Positions 1-64,000 of a stretch of DNA of 64,000 nucleotides are shown one piece after another. Under the pieces are notes generated by a model. That model searched no databases. It was not told the DNA's origin and was given only the letters and a program-made list of their open reading frames with translations. This stretch comes from a virus. Positions within the stretch are counted from its first letter, which is position 1. Each line of letters begins with the position of its first letter. Where the stretch lies: positions 44,198 to 108,197 of the IMG/VR virus record IMGVR_UViG_3300027969_000061; one strand, written 5' to 3'. Made by a program: the position numbers and the translations under genes.

Positions 1-2
1 TT

Positions 3-1187
3 ACTGGTACTGGTACAGTTGTAATGGTTGGTGGTAATTATTTTAGCGTTACTGTAAATAATGCCGCTGCATCAGTTTTGGCCAAAGCAGTTGTTAGTAT
101 GGGACCAGTGACGCTGACGGCAGGAACAATGCAGATTTCTGACACGCTGATTTATGCTGCCACTAATATAGCTAATGCCATAACACAAAGTGCTGGATCG
201 GTATTAACATTAAATAATAGTCAGACACTAATACCAGACCTTTCAAATGTATCAAGAAACAGTTTTGGTGGATTTTATTCCATACTACATTCTGTTTATG
301 ATAAACCAAACTCTACTTTTGGTGGTACATCACTAAACGCAATTGATTATAGTCAGTATATCAATGCTGATAATTTAAATGTTCAAGGCAACGCAACAGT
401 CAATGGCACCGTTGTTCTAGCCAATTCAAACTTCTTAGCAACAGAAGCTGCCTTTAGAATCACCGCATCAGGAAGTTCACAAACTCCAACACAAGCCGGC
501 ACACTAATGCAATTGACTGGCAAAGCAAACACGCCAGCCAGGATATTGATTGATTCCATTGGTATATCAAATACGGCATATTCTCTTATTGCTGGTAGAA
601 CTGCCAGAGGCACAGTAGGTGCACCAACAGCGACACAGAACAATGATATTCTGTTGCGTATTGCTGGTAACTCATATGGCGATACAGGATATGCACCATT
701 TGGTGATGCAAGAATCGATTTTGTTGCTACTGAAAATCATTCAGACACAAATCGTGGGTCCAGAATAAGATTTTGGAACACACCAACGGGTTCAAATGTT
801 GTTAATGAAATTGCTTCATTCAATGGTGATTCTGTAACTTTCACCGGTACTGTGGCACCAGTAAAAGGATTCATTTATACACCAAACATATATCCAAGTG
901 CTCAAACGGCAGTTACTATAAGCTTTGCAAACGACTCAGTTGTTCGTGCTCAGACTTCAGCAGGCTTGGCTGTAACACTTTCAAATTTTGTTGTAGGTAA
1001 ATCAGTTGAAGCTTGGATTACTAATACTGCTGGTGGTGGTCAAACATTTACTCATGGATGTTCTGCAACTAATTCAACAGTTAATTCAACTACATATAGT
1101 ATTCCGGCAACATCAACTATTTTTGTAAAATACTGGTGTATGGATGGAACATTAGCAAATACTTTTGTAGCTATTACACACGCTTAA
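3..1187 (+). CDS. Fibre-like virion protein, 5' end outside the window
   Basis: The reading frame is open from the first bases of the window, so the ATG at 24 is probably internal and the true start lies upstream. What is visible (about 394 residues) is rich in Thr, Ser, Asn and Ala with alternating beta-strand patterns, typical of trimeric phage fibre shafts and tips. A segment NADNLNVQGNATVNGTVVL looks like a shaft repeat; the C-terminal part (VTLSNFVVGKSVEAWITN) looks like a beta-rich tip. No S74 chaperone or enzyme motif is seen. It sits directly upstream of baseplate gene 8, which suggests a tail or baseplate-attached fibre. The role is inferred from composition and position only. Confidence 0.6.
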   Translation, partial: TGTGTVVMVGGNYFSVTVNNAAASVLAKAVVSMGPVTLTAGTMQISDTLIYAATNIANAITQSAGSVLTLNNSQTLIPDLSNVSRNSFGGFYSILHSVYDKPNSTFGGTSLNAIDYSQYINADNLNVQGNATVNGTVVLANSNFLATEAAFRITASGSSQTPTQAGTLMQLTGKANTPARILIDSIGISNTAYSLIAGRTARGTVGAPTATQNNDILLRIAGNSYGDTGYAPFGDARIDFVATENHSDTNRGSRIRFWNTPTGSNVVNEIASFNGDSVTFTGTVAPVKGFIYTPNIYPSAQTAVTISFANDSVVRAQTSAGLAVTLSNFVVGKSVEAWITNTAGGGQTFTHGCSATNSTVNSTTYSIPATSTIFVKYWCMDGTLANTFVAITHA

Positions 1188-1199
1188 TAAATACATACT

Positions 1200-2564
1200 A
1201 TGGCAAATAAAGACCTTCTAACATATAATGCAAAAGTAACTCAAGTTGAGCAGGACTATTTTGCTCCTGTGGCCTCGGTTACTGGTACTACCACACCAGT
1301 TAGCACACTCTATTGTTTTATGTCCCGTGTTTTACCATGGACAAATGATATTGATCCGCCACAACCAACTCAAGACCAAAAATCATTAAAGCAAATTTAC
1401 AAAAATATATTTGCCGTTAAAAAAATTAATTCATCAGGTATTAGTCCTGTTATTCAAAGGATTGATTGGGATTCTGGTGAAAAATATGATTATTATCAAG
1501 ATGATGTTGATATGTTTGCACTCAATCCATCAGGCACATTGGTAAAACGATTCTATATTCGTAATCGATATGACCAAGTGTTTAAGTGTTTGTGGAATAA
1601 CAATGATGCTGACTCAACCGATGAACCATTTTTCCAACCAGGTACTTACGGCACCAATAACATTTATAAAGGTGCTGATGGTTATAAGTGGAAGTATATG
1701 TATACCATTGATGTGGGTCGTAAAACAACATTTATGGATGCAACTTGGATGCCAGTTCCTGTGGTCAAAACAGCACCATCACCAAACGATACATCATCGG
1801 GATATGGTGACATTGAAGTAATCAATGTGGTGACTGGTGGTTCTGGATATGATCCAGCAAACTCTGTTGTTAATCTTATTATTACTGGTGATGGAACCGG
1901 CACCACAGGTACTATCTCAACTTCTAATGGTATCATTACTGATATTGTTGTAACCAATCCAGGATCCGATTACACTTTTGCAAATGTGTCTGTGACTTCA
2001 GCAGCAGGTTCAAACGCAACCTTCATCGCTCCTGTCAGTCCTATTGGCGGTCATGGTTACGATTCTGTATCTGAATTGGGTTGTTCTCATGTAATGGTGA
2101 CTGCTGAATTTAATGGCAGTGAAGATGGATTAATACCAACAGACATCGATTTCAGGCAAGTTGGTTTGTTGGTCAATCCTACTGCACTTAGTACCTACCC
2201 CAATCCAGCCAACGGCAGCATTTATAAGACTTCAACTGACTTTGTAGTGGCACCTGGATTTGGTAGTTATACTTCTGATGAAGTTGTTTATCAAGGTTCT
2301 TCTGCAAATACCGCAACATTTACTGGTACTGTATTAAGCTTTGATGCAGGATCCAATGTATTACGCTTGATAAATACATCAGGTACACAAACACTCAATG
2401 CACCAATTTTTGGTGCTTCGTCATCAACAGCAAGAACAGTATTAAGTGTTAGCACCCCAGATTTTATTACTTTCTCCGGATTCATGACATATATTGAAAA
2501 TAGAGAAAGTATTCAGAGAAGTGCAGACGGAATAGAACAATTTAAATTTGTATTAGGATACTAA
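1200..2564 (+). CDS. gp8: Baseplate wedge subunit gp8
   Basis: 454 residues. The protein resembles T4-type gp8, a structural subunit of the baseplate wedge. Recognisable features are the N-terminal segment around VLPWTND (residues 45-51), the core YKWKYMYTID (162-171) and a C-terminal tail YIENRESIQRSADG (431-444) of the type seen in marine T4-like gp8. It is longer than T4 gp8 (about 334 residues). The extra length fits two beta insertions: a GGSGY repeat region (about 205-275) and a module around residues 355-412 (EVVYQG...) that also occurs in gp14 and gp15 here. It starts 12 bases after the previous stop and ends 3 bases before the next ATG. Confidence 0.88.
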   Translation: MANKDLLTYNAKVTQVEQDYFAPVASVTGTTTPVSTLYCFMSRVLPWTNDIDPPQPTQDQKSLKQIYKNIFAVKKINSSGISPVIQRIDWDSGEKYDYYQDDVDMFALNPSGTLVKRFYIRNRYDQVFKCLWNNNDADSTDEPFFQPGTYGTNNIYKGADGYKWKYMYTIDVGRKTTFMDATWMPVPVVKTAPSPNDTSSGYGDIEVINVVTGGSGYDPANSVVNLIITGDGTGTTGTISTSNGIITDIVVTNPGSDYTFANVSVTSAAGSNATFIAPVSPIGGHGYDSVSELGCSHVMVTAEFNGSEDGLIPTDIDFRQVGLLVNPTALSTYPNPANGSIYKTSTDFVVAPGFGSYTSDEVVYQGSSANTATFTGTVLSFDAGSNVLRLINTSGTQTLNAPIFGASSSTARTVLSVSTPDFITFSGFMTYIENRESIQRSADGIEQFKFVLGY

Positions 2565-2567
2565 AAA

Positions 2568-5500
2568 ATGCCGCTTAATTTTAATGTTGAACCATATTAT
2601 GATGACTTTGATCCTGCCAAAAATTATCACAGGATCCTATTCAAACCTGGTTTTGCCGTTCAAGCTCGTGAACTAACACAATCACAGACTATTCTACAAG
2701 ACCAAGTTACTAAATTTGCTGACAACATTTTTAAACAGAATACACCTGTAACTGGCGGACAATTAACAACCAATTTTCAATGTAGTTATATTAAACTACA
2801 AGAAACTTATAATAATGCAGCCATTAATGTTGATGAATTTAACAATAAAGTTATTCAAAATGCTTCTGGTTCAGTATTAGCCAAAGTTATTGCAGTTGTT
2901 GAAGCCACCGGTACAGGCGGTGCTGGTGATCCACCTACATTAATTGTTTCGTATAAATCAGGTGAACAGTTTCAAAGCAATGATGTTATCTATGACAATG
3001 GATCCAATCTGGCTGCACAAGCCATCAGCGCTAATGCTACAGGTTTAAGTTCAGCAGTTTCAATTGCACAAGGTGTGTTCTATGTTTCAGACAACTACAC
3101 AAGGTCTGATGGTATTACAATTTCTACTGGTGCATTTGTTCAAGTTAATCCTCAAACAATTGTTGTTGACAAATATGACAACACACCAACAAATCGTGTT
3201 GGTTTAAATATTACAGAAACAATTGTTGATTATGTTAATGATCCTTCTTTATTAGATCCTGCTATTGGTGCTTCTAACTATCAGGCGCCTGGTGCTGACC
3301 GATATAAAATTACTTTAACATTAGAAAGTCGTTCACTATCATTTGGTGACGATGATAGCTTTATTGAATTACTTCGTGTTGAAAATGGTCAGACTGTCAA
3401 GTTGGTTAATGAAACAGTTTACAATGTAATTGATGATTACTTTGCCAAGCGTACCAATGACACTAATGGTGACTTCATTGTTAATGATTATAATTTGACA
3501 CCAAAAGCCAATACAGTTAATTCTGCCGAATATGATTTAGGTATTTCAAAAGGTATTTCTTATGTTCGTGGATATCGTTTAGAAAATCAATCTGATGTAA
3601 CCCTAACAAACGACCGAGCAAGATTACAATCTGATGTAACCAACAATCCAACTTTTGTTGACTATGGTAACTATTTCTATGTCAATTCAGCCAATGGTGT
3701 ATTTGATGTTACAACTTCGCCTCAAATTGATTTTCACACAGTAGACAAAACAGCTATCGTAACAACAAATCAATCATCATACAATTCTACTCGTGCAGCT
3801 ACAGCTTATATTCGTAGCATGGTGTATGATAGCACATCAAACACAGCCAATGGTTCTGCATATGTTTATAAGGCGTATGTTTACAATATTCAAAATCAAA
3901 CATTATCAGCCAATGTTTCACAAATTGCACCAGTCAATGCAAACAATAGTTATATAAGATTGCCTAGTACCAATCAGTTTTCAAATGTGGCCAATGCCTA
4001 TACTGGAGTAACAGTCAGTATTGATTCAGGTACTTCTGCTGGTGATTTCAGAACAATTACAACCTACGATGCAGCTGCTAAAATTGCATATGTTGACCAA
4101 CCATTTACTGTAACATTGGCCAACAACTCGGTGTTTACTCTCCGTTTTGATACTACTGACTTTGAAACAATGATTAAGAGTACCTCTGGTACACCTTATT
4201 CTATTACAGCCAATGCTGCAATTAATAATTTAAATAAAGTAAACAATGTTGCAGAAGGTGATGTTGTTTTACAAAACCCAAATGCACCAGAACTATTGTT
4301 TACAATTGGTAACCCTTTTGTATCGTATGCAAACAATTCTTCATACACCACATCACAGGTGTTCCGTAATGTTTCGTTCACAACATCAGGCGGAAACATT
4401 GTTGCTCAACTAACATTTGGTTCTGCACCTACATCAACACTTCGTTTCTTAGGTAACGGCACATTATCATCTGATGCTGTGTCACAAAACTTTCAAATTA
4501 TTGTTACTAATCCATTATCAAGTGGATTAAGAGTTGGTCAATTGTTACCATGGAATCAAGGTAGTAGAACTTGTGCAATCACAGGTTCAGGTGGTACAGC
4601 TACATTCACAACACCAACATCTGATTTAGGTCCATTCACCGCAACAATCATTGCTAAGGCTTTTGTTAGTAATGGTAATGACACTAACTTTGTATTGAAA
4701 GCCAAAAATCTGGTTGAAGGTAATACAACAGGCGTAAACATTACAGGCACAACTGTTGAAACATATACCAAAGTTGATTTAACAAATGGTCAAGTGTATG
4801 TTGCAAATACTGGAATTGTTGCTCCTGGTCAACCACAAAAACTATACATTACAGATGCAAAACGTATAGTTAAAATTATTGATACAAAATCTCCTGGCAC
4901 AGCTGCAACAAATGCCATGTTGACCAATCCAATCTATGATGTTACATCTAGATTCACATTTGATAATGGTCAACGAGATTCATACTATGACTTCGCTAGT
5001 ATTACATTAGGCGTGGGTCAACCACAAATTGATGGTAATTTATTGGTTATATTAGATTACTATTCGACCACTGGTGGTGACGGATACTATTCTGTCATGT
5101 CTTATTTGTCACCAGTATCATCTGCACCAGAGAGTTATGCTGAGATTCCATCTTACATGGCTTCTAGTGGCAATTACTATCAGTTAAGAGATTCTTTGGA
5201 CTTTAGACCATCATTAATTAATGCTCAGAGTTCATTTATAATCCGGACTTCAAGTTCTGGTTCAGGTGCAGCAGGCGCATATATTCCTGTAGATTTAACT
5301 GAATTTGAATCTGATTATGGATTCTATCTTGGTCGTTTTGACAAATTAGTATTAAGTAAAGACCGTGCATTTGAAATTGTTCAAGGCACACCATCGACCA
5401 ATCCAATTCTACCAATTGAACCAGATGGTTCGTTGGTGATTGCAAATCTTTACCACGACCCATACACCGCATATATTCCAGGTGAAGCCACAGGTGTATT

Positions 5501-8500
5501 GCCAAGTTTATCTATTGAGCGTGTTAAACACAAGCGTTGGTTGATGCGTGATATTTCTGATTTAGAAACTCGTGTTAACAATATTGAATACTACACAGCA
5601 CTCAATATGTTAGAAAAAGGTGCATCTTCTTTACAGATTCCTGATGGTAACGGATTAAATCGTTTCAAAAATGGTATTTTAGTTGATGACTTCTCTAGTT
5701 ATGCTGCAGCTGATACTGCTAGTTCCGATTATTTGGCAACAATCAATCGTAGAACAAAACAGATGACTGCATCACAAGATGTGCAAAACTTCCCATTGCA
5801 ATCATTGTCACTAGTATATAATATGGGCCAGTTGGATGCTACAAGTGCAAACAATCTTGGTTATAATATTTCTCAGAGCTCTACATCAAACTTCTTTACA
5901 TTACCATACTCCACATCTAATGTGGTAACACAAAGAATTGCTTCACGCACAGTTAATTTAAACCCATTCTCTGTATCATTGAATTCTGGTGTATTAACAC
6001 TCAGTCCTCCAATGGACAATTGGGTTGATACACAAAAATCACCTGACCTGTTGATTGTAGATCCAAATTTACAAGTATATCGTGCAAGTGACCAAGTTAA
6101 TGTGTTACAAGTAGGTGATTGGAAAACAACTGTTGCAACATCAACCGATAATGTGGTTGCGGCTGGTCGTAACTGGCGTGTCAATCAGGTTACCACATAT
6201 ACAACAGAACAACAAAAGGTTGTGTTAGGTAACTACGACAAACTTAATTCGAGTTATGTTGAAACTGCTGGTTTCATTACTGATGTTAGTATTTTGCCAT
6301 ATATCCGTTCACAATTCTTATTCTTTAACACTTATGGTCTAACAGTTAATACCAATGTTAATGCGTATTTTGATGGTGTAAGTGTTAATAAGTATGTTCG
6401 CAAACCAAATATCATTGAATTGACCGGTGTAACTGGTTCATTTAAAGACGGTGATATTATTGGTTATTATTCTGCTGGTAATTTTAGACCTGCTGCCAAA
6501 GTTGTTTCTTACTATGTTAATCCAGCTGCCAATACAACTGCTCGCCTCTATGTTGTTGGTGATATTGTTGGTCAAACATTTACTGCGGGTGGCGTATTAC
6601 AAAATGCTCAATTTAATGCTGCTGGTCAATATCAGTCAACTACAGCACAAGGAACCATTGCATCGTTTAGACATAACTCTGGTCAAGTCGTTAATGCCAA
6701 TACATCAACATCTATTACATTAGGTGCCACAGCATCTACAACTGATATCTATACAGGTAACACAATTTATATTATTAATGGCACGGGTGTTGGCCAATCT
6801 GCAACTATTACTGCATACAATGGTGCAACTAAGTTGGCAAACCTAAGTTCTTCTATTACAACTGCCAATGGCGACATCTATTCAATTGGTACAATGAAAA
6901 CCAATGAAGCGGGTATGATTTCGGGTATCTTTGCATTACCAGGCGGAGTATTCCATACAGGTCAAAGAACATTTAGAGTTGATAACTCAATTGGTGGTAA
7001 TATTAGTTCTGCACAGACTTTTGCAGAGGCCACATTCTATGCTTCTGGTTTACAACAGACTAAACAAGGTGTAAACTATGCATCTTCAATTGACTCTGCC
7101 AAGAATACTTTCACACAAAGTAATGAAAGAACCAACATCACTTCTTATACTTACACAACAGTATGGGATCCAGTTGCACAAACATTTATTATTGATAAAG
7201 AAAACTATCCAAATGGTGTCTTTGTTGATTCAATTAAATTATTCTTTGCAACAAAAGCTGATGAGTTCTCACCAGTAACATTGTCTATTGTTGGTACACT
7301 AAACGGATATCCAAATGGTGAAACATTGGATAATTCTCAAGTTACATTGACATCAGAGAATATTAATGTATCAAGCAATCCACATTATTTGGATCCTACC
7401 ACATATACTGTGTTTAAGTTCCCAGCACCAGTATATTTGGAATCTAACAAATTATATGCTGTTATTGTAAAATGTCCAACATCTAATGATTACACAATTT
7501 ATACTGCACAAAATGGTGACACAGCAATTTCATCTTCTGTTAAGAATTTGCCAAGTGACCCAACACCAACAACAATAACAAAGATTAACTCTGCACCATA
7601 TGTTGGTTCATTATTCTTATCACAGAATTCACAAACATGGACTGCGGATCAAAACGAATCAATGATGTTTACAATGGATCGTTGTGTGTTCTCTGTTGGC
7701 ACTCAACCTACATTACAGTTTGTAGTGCCAAATCGTTTACCATATCGTAAATTAACAGAACAAGATATTTCATACTATCTAAGTCCAAACACGATTAATA
7801 CATCCATCTCCTCGGCAGCCAATACTAATGTGGTCGTTGATGCATTTAATATTTCAACATCTGACTTTGTGCCGGGTAGCACATCACTCAGTTACACATA
7901 TGGTGCCACATTAAATTCAACTAAGACAGCTGCACCAACACAGTCAGTTACTCCTGGTAAATATGGTACACCAATGTATGATGACATCTATCTAAATGAT
8001 GGATTAGGTGAGCGTGTATTGGCAGCTAACTCTAATACATCATTCTCATTGTATGCTAACATGACCACAGTAGATGATGCTGTGTCACCAATGATTTCAG
8101 ATGATGGATTAGGTGTATATACTATCACATGGAACATTAATAACTTAGAGTTATCTAATAGTATGATTACTGTGGCCAATGGTGGTTCTGGTTACAATGT
8201 CAATACAACTTCCGTAACCATTACATCTAATACAGGTACTGGTGCAACAGCAACTGCCAATGTAGTTGGTGGAATAATTAAGAACATTTATATTACAAAT
8301 GGTGGTTCTGGTTATGCAACAACACCAGTGATTACAGTTGCAGATGCCAACTCCTCACCAGGAATTGGTGCAACAGTTACAGTAGCAGGCGAAACATCAC
8401 CAGCTGGTGGTAACGGCCAAACACGATACATTACTAAGAAAGTTATTTTGGATCAAGGATTTGATTCAGGTGATTTACGAGTATACTTTACTGCTTATCG

Positions 8501-8831
8501 TCCAGTCAATACAAACATCTATGTTTACTATAAGATTCTTTCTAGAAGTGATACACAGACATTTGATTCAGGCAACTGGCAGTTAATGTCGTTAATTAAT
8601 AACACTAGTTCATTGTATTCACCAACAAGAGATAGCACTTATGAATTTGTAGCTGCACCTGGTGCTGATGGTGTTGCACAGAACTATGTTGAATATACTA
8701 GTGGTGTAACAGGTCAAACATACAACAATTTTAGTCAGTTTGCAATCAAGATTGTATTGGCAACATCTGATAAGACAGCAGTACCATTCTTATCAGATAT
8801 TCGTGCAATCGCTTTACCATCGGCGGTGTAA
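2568..8831 (+). CDS. Giant DUF4815-type virion structural protein
   Basis: 2087 residues, the largest gene in the window. The N-terminus (YYDDFDPAKNYHRILFKPGF) is the hallmark of the DUF4815 family, found in large structural proteins next to baseplate genes in marine T4-like phages. The rest is Thr/Ser/Asn/Val-rich and beta-repetitive. Near residues 1872 and 1912 are two GGSGY motifs in a repeat related to one inside gp8. The C-terminus contains a sheet-like segment (KVILDQGFDSGDLRVYFTA) and ends in FLSDIRAIALPS. No enzymatic motif was recognised. Position between gp8 and fibre genes suggests a baseplate-peripheral or fibre-anchoring role; that role is inferred, the family match is fairly sure. 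Confidence 0.8.
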   Translation: MPLNFNVEPYYDDFDPAKNYHRILFKPGFAVQARELTQSQTILQDQVTKFADNIFKQNTPVTGGQLTTNFQCSYIKLQETYNNAAINVDEFNNKVIQNASGSVLAKVIAVVEATGTGGAGDPPTLIVSYKSGEQFQSNDVIYDNGSNLAAQAISANATGLSSAVSIAQGVFYVSDNYTRSDGITISTGAFVQVNPQTIVVDKYDNTPTNRVGLNITETIVDYVNDPSLLDPAIGASNYQAPGADRYKITLTLESRSLSFGDDDSFIELLRVENGQTVKLVNETVYNVIDDYFAKRTNDTNGDFIVNDYNLTPKANTVNSAEYDLGISKGISYVRGYRLENQSDVTLTNDRARLQSDVTNNPTFVDYGNYFYVNSANGVFDVTTSPQIDFHTVDKTAIVTTNQSSYNSTRAATAYIRSMVYDSTSNTANGSAYVYKAYVYNIQNQTLSANVSQIAPVNANNSYIRLPSTNQFSNVANAYTGVTVSIDSGTSAGDFRTITTYDAAAKIAYVDQPFTVTLANNSVFTLRFDTTDFETMIKSTSGTPYSITANAAINNLNKVNNVAEGDVVLQNPNAPELLFTIGNPFVSYANNSSYTTSQVFRNVSFTTSGGNIVAQLTFGSAPTSTLRFLGNGTLSSDAVSQNFQIIVTNPLSSGLRVGQLLPWNQGSRTCAITGSGGTATFTTPTSDLGPFTATIIAKAFVSNGNDTNFVLKAKNLVEGNTTGVNITGTTVETYTKVDLTNGQVYVANTGIVAPGQPQKLYITDAKRIVKIIDTKSPGTAATNAMLTNPIYDVTSRFTFDNGQRDSYYDFASITLGVGQPQIDGNLLVILDYYSTTGGDGYYSVMSYLSPVSSAPESYAEIPSYMASSGNYYQLRDSLDFRPSLINAQSSFIIRTSSSGSGAAGAYIPVDLTEFESDYGFYLGRFDKLVLSKDRAFEIVQGTPSTNPILPIEPDGSLVIANLYHDPYTAYIPGEATGVLPSLSIERVKHKRWLMRDISDLETRVNNIEYYTALNMLEKGASSLQIPDGNGLNRFKNGILVDDFSSYAAADTASSDYLATINRRTKQMTASQDVQNFPLQSLSLVYNMGQLDATSANNLGYNISQSSTSNFFTLPYSTSNVVTQRIASRTVNLNPFSVSLNSGVLTLSPPMDNWVDTQKSPDLLIVDPNLQVYRASDQVNVLQVGDWKTTVATSTDNVVAAGRNWRVNQVTTYTTEQQKVVLGNYDKLNSSYVETAGFITDVSILPYIRSQFLFFNTYGLTVNTNVNAYFDGVSVNKYVRKPNIIELTGVTGSFKDGDIIGYYSAGNFRPAAKVVSYYVNPAANTTARLYVVGDIVGQTFTAGGVLQNAQFNAAGQYQSTTAQGTIASFRHNSGQVVNANTSTSITLGATASTTDIYTGNTIYIINGTGVGQSATITAYNGATKLANLSSSITTANGDIYSIGTMKTNEAGMISGIFALPGGVFHTGQRTFRVDNSIGGNISSAQTFAEATFYASGLQQTKQGVNYASSIDSAKNTFTQSNERTNITSYTYTTVWDPVAQTFIIDKENYPNGVFVDSIKLFFATKADEFSPVTLSIVGTLNGYPNGETLDNSQVTLTSENINVSSNPHYLDPTTYTVFKFPAPVYLESNKLYAVIVKCPTSNDYTIYTAQNGDTAISSSVKNLPSDPTPTTITKINSAPYVGSLFLSQNSQTWTADQNESMMFTMDRCVFSVGTQPTLQFVVPNRLPYRKLTEQDISYYLSPNTINTSISSAANTNVVVDAFNISTSDFVPGSTSLSYTYGATLNSTKTAAPTQSVTPGKYGTPMYDDIYLNDGLGERVLAANSNTSFSLYANMTTVDDAVSPMISDDGLGVYTITWNINNLELSNSMITVANGGSGYNVNTTSVTITSNTGTGATATANVVGGIIKNIYITNGGSGYATTPVITVADANSSPGIGATVTVAGETSPAGGNGQTRYITKKVILDQGFDSGDLRVYFTAYRPVNTNIYVYYKILSRSDTQTFDSGNWQLMSLINNTSSLYSPTRDSTYEFVAAPGADGVAQNYVEYTSGVTGQTYNNFSQFAIKIVLATSDKTAVPFLSDIRAIALPSAV

Positions 8832-8832
8832 T

Positions 8833-9054
8833 ATGGCAATTGTAAAAATACCTGGCACAACTTATGTAAGGGATACAAATACTATGGCTCTTATTAACAC
8901 CGATGTTGCTGGATTAGAAGATTATAGAATGAAATCGACTCTGATTAATAACCAAAAATCAGAAATAAATAAAGTAAAAAATGAAATCAATGAAATCCGA
9001 GGTGATGTAAAAGTTATCAAAGAATTATTGATGCAATTATCTGGAAAACAATAA
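8833..9054 (+). CDS. Small coiled-coil virion-associated protein
   Basis: 73 residues from the ATG at 8833, chosen because it begins 1 base after the stop of the large structural gene; a longer in-frame reading from 8740 would overlap that gene deeply. The N-terminus (MAIVKIPGTTYVRDTNTMAL) is compact and the C-terminal half (about residues 37-70) has a heptad-like pattern rich in Lys, Glu, Ile and Asn, predicting a coiled coil. The stop overlaps the next start as TAATG, implying translational coupling to the fibre gene. It may be a small trimerising adaptor between baseplate and fibre. I know of no firm function. Confidence 0.65.
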   Translation: MAIVKIPGTTYVRDTNTMALINTDVAGLEDYRMKSTLINNQKSEINKVKNEINEIRGDVKVIKELLMQLSGKQ

Positions 9055-10517
9055 TGGCTAATACAGTTTCTTATCTAAGTTTTGCTAATACATTTGGTGA
9101 TTGGGTCGTTGTAACGAATTCTCTGGCACGAGAGAGTAACGACTTTGCGGCCAATAATTATGTTAAGCCAACAGGTACACTCTTTTTAAATTCACCTTCA
9201 TTAGGCTTACAAGTAGCAAATAATGCCATTGTTGCTGGTCAATTACAGGTACAAGGTACTGGTTCTGGTGCTTATGTTCAAAACAACTTGCGAGTTGATG
9301 GCCAAGTTACTTTTCAAAATACTACATTAGGATTAACCAATACTGGTGATATGGTAGTAGGTGGTAGTTTATCTGTTGGTGGAAACTTTATTATTACAGG
9401 TAGTACCATCAATAGTTCTAATAGTTTTACATTAAATGCAAATAATATTGTTGGTAGTAATACAACATTCAATGTGTATCGTGGTTCATCTGGTGCCAAT
9501 GCTTCTATTTTATGGAACGAAAGTGTTGACCAATGGCAAATTTTAAATCTTACAGATTCAACATACTATAAGATTTTAACAACTAGTGATGTAACATCGT
9601 CATTATTATCTACAAGTTCTAATACAGCGGCTTCAGCATCAGCAGCTAATACATTGAACACTTCAATTGCAACACAAAATATTGCATTGCAGAGCATTAT
9701 TACTACTGCAAACACTTCTATGAAGTCGTATGTAGATAATGCCAACACATCCATGAAATCTTATGTGGATTCCAATTTTGGTTTAATTTCTGGCATTAAT
9801 GCAACACAGAACTCATCAATCATTATTGCACAAGGTGTAGATAATACTCAAAATACACAGATTTCTGGTATTCAAGGTGTGGATGACACACAAAATACTC
9901 GCATGAGTATCATTGAAGGTGTGAATGTCACTCAAAACACTAATATTACTTCTGTTAATAACTTTGCTGGTGGTGCTTATACAACTGCTAATGGTGCAAA
10001 TGGTCTGGCCGCAGGTGCTTTTGCAGCTGCTAACACCAAAGTCGCTTCAATTACTGGTACAACCAATCAGGTTACTGTAACCGGCACAACTACACCAACA
10101 TTATCTTTACCGCAAAGTATTAATACTGGTGCATCCGTTCAGTTTGGTTCATTTGGCGTAGGTACAGCTGCATCCGGCACAACTGGTGAAATCCGTGCTA
10201 CCAATAACATTACTGCTTACTACTCAGATGATAGACTTAAAACCAAATTAGGCAATATTGAGAGTGCATTAGATAAAGTGTTGTCATTAAATGGTTTCTA
10301 CCATGAAGCCAATGAAACAGCACAAGCATTAGGTTATCAAGTAGTTCGTGAGGTCGGTGTGTCAGCACAAGAGGTCAATGCAGTTCTACCAGAGGTTGTG
10401 GCGCCTGCACCAATTGATCCTCAGTATATGACAGTTCGGTATGAAAGATTAGTTCCTTTGTTAATTGAAGCAATCAAGGAATTGAAGTCGGAGATAGATG
10501 GTTTGAAGAAATCCTAA
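9054..10517 (+). CDS. Tail fibre with C-terminal S74 intramolecular chaperone
   Basis: 487 residues. The middle (about 250-330) carries repeats of the form QGVDxTQNTxI, shared with fibres at 14868 and 46212, then an Ala/Asn-rich stretch (ANGANGLAAGAF). The last 99 residues are a peptidase S74 / endosialidase-type chaperone domain: it opens with YYSDDRLKTKLGNI, contains GVSAQEVNAVLPEVV and ends in a long helix (LVPLLIEAIKELKSEIDGL). In this family the domain helps the fibre trimerise and is then cleaved by a catalytic Ser-Asp type mechanism; the SDDR segment is in the expected place. It is followed by the longest intergenic gap in the window. Confidence 0.85.
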   Translation: MANTVSYLSFANTFGDWVVVTNSLARESNDFAANNYVKPTGTLFLNSPSLGLQVANNAIVAGQLQVQGTGSGAYVQNNLRVDGQVTFQNTTLGLTNTGDMVVGGSLSVGGNFIITGSTINSSNSFTLNANNIVGSNTTFNVYRGSSGANASILWNESVDQWQILNLTDSTYYKILTTSDVTSSLLSTSSNTAASASAANTLNTSIATQNIALQSIITTANTSMKSYVDNANTSMKSYVDSNFGLISGINATQNSSIIIAQGVDNTQNTQISGIQGVDDTQNTRMSIIEGVNVTQNTNITSVNNFAGGAYTTANGANGLAAGAFAAANTKVASITGTTNQVTVTGTTTPTLSLPQSINTGASVQFGSFGVGTAASGTTGEIRATNNITAYYSDDRLKTKLGNIESALDKVLSLNGFYHEANETAQALGYQVVREVGVSAQEVNAVLPEVVAPAPIDPQYMTVRYERLVPLLIEAIKELKSEIDGLKKS

Positions 10518-10523
10518 AATTCG

Positions 10524-10553
10524 AAATTTTGCGTTCCGGCCTCAAAATTTTTT
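10524..10553 (+). terminator. Candidate intrinsic terminator after the S74 fibre
   Basis: AAATTTTG (10524-10531) pairs with CAAAATTT (10543-10550) across an 11-base loop, and T residues continue to 10553. The stem is A/T-rich and therefore weak, so this is tentative. It lies just after the stop of the S74 fibre and before a late-promoter-like box, which is the expected place for a transcription unit boundary. Confidence 0.35.
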
Positions 10554-10585
10554 GCCGCTGATTCAAAGTTCCAAAAAGCGATTTT

Positions 10586-10597
10586 ACTCCATGGAGT
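10586..10597. other. Perfect 12-bp palindrome in the intergenic gap
   Basis: ACTCCATGGAGT reads the same on both strands and lies 9 bases upstream of a late-promoter-like CTAAATA box. It could be a protein-binding site or chance; nothing else in the window repeats it that I saw. The rest of the 124-base gap holds the weak hairpin and the promoter-like box and no gene. Confidence 0.25.
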
Positions 10598-10605
10598 TAG
10601 ACTAA

Positions 10606-10612
10606 CTAAATA
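10606..10612 (+). promoter_or_regulatory. Late-promoter-like box (CTAAATA)
   Basis: CTAAATA, a variant of the T4 late -10 element TATAAATA recognised by gp55-type sigma, lies 29 bases upstream of the ATG at 10642, with room for a short leader. The position after a terminator-like hairpin and in the largest intergenic gap supports it. Confidence 0.5.
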
Positions 10613-10641
10613 CCTAAGAAACATTATATACAGGATATAAG

Positions 10642-10983
10642 ATGGCAGCAGCATATCAAGAACTATTTCTAGAACAAGGTACAACATTTACCACCAATAT
10701 CACACTAGATGATATTGATGGACTCCCTTTCAATTTGACTGATGTTATCGCTAAAAGTCAGATTCGTAAGTCATACTATTCGGCCAATGTAACCGCTCAG
10801 TTTACTACCACTATTAATTCTCCTAATACAGGAGTTATTCTATTGTCTTTATCAGCACCAGTCACAGCCAATATTGCGGCTGGCCGATATGTATATGATG
10901 TAGCAATTAAAGATACCGCTAATACTGTAACTAGAGTATTAGAAGGAGTCGTGAATGTTATTCCTCAAGTCACTAAGTTTTAA
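10642..10983 (+). CDS. Small conserved virion protein with beta-sandwich pattern
   Basis: 113 residues. The sequence alternates hydrophobic and polar residues throughout (for example VILLSLSAPVTANI, RYVYDVAIKD), as expected of an Ig-like or BppU-N-like beta sandwich. Similar short proteins occur among fibre-associated genes of marine T4-like phages. It is the first gene after a late-promoter-like box and heads a run of small structural genes. A role in attaching or decorating fibres is inferred; no motif proves it. Confidence 0.6.
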   Translation: MAAAYQELFLEQGTTFTTNITLDDIDGLPFNLTDVIAKSQIRKSYYSANVTAQFTTTINSPNTGVILLSLSAPVTANIAAGRYVYDVAIKDTANTVTRVLEGVVNVIPQVTKF

Positions 10984-10992
10984 GGAACTTTC

Positions 10993-11214
10993 ATGCCAGG
11001 ACAAGTAATCGGAACAGTTAATGTTCAAGTAAACAAACAACAAAACCAGACTGTTCGTCAGTTAAATTATGGTATACGGTCATTACAAGGTTCTACAGAC
11101 CTTTCGTTGGTCAACGTTCAAAACGATGATGTGATTGCTTATCAAGCAAATACGAATAGTTTTATTGTTAAATCCGTTCAAGATGCTGTGGACTTAGATG
11201 CAGGATTCTTCTAA
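10993..11214 (+). CDS. Small virion-associated protein
   Basis: 73 residues. The protein is Gln/Asn/Val-rich (NVQVNKQQNQTVRQLNYGI) and ends in AVDLDAGFF. The acidic, aromatic terminus resembles the C-termini of the adjacent genes (VDGGGF at 11214, LDGGQF at 11454, KDGGSF at 13267), suggesting a shared C-terminal docking peptide. An AAGGA sits about 7 bases before the ATG. Its stop overlaps the next start (TAATG). Function unknown; placement suggests a fibre accessory. Confidence 0.6.
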   Translation: MPGQVIGTVNVQVNKQQNQTVRQLNYGIRSLQGSTDLSLVNVQNDDVIAYQANTNSFIVKSVQDAVDLDAGFF

Positions 11215-11411
11215 TGGCTAATACAGTCGTTCAGATTCTTCGTTCATATGCCAATACAGCACCAAAAAGTTTAGAAGATGGTGAGTTAGCGTATTCCTTT
11301 GTTTCCAATACGCTTTTTATTGGAACAGCGAATAGTCAAATCATTCAAATAGGCGGTCCAAATTATATTGCCAACGTCACCATTAATACGGTAGACGGTG
11401 GTGGATTTTAA
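11214..11411 (+). CDS. Short Mtd-N-like fibre module protein
   Basis: 65 residues. It consists almost only of the N-terminal module that begins the next, much longer fibre gene: both have MANTxxxI-(K/L)RS, then a (G/D)GELAYSxxSNTxFIGT core. The module resembles the N-terminal beta domain of major-tropism-determinant-type fibres (Mtd-N). So this is either a stand-alone attachment module or the remnant of a longer fibre; the intact start, in-frame end and the DGGGF tail like that of neighbours favour a real small protein. Confidence 0.6.
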   Translation: MANTVVQILRSYANTAPKSLEDGELAYSFVSNTLFIGTANSQIIQIGGPNYIANVTINTVDGGGF

Positions 11412-11417
11412 TAAATA
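11411..11417 (+). promoter_or_regulatory. Late-promoter-like box (ATAAATA)
   Basis: ATAAATA matches the last seven bases of the T4 late -10 consensus and lies 36 bases upstream of the ATG at 11454, in a 42-base gap. The gap also contains a purine-rich AAGAGAGAAAA stretch just before the start codon. Confidence 0.5.
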
Positions 11418-11453
11418 GAACTGATGGTACCATAATAATAAGAGAGAAAATAG

Positions 11454-13229
11454 ATGGCCAATACTAATATTTTAATTAAACGCTCGACCACAACTGGCGT
11501 TCCCGTCAGTTTACAAGCTGGTGAGTTAGCGTATTCATACCTATCCAATACAATCTTTATTGGAACACCAGGTGGAAATGGTGTTGTTAACGTTGGAGGT
11601 CAATATTATACTTCTCAAGTTGATGCAGCTACCAGTTCAAATACTGCTAGCACATTAGTCAAGCGTAATGCGAATGGTCAATTCTCTGGTCGGTTAGATG
11701 GTATTGCTGGTAAAGCTGATGTAATTACCAATGCAAGAAACTTCTCTATTTCTGGTGGTGATATCACTGCCTCAGCACAAAGTTTTGATGGTTCGGCCGC
11801 TGTCACTTTAAGTGCTTCTCTTAATGCAGTACCTTCTCTCGGTGCTGGTACTTACGGTTCTCAAACACAGATTCCAATCATTCAAGTGGCGGCCAATGGT
11901 CGTGTAATGAATGTTACAACTTCAACCATTTCTACAACTCTCTCTACTGCTGCTGATTCTGGAACTGGTTCTGTTAATCTATTAAACGATACATTAAGAT
12001 TTGTTGGTGCTGAAGGTATTACAACATCAGACTCTAGCAATACAGTCACATTTAATGTTGATGATACAGTTGTTCGTTCTAATGCCTTTACTGGTGGCAC
12101 ACAGACAATCAACACCAATTTAACGATTGGTTCAGGAAAAGATTTAACTGTTACGGGTAACTTAATCGTTACAGGTAACGTAGTATCAGAAAACGTTACG
12201 CAATTTGCTATTCAAGATCCATTACTTGTTCTTGGTATTGGTAACTATTTTTCTGATACAAAAGATATTGGTTTCGCAGCACACTATAATGATGGTTCGA
12301 ATGCTCACACCGGTTTGATTCGTGATTCTAATGCTAGTAAAGAATATTATTTCTTTGAAGGTTATATACCCGACCTTGATGCAAACAACAACGTAAATAT
12401 TACCGACCCATCATTTAGAAAATCAAATGTTCATGTTAACTACCTTAAAGGTAATGTAGTTGCAAACACAATATCAACCGATACAATCACCACAACAGGT
12501 AATGTAACAATTGGTGGTAATTTAGTAGTTGCTCAAGACATTGTAATTGATGACCTACAAGTTGATGTAATTACTGCAAATACATTAACACTCACCAATG
12601 CTCTTACAGTACCAAATGGTGGTACAGGTAAAACATCATTCACTTCTGGTCAAATTATTATTGGTTCTGGTGTAAATGGTCTTACACAGATTGCTAACTC
12701 AACTGTTGCTGTTGGTCAAACTTTTGGATCCGCATCTTCTGTTGCTGCATTTCAAACTGATGTATATGGTCGTGTAGTTTCTGTAACGAATACTGCAATC
12801 AGTATCGATACATCACAGATTACTTCTGGTACATTACCTTATACTCGTGGTGGTACAGGTTCCACAACTTACACAACAGGTGGTTTGTTAATTGCTGGTC
12901 CTTCTGGATTTGCATCACTCGCAAATACAACTTATACATTAACTGGTGCTCTTGCTTCCAATAATACAATCACAAGTATTACTGTTGATGCATATGGAAG
13001 ATTCACTGCTGCAACCGGTTCTGCAATTTCTGGTTTAACTGTAGGTCAAGGTGGTACAGGACTCTCAACGATTACACAAAACGGTATCACATATGGTAAC
13101 GGAACAGGAAATCTAGGTGTAACATCAGCTGCAGGTGGCGCAGACCAAACTTGGTCAAATCAAATACTGACAGTTACTAATGCTGGTGTGCCTGTATGGA
13201 CAACTGCTTTAGACGGAGGCCAGTTCTAA
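11454..13229 (+). CDS. Long fibre-shaft protein with Mtd-N-like N-terminus
   Basis: 591 residues. Residues 1-45 are the Mtd-N-like module (LQAGELAYSYLSNTIFIGT). The middle is a Thr/Ser/Val shaft with repeats such as LTVTGNLIVTGNVV. Around residues 255-330 is a module (DIGFAAHYNDGSNAHTGL, then a YFFEGYIPD-type segment) that recurs in the fibre at 14868. The C-terminal third has GGTG motifs (VPNGGTGKTSF, LPYTRGGTGSTTY, VGQGGTGLSTI) seen in many phage fibre proteins, and the protein ends in DGGQF. No S74 chaperone is present. It is probably a structural fibre or whisker-like component. Confidence 0.7.
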   Translation: MANTNILIKRSTTTGVPVSLQAGELAYSYLSNTIFIGTPGGNGVVNVGGQYYTSQVDAATSSNTASTLVKRNANGQFSGRLDGIAGKADVITNARNFSISGGDITASAQSFDGSAAVTLSASLNAVPSLGAGTYGSQTQIPIIQVAANGRVMNVTTSTISTTLSTAADSGTGSVNLLNDTLRFVGAEGITTSDSSNTVTFNVDDTVVRSNAFTGGTQTINTNLTIGSGKDLTVTGNLIVTGNVVSENVTQFAIQDPLLVLGIGNYFSDTKDIGFAAHYNDGSNAHTGLIRDSNASKEYYFFEGYIPDLDANNNVNITDPSFRKSNVHVNYLKGNVVANTISTDTITTTGNVTIGGNLVVAQDIVIDDLQVDVITANTLTLTNALTVPNGGTGKTSFTSGQIIIGSGVNGLTQIANSTVAVGQTFGSASSVAAFQTDVYGRVVSVTNTAISIDTSQITSGTLPYTRGGTGSTTYTTGGLLIAGPSGFASLANTTYTLTGALASNNTITSITVDAYGRFTAATGSAISGLTVGQGGTGLSTITQNGITYGNGTGNLGVTSAAGGADQTWSNQILTVTNAGVPVWTTALDGGQF

Positions 13230-13232
13230 ATA
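13226..13232 (+). promoter_or_regulatory. Late-promoter-like box (CTAAATA)
   Basis: CTAAATA overlaps the stop codon of the preceding fibre gene and lies 34 bases upstream of the next ATG, followed by an AT-rich leader and a TAGGAG ribosome-binding site at about 13255. Because stop codons plus A/T contribute to the match, confidence is moderate. Confidence 0.4.
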
Positions 13233-13266
13233 GTAACTATATAATTTTTTATGATAGGAGTTTGAG

Positions 13267-13788
13267 ATGGATAACCAAAAGTATTTGAATTATTATGTTG
13301 AAATAATGACTGGCACAATGACTGATGCCGTGATTAGAAATATTTCATTACAGGCTAATGCAAGAGTTACTGAAGAAGTAATTGATGAACAATCAAAAAC
13401 AATTGAGAAATTAAAAAATGATTTGGAAAATGTTAATTCTGGTAAAGACGGTACAATTAAAGGTCATTTAGATACTATTAATAGTTTAAATAATCAGCTG
13501 TCTGAACTAAACAAAATGAAAGGTGATTACGAAACTGTCAAACATCAAGTTGACCATGTAAATACTTTTAGAAGTGAATTGGTTAAAGAACGAGCAGAGC
13601 ATTTAAAAACTCGTAAAGAATATGAAAACACTATTAAAGGATTGAATGAACAAATTGAATACTTGCAATTAACTCCTGCCAAGCGTAAAAAGATTGACGA
13701 AGAAAAAAATAAAGTGGTAGAAGTAATAGAACAATCTTCTGTTTTACCTATCATAGATGACCTAACAAAAGATGGCGGAAGTTTTTAA
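13267..13788 (+). CDS. Coiled-coil protein of unknown function
   Basis: 173 residues, predicted mostly helical. From about residue 35 to 135 there is a long Lys/Glu/Asn/Leu heptad pattern (for example SKTIEKLKNDLENVNSGKD and LNEQIEYLQL), a strong coiled coil. The C-terminus is short and ends in KDGGSF, like the Asp-Gly-Phe tails of neighbouring structural proteins. TAGGAG precedes the ATG. The context between fibre-shaft genes suggests a rod-like connector or assembly chaperone. No homologue with a known role comes to mind. Confidence 0.65.
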   Translation: MDNQKYLNYYVEIMTGTMTDAVIRNISLQANARVTEEVIDEQSKTIEKLKNDLENVNSGKDGTIKGHLDTINSLNNQLSELNKMKGDYETVKHQVDHVNTFRSELVKERAEHLKTRKEYENTIKGLNEQIEYLQLTPAKRKKIDEEKNKVVEVIEQSSVLPIIDDLTKDGGSF

Positions 13789-13792
13789 ATAG

Positions 13793-14827
13793 ATGGCAAA
13801 TACAACTTTACAGTTAAAAAAATCAGGCGCAACAGGTAATGTACCATCATCACTATCATATGGTGAGTTGGCGTTAAACTACGCTGATGGAAAACTGTAT
13901 TATAAGGCCGCTAATGGCACCATCACTTATATTCAAAGTGGTACATCAACAGATTCGTTTGCAACAATCAATGCAAACAGTTCTTTAATTCTTGCTACAT
14001 CACCTACTGATACACTTTCGATACGTCCTGGTAATAATATTACCATATCGACAGATACAGTTGGTAAATCAATTACAATTAATTCTACTGCTACTGGTGG
14101 TAGTGGTGATGGTACCGACCAGTTTGCTCGCAATACAGCTAACGCAGCCTTCAATCAAGCCAATGCGGCGATTGACTTAGCACAGTCTGCTTATAATTAT
14201 GCAAATACAATTCCAGGTGGTGGCGGTGGTACATTAACAGTTTCAAATGATACTACATCTAACACAGCAAGATTTATTAACTTCACAAGTAATACTTCTG
14301 GTGCAATCAGCACCATTAATACTTCTAGTAATAATTTAACTTATGTTCCAGAAACAGGAACATTAAAAACTTTAGCATTAAATGTAACAGCCAATACCAA
14401 TATCTCAGCGAATAGTGCAACTGTGGTTGGTACCAGTCAACAAGTCTTGGATAGTTTTTCCACAGAACTGTATCGTGGTGCGTTCTATCAGATTCAGATG
14501 GAAACACCAGGTGGTTTTCAAGTTTTAAATATTAGTATTGTTAACTCCGAAAGTAGTGCTCAAGTTACTACCTTTGGTGATGCATATAATGCCTCAGTTT
14601 TGGCAACTTTTGATGCAAGTGTTTCGGGTGGTTTAGTTCAACTCAAAATTACTCCAACACAATCATCTACAACAGTATCATATTTAAGACACGCATTAGT
14701 CAAACTAACGGCAGGTATTCCTACTGGTGACATGGGTTTCGTTGCGGATCCAACCACAGCAACCTTTGATGCCGGATTTGACTTAGATGCAACCACTTCT
14801 ACTTACGATTACGGTTTTGTGAGCTGA
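13793..14827 (+). CDS. Fibre protein with Mtd-N-like N-terminus
   Basis: 344 residues. The N-terminal module (LQLKKSGATGNVPSSLSYGE) is of the same type as those at 11214 and 11454. A Thr/Ser-rich shaft follows, with a Gly run (PGGGGGTLTV, about residue 142) and an Asn/Ala stretch (NAAFNQANAAIDLAQSAYNY) like one in the fibre at 14868. Residues about 220-310 form a C-terminal beta domain (LYRGAFYQIQM..., VSYLRHALVKL) that also ends the 14868 protein. The final segment, ATFDAGFDLD...YDYGF, is Asp/Phe rich. It begins 4 bases after the previous stop. Confidence 0.7.
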   Translation: MANTTLQLKKSGATGNVPSSLSYGELALNYADGKLYYKAANGTITYIQSGTSTDSFATINANSSLILATSPTDTLSIRPGNNITISTDTVGKSITINSTATGGSGDGTDQFARNTANAAFNQANAAIDLAQSAYNYANTIPGGGGGTLTVSNDTTSNTARFINFTSNTSGAISTINTSSNNLTYVPETGTLKTLALNVTANTNISANSATVVGTSQQVLDSFSTELYRGAFYQIQMETPGGFQVLNISIVNSESSAQVTTFGDAYNASVLATFDASVSGGLVQLKITPTQSSTTVSYLRHALVKLTAGIPTGDMGFVADPTTATFDAGFDLDATTSTYDYGFVS

Positions 14828-14833
14828 TAAATA
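14826..14833 (+). promoter_or_regulatory. Late-promoter-like box (GATAAATA)
   Basis: GATAAATA differs at one base from the T4 late consensus TATAAATA and lies 34 bases upstream of the ATG at 14868; TTAGGAT at about 14851 is the likely ribosome-binding region. The box overlaps the preceding stop codon. Confidence 0.5.
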
Positions 14834-14867
14834 CAAGATAATACAGATATTTTAGGATATAATAAAG

Positions 14868-16415
14868 ATGGCCACACAATTACAACTGAGAAAAGGTAAT
14901 ACCGCACAGACCGCAGTCTTTACAGGTGCAGTCGCTGAGGTTACTGTTGATACTGACCAAGATACCGTTGTTGTCCATGACGGCACAACTGTTGGCGGTA
15001 ACTATATTGTTACTAAAACACAATTACAAAGTAACGTATCGATACTACAAGGTATCAACACTACACAAAATACCAATATTACAGCTGTCAACGGATATGC
15101 CGCTGGTGCTTTCAATGCAGCCAATGGTGCCAATGGTTTAGCTGCCGGTGCTTTTGCAGCTGCCAATACCAACGCCACAAATATTACAATCATTCAAGGT
15201 GTAAACACCACACAAAATACCAACATTACCGCAGTAAACAACTATGCTGTTTCTGCATACAATCAAGCTAACACCAATGCAACCAACATTACAGCAGTAA
15301 ATGGTTTTGCTCAGTCAGCATTTAATACTGCCAATGGTGCGAATGGTTTGGCTGCAGGTGCTTTTAATCAGGCAAACTCGGCATATTCTTATACTACACA
15401 AGTAGAAGCTATTGCACAAAATGGATGGAACAAAGCTAATGCTGCTTTTAATTCGTCCAATGCAGTAAATGGTTTTGCCGTATCGGCCTACAATCAGGCA
15501 AACGCATCTACTCTTTTAGCACAATCAGCCTACGACACAGCCAATCTAAAGTTCAATACTTCTGGTGGTAATATTAATGGTTCAGTTACTATTACAGCTA
15601 ATAATAATTTAACTGTTACTGGTAACTTATATGTTCTAGGAAATACAACATCATTTTCTACACAAACATTTGATGTAGTTGACCCAATGATTCTGTTGGC
15701 AACAGGAAACTATACAACTGATACATTAGACATTGGTTTTGCAGGACATTATAATAATGGTTCCAATGCTCATACAGGTTTGTTCCGAGATGCAGCAGGC
15801 ACTAAAGAGTGGTACCTATTTGAAGGTTATACTCCTGAAGTTACTGGTAATAACAACATTAATGTTGCTGACAGTTCATTTAGAACATCCAATGTAAATG
15901 TTAATTATGTAAAAGGTAATCTAATTGCTACAACAGCAATTGTTGGTGACCGTAATATACTAAATTATACACAGTCAGCTTTTGATACTGCCAACACGGC
16001 CAATACAAGAGCATATGCTTCTGTTGCCAAGTCTGGCGATACAATGACTGGTGCATTGACTGGTGTAACAACACTTGGTACAACTACAATTAGTTTATCT
16101 CATGTAGATGCCACAAGTAATACATTATTAACATCATCTACATCACAAGTTTCTGTTGATGCATGGCCAACAGCCACATATCGTTCTGCCAAATACTTTG
16201 TTCAAATTTCTTCTGGTACTGATTTTCATATTATTGAATTAAATCTACTTCACAATGGTACTACAGTATTCTTGGCACAATATGGTGAAGTATTAACTAG
16301 TTCTTCTTTAGGAACATTTGATGCTGATATTTCTGGTTCAACAGTTCGTCTATTGTTTACTGGTGTAAATGCAGTATCAACAGTCAAACTTTTAAGAACT
16401 GTGGTGGATGCATAA
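14868..16415 (+). CDS. Fibre protein with Mtd-N-like N-terminus and QNTN repeats
   Basis: 515 residues. Residues 1-50 are an Mtd-N-like domain (LQLRKGNTAQTAVFTGAVAE, later VVHDGTTVGG). A repetitive shaft follows, built from IxQGxNTTQNTNITAV units and Ala/Asn-rich stretches (ANGANGLAAGAF), which are also found at 9054 and 46212. A middle module (DIGFAGHYNNGSNAHTGL) repeats one in the 11454 protein. The C-terminal about 90 residues match the end of the 13793 protein in pattern (TATYRSAKYFVQI, TVKLLRTVVDA). So it is a mosaic of modules from its neighbours. A phage fibre component is nearly certain; attachment site on the virion is not. Confidence 0.75.
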   Translation: MATQLQLRKGNTAQTAVFTGAVAEVTVDTDQDTVVVHDGTTVGGNYIVTKTQLQSNVSILQGINTTQNTNITAVNGYAAGAFNAANGANGLAAGAFAAANTNATNITIIQGVNTTQNTNITAVNNYAVSAYNQANTNATNITAVNGFAQSAFNTANGANGLAAGAFNQANSAYSYTTQVEAIAQNGWNKANAAFNSSNAVNGFAVSAYNQANASTLLAQSAYDTANLKFNTSGGNINGSVTITANNNLTVTGNLYVLGNTTSFSTQTFDVVDPMILLATGNYTTDTLDIGFAGHYNNGSNAHTGLFRDAAGTKEWYLFEGYTPEVTGNNNINVADSSFRTSNVNVNYVKGNLIATTAIVGDRNILNYTQSAFDTANTANTRAYASVAKSGDTMTGALTGVTTLGTTTISLSHVDATSNTLLTSSTSQVSVDAWPTATYRSAKYFVQISSGTDFHIIELNLLHNGTTVFLAQYGEVLTSSSLGTFDADISGSTVRLLFTGVNAVSTVKLLRTVVDA

Positions 16416-16421
16416 TAAATA
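16414..16421 (+). promoter_or_regulatory. Late-promoter-like box (AATAAATA)
   Basis: AATAAATA lies 29 bases upstream of the ATG at 16451 and overlaps the stop of the previous gene. It would drive the dioxygenase and glycosyltransferase pair as a late unit. A GTGAGG lies about 7 bases before the start. Confidence 0.45.
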
Positions 16422-16450
16422 GTTTTATCATGTAAAAAAGTGAGGTTGTT

Positions 16451-17026
16451 ATGAGAGGTGAATGGTGTTATTTTGGGAAGTATTTTACTCCCGAGCAGTG
16501 CAGTAGAATATTAGAAAATGGATTAAAAATACCGGCACAAGACGCCAAGTTAGGCGTTGCCGGTATGAATGATTATAGTAATGATTCGTTCCGCAAATCC
16601 AAAATCCGTTTTATTCAATCTGATAACCCCGATTTTAAGTGGCTCTTTGATGAGTTATTAAAAATGGGTATGCAGGCCAATAAAGATTGGTTCAATTTTC
16701 ATATTACCAATCTATCATATATTCAATTAGCCGAATACGATGAATCATATCAAGGTGAATACAAGAAACACCATGATGTGTTTTGGGTAAACAATGATAG
16801 TTACCATCGTAAACTTACCTGTGTAATTCAACTTACAGACCCATCAGAGTATGAGGGTGGTGACCTAGAGTTGTTTGAACTATCTGAATATCCAAACAAA
16901 GACGAACTACGCCAGCAAGGCACAGCAATCTTCTTCCCGTCTTTTATTCCACATCAAGCACATCCAGTAACAAAAGGTAAACGATATAGTATTGCAGTAT
17001 GGTTTGAAGGAGATAAGTGGAAATGA
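16451..17026 (+). CDS. 2-oxoglutarate/Fe(II)-dependent dioxygenase, prolyl-4-hydroxylase-like
   Basis: 191 residues, a compact single-domain enzyme. The iron-binding triad is visible: H107-x-D109 (KKHHDVFW) and H168 in FIPHQAHPVTKGKRYS, with R178 of the same segment placed to bind 2-oxoglutarate. YEGGDLEL (134-141) is the usual conserved turn between them. This layout fits the prolyl-hydroxylase-like subgroup that hydroxylates protein side chains; the substrate is not shown by the sequence. The 3' end overlaps the glycosyltransferase start (ATGA), so the two are translationally coupled. Neighbouring collagen-like fibres, starting 1.2 kb downstream, are attractive substrates (inference). Relatives are common in marine T4-like phages. 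Confidence 0.88.
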   Translation: MRGEWCYFGKYFTPEQCSRILENGLKIPAQDAKLGVAGMNDYSNDSFRKSKIRFIQSDNPDFKWLFDELLKMGMQANKDWFNFHITNLSYIQLAEYDESYQGEYKKHHDVFWVNNDSYHRKLTCVIQLTDPSEYEGGDLELFELSEYPNKDELRQQGTAIFFPSFIPHQAHPVTKGKRYSIAVWFEGDKWK

Positions 17027-18159
17027 GATTTCATATTTTAGGATTACCCCATACTGTATCATCAAAAGAATATAATGCGTGTGCATATACTCAGAAAGTG
17101 GTTAAATTTGGTAAGATGATGACTGAAAGAGGTCATGAAGTGATTCATTATGGCCATGAAGAATCGGACTTACCATGCACAGAACACGTTACTGTATTGT
17201 CTACTGAAGATTGGAAGAAAACATATGGTGACCATGACTGGCGTAAACACTTCTTTAAGTTTGACACCAACGACCATGCATATCAAACTTTCTATCGTAA
17301 TGCTATTGAAGAAGTAGGTAAACGCAAACAAAAGAATGACTTTATTCTTCCGTTTTGGGGTTCAGGTACTCGACCAGTCTGTGATGCACATCCAGATTTA
17401 ATCTGTGTAGAACCAGGAATTGGTTATGCAGGTGGCCATTGGGCACGATTTAAAATCTTTGAATCTTATGCCATCTATCACGCATACTATGGACTAGATT
17501 CAGTAGGTACTTGTAAGCAAGACTGGTACGATGCAGTTATTCCAAACTACTTTGACCCCGAAGATTTTGTATATACACCAGAGGAGAAAGAAGATTACTT
17601 TCTATTTCTAGGTCGTGTATATGAGGGTAAAGGAGTTAATATTGCGGTACAGGCAACTGAAGCCATTGGTGCCAAGTTAATTATTGCCGGACAGAACTCA
17701 CTCAAAGATATGGGTTACAAAGAAGTACCATCTCATGTTACTGAAATTGGTTATGCGGATGTGGAAACTAGAAAGAAGTTGATGTCCAAAGCCAAAGGTG
17801 CATTTGTGGCATCGTTATACACCGAACCTTTTGGAGGCGTTCAGGTCGAGTGCCTTTTCTCAGGTACGCCTACGATAACAACTGATTGGGGTTCGTTCAC
17901 GGAGAACAATATCCATGGTGTTACGGGGTATAGGTGCAAGACCTTTGAACAGTTTACTTGGGCAGCTAAGAATATTGACAACATTAAACCACAAGCCTGT
18001 AGGGACTTCGCACTAAATAACTTTAGTCTGGATGTGGTAGCACAGAAATATGAAGAATATTTTCAGTCAGTATTAAATGTTTATAATGGTGATGGATGGT
18101 ATGAAAAGAATGATAACCGGACCGAATTGGACTGGTTAACCAAATATTATCCTGCCTAA
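17023..18159 (+). CDS. Glycosyltransferase, GT-B fold, family 4-like
   Basis: 378 residues from the ATG at 17023, which overlaps the preceding TGA and has AAGGAG 10 bases upstream; a GTG six bases earlier is too close to that site. The C-terminal half has retaining GT4 hallmarks: FLFLGRVYEGKGV (193-206) at the start of the nucleotide-sugar domain, and the E268-x7-E276 motif in TEPFGGVQVE, followed by SGTPTITTDWG. The N-terminal half (GLPHT, HEVIHYGHEE) would be the acceptor domain. It is cytoplasmic with no membrane segment seen. Coupling to the dioxygenase and position beside fibre genes suggest glycosylation of virion proteins; glycan and acceptor are unknown. Confidence 0.88.
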   Translation: MRFHILGLPHTVSSKEYNACAYTQKVVKFGKMMTERGHEVIHYGHEESDLPCTEHVTVLSTEDWKKTYGDHDWRKHFFKFDTNDHAYQTFYRNAIEEVGKRKQKNDFILPFWGSGTRPVCDAHPDLICVEPGIGYAGGHWARFKIFESYAIYHAYYGLDSVGTCKQDWYDAVIPNYFDPEDFVYTPEEKEDYFLFLGRVYEGKGVNIAVQATEAIGAKLIIAGQNSLKDMGYKEVPSHVTEIGYADVETRKKLMSKAKGAFVASLYTEPFGGVQVECLFSGTPTITTDWGSFTENNIHGVTGYRCKTFEQFTWAAKNIDNIKPQACRDFALNNFSLDVVAQKYEEYFQSVLNVYNGDGWYEKNDNRTELDWLTKYYPA

Positions 18160-18162
18160 ATA
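18156..18162 (+). promoter_or_regulatory. Late-promoter-like box (CTAAATA)
   Basis: CTAAATA lies 34 bases upstream of the TTG start at 18197, at the head of the large collagen/C1q fibre array. It overlaps the preceding stop codon. Within the following 25 kb I found no equally well-placed box until 43384. Confidence 0.45.
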
Positions 18163-18196
18163 TAATATAAACCAACCTTGGGGAAAGTGAACCGAA

Positions 18197-19336
18197 TTGG
18201 CAACCAGCTCAAACTTTGTCGTTAAAAATGGCCTATCCGTAGGCGCAAATGCCGTTATTGCAGCTAACGGTGCGTGGATTGGTGCCAACACAAACCTCAT
18301 CGGTGCAACTGGTCCTACAGGTGCCACAGGTCCACAAGGTGCAACTGGTTTTGGTGCTACTGGTGCTACAGGTATTATTGCACCTTGGATTTATATCACA
18401 TCTACAACCTCTGCGGTTGCAAATACTCAATATATCGCCAATACTGTTGGTGGTTCTTTCACTCTCACACTTCCATCTACACCAGTTTTAGGTACAACCA
18501 TTGTTGTTACTGATGGTGGAAATTGGGGTAATAATAATCTCACAATCGGTCGTAACGGAAAAACAATTGAAGGTGATGCTTCTGATTTAATCTGTGATGT
18601 AGGTCAGACAACTATTCAGTTAATCTATGATAACATTACATGGCAGACAACTGCAACTATTGGTTCAAAAGGTGCTACTGGTATTACTGGTGCAACTGGT
18701 GTGCCGGCTGCATGGGCATATATCACAGCTAATACAAATGCTGGTGCCAACTCTCAATACATTGCTAATACAACAGGCGGTGCGTTTACATTAACACTAC
18801 CTGCAACACCAGTAATTGGCACAACAGTAACAATTACCGATGGTGGTGATTGGGGTGTAAACAATTTAACTATTGCAAGAAATGGTTCTACAATTGAAGG
18901 TGTTGCTGATAATGTGGCGTTGAATCTTCCGTCAACATTAGTATACTTCATATATACTGGTACAACTTGGCAAGTAGTTACGACTGCTGGTTCACAAGGT
19001 GCCACAGGCGTTACTGGTCCAACAGGACCTTCAGGCACAAATGGTGCCACAGGTTTAACCGGACCAACCGGTCCTACAGGTCCTACCGGTCCAACAGGAC
19101 CTACAGGTGCTACAGGTGCAGGCGCAACAGGTGCCACAGGTCCTGCCGGTCCATCAACAGTATCTTCAGGTGTAATTACTCTTTCAAGTTCTACACCATT
19201 TGTTTTAAATGCCAACACAATTACGGCAGATTACACAATTCCTGGTGGTTACAATGCCTTCAATGCTGGTCCAATGACTATTGCTACTGGTGTGAATGTA
19301 ACGATTGCTACTGATGCTAATTGGGTAATCATTTAA
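18197..19336 (+). CDS. Collagen-like fibre with two copies of a beta domain and a VGPI-type tip
   Basis: 379 residues, starting at TTG 18197: an in-frame TGA at 18188 excludes anything further upstream, and the N-terminus [18 protein letters not shown] matches the ATG-started proteins at 23222 and 27100. Layout: N-terminal anchor (1-35); short collagen-like tract (36-59); beta domain (63-155); collagen-like linker (157-169); second copy of the beta domain (172-264); collagen-like tract (266-320, mostly GPT and GAT triplets); C-terminal module (340-379, [20 protein letters not shown]) shared with at least four genes downstream. Collagen-like tracts form triple helices, fitting a trimeric fibre. 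Thr in the Y position dominates. Confidence 0.85.
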
Positions 19337-19345
19337 GGATAAAAT

Positions 19346-19726
19346 ATGGCCGGCACATTAACATTAGACACATTAAAAACAAGCTCAGGAGTTCTTGCAA
19401 CTCAGAATGGCATGACTGGTATTGCTAAGGCATGGGTAAATTTTTCTGTTGCAGGATCGGCTTGTTCTGTAGTTTCTTCCTTTAATGTTTCTTCTGTTAC
19501 ATACAATTCAGCTGGAAATTTTACTATTAATATGACAACTGCAATGCCAAATGCAAATTATACAGCAATAATAGGATCAGTAAATACTTTTGGAAGTGGT
19601 GTTTATTACGGAACTGGTGTTTTTGGAACCAATACTACAAGTAGTTTTAGTATGAGGATGGTTGGTGGTAATGGCAGTTATATTGATGGATTAAATAACG
19701 GTTATGCAGCAGTGTTCAGTTCATAA
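19346..19726 (+). CDS. Small fibre/adhesin protein, KAWVNF family
   Basis: 126 residues. It begins MAGTLTLDTLKTSS, like the next gene, and contains the pattern KAWVNF...FNVSSVT...NFTINMTTAMPNANYTAI, a beta-rich domain that recurs in the genes at 19736 and at the end of 21087. These domains are frequent as tip domains of phage fibres; the exact ligand is unknown. AAGGATAA precedes the ATG. It lies 9 bases after the collagen-like fibre and could form its tip or a separate short fibre. Confidence 0.65.
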   Translation: MAGTLTLDTLKTSSGVLATQNGMTGIAKAWVNFSVAGSACSVVSSFNVSSVTYNSAGNFTINMTTAMPNANYTAIIGSVNTFGSGVYYGTGVFGTNTTSSFSMRMVGGNGSYIDGLNNGYAAVFSS

Positions 19727-19735
19727 GGATAAACA

Positions 19736-20131
19736 ATGGCAGGCACACTAACTCTCTCAACATTATCTGATGGTACAAATAGTACCTCAGCAACTAATGC
19801 CATTCAAGGTTCTGCAAAGGTTTGGGTAAATTTTAACGGCACAGGCACAGTAGCTATTAGGGCTTCTTATAATGTATCTAGCATTACTGACAACGGCACA
19901 GGCAACTACACAGTTAATTTTACAAACGCTTTAACCGATGCTAACTATGCAGTTCATGTAACAGGCACAGAAAATAATACTGGTGAGATTGCTCGTATTG
20001 CCACTGTTTACGGGGACGCAAGCACAGGTGCTTCAGGCAAAACATCAAGTGCAGTAAGAGTAGTTTTTGGTGCATCAAACGCCGCTACTTTTTTTGATTC
20101 TGCCGAAATGAATGTAACTTGTTTTAGATAA
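19736..20131 (+). CDS. Small fibre/adhesin protein, KAWVNF family (paralogue)
   Basis: 131 residues, a diverged tandem paralogue of the gene just upstream: same start (MAGTLTLSTLSDG) and same core, AKVWVNFNGTG...YNVSSITDNGTGNYTVNF...DANYAVHV. The core is also the C-terminal domain of the collagen-like protein at 21087. AAGGATAAAC precedes the start. Adjacent paralogues with moderate divergence suggest an old duplication kept for different receptor specificity (inference). Confidence 0.65.
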   Translation: MAGTLTLSTLSDGTNSTSATNAIQGSAKVWVNFNGTGTVAIRASYNVSSITDNGTGNYTVNFTNALTDANYAVHVTGTENNTGEIARIATVYGDASTGASGKTSSAVRVVFGASNAATFFDSAEMNVTCFR

Positions 20132-20148
20132 TTTATAAAGGAAAAAAA

Positions 20149-20568
20149 ATGACACAAGTAATTATTTTTACAAACGACAATGGTGGTGTATCAGTATGCA
20201 CACCAACAGGCGAATTGCCAATCGAAGCCGTGTTAGCAAAAGATGTACCAGAAGGTCGTGGTGCTAAGATTGTTAGTAACACAGATTTACCAAACGAACA
20301 CAATGATTTCTTCAATGCTTGGGAAATGGATGATGACGGTGTTGTTACTGTTAGTCTTACCAAAGCAAAAGAACTCACTAAGGCAAGACTTCGTTTAGAA
20401 AGAACACCTTTGTTGACTGCACAAGATGTGTTATATCAACGTGCTCAAGAAGCTAATGCTGATACTACAGCAATTGTTGCCGAGAAGAACAGACTTCGTG
20501 ATATTACTTTGTTAGCTGATGCAGCAACAACTTTAGCTGCACTAAAAGCAATCTCAGTAGAGGCCTAA
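20149..20568 (+). CDS. Possible fibre assembly protein
   Basis: 139 residues, unlike the surrounding beta-rich fibres. The N-terminal half is a small mixed domain (VIIFTNDNGGVSVCTPTGE, then a DVPEGRGAKIV segment); the C-terminal half is helical and charged (TKARLRLERTPLLTAQDVLY, followed by an AEKNRLRDIT segment). The segment RLERTPLLTAQDV resembles the end of phage tail-fibre assembly chaperones, where a short R-x-x-x-L-L-x-x-(T/S)-D motif is typical, but the match is loose. It would act in the cell to help fibre trimerisation rather than be in the virion. Strong AAGGAA precedes the ATG. Confidence 0.5.
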   Translation: MTQVIIFTNDNGGVSVCTPTGELPIEAVLAKDVPEGRGAKIVSNTDLPNEHNDFFNAWEMDDDGVVTVSLTKAKELTKARLRLERTPLLTAQDVLYQRAQEANADTTAIVAEKNRLRDITLLADAATTLAALKAISVEA

Positions 20569-20572
20569 TAAA

Positions 20573-21076
20573 ATGTCAGTCACCATTTCTGGTAGTGGAC
20601 AAATTGTAAAACAGATTCAACAGACTGTTGTTACAACTGGATCTTTTACTTCTACATCCACATCAATGGTGGACATTACCGGTATGTCTGTAAATATTAC
20701 ACCTAGTAATGTTGCAAACAAAGTATTGATTACTGTATGCATGACTTATGCACAACAGTCCAACTATAATGTGGCATTTCAATTGTTAAGAAATGGAACT
20801 CCTGTAGGTATTGGCACAAGCGGAACAACAGGACCAAATTATTCTTTTATTGCTTCGCCTGCTGGAACAAATACTCCAAGTAATGTTAATTGGACTTTTT
20901 TAGATTCACCATCTTCAACTTCTGCACTCACATATAAAATACAATGTAGGCAACAACTTGGTGGTGCAGGAACATTTGCATTAAATTTTGCAAACGGATA
21001 TTTAAATGCCACTGCTGATGTATATGGTGGTTGTTATACGTCAACAATCACGGCACAAGAAATAGCATACGCTTAA
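20573..21076 (+). CDS. Fibre/adhesin beta protein, 'STS-TGL-ITP' family
   Basis: 167 residues. It shares with the genes at 35095, 38291 and 39142 a core of the form FxSTSTxxVxxTGxxxxITP, a later (L/Y)DSPxSTSALTYK and a C-terminal ITAQEIAYA (the others end in EIAA). Cysteine residues near the end (RCQ, GGCY) are unusual for fibre proteins but intracellular-type folding makes disulfides unlikely. It is a beta-rich domain with no catalytic motif and presumably a short adhesin or fibre tip. It starts 4 bases after the previous stop. Confidence 0.6.
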   Translation: MSVTISGSGQIVKQIQQTVVTTGSFTSTSTSMVDITGMSVNITPSNVANKVLITVCMTYAQQSNYNVAFQLLRNGTPVGIGTSGTTGPNYSFIASPAGTNTPSNVNWTFLDSPSSTSALTYKIQCRQQLGGAGTFALNFANGYLNATADVYGGCYTSTITAQEIAYA

Positions 21077-21086
21077 ATAATAACAA

Positions 21087-22142
21087 ATGACAATACTACA
21101 AAGTTCTATCGCAAGTAATGTAATCTCAGGAGCCACAGGTGCCACAGGTCCTTCTGGTTCTAATGGTACCAATGGAGCTACTGGTGCAACTGGTGCATCA
21201 CCATGGTCATTGAGTGGCTCAGATACATATTACACGGTTGGTAATGTAGGTATTGGTACTACTAGTCCTGCAAGCAAATTAGATGTAAAAGCTGGTACTG
21301 GCTCTGTAATTTCTCGTTCTACTAGCGGTACAAACTTTAAAGCGTTTTACGATGATGGTAGAACTACTTACACTTCTGTAAATTATGATGGCCTTTCTAC
21401 AACAGGAGCGCAAGATTTATTGCTTAATGCTGGAACTACTGCTTCACAAAATATGTTGTTTAGAACTGCTGACACAGAACGGATGCGTATTACTTCTGCT
21501 GGCGAATTGGGCGTTGGTGTAACTCCTAAAGCTTGGACCAATATTAAGTCAATTAGTTATGGGCAAAACGGTGCAGTTTATGGTGATGGTGCTAGTTATT
21601 CTTGGGCTTCTGGTATAGCTCAGAATAGTTACAACGAAACAAACGCATGGAAATATATTGCTTCAGGTTATTCTGCTAATAGATATGAACTTTCTGGTGA
21701 TAATGGAAGTCATGTTTGGTACACCGCTGGGTCAGGCACAGCAGGCGGCACTATTAGTTTTACGGAACAAGGGCGTTTTACTAGCGCAGGTGTTTTTCAG
21801 TTTAATTCAGGTTACGGTTCATCCGCTGCAGCATATGGTTGTCGTGCATGGGTTCATTTTACTGCAAGTAATGGCACAAGAAACGGTTCAGGAAATGTAA
21901 GTTCTGTAACCAGAAATGGCACGGCTGACTACACAGTAAATTTTGCTACTGCAATGCCAGATGGTAATTATGCAATTACCGGTTGTTTAAAACCAACTTC
22001 AGGTCAAACAGGTAATAATGCTCGAGATGTTCATGTAGCAGCAGAAACAGGTGCAAGCACATCTTCATTTAGAATTAGAACTGTTACTGCTGGTGCTGGT
22101 TTTGAAGAACCGGAATATGTTTATGTAGCAGTATTCAGATAA
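21087..22142 (+). CDS. Collagen-like fibre with VGIGTTSP module and KAWVNF tip
   Basis: 351 residues. The N-terminus ([20 protein letters not shown]) leads straight into a short collagen-like tract (about 14-37). Next comes a module with NVGIGTTSPASKLDV, a segment typical of phage fibre shafts ahead of tip domains, and ERMRITSAGELGVGVTP. The C-terminal about 95 residues are a KAWVNF-type domain (CRAWVHFTASNGT, YTVNFATAMPDGNYAI) as in the genes at 19346 and 19736. So the small proteins upstream look like the detached tip of this longer fibre. No S74 chaperone is present. Confidence 0.75.
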   Translation: MTILQSSIASNVISGATGATGPSGSNGTNGATGATGASPWSLSGSDTYYTVGNVGIGTTSPASKLDVKAGTGSVISRSTSGTNFKAFYDDGRTTYTSVNYDGLSTTGAQDLLLNAGTTASQNMLFRTADTERMRITSAGELGVGVTPKAWTNIKSISYGQNGAVYGDGASYSWASGIAQNSYNETNAWKYIASGYSANRYELSGDNGSHVWYTAGSGTAGGTISFTEQGRFTSAGVFQFNSGYGSSAAAYGCRAWVHFTASNGTRNGSGNVSSVTRNGTADYTVNFATAMPDGNYAITGCLKPTSGQTGNNARDVHVAAETGASTSSFRIRTVTAGAGFEEPEYVYVAVFR

Positions 22143-22151
22143 AAATAAAAA

Positions 22152-22790
22152 ATGACCTCATTAAGTAACTTAATATCTTCTGCAATCTCTGGTGCCACAG
22201 GTGCCGTAGGTCCTACTGGTCCCACAGGACCAAATGGTGCATCTGGTCCAGCCGGTCCTACAGGTCCATTAGGACCAACTGGTGCAACAGGCGTAACTGG
22301 TCCTACAGGACCAACTGGTGGTCAAGGTGCCACAGGTGTTACAGGTCCTACGGGTCCATTAGGACCTACAGGACCAGCTGGTGCTACTGGTCCTGCCGGT
22401 TCTGTTGGAGTTACATCCCTTAACGGACAAACTGGTGCAATTACTAATACAGACATAGATGCTATTGGTAGTGTGATTGTTGCGGTGTATGCTATTAATG
22501 CTCCTAGCACAGCACCAGGGACATATGGATGGCAAACAACTAATGCAAATACTACAGTTGCGGGTTCAAATTTACGCTATAACTTTACTATACCTACATA
22601 TACAGAAGTTGCGGGAATTAGAAGTTGGTATACAAAAAACGTAGGTAGTAATTCGCCAAGTTATAACGGTGGCGGCACATCGCTTTCAGGAACTTGGAGA
22701 ACTTTAAGTTATGAAAACAGATTTGGTTCAGAAGGTGACGGTAATTGGAGTTTTAGTTGGAATCCAGTATTATGTGTAAGAGTTTCTTAA
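22152..22790 (+). CDS. Collagen-like fibre with short C-terminal domain
   Basis: 212 residues. After a short N-terminal anchor ([14 protein letters not shown]), residues 14-84 are an almost pure collagen-like tract of Gly-X-Y triplets, mainly GPT and GAT. Then [11 protein letters not shown], a linker found in many phage fibre proteins, and a C-terminal domain of about 110 residues (for example [19 protein letters not shown] and [14 protein letters not shown]) that I cannot assign. The N-terminal anchor resembles those at 21087, 35872, 38761 and 41455. AAGGATAAAATA follows and leads into the next gene. Confidence 0.75.
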
Positions 22791-22802
22791 AAGGATAAAA
22801 TA

Positions 22803-23066
22803 ATGTTTACTATTCAATATGTTAAAGATTTGCAATGGTGTGATACAGAACACACTTTTTTTACTTGCGTTGCTAAATACGAAGAATTTAACGAAGAACA
22901 TCCAACTGGTGTAAATGCAACTGACCATTATGCTCATATACAAGAAATTTGGGCTAAAGGTAATGCAGGCGAATATGGGGTAATTGCTGAATACATACCG
23001 CCACCACCTGAAATCCCACCACTTCCTGATCCCGTAGTAACACCTGAACCGCCTGTTTTGGAGTAA
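22803..23066 (+). CDS. Small Pro-rich-tailed protein
   Basis: 87 residues. The N-terminal about 65 residues are a small mixed domain rich in aromatic residues (MFTIQYVKDLQWCDTEHTFF). The last 20 residues are an extended proline-rich tail (PPPPEIPPLPDPVV and following), likely unstructured and possibly a docking peptide. No family recognised. It lies between two collagen-like fibres with a ribosome-binding AAGGATAA, and is probably a fibre accessory. Confidence 0.5.
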   Translation: MFTIQYVKDLQWCDTEHTFFTCVAKYEEFNEEHPTGVNATDHYAHIQEIWAKGNAGEYGVIAEYIPPPPEIPPLPDPVVTPEPPVLE

Positions 23067-23068
23067 AT

Positions 23069-23215
23069 ATGGTTTATCCTAACTCTACACCTGAATTTCG
23101 CATTGTTGTAAAGCAAAATGGTTCAGAAGAACTACAAGTGCGGTATATAAATTCAGCAATGGGTTACACAGGCAAATGGATGCCGGTAAAAATAGAAAAA
23201 GAAAAAGTAGAATAA
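23069..23215 (+). CDS. Small 48-residue protein
   Basis: 48 residues, read from the ATG at 23069, two bases after the previous stop, to TAA at 23213-23215. Sequence begins MVYPNSTPEFRIVVKQNGSE and ends in a Lys/Glu-rich tail (VKIEKEKVE). Pattern: two or three beta strands followed by a charged tail. The short gap, in-frame start and snug fit between two genes support a real gene, though there is no recognisable homologue and no clear ribosome-binding site because it may be coupled to the gene before. Confidence 0.5.
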   Translation: MVYPNSTPEFRIVVKQNGSEELQVRYINSAMGYTGKWMPVKIEKEKVE

Positions 23216-23221
23216 TAATAA

Positions 23222-24130
23222 ATGGCAACTAATTCAAACTTTAAAATCAAGAATGGCCTGACAGTCAACACGACTGATGTTATTGCTGCCAACGGAGCTT
23301 GGATTGGTATTGCTACAAACTTAGTAGGTGGCACAGGCGCAACAGGTGTTACAGGTCCTACAGGTGCGACAGGCGTTCAAGGACTTTTAGGGCCCACAGG
23401 TCCTACTGGTGCCACGGGTATTACGGGTTCAACAGGACCAGATGGTCCAACCGGCCCAACCGGTTCTACAGGACCAACAGGTCCATTAGGTGCAACTGGT
23501 CTAACAGGACCACAAGGTGCGACAGGCGTTACTGGTCCATCAGGTCCAGTCGGTTCAACAGGTATCACAGGACCTACTGGTCCTACAGGCCCAGCCGGTC
23601 CTACTGGTGCAACTGGTGGTTTGCAAGCTTGGCTTGTAATTACTGCTAATACAGCTGCATCAGGCAACACACAATATATTGCTAACACAGCTGCTGGTTC
23701 ATTTACATTAACATTACCTGCAACACCAAACATTGGTTCAACAGTTGCTGTTGCCGATGGTTACAGTTGGGGTGCCAACAATTTAGTTGTAGCACGCAAT
23801 GGTTCTACTATTGAAAGAGTTGCAGATGATATCTCTCTCAATATTACAAACAGTTTAGTTTATTTTGTATACACAGGCGACACATGGCAGGTTGTATCTA
23901 CTGCTGGTCCTGCCGGTGCAACTGGTGCTACAGGTGCAAATGGTAGTAATGGTGCTTCTGGTGCCACAGGTCCTGGTGGTTCATATACTGGATTTGTAAT
24001 TCACACAGATACTATTCAAGCAAACACAACGATTGCTTCAGGCAATAATGCCTTGTCTGTTGGACCAATCACACAAGCAAACAATGTCACAGTAACTCTT
24101 GCTAGCGGTCAACGCTGGATAGTAATCTAA
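23222..24130 (+). CDS. Collagen-like fibre with beta domain and VGPI tip
   Basis: 302 residues. Layout: anchor (1-36, [18 protein letters not shown]), the longest collagen-like tract here (37-133, about 32 Gly-X-Y triplets, mostly GPT and GAT, with single GPD and GPQ), one copy of the QYIANT/STIE-type beta domain (136-228), a second collagen-like stretch (230-253) and the C-terminal module (264-302, [19 protein letters not shown]). The arrangement is the same as in the 18197 protein but with one beta domain. Both the anchor and the collagen DNA are similar enough to 27100 and 18197 for recombination. Confidence 0.85.
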
Positions 24131-24138
24131 GGAATAAC

Positions 24139-24729
24139 ATGGCTCTCATTTTTGATGGCACAACCGGTACAATTAGTGGAGCAGTAGTTGCCAACACACA
24201 GTTGTCTGGCACAATGACTTCTTCACAAATTGGTTCTGTTTCTAATACATCAATTACAGGCACTATGGCATACTCACAGATGCCTTCAGGTAGTGTTGTT
24301 CAAGTTGCTGTGGGTCAAACAGATTTTAACGGTACTTTAACTGAAGGTGCTTCATATACTGTTGGTTCAGCAATTACTCCTGTAACTAGTTATTCTAAAC
24401 TATTAATGGTTGGTAATGTATATTTGCGTTCACCTTATGCTTATGGTGGTTATGGCGATTATACTATTGGACCTAACTACGGTATTGGTAATAGCCTTTC
24501 AGATTCAAGTAGTACCTATACAATATTTCTTCAAGGCATGAACTCTGGTAATTTTGGAGGAGGTTCTTATACTGCTTCATCAAGCACTCCAAGTATTATG
24601 CATTATGCTGTAAAAGGCACCGGTTCTTGGACAACTTCTGACACTCCACGATATACTATGCAGATTGGTCCTGTTTATGGCGGAACCTATTGGGGTAAAA
24701 TGACAGTTATCTACTACTTTATTAAATAA
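24139..24729 (+). CDS. Fibre/adhesin protein of unknown family
   Basis: 196 residues. The N-terminus (ALIFDGTTGTISGAVVANT) is a common opening of phage fibre proteins. Middle: SSQIGSVSNTSITGTMAYSQM, a short repeat. The C-terminal about 120 residues (from VVQVAVGQ on) are Gly/Tyr/Ser-rich with alternating strands (SYTVGSAITPV, YGGYGDYTIGPNYGIGNS) and a C-terminus YWGKMTVIYYFIK. It is beta-rich and likely a receptor-binding or virion-decorating domain; the exact family is not recognised. It starts 8 bases after the previous stop with AAGGAATAAC. Confidence 0.6.
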   Translation: MALIFDGTTGTISGAVVANTQLSGTMTSSQIGSVSNTSITGTMAYSQMPSGSVVQVAVGQTDFNGTLTEGASYTVGSAITPVTSYSKLLMVGNVYLRSPYAYGGYGDYTIGPNYGIGNSLSDSSSTYTIFLQGMNSGNFGGGSYTASSSTPSIMHYAVKGTGSWTTSDTPRYTMQIGPVYGGTYWGKMTVIYYFIK

Positions 24730-24736
24730 GAAAACT

Positions 24737-25066
24737 ATGGAACAAGCAATTAAATTTATAGAAGCTGTCATAACATTGAGGCCAAATTCTATTGGTAAAT
24801 TTGCCACTAGTGGTATTGAAATTACGGAATGGCACGATGAAAATAATATTCAGCCAACAAATGAAGAAGTCTTAGCAGAAGTTGCAAGAAAAGAATCTGA
24901 GTATGACAACAATGAGTATCAAAGAAATAGAGCAAAAAAATATCCAGCAATTGCGGACCAACTTGATATGTTATGGCACGCAATGGATACTGGAGCATTA
25001 CCTAAAGTTGATTCATTCTATGACGCCATTCAAGCCGTTAAGAATGAGTATCCTAAAGCAGAATAA
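24737..25066 (+). CDS. Fibre-associated protein with YP-x-IADQLD motif
   Basis: 109 residues, helical. The C-terminal half has YQRNRAKKYPAIADQLDMLW, a motif of small proteins that follow fibre genes in many phages (often labelled tail-fibre assembly or XkdW-type). A paralogue with YQRDRAGEYPAIGDQLDALF lies at 35562. The N-terminal half is a small beta domain with the ITEWHD element that resembles those XkdW-type proteins. I infer an assembly chaperone or fibre-tip partner for the fibre upstream; that is not proved by sequence. Confidence 0.55.
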   Translation: MEQAIKFIEAVITLRPNSIGKFATSGIEITEWHDENNIQPTNEEVLAEVARKESEYDNNEYQRNRAKKYPAIADQLDMLWHAMDTGALPKVDSFYDAIQAVKNEYPKAE

Positions 25067-25076
25067 ATAATACACA

Positions 25077-25997
25077 ATGAGCACAATATCAGCCGGCACA
25101 AGTAACACTACCTCACTCGTATACACAGGTGATACGACAGGTAACTTAGCGTTCCAAATTAATGGAACTACCGAAGCCATGCGTATCACTTCTGGTGGAA
25201 ATGTGGGAGTTGGTACTACTAGTCCAGAAAAGAATTTTGATATTCTTGTGACTGGATCCAACCCAACATCAAATTTGCAAGTTCGAGCAAATCGCACAGG
25301 ATACGGAAATGTTAGAGCAGGACTTTCTGTTTATGCAGCAGGTAGTTCTTCTACAGACATTACAACGTTGGTTAATGAAGGCGGTGTTTTAGCATTTCAA
25401 ACAGGATCTACAGAACGGATGCGTATTAAATCTACTGGTGCTGTTGTTGTTGGTAAAACAACTGAATCAGGAATGGCTACTGGCAGTTCTGTAAATATGG
25501 GTATATGTTTAAATGATAGTGGCAATCCAGGAATCCTTACTATTCAAGAAAATACTGATGCTAATTTATATTTGTCTAAAGCAAGCGGATATTCATCAGG
25601 CATATATACAAGATTTTATGTAACAGGTACACAAGTAGGTAAGATTGAAAGTAACGGATCATCTACGTCTTATGTGACTTCTTCTGACTATCGTTTAAAA
25701 GAAAATATTACACCAATGATTGGTGCTTTGGCTAAAATAGCGTTGTTAAAACCTGTTACTTACAAATGGAAAGCTAACGGTTCTGCAAGTGAAGGTTTTA
25801 TTGCCCATGAATTGCAAGAGGTTTGTCCAGAGGCAGTAAGTGGAAAAAAAGATGCCGTAAATAAAAATGGAGATATTGAGCCACAAGGTGTTGACACATC
25901 ATTCTTAGTGGCTACTTTAACTGCCGCTATTCAAGAACTAAACGCTAAAGTAGATGCACAAGCCGCAGAAATTGCCGCATTGAAAGGAAATAATTAA
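25077..25997 (+). CDS. Fibre with VGVGTTSP module and S74 chaperone
   Basis: 306 residues. The N-terminal domain (NLAFQINGTTEAMRITSGGN) and GVGTTSPEKNFDI are fibre shaft/tip modules shared in pattern with 25997. Residues 202-306 are an S74 intramolecular chaperone: SSDYRLKENITPMI at the cleavage junction, then KWKANG...EGFIAHELQEVCPEAV and a coiled-coil end (AAIQELNAKVDAQAAEIAAL). The chaperone helps the trimer fold and is then released by self-cleavage at the Ser in SSDYR in relatives. The stop overlaps the next start (TAATG), coupling it to 25997. Confidence 0.82.
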   Translation: MSTISAGTSNTTSLVYTGDTTGNLAFQINGTTEAMRITSGGNVGVGTTSPEKNFDILVTGSNPTSNLQVRANRTGYGNVRAGLSVYAAGSSSTDITTLVNEGGVLAFQTGSTERMRIKSTGAVVVGKTTESGMATGSSVNMGICLNDSGNPGILTIQENTDANLYLSKASGYSSGIYTRFYVTGTQVGKIESNGSSTSYVTSSDYRLKENITPMIGALAKIALLKPVTYKWKANGSASEGFIAHELQEVCPEAVSGKKDAVNKNGDIEPQGVDTSFLVATLTAAIQELNAKVDAQAAEIAALKGNN

Positions 25998-26785
25998 TGC
26001 CTTCAACCGTCAATGCAGACAATGGTGTATCATCAGGTTCAGTAGGTCTTAAATACGCCTCTGACAATAGCGGAGTATTGGCTCTACAAACAAATGGTAA
26101 CACAGCAGTAACGATTACATCTGCAAACAATGTGGGTATTGGAACAACAAGTCCAGATTCATTACTTCATGTAGTTAATCCATTGAGTGCTTCTATTCGT
26201 GTTGGTTATGCCGGCGGTTCTACAAATTATTATGATGCATCTGTTCACACATTTAGAGCAAACACAGGATCACCTTCTGTATTTGTGGCAAATCAATATG
26301 GTATTGGATTAGGGACAGTTACACCATCTTCAGGTATGGGTATTGCTTTTCCAGCGGCACAAGTTGCTTCATCTGATCCTAATACATTAGATGATTATGA
26401 AGAAGGTACATTTACACCTATTGTTTATGGTGGCAGTTCTACTGGAACAACAACTTACAGTTCTCAATATGGAAAATATACAAGAATTGGAAATGTTGTA
26501 ACTATTAGCGCCCAAATGGATTGGACTTCTGCTACAGGAACAGGGTCAATGCAGATTGGAGGTTTTCCTTTTACGAGTTCTAGCACAACAGGTATTAATC
26601 CAATTGGAACCGTAATGATGTATAATATTGCCGTTCCAGCAAGCAGTATTTTCTTTTCTCTATATACAAACGGTAATAATACTGTTGCAAATATTTATGC
26701 TAATAGAGATAACAATACTTGGACTGCCGTTCAAATGGATTCTAACGCTATATTGTTATACACATTAACTTATTTTACGGCTTAA
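25997..26785 (+). CDS. Fibre with VGIGTTSP module and EEGTFTP tip
   Basis: 262 residues. The N-terminus (SSGSVGLKYASDNSGVLAL) and NVGIGTTSPDSLLHVV repeat the shaft module seen in 21087, 25077 and 28944. Residues about 130-262 open with DDYEEGTFTPIVYGG and SQYGKYTRIGNVVTISAQMD, a tip domain present in many phage fibre proteins where it follows exactly such a junction. There is no S74 chaperone, so trimerisation must rely on other features. It overlaps the preceding S74 fibre by one base. Confidence 0.75.
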   Translation: MPSTVNADNGVSSGSVGLKYASDNSGVLALQTNGNTAVTITSANNVGIGTTSPDSLLHVVNPLSASIRVGYAGGSTNYYDASVHTFRANTGSPSVFVANQYGIGLGTVTPSSGMGIAFPAAQVASSDPNTLDDYEEGTFTPIVYGGSSTGTTTYSSQYGKYTRIGNVVTISAQMDWTSATGTGSMQIGGFPFTSSSTTGINPIGTVMMYNIAVPASSIFFSLYTNGNNTVANIYANRDNNTWTAVQMDSNAILLYTLTYFTA

Positions 26786-26836
26786 TTATAAATTATCTAA
26801 AGTGGATTCTTTAGATGGACAAAAGGAGAAGTGAAA

Positions 26837-27088
26837 ATGGCATTAACAAAAGAAGTAGTAATCGATAAAGTAGAAGTAGTAGAAAACGGAATTGTTCAGG
26901 TTCGTCAAGTAACACGAATCATGGAAGATGGTAATCAATTATCTTCTTCCTATCACCGTTGGACATTAACACCAGGTCAAGATGTAACTGACCAAGAATC
27001 AAAAGTTCAAGCAGTATGTAATGCTGTGTGGACAGAAGAAGTTATTGCTGCATACGAAGCACAACAAGAAGCTAACAGACCAGTTTAA
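26837..27088 (+). CDS. Small fibre-associated protein
   Basis: 83 residues from the ATG at 26837. The ATG is preferred over a GTG at 26831 because AAGGAG at 26823-26828 lies 8 bases before it. The protein is mixed (EVVENGIVQVRQVTRIM, then VQAVCNAVWTEEVIAAYEAQ), with a helical C-terminus. No family with a known role recognised. It follows the EEGTFTP fibre and precedes a collagen-like one; many phage fibre genes have such a small downstream partner. Confidence 0.55.
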   Translation: MALTKEVVIDKVEVVENGIVQVRQVTRIMEDGNQLSSSYHRWTLTPGQDVTDQESKVQAVCNAVWTEEVIAAYEAQQEANRPV

Positions 27089-27099
27089 TAAAGTAAATA

Positions 27100-27909
27100 A
27101 TGGCAACTAATTCAAACTTCATAATTAAAAATGGCCTGACAGTAGGCGCTAATACTGTTATTGCCGCTAACGGTATGTGGGTTGGTGCCAACACAAATTT
27201 AGTAGGTGCCACAGGTATTGCTGGTCCAACAGGACCTACAGGTCCACAAGGTTCAACAGGTCCTGCCGGTCCAACTGGTGCAACAGGTACTATTACCGCA
27301 TGGACTAGAGTTACTGCCAATACAAATCTTACAGCCAATGCACAATACATTGCTGATACATCTGGTGGTCCTTTTACTGTAACACTACCAGCAACTCCAT
27401 CTTTAGGAACTATTGAAGTTATTTCTGATGGCGCTGCATGGGGTAATAACAATCTGACAGTTGCTCGTAATGGTTCTACTATTGAAGGACAGGCACAAGA
27501 TTTAATATTAAATATTTCAACTAGTTTAGTGTATTTAATTTATGATGGCACTACTTGGAATCTTACTTCGACTGCTGGTCCACAAGGTGCCACCGGTCCT
27601 TTAGGTCCTACTGGACCAACAGGTGCGACTGGTGCAGGTTCTACTGGTGCCACCGGTTCTACTGGACCTGGAGGTCCTGCCGGTCCATCCGGTCCAACAG
27701 GTCCAACTGGTGCAACAGGTGCTTTTTCTGGCACGACAGCAGCACAGATTATAACAACAAACACAACTGCAGCTACTTCTAATATAACCGGTTCTATTAT
27801 TGGTGCTGGTGGTTTAGGTGTTTCAGGTAATGTTTATGCAGATGCAGTTTATTCTGGTGGTCAAGAAGTTATTGGAACAAGTCTAGCCTTTTCAATTGCT
27901 TTGGGGTGA
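27100..27909 (+). CDS. Collagen-like fibre with beta domain, no VGPI tip
   Basis: 269 residues. Layout: anchor (1-36, MATNSNFIIKNGLTVGANTV), collagen-like tract (37-63), beta domain (67-159, with QYIADTSGG and [10 protein letters not shown]), second collagen-like tract (160-208, [18 protein letters not shown] and so on) and a C-terminal segment (210-269, IIGAGGLGVSGNVYADAVY) that matches a segment in the 38761 protein (TVAGGVGVTGNVWVDTVV) rather than the VGPI tip. The gene ends 3 bases before a homing endonuclease gene; the missing tip may reflect disruption there (inference), but the ending looks like an intact domain. Confidence 0.8.
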   Translation: MATNSNFIIKNGLTVGANTVIAANGMWVGANTNLVGATGIAGPTGPTGPQGSTGPAGPTGATGTITAWTRVTANTNLTANAQYIADTSGGPFTVTLPATPSLGTIEVISDGAAWGNNNLTVARNGSTIEGQAQDLILNISTSLVYLIYDGTTWNLTSTAGPQGATGPLGPTGPTGATGAGSTGATGSTGPGGPAGPSGPTGPTGATGAFSGTTAAQIITTNTTAATSNITGSIIGAGGLGVSGNVYADAVYSGGQEVIGTSLAFSIALG

Positions 27910-27912
27910 TAA

Positions 27913-28605
27913 ATGAATAGTGGAATATATTGCATAACAAATACTATAACCGGTAAAAAATATATTGGTCAAAGTAAAAATATTAAAAGAAGATTTAATA
28001 GCCATAAAAGAGCATCTGTAACCAAGAAAAAAGGTGAATGTTTTTATTTACAAAATGCAATTGGTAAACATGGTATAGATAATTTTACTTTTGAAATATT
28101 GTTATATGCAACAGATAGAGATTATTTAAACATTATGGAACGAAAATGTATAATTGAATTCGATACATTATCTCCTAATGGTTATAATTTGGATACTGGT
28201 GGTTATTTTAATAAAACCATTAGTGAATCAACAAGACAAAAAATGAATGGTAGAACTCCTTGGAATAAAGGTGTTCCTATGTCAGAAGAACAAAAACAAA
28301 AATTATCTAAAATGAAAAAAGGAAAACCTGCGGCCAACAAAGGAGTTCCTGCTTCAGAAGAACAGAAAAGAAAACAATCAATTGCAATGAAAGGAAAACC
28401 TGCGGTTAATAAAGGTATTCCTATGTCTGAGGAACAAAAAAAGAAGCTTCGTAAAGCGGATAAATCTTACACTCAGACACCAGAGTATAGAAAAAAGATG
28501 AGTGAATCTCTTAAAAAAAGAGTCATTTCACCAGAGCATAGGGCAAAAATTAACGCCGGACAAAGGTTAAGAGCCGAACTAAATAGAAGTAGAAAAGGAT
28601 TATAA
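27913..28605 (+). CDS. GIY-YIG homing endonuclease with NUMOD3 repeats
   Basis: 230 residues. Residues 1-95 are a GIY-YIG nuclease domain: GIY at 4-6, YIG at 18-20 (KKYIGQS), Arg in KRRF (25-28), His31, and the metal-binding Glu in NIMERKCIIEF (73-83). After GYNLDTGG comes a DNA-binding region made of NUMOD3-type repeats: PWNKGVPMSEEQKQKLS, NKGVPASEEQKRKQS, NKGIPMSEEQKKKLR, then SPEHRAKINAGQ. This is the architecture of free-standing T4 Seg-type endonucleases, which cleave a homologous site lacking the gene and spread by repair. It is the only mobile element in the window and lies inside the fibre array. Its A-rich, Lys-heavy coding contrasts with the fibre genes around it. Confidence 0.9.
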   Translation: MNSGIYCITNTITGKKYIGQSKNIKRRFNSHKRASVTKKKGECFYLQNAIGKHGIDNFTFEILLYATDRDYLNIMERKCIIEFDTLSPNGYNLDTGGYFNKTISESTRQKMNGRTPWNKGVPMSEEQKQKLSKMKKGKPAANKGVPASEEQKRKQSIAMKGKPAVNKGIPMSEEQKKKLRKADKSYTQTPEYRKKMSESLKKRVISPEHRAKINAGQRLRAELNRSRKGL

Positions 28606-28934
28606 TGGCCAATACATTTACAAGTTATCTCAATAAGAATATTCCAACTACGGGTGCAACTGTTGTAACCGCTTCTGGTGGAACACAGACTACAGTTATT
28701 GGCCTATCTTGTGCAAACATTTCTACTGCAAATACTATTACTGCTGATGTTTATATTACTCGTTCAGCAGTAGATTATTATTTGGTTAAAGGTGCTACAG
28801 TACCTATTGGTGGTTCTCTTGTGGTAGTTGGCGGAGACCAAAAGGTTGTTCTTGTTGCTGGCGATGCACTCAAAGTGGTGTCATCTGCAAACACTTCAAT
28901 GGATGTTGTTACATCTGCACTAGTCATCTCATAA
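28605..28934 (+). CDS. Small virion-associated beta protein (SYLNKNIPTTGATVV family)
   Basis: 109 residues. The pattern (TGATVVTASGGTQTTVIGLS, DVYITRSAVDYYLVKG, VIGGSL/VVGGDQKVVLVAGD, SMDVVTSALVIS) matches a family of short beta-sandwich proteins common in marine phage genomes, usually near structural genes and without a proven role; virion decoration or fibre support is likely. The start (TAATG) overlaps the endonuclease stop, so the endonuclease is transcriptionally and translationally embedded in this array. Confidence 0.65.
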   Translation: MANTFTSYLNKNIPTTGATVVTASGGTQTTVIGLSCANISTANTITADVYITRSAVDYYLVKGATVPIGGSLVVVGGDQKVVLVAGDALKVVSSANTSMDVVTSALVIS

Positions 28935-28943
28935 GGATAATTA

Positions 28944-30248
28944 ATGTCTTTTATTGGGAATAGTTTTACTAATCAAACATTTGTTCCACAAGTAGATTAC
29001 TTTAATGGTAATGCCTCTAATACTGCATTTACTTTAAGTAGAAATGTTGCCTCAGCTGCTGATGTTCAAGTGGTTATCGAAAACGTACCACAGAATCCAT
29101 CATCAGCATTTACAGTATCAGGTAATGTAATCACATTTACTTCTGCACCACCTAGTGGCACAAACAACATCTATGTTCGTTACACAAGTCCAACAACCAA
29201 TTTGGTTAAGCCGGCTCCTGGTACAGTAAGTAATACAGAAATTAGTTCTGCATTTTCTTTGTGGAATTTAAGTGGTGCTGATATTAATTATACAGCAGGT
29301 AATGTGGGGATTGGTACTGCTAGTCCGACAGGAAAGTTAAATGTTGTTCAAAACGGAACTCCTATTATTTCTCAATTTAATAGGACTGATGCTGGAACAG
29401 GACTTGTTATAGCTGCAGATTCTTCTGGACCATATTTTAGACCCACAACAAGTAGTGCAATTCGCTGGAATAATTCAGGTAATACAGTAGAATATATGCG
29501 AATTGATTCTAATGGTAATATTGGTATTGGTGCTACTAGTCCTTGGTCACAAGTTTCAATGTTAACGCCAGCTGGAGGAACAGACGGATATTTTGGTGTT
29601 AAAGACACTACTTATGGTGGTGATGTTCGTTTTGGCAAAGCAAGTGGTATTAACAATAATGCAATTGCAGGAGTTTGGTCAAATAACGAATTTCTGTTTT
29701 ACACCAACGGCACAGAACGGATGCGTATTAGTTCTGGTGGTAATTTTCTTGTTGGCGGCACAACACCAATAGGAACAGATGGAAACTTATTAGCAAGCGC
29801 TGATTACACATCAACTTATAGAAGCACAGGAACTTCTGGTGCTTATATTCATGCTTTTGCATCTGATATAGGTGGAACAAGAACAGTTAAATATGCCGTT
29901 TATGCTAACGGAACTGTAGGCGCAGTATCAGACCAAAACTTTAAAAAGAATATTGAACCAGCTAGAAATTACCTTGCTGATTTAATGAATATTGAAGTTG
30001 TTAAATACAACTGGAAATCAGATGAAGAAAATGCACCTAAAGAATTAGGTTACATTGCTCAACAAGTAGAAACTGTTTTTGCTGGAATGGTTGATGAGCA
30101 AACATATAAAGATGGTAATGGCGAAGAAGTAACACAAAAAATGTTGAAGAAAGAAGTGTTTGTGCCCATGCTTCTCAAAGCAATACAAGAACAACAAGCA
30201 ATTATAGAAGATTTAAAATCTCGTATTGAAGTATTGGAGGCCAAATAA
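28944..30248 (+). CDS. Fibre with VGIGTASP module and S74 chaperone
   Basis: 434 residues. Residues 1-85 are an N-terminal domain (MSFIGNSFTNQTFVPQVDYF, SGTNNIYVRYTSP) shared with 31352. Shaft and tip modules follow (NVGIGTASPTGKLNVV, GNIGIGATSPWSQVSM and a NGTERMRISSGG). Residues 329-434 are an S74 chaperone: SDQNFKKNIEPARNYL, YIAQQVETVF, FVPMLLKAIQEQQAI and a coiled-coil end. AAGGATAATTA precedes the start. The stop overlaps the following ATG. Confidence 0.82.
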   Translation: MSFIGNSFTNQTFVPQVDYFNGNASNTAFTLSRNVASAADVQVVIENVPQNPSSAFTVSGNVITFTSAPPSGTNNIYVRYTSPTTNLVKPAPGTVSNTEISSAFSLWNLSGADINYTAGNVGIGTASPTGKLNVVQNGTPIISQFNRTDAGTGLVIAADSSGPYFRPTTSSAIRWNNSGNTVEYMRIDSNGNIGIGATSPWSQVSMLTPAGGTDGYFGVKDTTYGGDVRFGKASGINNNAIAGVWSNNEFLFYTNGTERMRISSGGNFLVGGTTPIGTDGNLLASADYTSTYRSTGTSGAYIHAFASDIGGTRTVKYAVYANGTVGAVSDQNFKKNIEPARNYLADLMNIEVVKYNWKSDEENAPKELGYIAQQVETVFAGMVDEQTYKDGNGEEVTQKMLKKEVFVPMLLKAIQEQQAIIEDLKSRIEVLEAK

Positions 30249-31342
30249 TGGCAATCTCAAAAATAACTGCCAACTCTTTAGATAATGGTGGAGGTTCAGT
30301 TGCCACCAATACTGCGGTTGGCCAAGGAACTTTAAACTCAAATAGTTCTGGGGGTTTTAATACAGCAATGGGTTATCAAGCTGCATATAATACCACAGGT
30401 TCAAACAATACTGCAATTGGTTATCAATCACTCGTTTCAAATACCACCGCAGGAGGTAGCACTGCTGTAGGATACAGAGCACTATATTCTGCAAATAGAA
30501 CTGATGATGTAAATGGATATAACACGGCGGTTGGATACACCGCTGGGTATTCTCAAGCTACGGGACAGTTCAATGTATTTATTGGTAGAGATTGCGGGTA
30601 TTCTGCAACTGGCTCTGAAAACACTTTTGTTGGGCATACATCAGGTTACTACACAACTGGAAGCTCCAACACTTTTATTGGAAAACAAGCAGGTTATCTA
30701 GTAACAACAGGTTATAACCAAGTATTTCTTGGGAGTTTTAGTGGAAACCAAAATACATTAGATATGCGGACAGCAAGCAATACTATTGTATTGTCTGATG
30801 GTGGTGGGGTTCCAAGAGCGTGGTATCAATCCGCCAACTTTATTATTTCTCCAGTTTCTCCAACAGGTATTCAATATACTGCTGACAATGCACAATTTTA
30901 TCCTTATCCAGATAACACAGCTAAATTAGGTTATCCATCATATCGATGGACTGTTGTGTATGCTGTATCAGGAACAATTAATACTTCTGATGCCAATCAA
31001 AAACAGCAAATTCGTAGTCTTGACGAAAAAGAAAAAGCAGTGGCTACACGCATTAAAGGTTTAATTAAAGCGTTTAAATGGAATGATTCAGTTGCTGAAA
31101 AAGGCGATGGTGCTCGTATCCACGTTGGTGTAATTGCACAAGATGTTCAATCTGCGTTTATTGCAGAAGGTTTAGACCCCAGCCATTATGGTATGTTCTG
31201 TTCTGATACTTGGTATGAAGTTGATGGTAAAGCTGGAAAAGCATCCGATCCACACACAGCCGACACAGAAGGTGCGGTTGAAGTTACGCAACTTGGTGTT
31301 CGTTATGACCAACTTTTAGCTTTTGTGATATCGGCTCTATAA
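30248..31342 (+). CDS. YadA-head-like fibre with S74 chaperone
   Basis: 364 residues. Residues about 20-170 are tandem 14-15 residue repeats with the signature NTAxGYxA/NTFIGxxAG (for example NTAMGYQAAYN, NTAIGYQSL, STAVGYRALY, NTFVGHTSGYY, NTFIGKQAGYL). This resembles the left-handed beta-roll of trimeric-autotransporter adhesin heads. A short beta segment is followed by residues 246-364, an S74 chaperone (TSDANQKQQIRSLDEKEK, VGVIAQDVQSAFIAEG, LGVRYDQLLAFVISAL). It makes a trimeric adhesin with a self-folding C-terminus. Confidence 0.85.
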   Translation: MAISKITANSLDNGGGSVATNTAVGQGTLNSNSSGGFNTAMGYQAAYNTTGSNNTAIGYQSLVSNTTAGGSTAVGYRALYSANRTDDVNGYNTAVGYTAGYSQATGQFNVFIGRDCGYSATGSENTFVGHTSGYYTTGSSNTFIGKQAGYLVTTGYNQVFLGSFSGNQNTLDMRTASNTIVLSDGGGVPRAWYQSANFIISPVSPTGIQYTADNAQFYPYPDNTAKLGYPSYRWTVVYAVSGTINTSDANQKQQIRSLDEKEKAVATRIKGLIKAFKWNDSVAEKGDGARIHVGVIAQDVQSAFIAEGLDPSHYGMFCSDTWYEVDGKAGKASDPHTADTEGAVEVTQLGVRYDQLLAFVISAL

Positions 31343-31351
31343 GGATAATTA

Positions 31352-32353
31352 ATGTCATACATTGGAAATAGTCCTACACAATCAGCATTTGTCACCGATT
31401 TATTTAACGGTACCGGTAGCACGACTGCATTTACCATGTCGGTCTCACCAGCTAATCCTGCCTCCATACTTGTTTCTGTATCTGGTGTTCTACAATCTCC
31501 TGATACATATTCTATTTCAGGACAAACACTCAACTTCTCAGCGGCACCACCAAGTGCCACAGGAAATATTTCTGTAAGATATTTGGGAATACCTGCATCA
31601 GGTGTTACCACTACCGCATACAGAACACTTACCGAATTTACTGCAACGGCTGGTCAAACCACATTTACTCCACCAAGTTACACAGTAGGTTTTATATCAG
31701 TATACAGAAACGGTGTCATGTTGGGTTCAGCAGACTTTACTGCGACAAACGGAACTTCTGTGGTGTTGGCAAGCGGTGCAACTGCTGGTGATTTAGTTGT
31801 TACAGAATCATTCTATGTTAGCTCAGTATTAAATGCAATACCAAATACAGCAAATGCAGTTAATAACTTATTGATTTCTGATGGTGCTATTAGTCAAACT
31901 AAAGTTGCAACTGGTGTGGCAGGAACAGGACCAGCATTTAGTGCTTATAATTCTGTTAATCAAACAAGTATTTCTAATGCTACATGGACTAAAGTAACAT
32001 TAGATACAGAAGAATTTGATACAAATAGTAATTTTGCTTCTAGTCGTTTTACTCCAACTGTTGCTGGTTATTATCAAATTAATGGTGAATTAGACACATA
32101 TGGAACAAGTTTAAATTATTCATTAATTGCTATATACAAAAATGGTTCAATTTATAAACGTGGAAGTGGTTTAGGTAATTACACAACCTATGAATTTTAT
32201 ACAAGCATTTCGTCTATCGTTTATTTAAATGGTACAACCGATTATGTGGAACTATACGGATATTTAAATTCATCTTCTGCTGGAAGTAATATTTTTTATT
32301 CGGGTAATACACAAACTGGTTATTTCAATGGCGCACTAGTGAGGGCCGCATAA
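31352..32353 (+). CDS. Fibre with C-terminal C1q-like jelly roll
   Basis: 333 residues. N-terminal domain (1-85, MSYIGNSPTQSAFVTDLFNG) shared with 28944. Then TATAGQTTFTPPSYTVGFIS (about 90-150), a typical fibre domain. C-terminal about 140 residues are C1q-like: GPAFSAYNSVNQTSI, DTEEFDTNSNFASSRFTPT-VAGYY, a central strand (IAIYKNGS), then VYLNGTTDYVELYGY and the end GYFNGALVRAA. C1q/TNF-like jelly rolls form compact trimers at fibre tips. The stop overlaps the next start (TAATG). First gene of a three-gene cassette repeated twice more downstream. Confidence 0.8.
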   Translation: MSYIGNSPTQSAFVTDLFNGTGSTTAFTMSVSPANPASILVSVSGVLQSPDTYSISGQTLNFSAAPPSATGNISVRYLGIPASGVTTTAYRTLTEFTATAGQTTFTPPSYTVGFISVYRNGVMLGSADFTATNGTSVVLASGATAGDLVVTESFYVSSVLNAIPNTANAVNNLLISDGAISQTKVATGVAGTGPAFSAYNSVNQTSISNATWTKVTLDTEEFDTNSNFASSRFTPTVAGYYQINGELDTYGTSLNYSLIAIYKNGSIYKRGSGLGNYTTYEFYTSISSIVYLNGTTDYVELYGYLNSSSAGSNIFYSGNTQTGYFNGALVRAA

Positions 32354-33303
32354 TGACACAAGCCGCAATACTAGCTTCTTCAGCATCCTCTGGTGTTTCT
32401 ACTGGATACAAAAATAGAGTTATCAATGGTGGCATGGTTATTAACCAAAGAGGCACAACATCAGGTGTAACTTCAGGTTACTTTGTTGACCGTTGGCAAT
32501 TAAGTGGTTGTAGCACATCAAGTGTTTTAACTTCTAGTCTACCTACAGGATTTAGTAAAGGTATTAGTATTACTGCCACTTCAGGTAATCCAATTGCTAT
32601 TCATAAAATTGAAGCGGCAAATTGTTCTGATTTAAGTGGTCAAAGTGTTACGCTTAGTTTCTATGCACAGAATATTTCAAATGCCACCACATTATACGCA
32701 TCATTGGCATATGCAACTGCATCAGATAATTTTGGTGGCACAACAACCATTTCAGAACAAAATTTAGGAACACTAACGGGTTCATGGGTTAGATATACAT
32801 ACACATGGAATAATTTACCAAGTGGTGTGCTTAACGGACTGTCAATCAATATTCTTTGTGGTGGTTCTGGAACATTCACCATGGGCATTACTGGTGTCCA
32901 GCTGGAAGTTGGAACCACGACAACAAATTTTGAATACCGTGATTACGGAAATGAATTGAGAATGTGCCAAAGGTATGCACAAAGATTTGGCGGTGATGTT
33001 GCTTATTCGGCAATAGGATTTGGCTTTGGTGATTCAGCTAATGGATGGGTAGATGCACAAGTCACACCACCAACAGTGATGAGAACTGTTCCTTCAGTAA
33101 CATCAAGTGGAAGTTTTAGAGTAGTACCACCTGATAATACAAGTGGTTTAGCTGTTACTGGAATTTCAATAAATGGTAGCACAGCAAATTCAAAACTATT
33201 TTATATAATTTGCACGGCATCAAGCATTACTGGTTTTAGAGGTTATGTTTTAAGGGCGGACAATTCAACTTCTGCTTATATTCTTTTTTCTGCGGAGTTA
33301 TAA
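32353..33303 (+). CDS. RIINGAM-type fibre protein
   Basis: 316 residues. Landmarks: YKNRVINGGMVINQRGTTSG near the start, FVDRWQ, a carbohydrate-binding-like beta domain, GVQLEVGTTTTNFEYRDYG, NELRMCQRYAQRF and the ending YILFSAEL. The same landmarks define the genes at 37025 and 40202. The family is widespread in phage fibres and the middle domain resembles carbohydrate-binding modules (inference from pattern). Translation is coupled to the C1q-like gene before it. The following gene begins immediately after its stop. Confidence 0.75.
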   Translation: MTQAAILASSASSGVSTGYKNRVINGGMVINQRGTTSGVTSGYFVDRWQLSGCSTSSVLTSSLPTGFSKGISITATSGNPIAIHKIEAANCSDLSGQSVTLSFYAQNISNATTLYASLAYATASDNFGGTTTISEQNLGTLTGSWVRYTYTWNNLPSGVLNGLSINILCGGSGTFTMGITGVQLEVGTTTTNFEYRDYGNELRMCQRYAQRFGGDVAYSAIGFGFGDSANGWVDAQVTPPTVMRTVPSVTSSGSFRVVPPDNTSGLAVTGISINGSTANSKLFYIICTASSITGFRGYVLRADNSTSAYILFSAEL

Positions 33304-33465
33304 ATGTATAAATTAGGACAAACAAGCCCATTAACTAATGAACCAATTTGCATATATAAAACTGATAGCAATTTATCTATTCCATTATGTGCCGACAACA
33401 CAGACTACCAAGCCTACCTTGCATGGGTAGCAGAAGGCAATACTCCTTTACCAGCGGACGAATAA
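33304..33465 (+). CDS. Small DNTDYQ-family protein
   Basis: 53 residues, starting on the base after the preceding stop. Signature: C-terminal CADNTDYQAYLAWVAEGN and the end PLPADE. Close paralogues of 55 and 53 residues lie at 38127 and 41290. All three immediately follow a RIINGAM-type fibre that itself follows a C1q-like gene. The constant pairing suggests a specific partner, for example an assembly chaperone or fibre-tip peptide. The role is not known. Confidence 0.65.
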   Translation: MYKLGQTSPLTNEPICIYKTDSNLSIPLCADNTDYQAYLAWVAEGNTPLPADE

Positions 33466-33469
33466 ATAA

Positions 33470-33676
33470 ATGGCACTCACAAAAATACCAGCAACAATGG
33501 TGGGTAATTCCACCGCAAATACTGCTATGTCAGTTGGTGTTCCAATTATTGAGAACACACAGACTGTTTCATATCCGTATACAATCAGCGCCAACAATTC
33601 AGCAATCTCTGTTGGTCCAATAACACTTTCAGCCAATGTAACAATTGGTTCTGGAAGTAGATGGGTAATCGTATGA
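33470..33676 (+). CDS. Short VGPI-tip protein
   Basis: 68 residues. The first 25 residues (MALTKIPATMVGNSTANTAM) form a linker; the rest (YTISANNSAISVGPITLSANVTIGSGSRWVIV) is the C-terminal module that ends the collagen-like proteins at 18197, 23222, 35872 and 38761. So this is a stand-alone copy of a fibre tip, or a fibre that lost its shaft. Its stop TGA overlaps the next gene's ATG (ATGA), which pins that start. Confidence 0.65.
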   Translation: MALTKIPATMVGNSTANTAMSVGVPIIENTQTVSYPYTISANNSAISVGPITLSANVTIGSGSRWVIV

Positions 33677-34212
33677 CAGCATTAGTAATTCTTGGAGATA
33701 CAAGTGGTTCAGTAACCTTGGCGGCACCAGCGGCTGCAGGTTCAACTACTCTAACTTTGCCTACACAAACCGGCACGGTTGGTCTAAGTGGTCCTGCATT
33801 TTTGGCTTATGGTACTGCTTTGACTAGTTGTGCTAGTGGTGCTTCCGTTAAGGTTAATTTAGCAGCAAAAGATTTTGATACAACAAGTTCATTTAATACC
33901 TCAACATCTCGCTGGACTCCACTTGTTGCTGGGTATTATCTATTAACTGCTTCTATGTATTTTCCAAGTGCGGCATCTGGTAAAAACGGAGAATTATTTT
34001 TTCTAAAAAATGCAGCAACAAGCATAACCAACGGATTAATGAGCACTTATAACGGACAAGGTATGATTTTATGTGCATCAACAATTTGTTATCTTAATGG
34101 TTCTACTGATTATGTTGAATGTTATGTATATCAAGATTCTGGTAGCACTTTAAATATGGGTTCCAATTCTTATGGTTATAACTTTAACGGTTGTTTTTTA
34201 AGAGGTGCATAA
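33673..34212 (+). CDS. C1q-like adhesin protein
   Basis: 179 residues from the ATG at 33673, which overlaps the previous TGA; an ATG at 33661 would run 16 bases into that gene. N-terminal strand segment (VILGDTSGSVTLAAPAAAGS). C-terminal C1q-like domain with KDFDTTSSFNTSTSRWTPLV-AGYY and CYLNGSTDYVECYVY, ending in GYNFNGCFLRGA. Diverged from the other C1q-like copies and with several Cys. The stop overlaps the start of a small XkdW-like gene. Confidence 0.72.
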   Translation: MTALVILGDTSGSVTLAAPAAAGSTTLTLPTQTGTVGLSGPAFLAYGTALTSCASGASVKVNLAAKDFDTTSSFNTSTSRWTPLVAGYYLLTASMYFPSAASGKNGELFFLKNAATSITNGLMSTYNGQGMILCASTICYLNGSTDYVECYVYQDSGSTLNMGSNSYGYNFNGCFLRGA

Positions 34213-34376
34213 TGAGTTTATATGATAAAATTGTTGCACTTTATCCAGAATTAGTTGCTACTGATTTTTCTCCGTCTATGGGTTCAATCAGGTTGCAAGA
34301 TGAAGGTAATGGTGTTTATATTGCCAAATGGGAACACCCAACATTACCTAAACCTACGGATGAACAGTTAGCATGA
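34212..34376 (+). CDS. XkdW-like small protein
   Basis: 54 residues from the ATG at 34212, which overlaps the previous stop (TAATG). Signature: LYDKIVALYPELVATDF, then SIRLQDEGNGVYIAKW-EHPTLPKPTDEQLA. This matches the XkdW-type small proteins found next to phage fibre genes. A longer paralogue lies at 34913. Both directly follow a C1q-like gene. The function is unproven; a fibre-assembly partner is likely. Its stop overlaps the next start (ATGA). Confidence 0.65.
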   Translation: MSLYDKIVALYPELVATDFSPSMGSIRLQDEGNGVYIAKWEHPTLPKPTDEQLA

Positions 34377-34894
34377 CCACAACAATTAACGCAAGTACCT
34401 CTGCCGGTTTAATAATTACTCCTGATACTTCAGGTAATATTCAGTTACAATATAATGGTGTGGCTGCACCAGCATTTAGTGCTTATGTTACAGGAAATCA
34501 AAGTATTTCTTCAGGTACTTTTACAAAAATGCAATGTGGTACAGAAGAATGGGATACAGCTAGTTGTTATGATAACGCAACAAATTATAGGTTTACTCCT
34601 ACTGTTGCCGGATACTATCAATTTAATGGTATGTGGGGTGCGGCTTCAGGATCACCAACAAGAGTTATTATAGCCTTGTATAAAAATGGTAGTGTTGCTA
34701 GATATGGATTAGATTTAGGTATAAGTTCTGCAGGATTCAATAATGGAGCAGGAGATGTGGTTAGTTCCATGTTATATCTAAATGGCACAACCGATTATGT
34801 TGAACTTTATGCATATGCCGCAGGTGGTGCAACAATCCAAGGCGGAAATAGTGCATCTGGTTATTTTCAAGGTTACTTAGCAAGAGCTGTTTAA
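34373..34894 (+). CDS. C1q-like adhesin protein
   Basis: 173 residues. A short N-terminal beta segment (ITPDTSGNIQLQYNG) like that of 25077 leads into a C1q-like domain: AAPAFSAYVTGNQSISSGTF, EEWDTASCYDNATNYRFTPT-VAGYYQFNG, IIALYKNGS, LYLNGTTDYVELYAY and the end GYFQGYLARAV. It belongs to the set of five C1q-like copies. Its start overlaps the preceding TGA. The next gene, 18 bases on, is a longer XkdW-like paralogue, giving a second C1q/XkdW pair. Confidence 0.78.
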   Translation: MTTTINASTSAGLIITPDTSGNIQLQYNGVAAPAFSAYVTGNQSISSGTFTKMQCGTEEWDTASCYDNATNYRFTPTVAGYYQFNGMWGAASGSPTRVIIALYKNGSVARYGLDLGISSAGFNNGAGDVVSSMLYLNGTTDYVELYAYAAGGATIQGGNSASGYFQGYLARAV

Positions 34895-34912
34895 TATTTA
34901 AAAGGAAACAAA

Positions 34913-35095
34913 ATGAAAACTTTATACGAAAAAATTCTATCAATCTATCCAGAACTAACTGATGCTGATTTTATGCCAGGTCGTGGCACAATTATGCTTC
35001 AGAATGATTCTGACGGCCGTGGTGATTACATCAGAGAATGGAATCATGCAACATTGGCAGAACCAACAGAAGAACAATTAGCGAGCGCTGAATAA
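34913..35095 (+). CDS. XkdW-like small protein (paralogue)
   Basis: 60 residues. Signature: LYEKILSIYPELTDADFMPG, IMLQNDSDGRGDYIREWNHA and TEEQLASAE. It is a clear paralogue of the 54-residue protein at 34212. A ribosome-binding AAAAGGAAAC lies just upstream. It follows a C1q-like gene, as does the other copy. The stop overlaps the next start (TAATG). Confidence 0.65.
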   Translation: MKTLYEKILSIYPELTDADFMPGRGTIMLQNDSDGRGDYIREWNHATLAEPTEEQLASAE

Positions 35096-35541
35096 TGTCT
35101 ATTGTATTGAACGGTACTAATAATCAAATTACTGGAGTACCGGGATTGGTATTGCAAGTGGTTAGTTCTACTTTTACTTCTTCGTTTTCTTCTTCATCGG
35201 GAAGTTTTGTTTCTATAGGATTAACCGCATCTATTACACCAACAAGTTCTTCAAGTAAAATTTTGATATTAATAGATTCGTTTGTTCGTAGTGATGCTGC
35301 AAATTTTGTTGATGCAACAATTTATAAAAATTCCACTAATTTAGGTGGAGCATATGGTTTAAAAAATGCTTATGTAAACGCAGCATTTGTTATGCCAATT
35401 CCGTTTACTTATTATGATTCACCAGCAACAACTTCTTCAACTTCTTATACATTGTATATGCGGACTGAAAATGCCGCCACTTTTTACTTAGAAGCTGCTG
35501 GTAGAGTTTCAACAATCACACTTATGGAAATAGCAGCTTAA
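35095..35541 (+). CDS. Fibre/adhesin beta protein, 'STS-TGL-ITP' family
   Basis: 148 residues. Family landmarks: LVLQVVSSTFTSSFSSSSGS, IGLTASITPTSSSSKILIL, YKNS, YYDSPATTSSTSYTLYM and the end STITLMEIAA. Family members at 20573, 38291 and 39142. It has a Ser-rich first half that is beta-patterned, with no catalytic residues visible. It is presumably a short adhesin. AAAAGGAAAC precedes the next gene. Confidence 0.65.
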   Translation: MSIVLNGTNNQITGVPGLVLQVVSSTFTSSFSSSSGSFVSIGLTASITPTSSSSKILILIDSFVRSDAANFVDATIYKNSTNLGGAYGLKNAYVNAAFVMPIPFTYYDSPATTSSTSYTLYMRTENAATFYLEAAGRVSTITLMEIAA

Positions 35542-35561
35542 TTTAACAAAAAGGAAACAAA

Positions 35562-35858
35562 ATGAGAATCTCTAAAATTGATGCAATCTTATCTCTATCA
35601 CCTGGTGCTGAAGTAGTAGTGCGTGGTGAAGAAGTAGAATGGATTAATCCTTCTACTGCACCTGTAACTGAAGCACAAATTGCTGCTGAGTTGGTAAGAC
35701 TCCAAGCAGCCTACGAAGCAAAACAATATCAGCGTGACCGTGCTGGTGAATATCCAGCAATTGGTGACCAATTGGATGCTTTGTTCCATGCAGGAGTATT
35801 CCCTGAAGCCATGGCAGAAATCATTCAGGCCGTCAAAGATAAATACCCTAAATCATAA
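35562..35858 (+). CDS. Fibre-associated protein with YP-x-IGDQLD motif
   Basis: 98 residues. YQRDRAGEYPAIGDQLDALF (about residues 62-81) and the end KDKYPKS match the paralogue at 24737 (RNRAKKYPAIADQLDMLW). The N-terminal half is a small domain containing SLSPGAEVVVRGEEVEWINP, and the middle is helical and charged. This resembles small proteins next to phage fibre genes, possibly assembly chaperones; the substrate would be an adjacent fibre. AAGGAAAC precedes the start. Confidence 0.55.
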   Translation: MRISKIDAILSLSPGAEVVVRGEEVEWINPSTAPVTEAQIAAELVRLQAAYEAKQYQRDRAGEYPAIGDQLDALFHAGVFPEAMAEIIQAVKDKYPKS

Positions 35859-35871
35859 TTTAGGATAATCA

Positions 35872-36495
35872 ATGCAATATCAAAGTTTCGTTGCTGGGTC
35901 AGGAATATCAGGTGCTACCGGTCCAACCGGTGCTACTGGTGTCATTGCACCGTGGACAAGAATCTCCGCAAATACAAGTGCTTCGGCTAATACACAGTAT
36001 CTAGCCAACACAGCAACTGGTGCCTTCACTCTAACATTACCAGGTACACCATCAGTTGGTGTTATGGTAGTGATTGCTGATGATTATAACTTTGGTGCAA
36101 ACAATCTTTTTGTTGCAAGAAATGGTTCTACTATTCAAGGCATTGCTGATGACTTAGGTATTAACATCAGCAACTCATTGACAACATTGATTTATGATGG
36201 TACTACTTGGAGAGTTTCTACAAATGCTGGACCACAAGGTGCAACTGGTGCCACAGGTCCTACAGGAACTTCTGGTACCAACGGTGCCACAGGTGCTACC
36301 GGTTTAGGTGCTACTGGTGCTACTGGTGCCAGTTTGTTTGCTGATTCCAATAATGTTATTTTTTTAAATAATACGTTGATTACTTCTAACACAACATTGC
36401 AACCAGGTCGTGGTGCATTTTCTGTTGGACCAATCTCTGTTAATACAGGTGTTCAACTTATTGTTTCATCTAACACAAGGTATGTGGTACTATGA
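35872..36495 (+). CDS. Collagen-like fibre with beta domain and VGPI tip
   Basis: 207 residues. Anchor (1-13, [16 protein letters not shown]), short collagen-like segment (14-24), beta domain (27-119, with TQYLANTATG and [10 protein letters not shown]), collagen-like tract (121-153, with GAT and GPT triplets) and C-terminal module (170-207, FSVGPISVNTGVQLIVSS). A compact form of the same design as 18197 and 23222 but with the second type of N-terminal anchor. The stop (TGA) overlaps the next gene's ATG. Confidence 0.82.
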   Translation: MQYQSFVAGSGISGATGPTGATGVIAPWTRISANTSASANTQYLANTATGAFTLTLPGTPSVGVMVVIADDYNFGANNLFVARNGSTIQGIADDLGINISNSLTTLIYDGTTWRVSTNAGPQGATGATGPTGTSGTNGATGATGLGATGATGASLFADSNNVIFLNNTLITSNTTLQPGRGAFSVGPISVNTGVQLIVSSNTRYVVL

Positions 36496-37025
36496 GTAAT
36501 ATTATTCTAGGCTCAGGACCTTCAGGTTCAGGTTCATTAACCTTACAAGCACCGAATACAAATAGTAATCAGACAGTTAATTTTCCTGATGCTTCTGGCA
36601 TACCCATGGTTAGTGGTAATATGCCAGCGTTTTATGCTTATCAAAATTCAGCACAATCAATTCCAAATGTAACTTGGACTAAAGTATTGTTTCAAGTAGA
36701 AGAATTTGATACTAATAGTAATTTTGCTTCAAGCCGTTTTACTCCTACTGTTGCTGGTTATTACCAACTTACTTCTCAATTGCAATATACAACTATTGCT
36801 GGTGGAAGAAATATGTTTGTAATATATAAAAATGGTGCTGAGTATAGACACCTACAGGATATGCAAACAAGTTACACTATTGGATTAATGGGAACTTCAT
36901 TAGTTTATGCAAATGGTTCATCAGACTATTTTGAAATTTATATTTATACGTCAACTGGTGCATACACATTAGATAATAATTCAGCAATAACATATTTTAG
37001 CGGTTGTTTAGTGAGGGCTGCATAA
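36492..37025 (+). CDS. C1q-like adhesin protein
   Basis: 177 residues. N-terminal segment GSGSLTLQAPNTNSNQTVNF, then GIPMVSGNMPAFYAY, shared in pattern with 39651. C1q-like core: TWTKVLFQVEEFDTNSNFAS (34 of the usual strand positions match by eye is not claimed; the signature EEFDTNSNFASSRFTPT is identical to that in 31352), VAGYYQLTS, FVIYKNGAE and the end YFSGCLVRAA. Coupled to its neighbours on both sides (ATGA before, TAATG after). First gene of the second cassette copy. Confidence 0.8.
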   Translation: MSNIILGSGPSGSGSLTLQAPNTNSNQTVNFPDASGIPMVSGNMPAFYAYQNSAQSIPNVTWTKVLFQVEEFDTNSNFASSRFTPTVAGYYQLTSQLQYTTIAGGRNMFVIYKNGAEYRHLQDMQTSYTIGLMGTSLVYANGSSDYFEIYIYTSTGAYTLDNNSAITYFSGCLVRAA

Positions 37026-38125
37026 TGCCATACGGTTCAATCTCAGTAGACCAAATTAATAACACCACAGGATATTCTCTTGGTGCTGGTAACGCTTCTA
37101 TTATGAAGAATCGCATTATCAATGGTGCGATGGTTATTGACCAAAGAAATGCTGGTGCTAGTGTTACGCCAGCAAATAACACTTACACTTTAGACCGATG
37201 GAATACTTATCAAAGCACTTCTTCTGCTTATAGTGTTCAACAAAATGCTGGTTCTGTAACACCACCATTAGGGTTTACAAACTATCTTGGCGTAACTTCT
37301 TTAGCAGCAACTTCATTATCTGCTGGAAGTTATTTTATGCTTACTCAAATTATTGAAGGATTTAATGTTGCTGATTTAGGTTGGGGAAGTGCTAACGCCA
37401 AAACTATAACATTATCTTTTTGGGTGCGTAGTTCTTTAACTGGAACATTTGGCGGATCTTTACAAAATGGTGGAACAAGAAGCTACCCATTTACTTACAC
37501 AATTTCTGCCGCAAATACTTGGGAACAAAAATCAATTACTGTTGCAGGTGATACAAGTGGAACTTGGGCAACAGATAATACTGCTGGCATTAAATTACGA
37601 ATTGGTCTTGGTGTTGGCACAACCGCAAGCACAACTGCTGGCGCATGGGCAACCGGCGATTACTATTCAGCAACAGGTGCCACTTCAATAGTAGGAACAA
37701 ACGGTGCCACATTCTATATTACTGGAGTTCAGTTGGAAGTTGGAAGTGTGGCCACAGGTTATGAATATGAAAATATTGCTCAAACTTATTCAAAATGCCA
37801 ACGCTATTACACAGTTTTGTTATCAGGCAACGATAAGAGTTTATGCCTTGCAACTTGGTATAACACTTCAGAATGGGATGCAGTAGTATTTTTTCCAACG
37901 ATGCGGTCAGCACCTACAGCATCATCAACAACAGTATCTTCTGGATATTATTTTGATAAATTAGGTGGCAATATTACTTTTGACAATATTAGTGGTGTTT
38001 TTGGTGCTGGCTTAAATGTTGCACAACCATACAAAGTGGCATTAAGTGGCGGTGTTGCTGGTTATTGCGGAAGCATTAGAACTTTAAATGCTTCTTGTTT
38101 TATTGCTTTAAGTGCGGAGTTATAA
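37025..38125 (+). CDS. RIINGAM-type fibre protein
   Basis: 366 residues from the ATG at 37025, which overlaps the previous stop; the in-frame TTG at 37004 would lie inside that gene. Landmarks: MKNRIINGAMVIDQRNAGAS, LDRWNTYQ, LGWGSANAKTITLSFWVRSS, QKSITVAGDTSGTWATDNTA, GVQLEVGSVATGYEYENIA, a KCQRYYTVL and the end CFIALSAEL. It is very similar in plan to 40202 (LGWGTANAKSVTLSFWVQSS). Probably a receptor-binding fibre. The next gene, the DNTDYQ-family partner, begins 2 bases after its stop. Confidence 0.78.
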   Translation: MPYGSISVDQINNTTGYSLGAGNASIMKNRIINGAMVIDQRNAGASVTPANNTYTLDRWNTYQSTSSAYSVQQNAGSVTPPLGFTNYLGVTSLAATSLSAGSYFMLTQIIEGFNVADLGWGSANAKTITLSFWVRSSLTGTFGGSLQNGGTRSYPFTYTISAANTWEQKSITVAGDTSGTWATDNTAGIKLRIGLGVGTTASTTAGAWATGDYYSATGATSIVGTNGATFYITGVQLEVGSVATGYEYENIAQTYSKCQRYYTVLLSGNDKSLCLATWYNTSEWDAVVFFPTMRSAPTASSTTVSSGYYFDKLGGNITFDNISGVFGAGLNVAQPYKVALSGGVAGYCGSIRTLNASCFIALSAEL

Positions 38126-38126
38126 A

Positions 38127-38294
38127 ATGACCTATCAATTATCAAATTTTCGTGGCAAATTAGCTTGCATTGTAAAAACTGATGGTAACATGAAACATTT
38201 TATTCCTTTATCGAAAGATAACACCGATTACCAAGAATATCTAAAATGGGTTGCAGAAGGTAACACACCAGAACCAGCAGAAGGCACAGAATGA
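38127..38294 (+). CDS. Small DNTDYQ-family protein
   Basis: 55 residues from the ATG at 38127; an earlier in-frame codon would overlap the fibre gene. Signature: PLSKDNTDYQEYLKWVAEGN and the end TPEPAEGTE. Second of three paralogues (33304, 41290), each immediately 3' of a RIINGAM-type fibre. The N-terminal half (MTYQLSNFRGKLACIVKT) is not conserved in sequence, suggesting it matches a particular fibre. Its stop overlaps the next start (ATGA). Confidence 0.65.
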   Translation: MTYQLSNFRGKLACIVKTDGNMKHFIPLSKDNTDYQEYLKWVAEGNTPEPAEGTE

Positions 38295-38764
38295 CAACGA
38301 CTATTGACGGTAATTCAGGAGTTATATTTCCAAATAACACTACACAAGCTAGTGCTGGTCAAGTGTTGCAGGTGGTTAATGGCACTTATTCAGGCCCCTA
38401 TTTTTCAACAACAAGTACCACTTTTGTATCTACTGGATTAACGGTAACTATTACACCTAAGTTTGTTACAAGTAAAATTTTATTACTTTTACAAGTTGAA
38501 GTTTATAATGATACAGCAAATAAAGGTGGTGATTTAACCATTTATAAAAATGGTGCAAATTTAGCCTCAGGTTTATTAGGAAGAATGTATCCTATTTCTG
38601 GTCAATTAGCTATTAATATTCCTATTAATTATTACGATTCGCCATCAACAACATCAGCAACAACTTATACACTTTATATTAAAACAACAAATGCTGGATA
38701 TGCTTTCAATGCTTTTCAAGATGCTTTTCCATCAACAATTACTGCATTGGAAATAGCAGCATGA
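38291..38764 (+). CDS. Fibre/adhesin beta protein, 'STS-TGL-ITP' family
   Basis: 157 residues. Landmarks: GNSGVIFPNNTTQASAGQVL (near-identical to the opening of 39142), FSTTSTTFVSTGLTVTITPK, YYDSPSTTSATTYTLYI and the end STITALEIAA. It is closely related to 39142, from which it is separated by one collagen-like gene. Coupled to its neighbours by ATGA overlaps on both sides. Confidence 0.68.
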   Translation: MTTTIDGNSGVIFPNNTTQASAGQVLQVVNGTYSGPYFSTTSTTFVSTGLTVTITPKFVTSKILLLLQVEVYNDTANKGGDLTIYKNGANLASGLLGRMYPISGQLAINIPINYYDSPSTTSATTYTLYIKTTNAGYAFNAFQDAFPSTITALEIAA

Positions 38765-39132
38765 CAATATACTTAGGGCAAATTGCTGGTTCTGGAATAT
38801 CTGGTGCAACCGGTCCTACAGGTCCAACTGGACCATCTGGTGCTACTGGTGTATTTCCAACAAGCAGTTCAGCTAACTTAGCAATCACTAATGCCAATAC
38901 ATCAACATCAAATACTACTGGTGCTCTGACTGTTGCAGGTGGTGTAGGTGTTACAGGTAATGTATGGGTAGATACTGTTGTTGTTACGAATGGTTTGATA
39001 CTTAATTCTAACACAATAAATAGAAGTTATACAGTACCAGACAATTACAATGCTGGTTCATTTGGTCCAATCACAGTAGCAAACTCTGCGATTGTTACAG
39101 TACCAAGTGGTTCAATTTGGACCGTGGTTTAA
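38761..39132 (+). CDS. Short collagen-like fibre with VGPI-type tip
   Basis: 123 residues, the shortest collagen-like protein here. Anchor ([16 protein letters not shown]), a collagen-like tract of only about six triplets (14-31), a segment STSNTTGALTVAGGVGVTGN related to the end of 27100, then the C-terminal module (SYTVPDNYNAGSFGPITVAN and the end SGSIWTVV). It lacks the beta domain. It looks like an internal deletion derivative of the longer fibres, or a minimal adhesin. Confidence 0.72.
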   Translation: MTIYLGQIAGSGISGATGPTGPTGPSGATGVFPTSSSANLAITNANTSTSNTTGALTVAGGVGVTGNVWVDTVVVTNGLILNSNTINRSYTVPDNYNAGSFGPITVANSAIVTVPSGSIWTVV

Positions 39133-39141
39133 GGATAAAGA

Positions 39142-39651
39142 ATGACATTCAAAGTTGATGGATCAAACGGATTAACATTTCCAAATAACACTACACAAGC
39201 TAGTGCTGGCCAAGTGTTGCAAGTTGTTCAAGCAGAATATGCCACACAAGTATCTTTATCTTCTATAACATATACAGATACCGGATTATCCGCAACCATT
39301 ACTCCTAAATTTGCAACAAGTAAAATTTTAGTTAATATAAGTCAAAATCTATACATATACAGAGAGTTTGCATTTCAATATGGATATCTTCAACTATTGA
39401 GAAATGGTTCTGTTGCAAAAGATTTTAGATTAGTTATGAATCAAACTGCTGGAAATCCTGCTGGCGGAAGTTATCCTTACCACGACATGAGTGCGGTTGT
39501 TGGATTAAGTTATTTGGATTCACCAGCAAGCACTTCTGCTTTAACATATAAAACACAACAAAAATGTGGAACAACAAGCAATGGCGGAACAATAATTGCT
39601 CAAATTGATAGTGCTCCATCTTTCATTACACTTATGGAGATTGCAGCCTAA
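39142..39651 (+). CDS. Fibre/adhesin beta protein, 'STS-TGL-ITP' family
   Basis: 169 residues. Landmarks: GSNGLTFPNNTTQASAGQVL at the start, YTDTGLSATITPKFATSKIL, LQLLRNGSVAKDF, LSYLDSPASTSALTYKTQQK and the end SFITLMEIAA. Closest relative is 38291. DNA identity at the openings of the two genes is high, so they could recombine with loss of the gene between. AAGGATAAAG precedes the ATG. Confidence 0.68.
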   Translation: MTFKVDGSNGLTFPNNTTQASAGQVLQVVQAEYATQVSLSSITYTDTGLSATITPKFATSKILVNISQNLYIYREFAFQYGYLQLLRNGSVAKDFRLVMNQTAGNPAGGSYPYHDMSAVVGLSYLDSPASTSALTYKTQQKCGTTSNGGTIIAQIDSAPSFITLMEIAA

Positions 39652-40202
39652 TGCCAATTAAATTACAATCTTCTTCTGGTGGTTCAGTTACTTTAGATGT
39701 GCCGGTCACAGCAAGTAACTTTAATGTAACTGTACCTAATGCTTCTGGTACTGCTATGGTTAGCGGTAATATGCCAGCGTTTAGTGCTTATAAAACTTCC
39801 CATCAAAGTTATTCAAATAATACTTGGACAAAAATAACTTACGACACAGAAGAATATGATACCAATAGTAATTTTGCTTCAAGCACTTTTACTCCCACAG
39901 TTGCAGGGTATTATCTGTTTACTGCAAGAAACCAATTTATTGCAGATGGAGTTGCAATGGCTGAAATAAATTCAGCGTTTTTTAAAAATGGCACTATTGC
40001 TAAAACAGGAACTTATAAGTATCAACCAGCGGCACTTACTGCACAATTTGGAAGTAACATTTCTGCTGTAATTTATTGCAACGGTACAACAGATTATGTT
40101 GAATGTTACGGAAGAACTGACGGAAGCACTTTGTATGTTTATGGTGCAGCTGGTGCGGCGCCTTACACATACTTTCAAGGCATTTTAATGAGGGCTGCAT
40201 AA
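39651..40202 (+). CDS. C1q-like adhesin protein
   Basis: 183 residues. N-terminal segment SSSGGSVTLDVPVTASNFNV, then SGTAMVSGNMPAFSAYKTSH. C1q-like core: WTKITYDTEEYDTNSNFASS-TFTPTVAGYYLFTA, a middle strand (INSAFFKNGTI), YCNGTTDYVECYGR and the end YFQGILMRAA. Starts on the last base of the preceding stop (TAATG) and ends on the same overlap with the next. First gene of the third cassette copy. Confidence 0.8.
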   Translation: MPIKLQSSSGGSVTLDVPVTASNFNVTVPNASGTAMVSGNMPAFSAYKTSHQSYSNNTWTKITYDTEEYDTNSNFASSTFTPTVAGYYLFTARNQFIADGVAMAEINSAFFKNGTIAKTGTYKYQPAALTAQFGSNISAVIYCNGTTDYVECYGRTDGSTLYVYGAAGAAPYTYFQGILMRAA

Positions 40203-41290
40203 TGTCGGTACAATACGGCGGAGATAAAATAACATTTGCTGATGGTTCTTCTACATCTAGTGGATATACTTTTAGAAATAGAATCATTAACGGTGCCATG
40301 GTTATAAGCCAATATAACGGCACAAGTAGTGTATCAATAGATAACACTAAAAACCAATACTACATTGACAGATGGGCTATTCAAAACAATACTGGTTCTG
40401 CGGTGTTTTCTTATCAACAAGTTACAACTGCACCAACCGGATTTAACAATAGTTTAAAAATAACTGTTACTACTGCTGATGGTTCTTTAACTTCTACTGC
40501 TAAAGCACAAATTTATCAACCAATTGAAGGTTACAACATTGCCGATTTAGGATGGGGAACTGCCAACGCCAAATCCGTTACCTTGTCATTTTGGGTTCAA
40601 TCTAGTGTAACAGGAACTTTTGGTGGTGCATTGGGCAACAATGCTAATGATAGAAGTTATCCATTTACATATACAATCTCATCAGCAAATACTTGGGAAC
40701 AAAAATCAATTACCATTGCTGGTGATACAACAGGCACTTGGCTAACTACTAATGGTTTAGGCATCAATGTTGATTTTAGTTTAGGTGCTGGAACTTCTCG
40801 TAGTGGAACTGCTGGTACTTGGGGTGGTGCTTGGTACACTTCTGCTACTGGTGCAACTAATTTATTAGCTACAAACGGAGCCACATTCTACATTACTGGT
40901 ATTCAGTTTGAAGTAGGAAGTTCATCAACAACTTTTGAAGCTCGTGATTACGGAAATGAATTAAGAATGTGTCAGCGGTATTATCAGTTATGTAATGGAT
41001 TTCTTGGAACTCCGGGCGCTTCTACTACAATCATGTATACATCTATTCAATACCAAGTTGCAATGAGAGCAAATCCATCTTTAGGACAAACAGGAGTTAT
41101 TAATATGACTGCACCCGGTGTTGATACATGGCAACAATCTAGCACAGGTATAGCAGCTGGAGGCCAAAATACAACAGGAACATGGATTCAATTAAACAAT
41201 TTTTCTGGTTTAACTCAGCATAGACCATATGTCCAGTCCGTTAATTATGCTGGCAATGGATATGTTATTACTTTATCTGCGGAGTTATGA
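40202..41290 (+). CDS. RIINGAM-type fibre protein
   Basis: 362 residues. Landmarks: GYTFRNRIINGAMVISQYNG, IDRWAIQ, LGWGTANAKSVTLSFWVQSS, QKSITIAGDTTGTWLTTNGL, GIQFEVGSSSTTFEARDYGN, ELRMCQRYYQLC and the end VITLSAEL. It is a close paralogue of 37025. TAATG overlaps the C1q-like gene before it and TGATG overlaps the small gene after it, so all three are coupled. Confidence 0.78.
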   Translation: MSVQYGGDKITFADGSSTSSGYTFRNRIINGAMVISQYNGTSSVSIDNTKNQYYIDRWAIQNNTGSAVFSYQQVTTAPTGFNNSLKITVTTADGSLTSTAKAQIYQPIEGYNIADLGWGTANAKSVTLSFWVQSSVTGTFGGALGNNANDRSYPFTYTISSANTWEQKSITIAGDTTGTWLTTNGLGINVDFSLGAGTSRSGTAGTWGGAWYTSATGATNLLATNGATFYITGIQFEVGSSSTTFEARDYGNELRMCQRYYQLCNGFLGTPGASTTIMYTSIQYQVAMRANPSLGQTGVINMTAPGVDTWQQSSTGIAAGGQNTTGTWIQLNNFSGLTQHRPYVQSVNYAGNGYVITLSAEL

Positions 41291-41451
41291 TGATTTATAA
41301 ATTAATGAATGTAATGGGACATGAATCGGTAAGTTTATTTAAAGATACAGAATTTGTAATGAATATTCCATTTGATCCAGATAACACAGATTACCAAAAA
41401 TATCTAAAATGGGTTGCAGAAGGCAACGAACCATTACCAGCGGACGAATAA
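41290..41451 (+). CDS. Small DNTDYQ-family protein
   Basis: 53 residues, starting at 41290 on the last base of the fibre stop (TGATG). Signature: DPDNTDYQKYLKWVAEGNEP and the end LPADE, identical in its last residues to 33304. Third paralogue of this small family and, as in the other two cases, directly downstream of a RIINGAM-type fibre. Confidence 0.65.
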   Translation: MIYKLMNVMGHESVSLFKDTEFVMNIPFDPDNTDYQKYLKWVAEGNEPLPADE

Positions 41452-41454
41452 TAA

Positions 41455-42954
41455 ATGCCAATCTATCAATCAGTTGTTGCGGGTTCAGGAATATCAGGTG
41501 CTACAGGACCTAATGGTGCTACTGGCGTTACAGGACCTACAGGACCAAATGGACCAACAGGCCCAACCGGACCAGCTGGTGCTACCGGTGTAACTGGACC
41601 AACAGGACCAGCTGGTGCTACTGGACCAAATTCAATTGCAGCTGTATCAGACCAATCAAATAGTTCTACAGGATATCTTGCATTACCGGCAGGTACATCA
41701 GGACAAAGACCGGGTAGTTCTGCAAATGGATACACAAGATTAAACACCACCGTTGGTGCAGTAGAATCTTATTTCAATGGTAAATGGCAAGCAATTACAA
41801 CTTTTGCAACGGTACCTAATGCACCAACTGCTGTATCTGCGGTTGCTGGTGATGCTCAAGCTGTAGTATCGTTTACTGCACCAGCAAATAATGGTGGATC
41901 AACAATCACATCTTATACGGCAGTATCTTCTCCAGGTGGATTTACTGCATCAGTTTCACAATCAGGTTCAGGTAGTGTTACTGTAACAGGTTTATCAAAT
42001 GGTACTGCATACACATTTACAGTATTTGCCACAAATGCTATTGGTAGTGGTGCATCAAGTTCTGCAAGTGGTTCAGTAACACCAGTTGCACCAGTAGTTG
42101 TTTCTTCACTTATTATTGCTGGTGGAGGAGGCGGCGGAGCGTATTACCAAGCTGGTGGTGGCGGTGCTGGTGGATATATAAATTCATTTGCTTCAGAAAC
42201 ATCTGGTGGAAACTCAGCTACTGCGGCAAAATCAAGCGTAGCTGTTGGAACTGTTCTTACTGTAACAGTTGGCGGTGGCGGTAATGGTGGATCAGGATTA
42301 GGTTCTGTTGGTTCGCAAGGAAGTTCATCTTCTATTATTGGAACTGGAATGTCGGTGACTGCTACTGGTGGCGGATACGGTTCATCAGGCCAAAATGCAA
42401 GCCCTCCTGCTGGTGGTAATGGTGGTTCTGGTGGTGGTGGTGCTGACTATGTGCCAGGCACAGCATCTGCAGGTGGTTCTGGCATTGCTGGACAAGGATC
42501 AAACGGGTCTGCTCCCCCTCATGCAGGTCCTTCTTATGGTTCTGGAGCTGGTGGTGGTGCAGGACAAATCGGTCAAACTGGAAGTGGTACTGTTGGCGGT
42601 GTAGGCGGTGCAGGTTTATCTTCGTCTATTACCGGAACTGCTACAACTAGAGGCGGTGGAGGTGGCGGGTCTTGTTACTCAGGTTCTGGTGGTCAAGGCG
42701 GTGCTGGTGGTTCTGGTGGTGGCGGTAACGGGTCTACTGGCGCTGGTGGCGCTGGTACGCCTAATACTGGTGGCGGTGGTGGCGGTGGTGAGCGAGGTGG
42801 GGCTGGAACAGGTGGAAATGGTGGTAAAGGAGTTGTTATTATTAGCGTGCCCACTTCGCAATATTCAGGAACATCTAGCGGAGCCTCCACAATTTCTACG
42901 GCTGGGTCAAATACTTACTTAGTATTTAATGACTCTGGAAGTTATACAGTTTAA
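41455..42954 (+). CDS. Adhesin: collagen-like, fibronectin-III and glycine-rich C-terminus
   Basis: 499 residues. Layout: anchor (1-13, [15 protein letters not shown]); collagen-like tract (14-59); a beta module (about 60-118, [20 protein letters not shown] and [11 protein letters not shown]); a fibronectin-III domain (about 121-215, [20 protein letters not shown] and [20 protein letters not shown]); then from about 218 an extremely Gly-rich region ([20 protein letters not shown], many GGxGG runs) ending in [13 protein letters not shown]. Gly-rich ends of this type occur in phage receptor-binding proteins, where polyglycine-II helices carry variable loops (as in the S16 gp38 adhesin); the parallel is by pattern only. 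It is probably the most exposed adhesin of the array. Confidence 0.8.
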
Positions 42955-42967
42955 TTAAGGAAAAAAT

Positions 42968-43366
42968 ATGGCTTATTTTGCAAAATTAAACTCTCAAAAT
43001 ATAGTAGAACAAGTCGTTTCTGTAGGCAATGAAATGCTTTTAGATAACGGCATCGAGTCTGAAGCTAAAGGCATAGAATTTTTACGTGCCCTATATAACG
43101 AACCAAATGCCGTTTGGGTGCAAACATCTTATAACAGCAGAGGCGGTATGCATACTAACGGTGGTATTTCATTCAGAAAAAACTATGCGGCTATTGGTGG
43201 CCTATACGATATAGTTCGTGACGCCTTTATTCCTAGAAAACGATATGGTTCTTGGATATTGAATGAAAATACTTGTTTATGGGAATCTCCGACACCCATG
43301 CCAAATGATGGTAAACAATATATTTGGGATGAAATAACAAAATCTTGGACAGAAATAACAGAATAA
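42968..43366 (+). CDS. Conserved small virion-associated protein
   Basis: 132 residues. Landmarks: MAYFAKLNSQNIVEQVVSVG, SYNSRGGMHTN, SFRKNYAAIGGLYDIVRDAF, GSWILNENTCLWESPTPMPN and the end DEITKSWTEITE. This pattern is common in marine phage genomes near structural genes. Its aromatic-rich core suggests a compact fold; function is unproven. It closes the fibre array and is followed, after a late-promoter-like box, by the neck genes. Confidence 0.65.
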   Translation: MAYFAKLNSQNIVEQVVSVGNEMLLDNGIESEAKGIEFLRALYNEPNAVWVQTSYNSRGGMHTNGGISFRKNYAAIGGLYDIVRDAFIPRKRYGSWILNENTCLWESPTPMPNDGKQYIWDEITKSWTEITE

Positions 43367-43383
43367 ACCAATATCCTCATCAC

Positions 43384-43390
43384 CTAAATA
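43384..43390 (+). promoter_or_regulatory. Late-promoter-like box (CTAAATA)
   Basis: CTAAATA lies 27 bases upstream of the gene 13 ATG at 43418, in a clear 51-base intergenic gap that otherwise holds no gene. It does not overlap a stop codon, so it is among the more convincing boxes. It would start the neck and packaging unit. Confidence 0.6.
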
Positions 43391-43417
43391 CAGGATATCT
43401 TTAATGTTGAGGACAAC

Positions 43418-44191
43418 ATGGCAACAGTTACCAATCGAGACCAATTTACAGACTACTGCCTACGCAAGCTTGGCTTTCCAGTTATTGAAATTAACGTAGA
43501 TCCAGACCAAGTATCCGATAGGATTGATGATGCACTTCAATATTGGACAGACTATCACTTTGATGGTCTACAGAAAACATATTACATTCACGAAATTACA
43601 CAAGAAGATGTCGATAATAGATATCTTGATTTAACTGGTGTAAGAGATAATGCCAACGTTGCTACAGAAATTGTAGGTGTTACTCGTATATTTCCACTTC
43701 AAGATTCCCAATCAAGCATCAATATGTTTGACTTGCGGTATCAACTTCGTCTAAACGAACTCTACGATTTTACATCTGCATCATACATCAACTACACCAT
43801 GACTATGCAGCATCTTCGTATGCTTGAACAGTTATTTACTGGTGAAGTTCCAATTCGTTATCAGCGTCATACACAAAAGCTCTTTGCTGATTGGGCATGG
43901 GGTGACCAAGAAGCTCCAGTTGGCCAACCAGTTATTATTGATTGTTATACTACTATTAATCCTGAAGTATACAGTCGAATGTGGGACGACCGTTGGTTGA
44001 AACGTTATGCAACTGCTTTGATTAAACGTCAATGGGGTGAAAATCTTAAAAAGTTTGGTAACATTCAATTGCCAGGTGGTGTCGTATTGAATGGCGACAA
44101 AATCTTTGAAGAAGCTATGAATGAAATCGATGACCTCGAAAAAGATATGGAAAACAATTACGGTGGCGTTCTTGAATTCTTTATGAACTAA
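43418..44191 (+). CDS. gp13: Neck protein gp13
   Basis: 257 residues, close to marine T4-like gp13 in length and pattern. Landmarks: RDQFTDYCLRKLGFPVIEIN, VDPDQVSDRIDDALQYWTDY, HFDG, the YDFTSASYINYTMTMQHLRM stretch, and a C-terminal LEKDMENNYGG. With gp14 it forms the neck that closes the DNA-filled head and joins the tail. Gene order 13-14-15 is conserved. It starts 28 bases after a late-promoter-like box. Confidence 0.9.
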   Translation: MATVTNRDQFTDYCLRKLGFPVIEINVDPDQVSDRIDDALQYWTDYHFDGLQKTYYIHEITQEDVDNRYLDLTGVRDNANVATEIVGVTRIFPLQDSQSSINMFDLRYQLRLNELYDFTSASYINYTMTMQHLRMLEQLFTGEVPIRYQRHTQKLFADWAWGDQEAPVGQPVIIDCYTTINPEVYSRMWDDRWLKRYATALIKRQWGENLKKFGNIQLPGGVVLNGDKIFEEAMNEIDDLEKDMENNYGGVLEFFMN

Positions 44192-44203
44192 GAAAACGGC
44201 ACA

Positions 44204-45109
44204 ATGGCTACTTCTCAATACTTTAATAATTACAATTCTCGCTTTCAAGAGCAAAGGCTCGTGGAAGACCTCATCGTTGAATCCATAAAAATTATGGGAT
44301 TCGATGGAATGTATTTGCCTAATGACAATGATGCTGCTCGTGATTTATTGTTTGGTGAAGATCCAGTTAAGAAATTTCAATCGGCATTTCCTGTTGAGAT
44401 GTATCTTTCAGAAGCACTTAACTATACCGGTGAAAAAGAATTCTTTTCTAAATTTGGTCTTGAGATTAAGAACCATACTAAGGTACTTTTAACCAAGAGA
44501 ACATTTGAACAAAGAGTACCACAAAATATTTTTCAAAGACCACGAGAAGGTGATTTAATTTGGATTCCATTTTTAAATGGCACAGGTGAATTGTATGAGA
44601 TTACATTTACCGACCAAGACAAAGACTTCTATATGCTTGGTCGACCAGCACCATATTTCTATGAACTACACTTAGAGAAGTTTAAGTTCTCCAGTGAACT
44701 TATTGCTACTGGTGTTAGAGATATTGATGATGCAGCCACACAGTCAACATACACTATTGACCTCAATCTTGGTGCCGGCACAGGTGACTACCAATACGGT
44801 GAAATTGTATATCAATCATCTGCCAATACACAAGCCAATGCAACTGCCGTGGCCGTTGTGCAATCGTGGGTTCGTGGTGCCAATACTTCTACAGCCAACA
44901 CATTATCAATTTCTAATATTGCCGGTGAATTCATTGAAGGTGGTCCACTTAAAGTTGTTGGTGCCACAAGTAATGCACAATATAGATTATCTTCATATGA
45001 CCCATTAAGTGATAATGTAATAGATGATACTTATGATAATTATATCATTGAACAAAATGCAAATTCAATTGTCAACTTTGCTGAAACAAATCCTTTTGGT
45101 AGCATTTAA
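44204..45109 (+). CDS. gp14: Neck protein gp14
   Basis: 301 residues. Landmarks: RLVEDLIVESIKIMGFDGMY, LPNDNDAARDLLFGEDPVKK, FQSAFPVEMYLSEALNYTGE, REGDLIWIPFLNGTGELYEI and RPAPYFYELHLEKFKFSSEL, matching marine T4-like gp14. Together with gp13 it completes the neck. Residues 191-265 form an extra beta module (GDYQYGEIVYQSS...) that also occurs in gp8 and gp15 here. The stop overlaps the gene 15 ATG. Confidence 0.92.
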   Translation: MATSQYFNNYNSRFQEQRLVEDLIVESIKIMGFDGMYLPNDNDAARDLLFGEDPVKKFQSAFPVEMYLSEALNYTGEKEFFSKFGLEIKNHTKVLLTKRTFEQRVPQNIFQRPREGDLIWIPFLNGTGELYEITFTDQDKDFYMLGRPAPYFYELHLEKFKFSSELIATGVRDIDDAATQSTYTIDLNLGAGTGDYQYGEIVYQSSANTQANATAVAVVQSWVRGANTSTANTLSISNIAGEFIEGGPLKVVGATSNAQYRLSSYDPLSDNVIDDTYDNYIIEQNANSIVNFAETNPFGSI

Positions 45110-46200
45110 TGGCTAATATATTTTACAATCGTGCATTAAGAAAGTATGTGGTAGGTTTTGGTAACCTATTCAACGACATTACTTTGGTGCGATATAATCC
45201 AGACTATTCTGAAGCACAACGTATGATTGTGCCAATTGTGTATGCACCAAAAGAAGATTATGTTACTCGTTTAGAAACTGATCCACTTTTAAATAAGAAA
45301 ACACAGATTACATTACCAAGAATGTCATTTGAATTACTTGGTTTTAATTATGATTCTAGTCGTAAACAAAATACTAATGTCAAACAGTTTGCACAGACAT
45401 CTGCAGGATTAATTTCACAATACAATCCAGTACCATATAATTTTGATTTCAATCTATATCTGTATGTAAGAAACATTGAAGATGGTACACAAATTATTGA
45501 ACACATTCTTTCTTACTTTACACCAGACTATACAATGAAACTAAATATGATACCTGAAATGGGTATCGTTAAAGAAGTTCCTGTTGTATTAAATTCAACA
45601 TCACAAGATATTGATTATGAAGGTGGTTATGAAAGAGATACTCGTGTTATTATTTGGACATTAACTTTTACAGTTAAAGGCCACATCTATGGTAAGATAT
45701 CTGAGGCAGGCGGACCAATTACTCATTCAATTACATCTATCTATAATAAAATTACTGAAGATGATGTAATACAATTTACAATGAATTCAAGTTCAGGTGT
45801 AGGTACCTATCAGATTGGTGAAACAGTCTATCAAGGTTACTCTGCACCTTTAGCAATTGCAACAGGTAAAGTAGTTTCATTTAATAATAATCTATTACAA
45901 TTAAAAAATATTAACGGTAACTTTGTTTCTAATTTACCTATTCAGTCAACTAGTTCTAGTACCAATTATACATTTACATCATTTAATCCTGTGGCACAGA
46001 AGTTGGTTCAGATAGATACGACACCAATGCCAACTGATGCAAATGTAAATACACCATACATTGTAACTACAGAAATATCAGAAGCGCCATTTATTGAAGA
46101 AGGATTATTGTTGCCAGAGAACTTTGCTGGTGATGCATTAGACCAAGTTGGTCGAGATGACCTACATATAGAACAAGAAAATCCAACAGATTTAGAATAA
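45109..46200 (+). CDS. gp15: Tail sheath terminator gp15
   Basis: 363 residues, longer than T4 gp15 (about 272) because of a C-terminal extension. Landmarks: FYNRALRKYVVGFGNLFNDI, RMIVPIVYAPKEDYVTRLET, LPRMSFELLGFNYDSSRK, PVPYNFDFNLYLYVRNIEDG, IEHILSYFTPDYTMKLNMIP. This is the protein that caps the tail and connects it to the neck. Residues 230-292 are the VYQG-type beta module shared with gp8 and gp14. TAATG overlaps the gp14 gene. Confidence 0.92.
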   Translation: MANIFYNRALRKYVVGFGNLFNDITLVRYNPDYSEAQRMIVPIVYAPKEDYVTRLETDPLLNKKTQITLPRMSFELLGFNYDSSRKQNTNVKQFAQTSAGLISQYNPVPYNFDFNLYLYVRNIEDGTQIIEHILSYFTPDYTMKLNMIPEMGIVKEVPVVLNSTSQDIDYEGGYERDTRVIIWTLTFTVKGHIYGKISEAGGPITHSITSIYNKITEDDVIQFTMNSSSGVGTYQIGETVYQGYSAPLAIATGKVVSFNNNLLQLKNINGNFVSNLPIQSTSSSTNYTFTSFNPVAQKLVQIDTTPMPTDANVNTPYIVTTEISEAPFIEEGLLLPENFAGDALDQVGRDDLHIEQENPTDLE

Positions 46201-46211
46201 AGGTAATTAAA

Positions 46212-47189
46212 ATGTCCCGCACATTACAATTCAGACGATATAATTCTGCAACCGTAGCCAATACAATAGGTGCTAACGGTGAATTAATTATCAACTCAAC
46301 AAATCAAACAATCACGGTACACGATGGTGTAACGCCTGGTGGATATGCAACATTAAATTCTGTAACAGATAATAACATCGACCAATATGCTCGAACAACT
46401 GCCAATTCAGCAACTAGTTTGGCACAATCATCATACAATTATGCTAATACAATTGGTTCAAGTTCAATTGATTCGTATGCTCGCACAACTGCCAATACAG
46501 CAACTAATAATATTACTATTATGACTGGTGTTAATGATACTCAAAATACCAGAATTAATAGTATCGAAACAATTAACACCAACCAAAATAATAGTATTAC
46601 AATTATACAAGGTGTAGATACAACACAAAACACCAGACTTAATAGTATTGAAACAATTGATATTAATCAAAATAATAGTATTACAATTATACAAGGTGTA
46701 GATACAACACAAAACACCAGACTTAATAGTATTGAAACAATTGATATTAATCAAAATAATAGTATTACAATTATACAAGGTGTAGATACAACACAAAATA
46801 CTAGACTTAATAGTATTGAAACAATTAATAACAGCCAAAATACTTCTATTAATGCAGCTGCTCAAACTGTTCCACAAAATGCACAGTCAACAAATTATGT
46901 TTTACAGTTAACTGATGCTGGTAAACACATTTACTATACACAAGCATCTAATACAATACTATACATTCCTACAACATCAAATGTGGCATTTTCAAATGGT
47001 TCAACCATTATGATTGTTTCAAGAACATCATCAAGTGCAAACATAACTGTATCGCCAAATACTGGTGTAACAATGTATTTTGCTGGTAATACAACAAGTG
47101 CTTCTAGAAATGTTACTACATATGGTATGGCTTCATTAATTCAAGTTGCATCAAACACATGGTTTATTAACGGTACTGGAGTTTCGTAA
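46212..47189 (+). CDS. Fibre with Mtd-N-like N-terminus and 28-residue tandem repeats
   Basis: 325 residues. Residues 1-50 are Mtd-N-like (LQFRRYNSATVANTIGANGE, ITVHDGVTPGG). An Asn/Thr-rich shaft follows, with three near-identical 28-residue repeats (about residues 116-199) containing ITIIQGVDTTQNTRL, a motif also present in fibres at 9054 and 14868. The C-terminal domain (VLQLTDAGKHIYYTQASNTI, then a GSTIMIVSRTSSSANI) is beta-rich. It sits between gp15 and the LamG-like gene, outside the main array. The stop overlaps the next start. Confidence 0.75.
   Translation: MSRTLQFRRYNSATVANTIGANGELIINSTNQTITVHDGVTPGGYATLNSVTDNNIDQYARTTANSATSLAQSSYNYANTIGSSSIDSYARTTANTATNNITIMTGVNDTQNTRINSIETINTNQNNSITIIQGVDTTQNTRLNSIETIDINQNNSITIIQGVDTTQNTRLNSIETIDINQNNSITIIQGVDTTQNTRLNSIETINNSQNTSINAAAQTVPQNAQSTNYVLQLTDAGKHIYYTQASNTILYIPTTSNVAFSNGSTIMIVSRTSSSANITVSPNTGVTMYFAGNTTSASRNVTTYGMASLIQVASNTWFINGTGVS
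46557..46808 (+). repeat. Three tandem 84-bp repeats
   Basis: Units at 46557-46640, 46641-46724 and 46725-46808, each 84 bases (28 codons). Units 2 and 3 are almost identical; unit 1 differs mainly at its 5' end. They encode NSIETIDINQNNSITIIQGV-type blocks. The near-identity points to recent slippage or unequal recombination lengthening the fibre shaft; copy number may vary among relatives. Confidence 0.9.
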
Positions 47190-47896
47190 TGAGTGGTATG
47201 ATGGCTATAATGGCCAGTAATGTTCAACGACAAACTACTGTTGCAGCTGCTTCAGCAACATTGGTTTATGATTTGGATGCAGCAAATTTTTCTGCTGTGC
47301 CAACTAGTGGTGTATCAAAAGATGCAACCGGAACTTACACCTTAACATCAAATGCTGGTACTTCTCTTACTTGGAATAGTGCCAACGGTGGAACATTTGC
47401 CAAGTCAAACTCTACAGGAACAGATTACATCTATGGCGGTCCAAGTTATGTTACTGCACAAAGTTATACTGTATTCATGGCATATAAATTATCTGCAACA
47501 TCAGCAGGTAGATTGTTAAACACTCAAAATGAAGGTGTTAAAGATTGGTTGATGGGTGCTTATAATGGTAATCCAAATACTTTTTATCCAAACTTTTCTG
47601 TAAACTTACCATCATCTGGAGCTGATACTGTTTGGCATTTAGACTTTGCTACTTGGAATACTTCTACCAACGTTGGTAATTTATACGCATCAACAAGCAC
47701 TGCACCATCAGCAGTATCATTCACAGCAACTAATGCTGGTGGCGGTGGTTTTAATCAACTAAGATTGTTTAGTCGTTCAGCTGGTACAGAAGTTCAATCA
47801 GGAAATATAGCGTTTGTAAAAGTATATAATGGTGTATTGTCTTTGGCAGATATACAATCTTTACACGCAACATATAAGGCAAGATTTGGATATTAA
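47189..47896 (+). CDS. LamG / concanavalin-like lectin-type protein
   Basis: 235 residues. Landmarks: TLVYDLDAANFSAVPTSGV at the start, QSYTVFMAYKLSATSAGRLL, WHLDFATWNTSTNVGNLYAS, FNQLRLFSRSAGTEVQSGNI, AFVKVYNGVLSLADIQSLHA, ending YKARFGY. This order of strands is that of a LamG/ConA-like jelly roll, which typically binds glycans. It probably forms or decorates the tip of the fibre encoded just upstream, with which it overlaps by one base. Its insertion between genes 15 and 16 is unusual for T4. Confidence 0.78.
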   Translation: MSGMMAIMASNVQRQTTVAAASATLVYDLDAANFSAVPTSGVSKDATGTYTLTSNAGTSLTWNSANGGTFAKSNSTGTDYIYGGPSYVTAQSYTVFMAYKLSATSAGRLLNTQNEGVKDWLMGAYNGNPNTFYPNFSVNLPSSGADTVWHLDFATWNTSTNVGNLYASTSTAPSAVSFTATNAGGGGFNQLRLFSRSAGTEVQSGNIAFVKVYNGVLSLADIQSLHATYKARFGY

Positions 47897-47899
47897 ACT

Positions 47900-48316
47900 A
47901 TGAATGATTTGAATAAAACTTTATCTGATGTTTTTGATATTGCACCAATACCAGAAGAAAAGAAAGAAAAACTTCCTACGGTGTCGGTCAAGTATAATGA
48001 GCCTGATTTAAAACAAGACCTCACAGACGCCTATCAACAATCAAAAGAAAATCTACAAGGTATTATTGACCAAGGACAAGAAGCCATGGAAGAAATACTC
48101 AACATTGCCAAAGCAGGCCAACATCCACGAGCATTTGAAGTCTATGGTGGTCTACTAAAAAATATGGTAGATGCCAATAAAGAACTTTTATCTATTCAAA
48201 AACAAATGCGTGAGATGGATGAAGAAAAGAAAAAGAATGCTGGCACAAATATTGATAAGGCCATTTTTGTAGGTAGCACAGCAGAACTCAATAAACTTCT
48301 CAAAGGAAAAGAATGA
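47900..48316 (+). CDS. gp16: Terminase small subunit gp16
   Basis: 138 residues, slightly shorter than T4 gp16 (164). Landmarks: LTDAYQQSKENLQGIIDQGQ, EAMEEILNIAKAGQHPRAFE, VYGGLLKNMVDANKELLSIQ and the C-terminal AIFVGSTAELNKLLKG, all typical of T4-like small terminase. It binds DNA and regulates gp17. The helical core is a coiled coil in the family. The stop overlaps the next start (ATGA), so the neighbour is coupled to it. Confidence 0.92.
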   Translation: MNDLNKTLSDVFDIAPIPEEKKEKLPTVSVKYNEPDLKQDLTDAYQQSKENLQGIIDQGQEAMEEILNIAKAGQHPRAFEVYGGLLKNMVDANKELLSIQKQMREMDEEKKKNAGTNIDKAIFVGSTAELNKLLKGKE

Positions 48317-49035
48317 AACTTTGGGTGAATGTTTGTTTTTATTATGTAGAAGAACGATTAGAGCAGTTTAGAAAAGTAATAAAAACATTATCTGAAATAC
48401 CAAACATCAAACTCATTATTAACAGTAATGTTAATTTTGATTCTACTTTGCCTATTCATGTATCAGAACTAGGCGACCCATTCTGGCACACATGGGAACA
48501 TAAGAAGTATATGCCAAAATTTTTAGAATCGGACTACACACACTTTGCATACTTGGAAGGTAATATTCAAGTTGAAAAGAAAACATTTCTTTACTGGAAC
48601 CAAACTAGGAGTTTATTTTTAAAGAATAATTTAAACTTTATACCTGCCGTTCACCGTGTTCAAAGAGATACAGAAGGTCAAGTGTATTCTTTAGATTGCA
48701 CACATCTACAAAGGCATCGACCAACAATTACAGTAGAAGAACAGAAGTTTATTTCTTTATCTGAACCATATCAAGGTATGTTTATTATGGATAAAGAATT
48801 GGTCAAAGAACATATTGAATCGGATTACTATAAGTTTGGCCAAAAAGGATCATGGGGTATTCGTGAGTCAGCCAATCTAGGCAATATGTTTGTGAACATA
48901 CCTCCAGGTTATGGACATAGATATATGTTACCACTAAATAATTTCTCCGACACATGGGTTACACATTTTGGTACTGATTACCATGGTGATAAAAATTCAC
49001 CTCACGCCAAGATAAAAATTCAGGATTTGTTTTAA
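48313..49035 (+). CDS. Putative glycosyltransferase-like protein inserted between gp16 and gp17
   Basis: 240 residues, inserted between the terminase genes, which are adjacent in T4. Landmarks: MKLWVNVCFYYVEERLEQFR, PIHVSELGDPFWHTWEHKKY, ESDYTHFAYLEGNIQVEKKT, DCTHLQRHRP and the end THFGTDYHGDKNSPHAKIKI. The DYTHFAYLEGNI segment sits where GT-A enzymes carry an Asp-x-Asp metal motif; here it reads E-G-N, so activity may be altered. I infer a sugar-transfer or sugar-binding role weakly. Start and stop overlap the neighbours, so it is expressed with the packaging genes. Confidence 0.45.
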   Translation: MKLWVNVCFYYVEERLEQFRKVIKTLSEIPNIKLIINSNVNFDSTLPIHVSELGDPFWHTWEHKKYMPKFLESDYTHFAYLEGNIQVEKKTFLYWNQTRSLFLKNNLNFIPAVHRVQRDTEGQVYSLDCTHLQRHRPTITVEEQKFISLSEPYQGMFIMDKELVKEHIESDYYKFGQKGSWGIRESANLGNMFVNIPPGYGHRYMLPLNNFSDTWVTHFGTDYHGDKNSPHAKIKIQDLF

Positions 49036-50714
49036 TGAACCAAAAAGACTCTTACCGTGATAACCCCCTACTTAAAAAGGTAGGTGTTGACCATCAGTAT
49101 ACCAAAGAACAGATTGAAGAATATGTAAAGTGTTCTAAGGATCCTGTTTACTTTTGTATGAACTACATTAAGATTGTAAACGTGGATGAAGGCCTCATTA
49201 ACTTTAATATGTGGGACTTTCAGAAAGAAATGCTTAATCTATTCAAAGATAATCGTTTCGTTATTACCAAATGTCCTCGTCAGGTGGGTAAAACTACTAC
49301 AACAGTTAGCTATCTTCTTTGGGCAACTATTTTTACCGATTCTCAAAACGTAGCCGTTCTGGCAAACAAAGGTTCACTTGCAAGAGATATTCTATCCAAG
49401 TATCAACTGGCATATGAGAATTTACCACAATGGCTCCAACAAGGTGTGGTGACATGGAACAAGGGTAATGTAGAACTAGAGAACGGGTCTAAGGTAATCG
49501 CTGCCTCGACTTCCTCCTCTGCAATCCGAGGTGGTTCTTTTAACATTGTATTCTTAGACGAATTTGCTTTCGTGCCAAACAATATTGCCAATGAGTTCTT
49601 TAACTCAGTCTATCCTGTAATCTCCTCTGGTAAGTCCTCAAAGATTATTATTGTTTCTACACCAAATGGTATGAATCTATTCTATAAACTATGGATGGAT
49701 TCAATAGAGAAACGAAATAACTATAAAAACTTTGAAATTCATTGGTCTATGGTACCGGGTCGTGATGATGTATGGAAAGAAGAAACTATCCGTAATACAT
49801 CAGAACGACAATTTGCACAAGAGTTTGAAACGGAGTTCTTAGGTTCTTCCAACACCTTGATTTCTGGTTACAAGTTACAACAATTGAGGTACATGAACCC
49901 AATTGCAGAACATGATAAGATGAAGATATATGAACATCCTATCAAAGAAGGACAGAATGATGAAAAGTCTGACCACTTATATGCAATGACGGTTGATGTA
50001 TCTGAAGGTAAAAATTTAGACAGTTCTACATTCTCAATATTTGATATATCTACCACACCATACAGGCAAGTGGCTACATATTCTAGTTCATCAATATCAC
50101 CTATATTATTCCCAACGGTAATTGTCAATGCGGCTAGAGTATATAATGATGCCTATATTTTGATTGAAATCAATAACAATCCACAAGTGGCAGACTTTAT
50201 TCATTCAGATTTAGAATATGAGAATCTATTGAAAGTCTTTACTGGCAATAAAAAACCACAACAGTTGTCTGCTGGTTTTGCCAGAGGTGTTCAAATGGGA
50301 CTGAAAATGTCTCCTCAGGTCAAAGCGGTGGGTTGTTCTAACCTTAAAACTTTGATTGAAGGTGATAAGTTATTAATTAATGACTTTGACACTTACTCAG
50401 AGTTAACCACTTTTGAACAACATAAAACCTCATTTGCCGCTGCGGAAGGTGCAAATGATGATATGGCGATGACTTTGGTCATCTTTGCATGGGCAACAAC
50501 ACAGGCCTACTTCAGAGAAATTGTCAACCATGATTTGAGAAAACAGATTCAGTTGGAAAACATGAATCAAATAGATGAAGATGTTTTACCCGAACCTATC
50601 ATAGAAGATGGTTTACAACATGATTTTATGGTAGAAGGCGGTGATGTATGGGAAGTTGCTGGTGGAGGTGATACATATGCATCATATCACCATAGTTTCT
50701 TTAAGGACTTGTAA
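49035..50714 (+). CDS. gp17: Terminase large subunit gp17
   Basis: 559 residues, slightly shorter than T4 gp17 (610). ATPase: Walker A at 81-88 (PRQVGKTT), Walker B at 171-176 (IVFLDE) and a coupling motif STPNG (208-212). Nuclease: D321 in TVDVSEG, E378 in ILIEINN and D475/D476 in GANDDMAMT, in the order expected of an RNase-H-like headful nuclease. It packages DNA into the prohead through the portal, with gp16. The C-terminal tail (residues about 510-559) is acidic and variable. It overlaps the previous gene (TAATG). Confidence 0.96.
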   Translation: MNQKDSYRDNPLLKKVGVDHQYTKEQIEEYVKCSKDPVYFCMNYIKIVNVDEGLINFNMWDFQKEMLNLFKDNRFVITKCPRQVGKTTTTVSYLLWATIFTDSQNVAVLANKGSLARDILSKYQLAYENLPQWLQQGVVTWNKGNVELENGSKVIAASTSSSAIRGGSFNIVFLDEFAFVPNNIANEFFNSVYPVISSGKSSKIIIVSTPNGMNLFYKLWMDSIEKRNNYKNFEIHWSMVPGRDDVWKEETIRNTSERQFAQEFETEFLGSSNTLISGYKLQQLRYMNPIAEHDKMKIYEHPIKEGQNDEKSDHLYAMTVDVSEGKNLDSSTFSIFDISTTPYRQVATYSSSSISPILFPTVIVNAARVYNDAYILIEINNNPQVADFIHSDLEYENLLKVFTGNKKPQQLSAGFARGVQMGLKMSPQVKAVGCSNLKTLIEGDKLLINDFDTYSELTTFEQHKTSFAAAEGANDDMAMTLVIFAWATTQAYFREIVNHDLRKQIQLENMNQIDEDVLPEPIIEDGLQHDFMVEGGDVWEVAGGGDTYASYHHSFFKDL

Positions 50715-50725
50715 ATCCTATGAAT

Positions 50726-50733
50726 CATAAATA
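50726..50733 (+). promoter_or_regulatory. Late-promoter box (CATAAATA)
   Basis: CATAAATA differs by one base from TATAAATA. It lies in a 71-base gap, 52 bases upstream of the gene 18 ATG, with a strong AAGGAG ribosome-binding site at about 50775. The position ahead of the sheath gene parallels T4, where late promoters precede head and tail genes. Confidence 0.65.
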
Positions 50734-50785
50734 TCAATATGGTATTTTAACTGCCAAGAACACATAATAATTCAAGGAGAATAAA

Positions 50786-52486
50786 ATGGCGTTTCAAATC
50801 TCTCCAGGCGTAAATGTTTCCGAGGTCGACTTAACAACAGTCGTCCCATCGGTACTAACTACGGCCGGTGCTTTTGCTGGAACCTTTGCGTGGGGTCCTG
50901 CAAATCAAGTAATTCTAGTAGACAATGAGCTAACTTTCAAACAAATATTTGGTAGTCCAAATGCAAATTCGTTTGTGTCTTATTTTACTGCTGCCAGTTT
51001 TTTAGCTTATGGTAATAATTTAAGTGTTGTTCGTGCTATCAATGGTAGTTCAAATAATGCCGTTGCCAACACATCAACTGTAAATTCCACACAAATTGCA
51101 AACGAAGAACAATACGAAAATACTATTTTAAACGTCGATAAAAATAACCTTTACGGTGCTTTTATGGCTCGTTATCCTGGTTCTTTAGGTAATTCTTTAT
51201 CAGTTTCTATATGCGCCAACACTACTTTGTTTACCTCTTGGTCATATAAATCATATTTCACATCTGCTCCCGGCACTTCAGAATACGCAACAGATGTAGG
51301 TGGTTCAAACGATGAAGTTCACATTGTTGTTATTGATGCAGGCGGCAAATTTACAGGCACTCAAGGAACAGTTTTAGAAGTTTATCCATTTGTATCCAAA
51401 GCATATGATGCATCTTTAAATGGTCAAACAAATTATTACAAACAAGTTTTGTTTAATAATTCACAATATGTTTATGCTGTAGATCCTCCAAGTTATTCTA
51501 CCACAAAAAATAACTGGTTTACATCAGCAGCAAATACAACCTATGTTAGTTTGACAACTAATCAGACTTTACCTTTAAGTTATGGTAATGAATCGACTGT
51601 AACAAACGGAAATTTACAAACATCTTACGATTTGTTTGCCAATAAAGAATTGATTGATATTTCATTAGTTCTAACTGGTGATGCTAATACAGTTGTTCAA
51701 CAATATGTAATTGATAACATTGTCAACTCTCGTAAAGATTGTGTGGCATTTATTTCACCTCCATACAATGCATTGGATAATTCTGTTGCAGCTAATCAAA
51801 TTACTGGTGTTCAAAACTGGTTAACAAGTTTGGCTCGTTCAAGTTCATATGTGGTTGCCGACTCTGGTTGGAAATATATGTATGACAAGTATAACAATAC
51901 CTATCGTTGGATTCCATTGAATGGTGACATTGCTGGTCTGTGTGTCAATACAGATACAGTTCGTGACCCATGGTATTCACCTGCTGGTTTCAATCGTGGC
52001 CAAATTAAAAATGCTATTAAATTACTTTGGAGTCCAAGTAAAACATATCGTGATACATTGTATGCCGCAGGTGTAAATCCTGTTGTATCTTTCCCCGGTC
52101 AAGGTATTGTTTTGTTTGGTGATAAAACACTACAAAGTAAACCATCTGCATTTGACCGTATCAATGTCCGTAGATTGTTTATTGTTCTTGAAAAATCAAT
52201 TGCTCAGGCTGCTCAATTTTCATTATTTGAGTTTAACGATGAATTTACCCGTGCTCAGTTTGTGGCATTAGTAACTCCGTTCTTGCGAGATGTTCAAGGT
52301 CGCCGTGGTATCTATGACTTCCGTGTTGTTTGTGATACAACAAATAATACACCACAAATCATTGATACTAACCAGTTTGTTGGTGACATCTACATCAAGC
52401 CTGCTCGTTCTATCAACTTCATCCAATTGAATTTTGTTGCAGTTGGAACTGGTGTTGACTTCACAACAATCGTTGGTGCAGCTTAA
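50786..52486 (+). CDS. gp18: Tail sheath protein gp18
   Basis: 566 residues, shorter than T4 gp18 (659). Landmarks: FQISPGVNVSEVDLTTVVPS, TTAGAFAGTFAWGPANQVIL, LIDISLVLTGDANTVVQQYV, RWIPLNGDIAGLCVNTDTVR, DPWYSPAGFNRGQIKNAIKL, QGIVLFGDKTLQSKPSAFDR and the end GDIYIKPARSINFIQLNFVA. The protein forms the contractile sheath around the tube. The internal part (about 100-260) is the most divergent, as in other sheaths, and is the surface-exposed domain. AAGGAGAATAAA precedes the ATG. Confidence 0.95.
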   Translation: MAFQISPGVNVSEVDLTTVVPSVLTTAGAFAGTFAWGPANQVILVDNELTFKQIFGSPNANSFVSYFTAASFLAYGNNLSVVRAINGSSNNAVANTSTVNSTQIANEEQYENTILNVDKNNLYGAFMARYPGSLGNSLSVSICANTTLFTSWSYKSYFTSAPGTSEYATDVGGSNDEVHIVVIDAGGKFTGTQGTVLEVYPFVSKAYDASLNGQTNYYKQVLFNNSQYVYAVDPPSYSTTKNNWFTSAANTTYVSLTTNQTLPLSYGNESTVTNGNLQTSYDLFANKELIDISLVLTGDANTVVQQYVIDNIVNSRKDCVAFISPPYNALDNSVAANQITGVQNWLTSLARSSSYVVADSGWKYMYDKYNNTYRWIPLNGDIAGLCVNTDTVRDPWYSPAGFNRGQIKNAIKLLWSPSKTYRDTLYAAGVNPVVSFPGQGIVLFGDKTLQSKPSAFDRINVRRLFIVLEKSIAQAAQFSLFEFNDEFTRAQFVALVTPFLRDVQGRRGIYDFRVVCDTTNNTPQIIDTNQFVGDIYIKPARSINFIQLNFVAVGTGVDFTTIVGAA

Positions 52487-52492
52487 TAAATA
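52485..52492 (+). promoter_or_regulatory. Late-promoter-like box (AATAAATA)
   Basis: AATAAATA, overlapping the gene 18 stop codon, lies 22 bases upstream of the gene 19 ATG; TAGGAG at about 52502 is the ribosome-binding site. Partial overlap with the stop codon makes it moderate evidence. Confidence 0.4.
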
Positions 52493-52514
52493 ACCACGAT
52501 ATAGGAGAAAACAA

Positions 52515-53057
52515 ATGGCATTCAATGTAGCAGAATTTAGAGCAAATATGATTGGTGACGGTGCCCGTCCCAATCTATTTCAGGTCTCTTTAACATTCCC
52601 GACAGTTGCAACCAACGGCTCAGCCGCTGCTCAGAAAACAACATTCATGGCAAAAACAGCACAGTTACCAGGTTCTACCGTAGGTACTGTGCCTGTGTTT
52701 TATTTTGGTCGTGAGTTAAAGTTTGCTGGTAATCGTACCTTTACAGACTGGACATTACAGATTATCAATGACGAGGACTTTGTAGTTCGTAACGCTCTCG
52801 AATCATGGATGAACGCTATTAACAGTCATACAAGCAATGTGCGTAATGGATCAGCAGTTAACCCAGCAGGTTATACAGTTGATGCAACAGTTACGCAATA
52901 TGGTAAATCTGGTAACGAATTGAAATCTTATAAGTTTGTAGGTTTATTCCCACTTGATGTTGCACCAATTGATTTGGATTGGGGTTCTAACGATGTGATT
53001 GAAGAATATTCAACAACGTTCGCTTTCCAATATTGGGAATCAAATACTACCACTTAA
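52515..53057 (+). CDS. gp19: Tail tube protein gp19
   Basis: 180 residues, close to T4 gp19 (163). Landmarks: FNVAEFRANMIGDGARPNLF, AAQKTTFMAKTAQLPGSTVG, PVFYFGRELKFAGNRTFTDW, TLQIINDEDFVVRNALESWM, NAINSHTSN, FVGLFPLDVAPIDLDWGSND and the end STTFAFQYWES. It polymerises into the inner tail tube. A terminator hairpin follows 13 bases after the stop, so genes 18-19 form a transcription unit. Confidence 0.95.
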   Translation: MAFNVAEFRANMIGDGARPNLFQVSLTFPTVATNGSAAAQKTTFMAKTAQLPGSTVGTVPVFYFGRELKFAGNRTFTDWTLQIINDEDFVVRNALESWMNAINSHTSNVRNGSAVNPAGYTVDATVTQYGKSGNELKSYKFVGLFPLDVAPIDLDWGSNDVIEEYSTTFAFQYWESNTTT

Positions 53058-53070
53058 TATGTTTTTGTTT

Positions 53071-53098
53071 GAGGGACTTCGGTCCCTCATTTATGTTT
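53071..53098 (+). terminator. Intrinsic terminator after gene 19
   Basis: GAGGGAC (53071-53077) pairs perfectly with GTCCCTC (53082-53088) across a TTCG loop, followed by the T-rich ATTTATGTTT. The stem is short but GC-rich and the UUCG loop is very stable; the T-run is imperfect. Another UUCG hairpin of the same design follows gene 23. Confidence 0.75.
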
Positions 53099-53122
53099 AA
53101 TTGAATTGGAATAATATAAAAT

Positions 53123-54802
53123 ATGGCAGCTACTAATAAATTCTCTCTCTTTGGTTTTGAGATTGCTCGTAAGAAGTCAGAAGATGAGCAAGCTCAACAA
53201 CCTTCTTTTACACCACCTTCTAATGAGGATGGTGCATTAACTATTTCATCTGCGGCTTATTATGGTACATATGTTGACCTAGATGGCACCGCAAAGAATG
53301 AAGTAGAGTTAATTTCTCGTTATCGTGAAATGGCAATGCAACCAGAGATTGAATCAGCTATCGATGATATTATGAATGAAGCCATTGTGCAAGACGATGA
53401 TGGTAAAATTATCGAGATTGTGTTGGACGATTTAGACCAACCAGAAAAAATTAAAAAGGCAATCAAAGAAGAATTTCATACCATATTGCGATTGCTTAAT
53501 TACAAGAATATGGCACAAGATATCTTCCGCCGTTATTATATTGACGGCAGGTTATATTACAATGTGCTTATCGATAAAGAAAATCCAATTGCTGGTATTA
53601 AAGAATTACGGTATATTGATCCACGCAAGCTTCGTAAAGTTCGTGAGCTCAAAAAGAAAAAAGATGAAAGAACCGGTGCCGAGATTGTAGATGTATTCAA
53701 TGAATACTACATTTTTAATGACAAAGTGGTATCCGGTTCTTCTTCTAGTTATGGTCCAGTTGGTGTTCGTATTACACTAGATTCTATTGTTTCTGTTGTA
53801 TCCGGTTTGATGGACTCTCGCCGTGCTGTGGTATTATCATACCTACACAAGGCAATCAAACCACTTAATCAATTACGCATGATTGAGGATGCAACAGTTA
53901 TCTATCGTATCTCACGTGCACCAGAACGCCGTATATTTTATATTGATGTAGGTAATTTACCTAAATTAAAGGCCGAACAATATCTGCGTGATATTATGGT
54001 CAAGTATAAGAACAAGTTGGTCTATGATGCACAGACTGGTGAAGTCCGTGATGACCGTAAATTTTTATCTATGATGGAAGATTTTTGGTTGCCTCGCCGT
54101 GAAGGTGGAAAAGGCACAGAGATTACTACACTACCTGGTGGCCAAAACTTAGGTGAGTTGGAAGATGTTAAATACTTTCAAAAGAAATTATATAACTCAT
54201 TAAGTGTACCTATTTCTCGTTTAGAACCAAATCAAGGATTCTCGATTGGTCGTGTTGCAGAAGTAACTCGTGACGAATTGAAGTTTGCAAAGTTTGTTGA
54301 CCGTTTGCGTAATAAGTTTTCTGATATCTTTAATCAGGCATTACGAGTTCAATGTGTATTAAAAGGTATCTGTACCGCTGATGAATGGGACCAATTTAAA
54401 GAACATATCTATTATGATTTCATTAAAGACAATAACTTTAGTGAACTAAAAGATGCCGAATTGATGAGAGAAAGATTATCTCTCTTGTCAGCTGTGGATC
54501 CTTATACAGGTCGTTACTTCTCACAAGCATGGATTCAGCGTAATGTATTGCGTTTAACAGATGACCAAATTAAAGAAATGCAAACTGAAATTGATGAAGA
54601 AAAAGAAATTGGTATGGGTTTACCAGTTGGTGTTATGAATGATGTGGCACAACAACAGTTGATGTCACAAGTACCAAACCAACCAATGAATCCAGCTGAT
54701 GCAGAACACCAAATGGAACTGCAAAAAAGAGAAGCACAACAGAATCAGACACAAGAAGAAAAGTCGCCTGGTACTTTTGTTAAATTGAAACAAATATTAT
54801 AA
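53123..54802 (+). CDS. gp20: Portal vertex protein gp20
   Basis: 559 residues, slightly longer than T4 gp20 (524). Landmarks: GTYVDLDGTAKNEVELISRY, REMAMQPEIESAIDDIMNEA, FHTILRLLNYKNMAQDIFRR, YYIDGRLYYNVLIDKENPIA, IKELRYIDPRKLRKVRELKK, IYRISRAPERRIFYIDVGNL, EDFWLPRREGGKGTEITTLP and GRVAEVTRDELKFAKFVDRL. It forms the dodecameric portal where head assembly starts and DNA enters. The C-terminal about 50 residues are Gln/Glu-rich. No strong ribosome-binding site is seen; the leader reads GGAATAATATAAAAT. Confidence 0.95.
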   Translation: MAATNKFSLFGFEIARKKSEDEQAQQPSFTPPSNEDGALTISSAAYYGTYVDLDGTAKNEVELISRYREMAMQPEIESAIDDIMNEAIVQDDDGKIIEIVLDDLDQPEKIKKAIKEEFHTILRLLNYKNMAQDIFRRYYIDGRLYYNVLIDKENPIAGIKELRYIDPRKLRKVRELKKKKDERTGAEIVDVFNEYYIFNDKVVSGSSSSYGPVGVRITLDSIVSVVSGLMDSRRAVVLSYLHKAIKPLNQLRMIEDATVIYRISRAPERRIFYIDVGNLPKLKAEQYLRDIMVKYKNKLVYDAQTGEVRDDRKFLSMMEDFWLPRREGGKGTEITTLPGGQNLGELEDVKYFQKKLYNSLSVPISRLEPNQGFSIGRVAEVTRDELKFAKFVDRLRNKFSDIFNQALRVQCVLKGICTADEWDQFKEHIYYDFIKDNNFSELKDAELMRERLSLLSAVDPYTGRYFSQAWIQRNVLRLTDDQIKEMQTEIDEEKEIGMGLPVGVMNDVAQQQLMSQVPNQPMNPADAEHQMELQKREAQQNQTQEEKSPGTFVKLKQIL

Positions 54803-54805
54803 ATA
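54798..54805 (+). promoter_or_regulatory. Late promoter box (perfect TATAAATA)
   Basis: TATAAATA, the exact T4 late -10 consensus, overlaps the gene 20 stop codon and lies 17 bases upstream of the next ATG. The leader would be short, with TTGGAG at about 54812 as the ribosome-binding site. Confidence 0.55.
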
Positions 54806-54822
54806 TTTAAATTGGAGATAAA

Positions 54823-55017
54823 ATGGCAGATACAAGACAAATTATAGATTATGCGGCAGAAGATAACGCTAAAGAAATGCGTGATGCATTATATGCTGAT
54901 ATTCATGACCGTGTGATGAATCATTTAGGTGCAGCTAAACAAGCAGTAGCGCAAAATATTTTTGCTCAAGAAGAAGAAGAAACGCAACCAGAGGATAATT
55001 TAGGTGAAAACACTTAA
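54823..55017 (+). CDS. gp67: gp67-like prohead core protein
   Basis: 64 residues. The pattern (ADTRQIIDYAAEDNAKEMRD, then IHDRVMNHLGAAKQAVAQNI and an acidic tail EEEETQPEDN) matches the helical, acidic gp67 proteins that lie directly after gene 20 in T4-like phages and form part of the prohead scaffold core. T4 gp67 is 80 residues. The position is exactly as in T4; sequence similarity is limited to pattern, so this is a probable identification. The stop overlaps the next gene's GTG start by 14 bases. Confidence 0.65.
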   Translation: MADTRQIIDYAAEDNAKEMRDALYADIHDRVMNHLGAAKQAVAQNIFAQEEEETQPEDNLGENT

Positions 55018-55231
55018 AGAACTACGCTCTTTGAACGAAAAGGAAGACCATGGTTTGCCTATGGATCCTCCTGCCGTTTTAATTATGAAACGAAAGTCTA
55101 TTAGACAGTTTCCAAACAATCAAAGAGTGGCTCTTTACTATGTGGATAAGATTAATAAATATGTAACAGTTCCATATACATCTATGCAATGGTCCTCAAC
55201 AGGTAGCATGGACGAAGAAACCGAAAATTAA
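55004..55231 (+). CDS. Hypothetical protein between gp67-like and gp68-like genes
   Basis: 75 residues from a GTG start at 55004 (no in-frame ATG occurs before residue 20). Landmarks: MKTLKELRSLNEKEDHGLPM, LIMKRKSIRQFPNNQRVALY, YVDKINKYVTVPYTSMQW, with an acidic tail. The N-terminus resembles the delta-type leader peptides found on some prohead proteins. The protein is not in T4 at this position. Function unknown; head assembly is likely from context. Confidence 0.5.
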   Translation: MKTLKELRSLNEKEDHGLPMDPPAVLIMKRKSIRQFPNNQRVALYYVDKINKYVTVPYTSMQWSSTGSMDEETEN

Positions 55232-55244
55232 TTAGGATAAAAAA

Positions 55245-55781
55245 ATGGCAACATCAAATAGCACACAAATTTTAGTCGATACAACAAAACGCACCGTAAT
55301 TAAACGGGTTGGTATTTTTGATGCCGCTGGCGGAAACGAAGCGTTAACAGTTGTTATTGATCCACGAGCTTTGTCTGGTGCTTTAAATGCTAATAACTTA
55401 CCTTATCAAACAGGTAATACAACTGCACCTGGTTTTGCCAATTCAGCGTTTACGATTTCTCGTGTTATCTATAATGTTGATGCTGAAGTTGGACATCTGC
55501 AATTAAAATGGCAAGGCACAACATCTGATGCCACAATTTTTGCTTTAGGTGTTGGTTCAGGTGATACAAATCCACAATATCAATTGCCTGCAATTACAAA
55601 TAATGCCGTTGGACCTACAGGCAATGTAACAATTACAACCGTTGGTACCACAAGTAATGCTGCTTACACATTAATTATTGAATTACATAAAGACAATCGT
55701 TTCTATAGTTCTGGCCAGTTTACTGATCCAGCTGCATTTAACTATCCTCCATATGGTGTAACTCCAACATCGAGAGAATAA
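55245..55781 (+). CDS. Conserved virion structural protein
   Basis: 178 residues. Landmarks: NSTQILVDTTKRTVIKRVGI, ISRVIYNVDAEVGHLQLKWQ, SNAAYTLIIELHKDNRFYSS, ending AAFNYPPYGVTPTSRE. Beta-rich throughout. Homologues sit in the same place, between the portal and the prohead core genes, in many marine T4-like phages and are detected as virion proteins (from general knowledge). Possibly a head-decorating protein. A strong AGGATAAAAA precedes the ATG. Confidence 0.65.
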   Translation: MATSNSTQILVDTTKRTVIKRVGIFDAAGGNEALTVVIDPRALSGALNANNLPYQTGNTTAPGFANSAFTISRVIYNVDAEVGHLQLKWQGTTSDATIFALGVGSGDTNPQYQLPAITNNAVGPTGNVTITTVGTTSNAAYTLIIELHKDNRFYSSGQFTDPAAFNYPPYGVTPTSRE

Positions 55782-56209
55782 TGCAAGGTTTTATTTCTAA
55801 ACTATTGCAGAATAAAATAGTTGAAGCAAAAGAAATTTTGAATCAACGCATACAAGATTTGGTTAATGAAAAAGTTAACCAAGTTAAACTGCGTTTGGCG
55901 GCTGAAATGTATGATGATTTTGAAGTTGAAGAAGAAGAACTGTCTGAAGCCAATGTGCAAAGGATGGGAAGAACTAAACTTATTCGTGTAAGATTCCGTG
56001 CTGGAAAAGTTCAACGGAGAGTTAAGAAGTCAGCAGTACCAGGTTTTACAATTCGTGGTGGCAAACTTATAAGAATGTCACCACAAGAACGCAGGCACCG
56101 TAAAATGGCGGCACGACGTTCTAAGTTTAAAAGGCGTTCTAAGTTAAGACAAGCGTTACGAAAAAGAACGATGACATTAAGAAAACGAAAAGCAATGGGG
56201 CTACAATGA
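55781..56209 (+). CDS. gp68: gp68-like prohead core protein
   Basis: 142 residues, almost the same length as T4 gp68 (141). Acidic N-terminal half (MYDDFEVEEEELSEANVQRM) and a very basic C-terminal half (GFTIRGGKLIRMSPQERRHR, then RRSKFKRRSKLRQALRKRT). The mixed charge and the IRGGKLxRMSPQERR motif are those of the gp68 family in marine T4-like phages; in T4 it is one of the internal core proteins of the prohead. The basic half may hold DNA or scaffold partners. TAATG overlaps the previous gene and ATGA the next. Confidence 0.75.
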   Translation: MQGFISKLLQNKIVEAKEILNQRIQDLVNEKVNQVKLRLAAEMYDDFEVEEEELSEANVQRMGRTKLIRVRFRAGKVQRRVKKSAVPGFTIRGGKLIRMSPQERRHRKMAARRSKFKRRSKLRQALRKRTMTLRKRKAMGLQ

Positions 56210-56850
56210 AGTTAATAACAGAAGTCACCGAATCATTACAATATCTTGCTGAAGAAAAAGACGGCAAGAAAACTTTGTTTATCGAAGGTCCATTTCTCCA
56301 AGCAGAAGTGGTAAACCGTAATGGCCGCAAATATCTCAAAGAGACCATGGCCAAAGAAGTAGAAAGATACACAGAACAATATATTAATAAAAATCGTGCC
56401 TTTGGTGAGCTGGGTCATCCAGACACCCCATCTATCAATCTAGATAGAGTATCTCACATGGTCGTGGGTCTCCGTCAAGAAGGTAATGATTGGATAGGCA
56501 AAGCAAAAATTCTTGACACACCTATGGGTAACATAGTTAAGAGTCTTATCGAAGGTGGTGCACAAATTGGTGTGTCCTCCCGTGGTATGGGTTCTCTTAA
56601 ATCCGTTAATGGTGTTAACATAGTTCAAGATGATTTTCATCTAGCCACAGCGGCGGATATTGTAGCAGACCCTTCTGCTCCAAATGCTTTCGTTCAAGGT
56701 ATCATGGAAGGCAAAGAATGGGTGATGGTAAACGGTGTATGGACTGAACAACAATATACTCAGGCCAAGAAGATGATTCAAGAAGCTTCTAAGGCGGATA
56801 TAGAGAAAGTAAGTCTACGCATTTGGGAATCACTCGTCAAAAAACTTTAA
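56206..56850 (+). CDS. gp21: Prohead protease gp21
   Basis: 214 residues, similar to T4 gp21 (212). Catalytic residues in the expected order: H71 in FGELGHPDTP, S124 or S125 in IGVSSRGMGS, and D151/D155 in ATAADIVADPS. The N-terminal strands (FIEGPFLQAEVVNRNGRKYL) match family members. The serine protease is part of the prohead core, becomes active after assembly, and cleaves scaffold gp22 and capsid gp23 after Glu at (L/I)-x-E sites. It overlaps gene 68. Confidence 0.95.
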   Translation: MKLITEVTESLQYLAEEKDGKKTLFIEGPFLQAEVVNRNGRKYLKETMAKEVERYTEQYINKNRAFGELGHPDTPSINLDRVSHMVVGLRQEGNDWIGKAKILDTPMGNIVKSLIEGGAQIGVSSRGMGSLKSVNGVNIVQDDFHLATAADIVADPSAPNAFVQGIMEGKEWVMVNGVWTEQQYTQAKKMIQEASKADIEKVSLRIWESLVKKL

Positions 56851-56851
56851 A

Positions 56852-56859
56852 TATAAATA
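56852..56859 (+). promoter_or_regulatory. Late promoter box (perfect TATAAATA)
   Basis: TATAAATA, exact match to the T4 late consensus, lies right after the gene 21 stop and 28 bases upstream of the gene 22 ATG. A strong AAGGAG ribosome-binding site follows at about 56872. This is the best late promoter candidate in the window. Confidence 0.75.
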
Positions 56860-56887
56860 TCCAATATAAATCAAGGAGATTTTCAAA

Positions 56888-58078
56888 ATGGGAAAATTTA
56901 ATCTGTCCGAAGCCGCTAAAGACATTCTTTCGGGTAATGTTTCTGGTAAACAAAGTGGCCAAGATAAACCAGCAAAACTATCTGGTGATGTAGCCTATGG
57001 CACCGGTGAAGTAGATATCGGTTCCGTATCACTCAAAACAACCGATGCACTTCCTGACTACACAAAAGGTACGCCATCAGCCACACCTCCTGGTGCTAAA
57101 CCACCCGTTGGTTCTGAGCCAGCAAAGAAACTTAAAGGTCAACCACAAGAATCTGATGGTGCTGCAATTGAGCAACCTGAAGGCAAAACTGGTAAAAACG
57201 AAATGCCTTTAAATAAAGGTTCTGTTGGCGTTCAACAATACGAAGAAACCGAATCTGACGAAGAAGTAGTGGCCGAAGAAAAAGAAGAAGGTCACGAAGA
57301 TGAGGCACAAGATAAGGCAATGATGAAAAAAATGAAAATGAAAGAAAAAATGAAAGAAGATATGGATGCCATGTTCACAGGCGAAAATCTTTCTGAAGAA
57401 TTTGTTTCTAAAGCAACTACTATTTTTGAAGCTGCCGTTCTTGCTCGTGCAGAAGAAGTTATTGCTGAAGCTGAAGCTGAATTAGTAGAACAGTTTGAAG
57501 CTGCCATTGAAGAAGTTAAAGAAGATTTGGCTGTTAAGGTTGATGACTATCTCAACTACATGGTTGAAGAATGGGTCAAAGACAACGAAATCGCAATCGA
57601 AAAAGGCCTCCGTGCCGAAATCGTTGAAGATTTTATTACAGGATTAAAAGGTTTGTTTGAAGAGCATTACATTGACATTCCTACCGACAAGGTAGATGTT
57701 GTTGAAGAACTCACTTCTAAAGTTGAAGAACTTGAAGAAGCTTACAACGAACAAATCAAATCTGCCATTGAGATGAAGAAAGAACTCAATGAGCACAAAA
57801 AGTTTGAGGCTATTTACGCAGCTTGTGAAGGCCTTACGCAGACTCAAGTAGAAAAGCTGAAATCACTTGCAGAAGGTGTAGAGTTCACTACTGATGAAGA
57901 ATTTGGTACTAAACTATCAACATTGAAAGAATCATATTTCAAGTCTGATGTTAAAGTTGCTGATTCATCTGCTTTAGACGAAGTATTGGTAGAAGAAGAA
58001 AAGAAAGAGAAAATTATCTCTGATGATCCATCTATCAATATCTATGCAAAAACCATTTCACAAACCATGGTTAAGTAA
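56888..58078 (+). CDS. gp22: Prohead scaffold gp22
   Basis: 396 residues, longer than T4 gp22 (269). Highly charged, with Glu/Lys-rich coiled coils (for example VVEELTSKVEELEEAYNEQI, EEVIAEAEAELVEQFEAAIE) and a Met/Lys stretch (KAMMKKMKMKEKMKEDMDAM). The N-terminus (residues about 1-130) is Pro/Gly/Ser-rich and disordered-looking. The conserved C-terminal part (FEAIYAACEGLTQTQVEKLK, LKESYF) is of the gp22 scaffold type. It forms the assembly core and is degraded by gp21. It follows a perfect late promoter box and a strong ribosome-binding site. Confidence 0.88.
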   Translation: MGKFNLSEAAKDILSGNVSGKQSGQDKPAKLSGDVAYGTGEVDIGSVSLKTTDALPDYTKGTPSATPPGAKPPVGSEPAKKLKGQPQESDGAAIEQPEGKTGKNEMPLNKGSVGVQQYEETESDEEVVAEEKEEGHEDEAQDKAMMKKMKMKEKMKEDMDAMFTGENLSEEFVSKATTIFEAAVLARAEEVIAEAEAELVEQFEAAIEEVKEDLAVKVDDYLNYMVEEWVKDNEIAIEKGLRAEIVEDFITGLKGLFEEHYIDIPTDKVDVVEELTSKVEELEEAYNEQIKSAIEMKKELNEHKKFEAIYAACEGLTQTQVEKLKSLAEGVEFTTDEEFGTKLSTLKESYFKSDVKVADSSALDEVLVEEEKKEKIISDDPSINIYAKTISQTMVK

Positions 58079-58112
58079 TTAACCTAACAATACATATAAA
58101 AAGGAATAAAAA

Positions 58113-59444
58113 ATGTATTTGACAGAAGAACTACAAAAGAAATGGCAGCCTGTTCTTGAGCATCCAGAACTCGAAGCCATCAAAGACCCATACAAGAAAG
58201 CTGTAACAGCTCTTGTTTTGGAAAACCAACAACAAGCAATGCGTCAAGACCGTCTTGCTTTGAACGAAATCGCCGAACCAGGTCCTACAAACGTAACTGG
58301 TGGTGTTCAAAACTTTGACCCAATCTTGATTTCTTTGGTTCGCCGTGCATTACCAAATCTTATCGCTTATGACGTTGCTGGCGTTCAGCCAATGACTGGT
58401 CCTACCGGTTTGATTTTTGCAATGCGTGCTAAGTATGTTAACCAAACTGGTGACGAGGCATTCTTCAACGAAGCGAACACAATGTTCTCTGGTGTTGGTT
58501 CTGCTAACAACCCATACGGTTTCCGTGGTACAACTGCAACTGACACAGGTACAAATCCTATTGTTTCTGCAACTTTGGCCGCTAACACCTACACAACTGG
58601 TATTGGAATGCCAACAGCTACTGCTGAATACCTTGGTTCTGACGGTAACACAGCATTTGCACAGATGGCCTTCTCTATTGAGAAAGTTACTGTAACTGCT
58701 CAAAGCCGTGCATTAAAGGCCGAGTATTCACTAGAACTTGCACAAGACTTGAAAGCAATTCATGGTCTTGACGCTGAAACAGAATTGTCAAACATTCTGT
58801 CTACAGAAGTTCTCGCTGAAATCAACCGTGAAGTTATCCGTACCATCTATACTGTTGCCGTTCCAGGTGCTCAGTATGGTACAACAACAGCAGGTTTCTT
58901 TGACTTAGATACAGACTCAAACGGCCGTTGGTCAGTTGAGCGTTTCAAAGGTCTAATTTTCCAAATCGAGCGTGATGCTAACGTAATTGCTAAGCAGACT
59001 CGCCGTGGAAAAGGTAACGTGTTAATTGTTTCTTCTGACGTTGCTTCTGCTATGGCAATGGCTGGTGTATTGCAATATACTCCTGCTCTCCAAGCTGACT
59101 TGCAAGTAGATGACACAGGCAACACATTTGCTGGTTTGTTACACGGTCGTATCAAGGTTTACATTGACCCATACTTCGGTGGATACACATCTAACCAAGA
59201 ACTCGTAACTATCGGTTACAAAGGTTCTTCACCATACGATGCTGGTTTGTTCTATTGCCCATACGTTCCATTGCAAATGGTTCGTGCTGTAGACCAGTAT
59301 ACATTCCAACCAAAGATTGGTTTCAAGACTCGTTACGGAATGGTATCAAACCCATTCGCAGAAGGTCTAGGCGCTGGTTTGGGTGGTTTGAATGCTCGTA
59401 CCAACAAATACTATCGTATTTTCGGTGTCAAGAACTTGATGTAA
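58113..59444 (+). CDS. gp23: Major capsid protein gp23
   Basis: 443 residues, shorter than T4 gp23 (521). Landmarks: NFDPILISLVRRALPNLIAY, DVAGVQPMTGPTGLIFAMRA, KAEYSLELAQDLKAIHGLDA, ETELSNILSTEVLAEINREV, GKGNVLIVSSDVASAMAMAG, VYIDPYFGG, GYKGSSPYDAGLFYCPYVPL, GFKTRYGMVSNPFAEG. Residues 1 to about 55 are the delta-type leader: LNE (50-52) and IAE (53-55) both fit the gp21 cleavage rule. The HK97-type shell protein forms the capsid. Leader shorter than the 65 residues in T4. AAAAGGAATAAAAA precedes the ATG; a TATAAAAA just upstream of it is only a poor late-box match. Followed by a strong terminator. Confidence 0.97.
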   Translation: MYLTEELQKKWQPVLEHPELEAIKDPYKKAVTALVLENQQQAMRQDRLALNEIAEPGPTNVTGGVQNFDPILISLVRRALPNLIAYDVAGVQPMTGPTGLIFAMRAKYVNQTGDEAFFNEANTMFSGVGSANNPYGFRGTTATDTGTNPIVSATLAANTYTTGIGMPTATAEYLGSDGNTAFAQMAFSIEKVTVTAQSRALKAEYSLELAQDLKAIHGLDAETELSNILSTEVLAEINREVIRTIYTVAVPGAQYGTTTAGFFDLDTDSNGRWSVERFKGLIFQIERDANVIAKQTRRGKGNVLIVSSDVASAMAMAGVLQYTPALQADLQVDDTGNTFAGLLHGRIKVYIDPYFGGYTSNQELVTIGYKGSSPYDAGLFYCPYVPLQMVRAVDQYTFQPKIGFKTRYGMVSNPFAEGLGAGLGGLNARTNKYYRIFGVKNLM

Positions 59445-59474
59445 TAAAAAAAGTCATCGCAAGAATGACATTTC

Positions 59475-59504
59475 AAGAGACCTCTTCGGAGGTCTCTTTT
59501 TTTT
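59475..59504 (+). terminator. Strong intrinsic terminator after gene 23
   Basis: GAGACCTC (59477-59484) pairs perfectly with GAGGTCTC (59489-59496) around a TTCG loop, with two more A:T pairs outside (75-76 with 97-98), followed by eight T residues (59497-59504). It ends the head-gene unit just before a late-promoter-like box. Confidence 0.92.
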
Positions 59505-59508
59505 GGAC

Positions 59509-59515
59509 CTAAATA
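59509..59515 (+). promoter_or_regulatory. Late-promoter-like box (CTAAATA)
   Basis: CTAAATA lies 26 bases upstream of the ATG at 59542 and starts only 4 bases after the terminator T-run, giving the classic terminator-then-promoter arrangement. It does not overlap a stop codon, which makes it a better candidate than most. Confidence 0.6.
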
Positions 59516-59541
59516 CCTGTATATCTTATTAGAGAAATACT

Positions 59542-60072
59542 ATGTCCGTATTAACTAGAACTCCTCAAAACACCAATCTACTTCAACCTACAAAGTACCT
59601 TTTAACCTTTGATAGGATAGGTGCTGCCACTTACTTCTGCCAGTCTGTAAACATACCAGGGGTAAGTGTAGGACAGGCCCCAATCAACTTTCCAAGTCTG
59701 ACTGTATACTCGCCTGGTAACCAAATAACCTACAACAATTTAAATGTCAATTTTCTGGTGGATGAAGCGGTAATATCATGGCAAAATCTACATGATTGGT
59801 TCCGTTCTTTTGCATCACCGGATGGTACCGATGAACGCAATCTCAAAACGGCACTACAAAATGAGTATAGTAGACAAGACAAAAAACAATACTCTGATGC
59901 CACTCTAACGGTACTGAACAATCTAAACAATCCTGTAATTCGTGTTCAGTTCACCAATGTATTTCCGGTCTCTTTGTCGGATATCAACTTTGATACAAGA
60001 ATGTCAGCGGATGATATTATTACTGCCGATGCCACATTTGTATATGATGAGTTTAAATTTATACCAGTTTAA
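59542..60072 (+). CDS. Tail-tube-like virion protein
   Basis: 176 residues. Landmarks: LLQPTKYLLTFDRIGAATYF, CQSVNIPGVSVGQAPINFPS, VYSPGNQITYNNLNVNFLVD, EAVISWQNLHDWFRSFASPD and VQFTNVFPVSLSDINFDTRM. This is the tail-tube type of beta-barrel pattern, as in gp19 or the baseplate tube-initiator proteins gp48/gp54. Homologues lie between gene 23 and uvsY in marine T4-like phages, where they are sometimes labelled gp3 (tail completion); the length happens to equal T4 gp3 (176), but the pattern fits a tube protein better. Exact role unresolved. Confidence 0.65.
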   Translation: MSVLTRTPQNTNLLQPTKYLLTFDRIGAATYFCQSVNIPGVSVGQAPINFPSLTVYSPGNQITYNNLNVNFLVDEAVISWQNLHDWFRSFASPDGTDERNLKTALQNEYSRQDKKQYSDATLTVLNNLNNPVIRVQFTNVFPVSLSDINFDTRMSADDIITADATFVYDEFKFIPV

Positions 60073-60085
60073 TTAGCACAAAGTC

Positions 60086-60114
60086 TTGCCATTTAACACC
60101 GAGTGTGTTAATAT
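60086..60114 (+). promoter_or_regulatory. Sigma-70-like promoter with overlapping dyad, upstream of uvsY
   Basis: TTGCCA (60086-60091) and TAATAT (60109-60114) are separated by exactly 17 bases. TTAACAC (60093-60099) and GTGTTAA (60105-60111) form an inverted repeat across the spacer and -10 element, and another GTGTTAA lies at 60124-60130. The dyad could be an operator. This fits early or middle expression of the recombination genes rather than late expression. Confidence 0.55.
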
Positions 60115-60145
60115 AGGAAATTGGTGTTAAACTATTGAAAATATT

Positions 60146-60580
60146 ATGGAAAATCTAGAACAAGTATTAAAGTATTGGGAAAAAGATGCAGAAATGGACC
60201 AGACAGAACCTGGTAAAGAACTTCTGCGTATACCTACTCTACACAATAAGTATCTCTCCATTTTAACAAAACACAAAATTGCTGCCAAGAAGGCACACTT
60301 TGATTATCTACGCCTGCGTAAGATTAAGATTGATTACTACAATGGCAGATTAGACCAAGAAGAATTAGAATCTCGTGGTTGGAAACCATTTCAGTTTGTA
60401 TTAAAGTCCGACATTAATGCCTACTTAGAAGGCGATGATGATTTAATTAAGATGTTGGAAAAGAAAGTATACCATGAAGAATGTGTTTCGGTTTTAGAAT
60501 CGGTGATGAATGAATTGAAACAAAGAACTTGGCAACTAAGAGATTTTATTTCATGGGAAAAATTTATAGGAGGTCAATAA
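60146..60580 (+). CDS. uvsY: Recombination mediator UvsY
   Basis: 144 residues, near the T4 length (137). Landmarks: NLEQVLKYWEKDAEMDQTEP, GKELLRIPTLHNKYLSILTK, KIAAKKAHFDYLRLRKIKID, RLDQEELESRGWKPF and a C-terminal QLRDFISWEKFIGG. Charged and helical, as expected of UvsY, which loads the UvsX recombinase onto ssDNA in recombination and in recombination-dependent replication. Order uvsY then uvsW is conserved. The next start overlaps its stop, after an AGGAGG site inside the gene end. Confidence 0.9.
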   Translation: MENLEQVLKYWEKDAEMDQTEPGKELLRIPTLHNKYLSILTKHKIAAKKAHFDYLRLRKIKIDYYNGRLDQEELESRGWKPFQFVLKSDINAYLEGDDDLIKMLEKKVYHEECVSVLESVMNELKQRTWQLRDFISWEKFIGGQ

Positions 60581-61218
60581 TGTCTTTTCTAGTTGCCAAT
60601 ATACCACCCATTAAATGTTTTGTTCGTAAAGAGTTCCTCTACAACCACGAAAAAGGTCATGGTGAATTGGAACCTTGCGTATGGATTACTGCCAAGGCCA
60701 TCAAAGGTCAGGCGTTTCGTATTGAATGTATGTTAACCGATTATGGTGCATTGTTTGATAAATTACCAATCTCTGCATATGTTTGGAAACCTGTAGAAGA
60801 ATATCTGCCGTTAGATAACTTACAAATATGGGATTGTCTATCGTATGACATGGCGGTAATTGAAAAATCAAATCTACGAGGCCTTAAAGTAAAATACTTT
60901 GGTAAAGACCGAGTGTTTCATTTTGGTAAATACCTTTTTACAATTGATTTTGCGGCACCAGATTTTAATCGTATTGACACCAGTTTTTCCGAAGGTGTGC
61001 AAGAACATAAGTCATATAATTTTATTCAGTTAGACAATGGACAATTCGCCTGTCAACCAAACAATCGTTGCTTGTGGTATGATGTATCATTGGTGCCGCC
61101 TGTAGTTAAAACTCCCGACTTTAAAATACCAACAGAGGTATATTCAGTAGAAAATATATCCAAGTGGAGTGTTGGTACCCCAGATTCGTGGTTCTATAAA
61201 TTTGATGAAAAAGAATGA
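60580..61218 (+). CDS. Conserved protein between UvsY and UvsW
   Basis: 212 residues from the ATG at 60580 (TAATG overlap, AGGAGGT at 60568-60574); a longer in-frame reading from 60529 would overlap uvsY. Landmarks: PPIKCFVRKEFLYNHEKGHG, LEPCVWITAKAIKGQAFRIE, LPISAYVWKPVEEYLPLDNL, QIWDCLSYDMAVIEKSNLRG, GQFACQPNNRCLWYDVSLVP. A mixed alpha/beta protein without a recognised catalytic motif. It is conserved at this place in marine T4-like phages and presumably works in DNA metabolism or virion formation; unknown. Confidence 0.7.
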   Translation: MSFLVANIPPIKCFVRKEFLYNHEKGHGELEPCVWITAKAIKGQAFRIECMLTDYGALFDKLPISAYVWKPVEEYLPLDNLQIWDCLSYDMAVIEKSNLRGLKVKYFGKDRVFHFGKYLFTIDFAAPDFNRIDTSFSEGVQEHKSYNFIQLDNGQFACQPNNRCLWYDVSLVPPVVKTPDFKIPTEVYSVENISKWSVGTPDSWFYKFDEKE

Positions 61219-62702
61219 GTGATATAACCATAATAAAAAAGGATGAAGTATTTGCCAAGATAACTTGTGAAAAACACGTCTCAAAAGAGTTATCTGAATT
61301 CTTTACCTTTTTTGTTCCTGGTTATCAATTTGTTCCTGCATACCGCAATCGAGTTTGGGATGGAAAAATTCGATTATATAATTTACAAACAAGCCAAGTG
61401 TATCTTGGTTTATTACCATACATTGAAGAATTTTGTAAAGAAAGAAACTACAAATTTGATTATGGTGATCCAAGGCCAGATATCGAAGATGAGTGTTCAG
61501 TCTATCATGCCAAAAAGTTTATTGATTCATTAAACATTCATTCTCGTGGTGAACGAATTGAAATACGAGAACATCAATTGGATGCCTATATTCATGCCAT
61601 GCAAAAACGCCGAGCGTTATTGGTTTCACCAACGGCATCTGGCAAATCTCTTATCATCTATCTAATCTTTCGGCAGTTATTGGAGTTTCAAAATTTAAAA
61701 GGCCTTGTAATTGTTCCCACCACATCATTAGTTGAACAACTGTATTCAGACTTTGGTGACTATAATGATGGTGAAATGACCAATATTCACCGCATCTATC
61801 AAGGCAAAGAAAAAGATACTGATAAACCACTTACCATTTCTACATGGCAATCTCTGTATAAACTTCCAAAAGAATACTTTCATCAATTTGATTATATCAT
61901 TGGTGATGAGGCACACCTATTCAAAGCTCAGTCTTTGACCACAATACTTACTTCCTGTATAAATGCTAAATATAGAATAGGTCTTACAGGTACATTAGAT
62001 GGCACTAAAACACATAAATTGGTATTGGAAGGTTTATTTGGTGCAGTCAAAAAGGTAATTACCACAAGAGAACTAATTGATAAACAACAAGTTTCAGATT
62101 TTGAAATTAAATGTTTAGTTTTAAAACATGACGATGAAGATTGTTTACAGATAAAAGATAAAACTTATCAAGAAGAAATACAGTATCTAATTGCAAACGA
62201 AAATAGAAATAAATTCATTAAAAATCTTGCAGTTAGCTTAGGCAATAATACATTAATATTATATCAAATGGTTGACAAACATGGTCAAATCCTGTATGAT
62301 ATGATTAGAAACACCAAAAATATTGGTGATAGAAAAGTATTCTTTATCCACGGTGGTGTAGATGCCAATGATAGAGAAGAAGTTAGACGAATTATGGAGA
62401 TAGAACAAGATGCTATTGTTGTGGCTAGTTTTGGGACTTTTTCTACTGGAATTAATATTAGGAACTTGCATAACATTATATTTGCAAGCCCATCTAAATC
62501 GAGGGTTCGCAATCTGCAAAGCATTGGACGAGGCTTACGACAGAGTGAAGGCAAAACAAAAGCTGTCCTCTACGACATAGCAGATGATTTAAGATATAAA
62601 AAACATATGAATTTCACATTAAAGCATTTTGTTGAACGAGTTAAGATTTATACAGAAGAACAGTTTCCATTCAAAATATATAAAATAGGACTTAAAAAAT
62701 GA
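61215..62702 (+). CDS. uvsW: DNA/RNA helicase UvsW
   Basis: 495 residues, near the T4 length (503). Walker A 138-145 (SPTASGKS), DEAH at 231-234 in a GDEAH context, motif III LTGTLDG (257-263), and motif VI QSIGRGLR (435-442). The N-terminus (RNRVWDGKIRLYNLQTSQVY, about 44-63) is the small UvsW DNA-binding domain. UvsW is an SF2 helicase that unwinds D-loops, R-loops and branched DNA and helps switch from origin- to recombination-dependent replication. Its start overlaps the previous TGA (ATGA). Confidence 0.95.
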   Translation: MSDITIIKKDEVFAKITCEKHVSKELSEFFTFFVPGYQFVPAYRNRVWDGKIRLYNLQTSQVYLGLLPYIEEFCKERNYKFDYGDPRPDIEDECSVYHAKKFIDSLNIHSRGERIEIREHQLDAYIHAMQKRRALLVSPTASGKSLIIYLIFRQLLEFQNLKGLVIVPTTSLVEQLYSDFGDYNDGEMTNIHRIYQGKEKDTDKPLTISTWQSLYKLPKEYFHQFDYIIGDEAHLFKAQSLTTILTSCINAKYRIGLTGTLDGTKTHKLVLEGLFGAVKKVITTRELIDKQQVSDFEIKCLVLKHDDEDCLQIKDKTYQEEIQYLIANENRNKFIKNLAVSLGNNTLILYQMVDKHGQILYDMIRNTKNIGDRKVFFIHGGVDANDREEVRRIMEIEQDAIVVASFGTFSTGINIRNLHNIIFASPSKSRVRNLQSIGRGLRQSEGKTKAVLYDIADDLRYKKHMNFTLKHFVERVKIYTEEQFPFKIYKIGLKK

Positions 62703-63067
62703 TAAAGATAGTTCGATTAAAGAATGGTGAAGATATTATTGGAGATTTAATGAAACTACCAATTGATGATATCCAAATTACAGAACCAATGTCTGTGGCT
62801 ATTACAAGTCGAGGACATGAGAATGGTTTAGTCATGTCACATTGGTTGCCAGTTCAATTGATTAAAAAAAATGAAATCACAATTAAATCTTGTGATGTGC
62901 TTACAATATTTGAACCTAATGATGAGTTTGCAGAGTATTATGTAAATACTGTGGAAAAGATTAAATCTCTTATGAAGGCAAAAGAATTAACAGATGAAAT
63001 GACCGATGAAGAAATTGATGATATTATGGATGCATTGGATGATTCAGAAGGACAGGTAATACATTGA
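62699..63067 (+). CDS. Sm-like-fold small protein
   Basis: 122 residues. The N-terminal half (MIKIVRLKNGEDIIGDLMKL, then MSVAITSRG and MSHWLPVQLIKKNEITIKS) has the short strand pattern and the Asp/Gly turns of Sm-like or Hfq-like proteins; marine phages carry such a protein, and a structure of one of likely cyanophage origin is Sm-like (recalled, not checked). The C-terminal part (about 85-122) is an acidic helix (TDEMTDEEIDDIMDALDD). Possible RNA binding; target unknown. Start overlaps the UvsW stop. Confidence 0.6.
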   Translation: MIKIVRLKNGEDIIGDLMKLPIDDIQITEPMSVAITSRGHENGLVMSHWLPVQLIKKNEITIKSCDVLTIFEPNDEFAEYYVNTVEKIKSLMKAKELTDEMTDEEIDDIMDALDDSEGQVIH

Positions 63068-63148
63068 TTAATATTAACATCAAAGGGGGACACCGAGAAC
63101 TATACACGTTGTCAAGCCCTTTGTCAACAACTTTTAATGGTATATTTT

Positions 63149-63691
63149 ATGGCTAAGCAAAAACACTACATCAATAATGAAGCTTTCTTAAACTCTTTAA
63201 TAGATTATAAAGAGGCTTGTAAACTGGCAAAGAAAGAAAAGAAACCTCCTCCAGCCATTCCAAACTATATTGGCGAGTGCTTTATGAAAATTGCCGAAGG
63301 TCTATCTCACAAACCAAATTTCATTAACTATACCTATCGTGATGAAATGATGTCTGATGGTATTGAGAACTGTTTACAATACTTTGATAACTTTGATCCG
63401 GCCAAGTCTAAGAATCCATTTGCCTATTTTACACAAATCATCTACTTTGCCTTTCTACGAAGAATCTCCAAAGAGAAGAAACAAACCTATGTTAAGTATA
63501 AAGCCACAGAACAAATGGGTATATTGGATGAATTTGAGTTAATGGAGTTTGAAGATGGCACATCCAAACAGTTTGAATTGTATGATAACATTGCCGAATT
63601 TATTGAAACTTATGAAGATGCAAAAAAGGTAAAGAAGGATATTGCAACGGCAAAGAAAACAAAAGGGCTTGAAAAGTTTTTAGGAGAATGA
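63149..63691 (+). CDS. gp55: Late-transcription sigma factor gp55
   Basis: 180 residues from the ATG at 63149; the ATG at 63137 adds MVYF and is also possible. Landmarks: KQKHYINNEAFLNSLIDYKE, PAIPNYIGECFMKIAEGLSH, KPNFINYTYRDEMMSDGIEN, CLQYFDNFDPAKSKNPFAYF and TQIIYFAFLRRISKEKKQTY. This is the sigma-family region 2 layout of T4 gp55, which with the sliding clamp directs host RNA polymerase to late promoters with a TATAAATA -10 element, like those found in this window. No ribosome-binding site is visible before either ATG. Confidence 0.93.
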   Translation: MAKQKHYINNEAFLNSLIDYKEACKLAKKEKKPPPAIPNYIGECFMKIAEGLSHKPNFINYTYRDEMMSDGIENCLQYFDNFDPAKSKNPFAYFTQIIYFAFLRRISKEKKQTYVKYKATEQMGILDEFELMEFEDGTSKQFELYDNIAEFIETYEDAKKVKKDIATAKKTKGLEKFLGE

Positions 63692-63695
63692 TATA

Positions 63696-63857
63696 ATGTA
63701 TAAAGTTTCGTATTATTTGGCAAGTTTAGCGGTAAGATTTAAATCATTTGATACCTTACATGAAGCAACTGTATTTGCCAATCAACAACCACTCGAATCG
63801 GTAATTGAAATTAAATATTATGACCCAATTGACCACAGAAAACCAGGCCGTAACTAA
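63696..63857 (+). CDS. Small 53-residue protein between gp55 and gp47
   Basis: 53 residues from the ATG at 63696, four bases after the gp55 stop, with GGAG about 10 bases upstream. Begins MYKVSYYLASLAVRFKSFDT and ends IKYYDPIDHRKPGRN; it has the pattern of a small alpha/beta protein. It overlaps the start of gene 47 by 38 bases. Similar short genes lie in this place in marine T4-like phages. Function unknown. Confidence 0.55.
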   Translation: MYKVSYYLASLAVRFKSFDTLHEATVFANQQPLESVIEIKYYDPIDHRKPGRN

Positions 63858-64000
63858 AGTAGCAATTATTACTGACCAGCACTTTGGAGCTAGAAACGAT
63901 TCACCCCATTTTTTGGACTACTATGAGAAGTTCTATAAGCACACATTCTTTCCTACTCTTGACAGTAATGGTATTGATACTGTTCTCATACTTGGGGACA
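63820..64000 (+). CDS. gp47: Recombination endonuclease subunit gp47, 3' end outside the window
   Basis: First 60 codons only, starting at 63820 and continuing past the window edge. The segment KVAIITDQHFGARNDSPHFL is the D-x-H...N/D metal-binding start of Mre11/SbcD-type phosphoesterases, and GIDTVLILGD is the next conserved strand (GD-type). T4 gp47 with gp46 resects double-strand ends for recombination. The fit to family is strong despite truncation. The start lies inside the preceding small gene, in another frame. Confidence 0.88.
   Translation, partial: MTQLTTENQAVTKVAIITDQHFGARNDSPHFLDYYEKFYKHTFFPTLDSNGIDTVLILGD

What the first reader, a model, noticed from the sequence alone, without database searches (positions are those of the whole stretch)
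16451..24130. Dioxygenase plus glycosyltransferase beside collagen-like fibres: a possible self-encoded fibre-modification system
A prolyl-4-hydroxylase-like dioxygenase (H107-x-D109, H168, R178 visible) overlaps a GT4-like glycosyltransferase, and 40 bases after that pair begin collagen-like fibres whose triplets are mostly GPT and GAT. In animals collagen is stabilised by prolyl hydroxylation and glycosylated on hydroxylysine; in Bacillus exosporium BclA, GPT repeats are O-glycosylated. A phage that carries both enzymes beside eight collagen-like fibres could hydroxylate X- or Y-position residues and add a sugar to Thr, changing fibre stability or receptor recognition. Linkage is seen; substrate is inference.
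Basis: partly seen in the sequence, partly recalled or inferred. Interest (0 to 1): 0.85.

Follow-up and report, generated by a model that had tools for sequence, protein, structure and literature searches.

The report
Phage enzymes matched to collagen-like fibres
This phage carries a hydroxylase and a sugar-adding enzyme beside collagen-like tail fibres, and across related phages the kind of enzyme present goes with the kind of amino acid repeated in the fibre, which suggests that phages finish their own collagen much as animals do; the chemistry itself is untested.

Summary
A 2OG-Fe(II) dioxygenase (OX, 16451-17026) overlaps a GT4-type glycosyltransferase (best start 17023) by 4 bases. A collagen-like fibre starts 37 bases later, the first of eight. 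OX folds like prolyl 4-hydroxylases; its metal and 2OG residues are invariant in 18 of 18 aligned homologues.

Collagen-like tracts lie near OX in 23 of 26 distinct loci and 20 of 23 later contigs; for OX+GT4 pairs 16 of 17, against 6 of 29 structural-gene control loci. GT4 without OX is loosely tied (11 of 25).

New: enzyme content goes with residue choice. OX goes with proline in X (medians 0.50 and 0.56, against 0.09 for GT4-only and 0.25 background). GT4 fibres favour threonine in Y (Y-lysine of 10% or more in 0 of 39). Some cyanophages follow the OX orthologue with a 614-aa fusion of collagen galactosyltransferase, PLOD glucosyltransferase and lysyl-hydroxylase domains; where a tract is held, fusion loci have Y-lysine (10 of 10 distinct, background 15 of 87). 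Roseobacter phage CRP-6 (fusion, no OX) has Y-lysine and little X-proline.

Animal-style Y-proline hydroxylation fits poorly here: Y-proline is 1 of 156 triplets. Substrate and chemistry stay inferred.

The parts
16451..17026 (+). OX: P4H-like 2OG-Fe(II) dioxygenase, 191 aa
   Evidence: PF13640 5e-18; H107/D109/H168/R178 invariant in 18 of 18; AF2 model pLDDT 89, best matches prolyl 4-hydroxylases
17023..18159 (+). GT4-type glycosyltransferase (phrog_3408); alternative GTG start at 17017
   Evidence: PF00534 1e-15, phrog_3408 7e-191; AF2 pLDDT 82, closest fold alpha-1,2-glucosyltransferase Tll1591
18197..19336 (+). collagen-like fibre 1 (TTG start), longest run 14 triplets
   Evidence: Pfam Collagen 1e-9
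21087..22142 (+). collagen-like fibre 2, run 8
   Evidence: not scanned against Pfam
22152..22790 (+). collagen-like fibre 3, run 14
   Evidence: Pfam Collagen 3e-11
23222..24130 (+). collagen-like fibre 4, run 31
   Evidence: Pfam Collagen 5e-16
27100..27909 (+). collagen-like fibre 5, run 10
   Evidence: Pfam Collagen 4e-10
35872..36495 (+). collagen-like fibre 6, run 8
   Evidence: not scanned against Pfam
38761..39132 (+). collagen-like fibre 7, run 7
   Evidence: not scanned against Pfam
41455..42954 (+). collagen-like fibre 8, run 16
   Evidence: not scanned against Pfam
2568..8828 (+). large structural-region protein (phrog_358, DUF4815) at the left edge of the fibre island; anchor of the control set
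43418..45106 (+). head-tail adaptor and head-closure genes at the right edge of the fibre island
   Evidence: phrog_211 and phrog_460

Best explanation
OX and GT4 form a translationally coupled fibre-maturation cassette. OX, a prolyl 4-hydroxylase-fold dioxygenase, most likely hydroxylates X-position prolines of Gly-Pro-Thr triplets in nascent, unfolded fibre chains. GT4 most likely adds a hexose, perhaps glucose from UDP-glucose, to Y-position threonines in the same tracts. The result would be a stiffer, more stable and sugar-coated collagen-like shaft. Related phages swap the second enzyme: where a PLOD-like fusion stands in place of GT4, Y-lysine takes the place of much of the Y-threonine. 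Shown here: the anatomy, the conserved active sites, the folds (predicted), the linkage, and the match of enzyme content to X and Y residues. Inferred: the actual substrates, the products, the sugar and the benefit.
For: Four-base ATGA overlap and 37 bases to the first fibre. P4H fold: best Z 19.7 P. putida P4H, 18.9 algal P4H with a (Ser-Pro)5 peptide, 18.1 PBCV-1 collagen prolyl hydroxylase. OX+GT4 pairs have a collagen-like ORF within 5 kb on the same strand in 16 of 17 distinct loci, against 6 of 29 control loci searched up to 10 kb downstream of the DUF4815 anchor. OX with X-Pro: 30 distinct loci with OX against 21 GT4-only, p 2e-7; on the GT4 tree p 0.0014, or 0.0002 (Brownian) without the truncated L012; later OX loci median 0.56 in 17, against 0.25 in 71 enzyme-free Gly-x-Thr background loci, p 1e-7. 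Y=K of 10% or more among loci with a tract: 0 of 39 GT4 loci, 10 of 10 fusion loci, 15 of 87 background. In fusion loci Lys is in Y and never in X (1,359 triplets, duplicate loci included). L115, nested among fusion loci, has no PLOD match in its 43.9-kb record and Y=K 0.01. CRP-6 has the fusion but no OX: Y=K 0.27, X=P 0.06.
Against: No modification has been measured. GT4 occurs without collagen-like tracts in 14 of 25 distinct OX-less loci, some of them in non-fibre surroundings. Y=T is not clearly higher with OX once the tree is allowed for (p 0.08 to 0.18). The Y=K link rests on few evolutionary changes. Of 38 fusion loci, 13 show no tract of 8 triplets; 12 of these 13 have under 3 kb held on one side, but L224 has 3.4 kb or more on both. 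L113 carries OX and the fusion but X=P is 0.02. L124 (S-CBWM1) has X=P 0.52 but no PF13640 match in its record. L010 has OX+GT4 and no tract in its held 21 kb, though weak collagen matches stand about 20 kb upstream in its record. The best fold match, P. putida P4H, was crystallised with EF-Tu, so a non-fibre substrate is possible. PHROGs places OX in the same family as the lysyl-hydroxylase part of the fusion. Y-Pro is 0.15 to 0.30 in 4 of 17 later OX loci.
Confidence: 0.62

Rival explanations
1. GT4 modifies the host surface (lipopolysaccharide O-chain) to block co-infection, and its place among fibres only reflects a plastic host-recognition island.
For: PMC7029224 (passages read) describes a hypervariable host-recognition cluster between VrlC and gp14 with fibres and glycosyltransferases, and reads the latter as O-chain modification. 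GT4 without OX is often far from collagen-like tracts.
Against: It does not explain the 4-base coupling to OX, nor 16 of 17 pairs beside collagen-like fibres against 6 of 29 in the control, nor 0 of 39 GT4 loci with Y=K of 10% or more. Of five divergent GT4 relatives examined (30-47% identity), three lie beside collagen-like ORFs (L124, L353, L356) and two do not (L354, and L355 with only 3.6 kb held); the closer L352 (75%) shows none in 15 kb, and two weak phage hits (H52, H53) were not examined.
Confidence: 0.18
2. OX hydroxylates a host or phage protein other than the fibre (for example EF-Tu), or serves to shift 2-oxoglutarate levels for nitrogen regulation.
For: Best fold match is P. putida P4H in complex with EF-Tu. 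PMC3037559 (passages read) proposes that cyanophage 2OG oxygenases modulate 2-oxoglutarate and NtcA.
Against: This OX clade is tied to collagen-like fibres (23 of 26 and 20 of 23) and to X-proline in them, which a metabolic role would not predict.
Confidence: 0.13
3. OX plus GT4 make a hypermodified DNA base (hydroxylation then glycosylation), as TET/JBP-type dioxygenases do with their glycosyltransferases.
For: Phage 2OG dioxygenase plus glycosyltransferase pairs for DNA are known from the literature (recalled).
Against: OX is PF13640 with a prolyl-hydroxylase fold; Tet_JBP has no match in the record, though the search's controls were silent too. Gene position and residue correlation point to fibres.
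Confidence: 0.03
4. The links are phylogenetic hitch-hiking: cassette and fibre type are inherited together without an enzyme-substrate relation.
For: Few independent gains of the fusion; GT4+OX loci are mostly one lineage (trees).
Against: X-Pro tracks OX on the GT4 tree; L115 and CRP-6 are further contrasts in the expected direction; Lys is confined to Y in fusion loci.
Confidence: 0.15

Closest known systems
Mimivirus collagens with L230 (lysyl hydroxylase + glucosyltransferase) and R699 (galactosylhydroxylysyl glucosyltransferase)
   Same: A virus encodes both collagen-like proteins and the enzymes that hydroxylate and glycosylate them (PMC9546862, passages read). The phage fusion in OX relatives matches R699 and LH3 by sequence.
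   Different: Mimivirus infects amoebae; these are tailed phages. The window's own pair is a P4H-fold enzyme plus GT4, and its fibres have mainly Y-Thr, not Y-Lys.
Animal collagen maturation (P4H, PLOD/LH3, COLGALT1)
   Same: Hydroxylase plus glycosyltransferase acting on Gly-X-Y; the relatives' fusion carries COLGALT-, LH3-GT- and LH-like domains.
   Different: Animal P4H acts on Y-proline; here Y-proline is 1 of 156 triplets and proline is in X.
Bacillus exosporium protein BclA and the Bacillus prolyl 4-hydroxylase
   Same: Bacterial collagen-like protein with glycosylation; that P4H hydroxylates X as well as Y prolines of synthetic peptides (review PMC8968730, passages read).
   Different: The review reports Y preferred; the passages read describe no phage enzymes and no such gene pair.
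Mycobacteriophage virion glycosylation
   Same: Glycans on the phage's own virion (cited as Freeman 2023 in PMC12619734, passage read; the original was not held).
   Different: Capsid and tail-tube C-termini rather than collagen-like fibres; the passage mentions no hydroxylase partner.
PHROG phrog_3408 glycosyltransferase
   Same: The window GT is a near full-length member (7e-191).
   Different: The family is annotated only as glycosyltransferase, filed under moron, auxiliary metabolic gene and host takeover; no substrate is given.

Membership tests
2OG-Fe(II) dioxygenase, prolyl 4-hydroxylase fold | HxD...H iron triad and basic 2OG-binding residue | tested here: met
   H107, D109, H168 and R178 invariant in 18 of 18 aligned sequences; the roles of these residues are recalled
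2OG-Fe(II) dioxygenase, prolyl 4-hydroxylase fold | Fold of prolyl hydroxylases | tested here: met
   Model pLDDT 89; best Z 19.7 over 180 residues to P. putida P4H, 18.9 to algal P4H, 18.1 to PBCV-1 collagen P4H
2OG-Fe(II) dioxygenase, prolyl 4-hydroxylase fold | Hydroxylates proline in peptides | not testable with these tools
   needs enzyme assay
Animal collagen prolyl 4-hydroxylase system | Substrate tracts rich in Y-position proline (X-Pro-Gly) | tested here: not met
   Y=Pro 1 of 156 triplets in the window; median 0 to 0.02 in the OX classes; 4 of 17 later OX loci reach 0.15 to 0.30
GT4 glycosyltransferase | GT-B/GT4 sequence family and fold | tested here: met
   PF00534 above cut-off; best Foldseek matches are glycosyltransferases, first Tll1591, E 1.4e-19
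GT4 glycosyltransferase | Paired glutamates of the EX7E motif (motif recalled) | tested here: met
   E270 and E278 invariant in 19 sequences
Collagen-like fibre | Gly-X-Y repeats over the Pfam Collagen cut-off | tested here: met
   4 of 4 fibres scanned pass PF01391; the other 4 by repeat count only
Collagen-like fibre | Forms a triple helix | not testable with these tools
   needs circular dichroism or a structure
PLOD/LH3 collagen lysyl modification | PLOD GT domain in this phage | tested here: not met
   No PF25342 match in the 108-kb record (its own controls were silent, but the same model found 13 of 21 related records over the cut-off), and no hit of a model built from the phage fusions in the window or the rest of the record. 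The record may be a fragment.
TET/JBP DNA hypermodification | Tet_JBP dioxygenase | tested here: inconclusive
   No match, but no control rang either
Host O-antigen modification by phage | Acts on host surface glycan | not testable with these tools
   needs glycan analysis

The most novel reading that the evidence does not exclude
Tailed phages carry interchangeable collagen-maturation cassettes with a readable enzyme-to-residue code: a prolyl hydroxylase (OX) for X-proline, a GT4 for Y-threonine, and a three-domain galactosyltransferase-glucosyltransferase-lysyl hydroxylase for Y-lysine. Fibre sequence and enzyme set evolve together, a bacterial-virus counterpart of animal collagen biosynthesis in isolated phages such as S-PRM1, S-CAM9 and CRP-6.
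Probability: 0.5. Interest if true: 0.92.

Novelty: new variant of a known kind. Interest (0 to 1): 0.8.

Why it matters
A paper on phage-borne collagen-like proteins states that bacteria and viruses lack the prolyl hydroxylases required for Y-position proline of the collagen helix (PMC3368898, passage read), and cyanophage 2OG oxygenases, present in 14 of 16 genomes of one survey, were read there as metabolic (PMC3037559, passages read). If the reading is right, many unexplained phage dioxygenases and glycosyltransferases are fibre-maturation enzymes, phage fibres carry hydroxylated and glycosylated collagen, and host recognition cannot be read from sequence alone. It also offers small enzymes for making modified recombinant collagen, and isolated phages in which to test all this by mass spectrometry.

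Tried and rejected
Rejected: animal-type Y-proline hydroxylation for this window (Y-Pro 1 of 156). Rejected as the main driver: chance or composition (Lys confined to Y in fusion loci, Thr 65% of Y and 3% of X in OX+GT4 loci). Considered and left as rivals: host glycan modification, 2OG metabolism, DNA hypermodification. GT4 alone as a collagen marker was dropped after (11 of 25). The Gly-Pro-x background is not used for X-proline, because its pattern selects X-proline; a Gly-x-Thr background was used instead. No paper on a phage PLOD or on phage collagen hydroxylation was seen in the listings (20 of 190 shown); that library lacks most subscription papers.

L295 (fusion) and L328 (OX, one of the three OX-alone loci) came from the Gly-Pro-x scan and were moved to the enzyme classes, so their X-Pro is biased upwards. 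For the second background I used L411-L474 plus the 33 earlier loci named in the printed list. Residue counts use only loci with a run of 8 triplets, so loci without a tract are dropped: 13 of 38 fusion loci. The later OX loci dropped 4 of 52 as contigs already used; the 20 of 23 is not collapsed for near-duplicates; the 17 were collapsed among themselves, not against the first set, so some resemble L098. Three of the 29 (L141, L157, L173) lie on contigs of the test set; without them it is 4 of 26. Distinct means collapsed by shared k-mers. Pooled triplet totals count duplicate loci. PF13640 was searched in 49 of the 80 GT4 records plus S-CAM7 (24 of 50 matched).


Full report
What is there. 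The window is bases 44198-108197 of a 108-kb virus record. It holds a fibre island between a large DUF4815 protein and the head-tail adaptor and head-closure genes, with tail sheath and portal downstream. This resembles the layout that PMC7029224 (passages read) calls a host-recognition cluster between VrlC and gp14; that the DUF4815 protein is VrlC was not tested. OX (16451-17026) and GT4 (best start 17023) overlap by ATGA, and a collagen-like fibre starts 37 bases after GT4. Eight collagen-like ORFs lie on the + strand. In 156 triplets of the window Y is Thr in 100, X is Pro in 70 and Y is Pro in 1.

The enzymes. OX belongs to PF13640 (5e-18); its iron and 2OG residues are invariant in 18 of 18 homologues. 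Its AlphaFold model (pLDDT 89) is closest to prolyl hydroxylases: P. putida P4H with EF-Tu (Z 19.7, rmsd 2.9 over 180), algal P4H with a (Ser-Pro)5 peptide (18.9), PHD2 with HIF peptide (18.7) and the PBCV-1 collagen prolyl hydroxylase (18.1); PiuC 17.1 and LH3 15.7 are lower, and rows within 1 of each other are tied. GT4 (pLDDT 82) is closest to the alpha-1,2-glucosyltransferase Tll1591 (E 1.4e-19), so UDP-glucose as donor is a guess from the fold. It gives the only PF00534 match in the record.

Is the linkage real? In viral contigs, GT4 gave 80 kept loci of 205 and OX 41. A structural-gene control used the DUF4815 protein (75 loci). With at least 3 kb on both sides and near-identical anchors collapsed, a collagen-like ORF (6 or more unbroken triplets, same strand, within 5 kb) is found for 16 of 17 GT4+OX loci, 11 of 25 GT4 loci without OX, 23 of 26 OX loci, 5 of 5 OX+fusion loci and 2 of 4 OX loci with neither. 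In the control it is 10 of 75 loci anywhere on the + strand, and 6 of 29 with 5 kb or more downstream, searched up to 10 kb on that side (Fisher against 16 of 17, p 1e-6; 4 of 26 without three contigs shared with the test set). OX and GT4 are 14 bases apart or less in 33 of 38 loci that hold both, duplicates included, and about 560 apart in the other 5. A later OX search gave 48 further contigs; of 23 with 3 kb on both sides, near-duplicates included, 20 have a tract of 8 or more triplets on the same strand in the DNA held, up to 10 kb each way.

A second kind of cassette. In Synechococcus phages S-PRM1, S-CAM9 and S-8S55 the OX orthologue (47-49% identity) is followed, with a 4-base overlap, by a 613- to 621-aa gene annotated as hypothetical or as a 2OG-oxygenase-domain protein. 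The S-PRM1 copy has GT25 and PLOD GT domains (PF01755 5e-29, PF25342 9e-46). By sequence it matches COLGALT1 at 4-204, the LH3 glucosyltransferase domain at 227-417 and lysyl hydroxylase at 441-604, as well as mimivirus R699. The acidic and histidine residues that I would expect to matter (EDD 93-95, D284, D287, H540, D542, H587; roles recalled) are invariant in 7 aligned copies. Twelve records of the phage collection matched, 11 over most of its length and several being copies of one phage; among them is Roseobacter phage CRP-6 (43% identity). The neighbouring fibres of the three Synechococcus phages hold 55-59 unbroken triplets rich in GQK and GPK next to GPT. S-CAM7 and ACG-2014f show another arrangement: GT4 close to a different 2OG oxygenase (adjoining in ACG-2014f, one gene between in S-CAM7), again among collagen-like genes with Y-Thr.

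Enzyme content against fibre residues (loci with a run of 8 triplets only). Background one was collected by a Gly-Pro-x DNA pattern blind to Y: 87 distinct enzyme-free loci. Y=Lys of 10% or more: fusion loci 10 of 10 (9 of them with OX, median 0.37), GT4 loci 0 of 39, background 15 of 87 (p 4e-7 against background). Y=Thr medians: GT4+OX 0.76, GT4-only 0.55, background 0.22. In 1,359 pooled triplets of fusion loci Lys is 35% of Y and 0% of X. Recounted at the end, 25 of 38 fusion loci hold a tract, each with Y=Lys of 0.18 or more and X=Lys 0; 13 hold none, 12 of them with under 3 kb on one side. X=Pro medians: OX+GT4 0.50 (18), OX+fusion 0.46 (9), OX alone 0.67 (3), GT4-only 0.09 (21); with OX against GT4-only, p 2e-7. 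Background two, a Gly-x-Thr pattern blind to X: 71 enzyme-free loci, X=Pro median 0.25, against 0.56 in 17 later OX loci (p 1e-7).

Relatedness. With phylogenetic regression, X-Pro still follows OX on the GT4 tree (39 loci, p 0.0014; 0.0002 under Brownian motion without L012, whose contig begins at the GT4 gene, so an upstream OX would be cut off). Y-Thr does not clearly follow OX (p 0.08 at best lambda, 0.18 under Brownian motion). Y-Lys follows the fusion on the OX tree (30 loci, p 7e-11), but this rests on about two changes. One is L115: nested among fusion loci, it has no PLOD match in its 43.9-kb record and Y=Lys 0.01, with Gln in its place. Outside that tree, CRP-6 has the fusion as the second gene after a fibre gene of 97 triplets with Y=Lys 0.27, X=Lys 0 and X=Pro 0.06; the only PF13640 match in its record lies in the fusion itself. 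L432, found by the Gly-x-Thr pattern, repeats this (0.24, 0 and 0.05) but its fibre ORF has the same length and much the same triplets, so it is probably a close relative of CRP-6. L295, found by pattern, has an OX-like gene and the fusion, with Y=Lys 0.25 and X=Pro 0.37.

Results against the reading. L113 carries OX and fusion but X=Pro 0.02. S-CBWM1 (L124) has X=Pro 0.52 with a GT4 at 32% identity and no PF13640 match. L010 and its duplicate L093 have OX+GT4 without a tract nearby, although collagen matches stand near the far end of that record. OX loci L109 and L111 have none on their strand nearby; collagen matches exist elsewhere in their records. Later OX loci L363, L373 and L404 show no tract. 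Y-Pro reaches 0.15 to 0.30 in 4 of 17 later OX loci, so a Y-Pro activity is not excluded there. Fusion locus L224 has no tract on its strand. Several GT4 loci lie in surroundings without fibres. PHROGs files OX with the lysyl-hydroxylase part of the fusion (phrog_61), so a residue other than proline is not excluded. X-Pro enrichment could also be a structural need of those fibres rather than a substrate mark.

Mechanism offered. OX hydroxylates X-proline in unfolded chains; GT4 glycosylates Y-threonine (or, in relatives, the fusion hydroxylates Y-lysine and adds two sugars); the trimer then folds into a stable, sugar-coated shaft. Glycosylated threonine as a collagen stabiliser is mentioned, with a citation, in PMC3368898 (passage read), and a Bacillus P4H acts on X as well as Y prolines in synthetic peptides (PMC8968730, passage read). 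Everything after gene content and residue match is inference.

Place among known systems. It works like the mimivirus and animal collagen-maturation systems, but its tracts lack the Y-proline that defines animal P4H substrates, and the window's phage record has no PLOD match. I saw no report of it in the searches listed under Tried and rejected; the library is partial. Verdict: a real, well-supported genomic association with an untested chemistry.

Noticed in passing
L125:10555-12399 (S-PRM1), L126, L127, L357:10130-11899 (CRP-6): Phage genes annotated hypothetical or as 2OG-oxygenase-domain proteins are PLOD-like fusions (GT25, PLOD GT, lysyl hydroxylase); the S-PRM1 protein matches phrog_61 over nearly its whole length, a family named only 2OG-Fe(II) oxygenase.
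   Followed up: yes
L381-L401 (several loci), gene right after OX: In many later OX loci without GT4 whose fibres use Y-Gln and Y-Thr (GAQ, GPT), the next gene is a 184-aa protein; the one tested (L381) matches DUF6445, so it is a possible further fibre-modifying enzyme.
   Followed up: partly
window 27913-28602: GIY-YIG/NUMOD3 homing endonuclease gene inserted in the fibre island.
   Followed up: no
window 25077-25994: Fibre ORF with a C-terminal chaperone-of-endosialidase (Peptidase_S74) domain; another at 28944-30245 looks similar by eye.
   Followed up: no
L181, L183, L189: Collagen-like fibres dominated by Y-Gln with some Y-Lys and no OX, GT4 or fusion hit in the held DNA; they may be unmodified collagens or have unknown enzymes.
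   Followed up: no
L125:9393-10004, and the same place in L126 and L127: A second 2OG oxygenase gene directly upstream of the OX orthologue in S-PRM1, S-CAM9 and S-8S55.
   Followed up: no
G000:C1:19308-19562: A second, weaker PF13640 match in the same phage record, outside the window.
   Followed up: no

Follow-up and report, generated by a model that had tools for sequence, protein, structure and literature searches.

A tail fibre gene and its small downstream neighbor form a conserved duo whose variable parts travel together

Phage Mu swaps the C-terminal part of its tail fibre together with the chaperone of that fibre (G segment, S-U / S'-U'), by a site-specific inversion that includes the entire chaperone gene. 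Tfa-type chaperones (PF02413, Caudo_TAP) and Phage_tail_APC proteins (PF16778) are modular and are encoded just 3' of the fibre. In Pam3, gp25 is the chaperone of the fibre gp24, with a structure available as PDB 7YPX (PMC9608196). A module composed of a fibre and its cognate chaperone is also common to distantly related phages, as described for Alteromonas phage V22/A5 (PMC10579305, PMC7289586). Here, a 64,000-nucleotide stretch of a viral genome (referred to as the window; IMG/VR record IMGVR_UViG_3300027969_000061) was analyzed, in which three tail fibre genes (FIB) are each followed by a gene for a protein of 53 to 55 residues (SML).

The FIB, SML, C1q-like, and XkdW-type genes described here lie on the plus strand. 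In the first copy, FIB (32353..33303, 316 amino acids, C terminus ...FSAEL, variable tip at approximately 32977-33300; phrog_4492, tail fibre) is followed by SML (33304..33465, 53 amino acids), in which a variable N-terminal half (33304-33396) precedes a conserved NTDYQ half. The second copy consists of FIB at 37025..38125 (366 amino acids, C terminus ...LSAEL, variable tip at approximately 37808-38122) and SML at 38127..38294 (55 amino acids). In the third copy, FIB (40202..41290, 362 amino acids, tip at approximately 40982-41287) shares an ATGA overlap at its stop with SML (41287..41451, 54 amino acids, or 53 if translated from the ATG at 41290). The gaps from FIB to SML are 0, +1, and -4 in copies 1, 2, and 3. 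FIB copy 3 shares 50% and 36% identity with the remaining two FIBs of the window, and SML copy 2 shares 53% and 62% with the remaining two SMLs. In every copy, a C1q-like gene (31352..32353, 36492..37025, and 39651..40202) shares one base with the FIB beside it (TAATG). An open reading frame check confirmed all nine genes of the three repeats, with stops and starts that overlap, touch, or lie one base apart. Three further TNF-like adhesin genes are present in the window, at 35095, 38291, and 39142. The phage is T4-like; compared with named phages by megablast, the region returned no match.

The initial annotation had read C1q, FIB, and SML as a three-gene functional unit with a preserved order. 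Within the window this order holds for all three trios, and the presence of a C1q gene before every FIB has a probability of approximately 0.004 by order shuffle of approximately 27 genes (hand calculation, a posteriori). However, while FIB is followed by SML in 3/3 cases, only 3/5 C1q genes of the window are followed by FIB. The two C1q-like genes that had been omitted are instead paired with XkdW-type small genes (C1q-like 33661-34212 with 34212-34376, forming the parallel duo 33661..34376, and C1q-like 34373-34894 with 34913-35095, forming 34373..35095), both of which match Pfam PF09636 above cut-off. In relatives, C1q is located directly upstream of FIB in just 14 of 277 cases, and the next gene after C1q is XkdW in 65/108 and FIB in 13/108. 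On these gene-order counts, C1q was rejected as a member and is treated as a neighbor outside the conserved unit, and it is very improbable that the three genes act jointly. Independent shuffling in relatives, named beforehand as the observation that would speak against the trio, was found for C1q but not for the FIB-SML pair. The initial interpretation is partly supported: the data support a conserved unit comprised of FIB and SML, but not C1q as part of it.

The linkage of FIB and SML in relatives was nearly absolute. When loci were picked only by SML, SML came after FIB in 102 of 103, and when loci were picked only by FIB, 84 of 89 non-edge FIBs preceded an SML; the unpaired cases in these singly picked loci were SMLs that had diverged, were damaged, or had been called with a wrong start. 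In an expanded set, 297 of 305 SML genes were paired with FIB, and the other eight comprised five at contig edges, one mis-started call, and two with an HNH endonuclease gene between FIB and SML. Every SML in this set with readable upstream sequence was preceded by a RIINGAM fibre, two of them across the inserted HNH endonuclease gene. In lying directly after its fibre gene, SML agrees with Tfa-type chaperones. Five duos were present on one 131 kb contig (5/5), and duos were also found in cultured Pseudomonas putida, cyanobacterial, Methylophilales, Pelagibacter, Puniceispirillum, and Acidovorax phages. The P. putida phage ErraM (SML in ErraM_00038) and phage Venkman are among the carriers of the duo.

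FIB, a tail fibre of the sugar-binding type, is predicted to consist of a CBM4-like domain and a hypervariable tip of approximately 100 residues ending in -EL. The AlphaFold model of copy 3 (pLDDT 90.4) shows a CBM4-like beta-sandwich with a beta-rich C-terminal tip, and its best PDB match is CBM4-2 (4bj0; E 1.6e-6, target TM 0.71). With this beta-sandwich and the conserved RIING and CQRY segments, FIB falls among the CBM4-like fibres (RIINGAM family, phrog_4492). Used alone as a query, the hypervariable copy-3 tip found no relatives. The -EL end was kept in 188 of 190 FIBs despite variable residues before it. At the FIB/SML junction of copy 1 (TCTGCGGAGTTATAAATG, 33269..33304), the SML ribosome-binding site GGAG lies within the -AEL codons; the junctions of copies 2 and 3 are at 38091-38126 and 41256-41291 (direct-repeat family D14). 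The Glu codon of -EL is tuned to this arrangement, being GAG with GGAG in all 56 cases at gap 0 and GAA in all 14 at ATGA overlaps, which indicates that the amino acids are kept without a Shine-Dalgarno (SD) sequence. A role of -EL solely as the SML ribosome-binding site was thus ruled out, since the ATGA overlaps have GAA codons and almost no SD and still keep -EL. Phage S-N03 carries several FIB-type fibres and no SML detectable in its genome, and the two of these fibres that were read both end in -ADAEL. SML is therefore no universal requirement, nor does -EL serve solely as an SML signal; its reading as purely an SML recognition tag is weakened by this retention in the absence of SML.

SML corresponds to phrog_20370, which is labelled 'unknown function.' The AlphaFold model of copy 2 (pLDDT 88.9) has a beta-beta-beta-alpha fold with a variable N-terminal half and no significant PDB fold match; comparison with PDB structures gave only chemokine-like and similar folds at E above 1, which are meaningless, and comparison with PDB sequences gave no match, so SML itself resembles no solved chaperone in sequence or, at a significant level, in fold. 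The stand-alone SMLs of the window, at 53-55 amino acids, had no Pfam hit and thus contain neither the PF02413 nor the PF16778 trimerisation domain. In five tested relatives, the SML domain is located N-terminal to Phage_tail_APC (PF16778, above cut-off), and it is fused to Caudo_TAP (PF02413, above cut-off) in a Cupriavidus contig and to DUF4376 in others. The carriers of the fused SML domain are phages and prophages. In one fused relative (L092), the C-terminal domain matches 2kz6, a solved but uncharacterised protein. A 62-amino-acid homologue in Melnitz has been deposited as 'tail assembly chaperone.' Since the window SMLs have no C-terminal helical trimerisation domain, they are regarded as a stand-alone N-terminal module and are not filed as a Tfa member. 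We read SML as a probable stand-alone fibre-binding chaperone domain.

Fibre-partner co-variation was looked for in related phages, and the FIB tip and the SML N-terminal half were found to vary together. Two contigs (L188 and L038) share 100% DNA identity over approximately 500 bp, running from the CBM end, approximately -80 nt of CQRY, to the NTDY motif, approximately +440 nt (NTDY at +423), and are about 55-65% identical outside it. In nine pairs with close tips, mean identity of the SML N-terminal half was 0.84, compared with 0.35 +/- 0.04 after shuffling (0/2000), and was near background elsewhere (SML C-terminal half, 0.60, background 0.64; CBM, 0.56, background 0.51). In control pairs with similar CBM and different tip (n=99), identity of the SML N-terminal half was 0.41. 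In the reverse test, on pairs whose N-half cores are near-identical while their CBMs differ, tip similarity exceeded background in 10/10 cases. Close pairs were used because the whole-alignment tip/SML correlation is weak (partial Mantel r of approximately 0.15), and the strong co-variation signal depends on about ten such pairs. Together with the near-absolute linkage and the chaperone-domain fusions, this co-variation makes the role proposed in the initial annotation, that of a chaperone or specificity factor of the fibre encoded just before, the best reading of SML. Travel of the variable SML half with the hypervariable tip would also be expected if SML were a permanent tip subunit, a virion-bound co-adhesin touching the receptor in the manner of T-even/S16 gp38, or in the way that has been proposed for Mu Tfa; Mu Tfa has been reported to remain on the fibre tip, and V22 gp27 to remain weakly associated (PMC10579305). 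However, SML has just 53-55 amino acids with one half strongly conserved, its longer relatives bear assembly-chaperone domains, and Pam3 gp25, the closest solved analogue, was not found in virions by mass spectrometry (PMC9608196), making this role unlikely.

The borders of the co-travelling cassette coincide with conserved DNA. Its left border lies, in L188/L038 and L186/L243, at or just upstream of a left arm that runs from the CBM end to the CQRY codons (32886..32976 in copy 1, 37717-37807 and 40891-40981 in copies 2 and 3; direct-repeat family D6), and its right border is the right arm, IP..DNTDYQ..AEGN (33378..33465, 38201-38288, and 41364-41451; family D7). Copy 1 is itself mosaic, with its last approximately 22 FIB codons and SML (33237-33469) 88% identical to another phage (L086), 33396-33701 91.5% identical to L196, and a mosaic junction with L196 at 33396. 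Chimeric assembly is an unlikely source of the mosaic pairs because the borders recur in pairs whose cassettes differ internally by 0 to 25% and because the contigs were obtained from different metagenomes. Since the SML N-terminal half adjoins the tip in the DNA and the borders lie at conserved arms, any exchange would bring this half along, and the co-transfer could be hitch-hiking by position before the nearest recombination arm, with SML having an unrelated, constant role. The FIB/SML stop/start junction is, however, also conserved DNA and a possible border, yet 0/10 near-identical N-half pairs were parted from a related tip; moreover, the N-terminal half is hypervariable, and the chaperone-domain fusion is independent evidence of function. 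We consider hitch-hiking improbable. A diversity-generating retroelement, or an invertible segment of the Mu G-segment type, diversifying the tips within the phage would fit a hypervariable C-terminal segment behind a constant region, and reversible genome segments are a known means of switching fibre and chaperone in pairs (PMC10579305). This is exceedingly improbable here, as neither a reverse transcriptase nor a serine recombinase was found in the 108 kb record, which may be incomplete, and inverted repeats of at least 24 nt were absent from 31300-42960.

We therefore favor, as the probable explanation overall, a cognate mini-chaperone with an exchangeable cassette of tip and N-terminal half. 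FIB would be an adhesin in which a conserved CBM4-like domain is followed by a hypervariable C-terminal tip that may determine receptor specificity. SML, translationally coupled to FIB, would bind it as a cognate assembly chaperone of one domain, the counterpart of the fibre-gripping N-terminal domain in Tfa-type chaperones, minus their C-terminal trimerisation domain. The variable three-stranded beta half of SML may fit the tip encoded beside it, while the helical half (NTDYQ..AEGN) stays constant. New specificities would arise by exchange of the cassette between phages, or between copies in one phage, probably through homologous recombination in the two flanking arms at the CBM end and NTDYQ. 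Whether this is a general format for exchange of host specificity, with a border-crossing cassette, the conserved halves of both proteins as fixed joints, and several independently exchangeable tandem pairs per phage, appears to us evenly balanced. Members of the SML family occur widely in aquatic and soil phages, mostly under the annotation 'hypothetical'; taken as the fibre-specific half of a chaperone, phrog_20370 acquires a testable role. Annotation of tail fibres gains a simple marker (CBM, variable tip with -EL end, and then SML), and the cassette marks where specificity passes between phages. When such fibres are expressed, the tip's own 53-residue neighbor may need to be co-expressed and, if the reading is true, it would be the N-terminal half of SML that must match the tip.

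Compared with the known systems, FIB-SML resembles Pam3 gp24-gp25 in its fibre/chaperone pairing and modular layout. In gp25, a variable N-terminal beta domain of approximately 55 residues with a short helix binds the distal fibre, and the predicted beta-beta-beta-alpha fold of SML may correspond to it; SML gave no significant sequence or fold match to a solved structure. In contrast to SML, gp25 carries a helical trimerisation domain of approximately 100 residues, and the gp24 tip is TNF-like and glycine-rich, whereas FIB combines CBM4 with a variable domain. Relative to Tfa-type and Phage_tail_APC proteins, the window SML is the N-terminal module alone, which is fused to these domains in relatives. 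XkdW (PF09636), beside the C1q-like genes of the same region, likewise comes from a small gene that immediately follows one for an adhesin; no homology to SML was detected (hhalign probability below 1%). Unlike in Mu, the FIB-SML borders lie in conserved arms, with the right border inside the SML gene, and neither an invertase nor inverted repeats were found. The V22/A5 chaperones have 195-240 amino acids and are shared as a whole module, whereas FIB-SML is a sub-gene cassette that crosses the gene border.

The initial annotation had described a C1q-like gene, a RIINGAM-type tail fibre gene and a 53- to 55-residue DNTDYQ small protein gene as a cassette repeated three times at 31352-41451, and the positions of all nine genes were confirmed. 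The trio was, however, a selection from a larger array, since a dense run of short adhesin-type genes extends over 27100-43366. It contains collagen-like and peptidase S74 genes, five C1q-like genes, three fibres, three small proteins, two XkdW genes and three genes of another TNF-like type ending ..EIAA, together with a GIY-YIG homing endonuclease gene (27913-28605; phrog_314, E 6.5e-43). XkdW-type and similar small genes (34212-34376, 34913-35095 and 35562-35858) stand downstream of C1q-like and EIAA-type adhesins. A protein with collagen-like, FN3 and glycine-rich domains (41455-42954; PF21722) recalls glycine-rich receptor-binding tips. The whole record (108,197 bases, the window being bases 44198-108197) encodes portal, sheath, neck and major head protein families; the last is closest to that of the Methylophilales phage Melnitz (67%), followed by those of a Stenotrophomonas phage, T4-like cyanophages and a Pelagibacter phage. 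These families and relatives make the virus a T4-like myovirus. The same virus is present in a different metagenome (contig L171, IMGVR_UViG_3300009184_000563), where 29304-37462 (8.1 kb) has a 100% identical copy, arguing against mis-assembly of this region.

Gene linkage was scored with profiles built from the families at the neighbours of 80 viral loci chosen by the fibre family only and 80 chosen by the small family only. The fibre lay immediately upstream of the small gene in 102/103 small-anchored cases, and the small gene immediately downstream of the fibre in 84/89 fibre-anchored cases, leaving out fibres at contig edges. The exceptions examined were a diverged small protein (MIYKI..RIDDDGLCR..) with an ATGA overlap, a damaged one (L060) and one with a misplaced start. 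With 80 further loci, 297 of 305 small genes were paired with a fibre, although these gene-order statistics count contigs as independent and some stem from overlapping populations. Of the eight unpaired genes, five lay at contig edges and one had its start wrongly placed; the remaining two, copies from a single population, are separated from their fibre by an HNH-type endonuclease gene lying exactly between fibre stop and small-gene start (about 1210-1666 in L190; about 3550-4000 in L195). Mobile endonucleases are thus a possible driver of exchange at this border. In contrast, just 14 of 277 relatives had a C1q-like gene immediately before the fibre, and C1q was most often followed by XkdW (65/108). 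The three-gene unit was thus upheld for the fibre and small protein and not for C1q: the conserved unit is the fibre-small protein duo. C1q-like and XkdW genes may form a separate fibre-partner system.

The duo is found in the cultured P. putida phage ErraM; cyanophages S-2L, S-B43, S-B05, S-B28, S-T4 and P-TIM68 (two duos); Methylophilales phages Venkman (two duos) and Melnitz; Pelagibacter phages HTVC100P and HTVC115P; Puniceispirillum phage HMO-2011; and Acidovorax phages ACP17 and Alfacinha1. One 131 kb contig carries five. Some duo phages have long fibres; that of ErraM (682 residues) has a T7-type N-terminal domain, with the RIINGAM unit C-terminal. Among the 15 small-protein loci that one scan of bacterial genome contigs recovered, 13 lay directly downstream of a fibre-family gene. 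No small protein was found across the entire 167 kb genome of Synechococcus phage S-N03 (L251, MT162466), which carries several fibres of this type (two of those read end in -ADAEL), so such fibres can exist without it.

The fibre was modelled confidently by AlphaFold (pLDDT 90.4) as a beta-sandwich, a helix at the CQRY segment and a beta-rich C-terminal domain; the top match of the sandwich among solved structures was CBM4-2 (4bj0, E 1.6e-6). A comparison of 173 duos showed a conserved CBM part and the greatest variability in the last ~100 residues. The terminal -EL is nearly invariant (188/190), and its codons supply the ribosome-binding site of the small gene. Where the junction gap is 0, the codon is GAG, giving GGAG, in 56/56 cases; at ATGA overlaps it is GAA in 14/14 and GGAG occurs in only 1/14, yet the residues remain -EL. 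The codons are thus tuned for coupling to the small gene, and the residues are preserved for a reason at the protein level.

For co-variation analysis, identical duos were removed and the remainder divided into CBM, tip (CT) and the N- and C-terminal halves of the small protein (SN and SC). In nine close-CT pairs with different CBMs, mean SN identity was 0.84 versus 0.35 +/- 0.04 when shuffled (0/2000), whereas SC (0.60 versus 0.64) and CBM (0.56 versus 0.51) were near background; in 99 control pairs with similar CBM and different CT, SN identity was 0.41. Conversely, near-identical SN cores with differing CBMs had related tips in 10/10 pairs and an unrelated tip in 0/10, the co-transfer signal resting on about ten close pairs. 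CT and SN move jointly, bearing out the fibre-partner co-variation that the initial annotation had proposed seeking in relatives.

At the DNA level, contigs L188 and L038 share a stretch of 100% identity that starts about 80 nt upstream of CQRY and ends at about +440 nt, with the NTDY codons at +423 and 55-65% identity on either flank. Similar profiles, at 75-100%, were seen for L186/L243, L089/L095 (left border only), L064/L018 and L142/L105. In the window, 33237-33469 (the last ~22 fibre codons plus the small gene) is 88% identical to L086, the remainder of the fibre being unlike it, and 33396-33701, from DNTDYQ onward, is 91.5% identical to L196. Both border segments recur in all three window copies as imperfect direct repeats: family D6, on the left, ends exactly at CQRY, and D7, on the right, begins at IP..DNTDYQ. 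There are no inverted repeats of at least 24 nt in 31300-42960, and no serine recombinase or reverse transcriptase in the 108 kb record, which is possibly incomplete, making recombination in conserved arms the simplest route; tip and SN would be exchanged through D6 and D7. SN physically lies between CT and the right-hand arm and could follow the tip merely by hitch-hiking from this position, an explanation we consider improbable. The small protein is rather predicted to bind the tip and help it fold, with the tip predicted to confer receptor specificity.

The stand-alone small protein has no Pfam match and falls chiefly in PHROG 20370, of unknown function. Its AlphaFold model (pLDDT 88.9) is beta-beta-beta-alpha, the sheet formed by the variable N-half and the helix by the conserved NTDYQ half. 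In L038, L018, L074, L057 and other contigs, an alternative C-half (..LAGAELQDADGNVMTQ..TLP) replaces AEGNTPxPAD, and the N-half remains with the tip. In phage S-T4 (L257, 3529-3909) the small protein is fused to a C-terminal EYPS..KDKYPK tail that also occurs on proteins such as that at 35562-35858; unrelated N-modules seem to share C-modules. Domain fusion is the decisive clue to the protein's likely role. Six viral loci encode an extra domain after it in one protein, matching PF16778 (Phage_tail_APC) above cut-off in 5/5 distinct fused sequences tested. In ErraM gp38 it is joined to a segment with matches to PHROG families for tail-fibre assembly, and longer bacterial versions carry C-terminal domains including PF02413 (Caudo_TAP, in Cupriavidus) and DUF4376, above cut-off. 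The Melnitz homologue was deposited as 'tail assembly chaperone'. The role of such a domain is illustrated by the solved structure of the Pam3 fibre with its chaperone: gp25 grips the distal fibre through its residues 1-55, which form beta-strands that are not conserved and one short helix, and it trimerises through a helical C-terminal domain (PMC9608196). The small protein differs from Tfa-type chaperones in missing this C-terminal trimerisation domain and is therefore not classed as Tfa; from the fusions and Pam3 gp25, we infer that it corresponds to the fibre-gripping domain alone.
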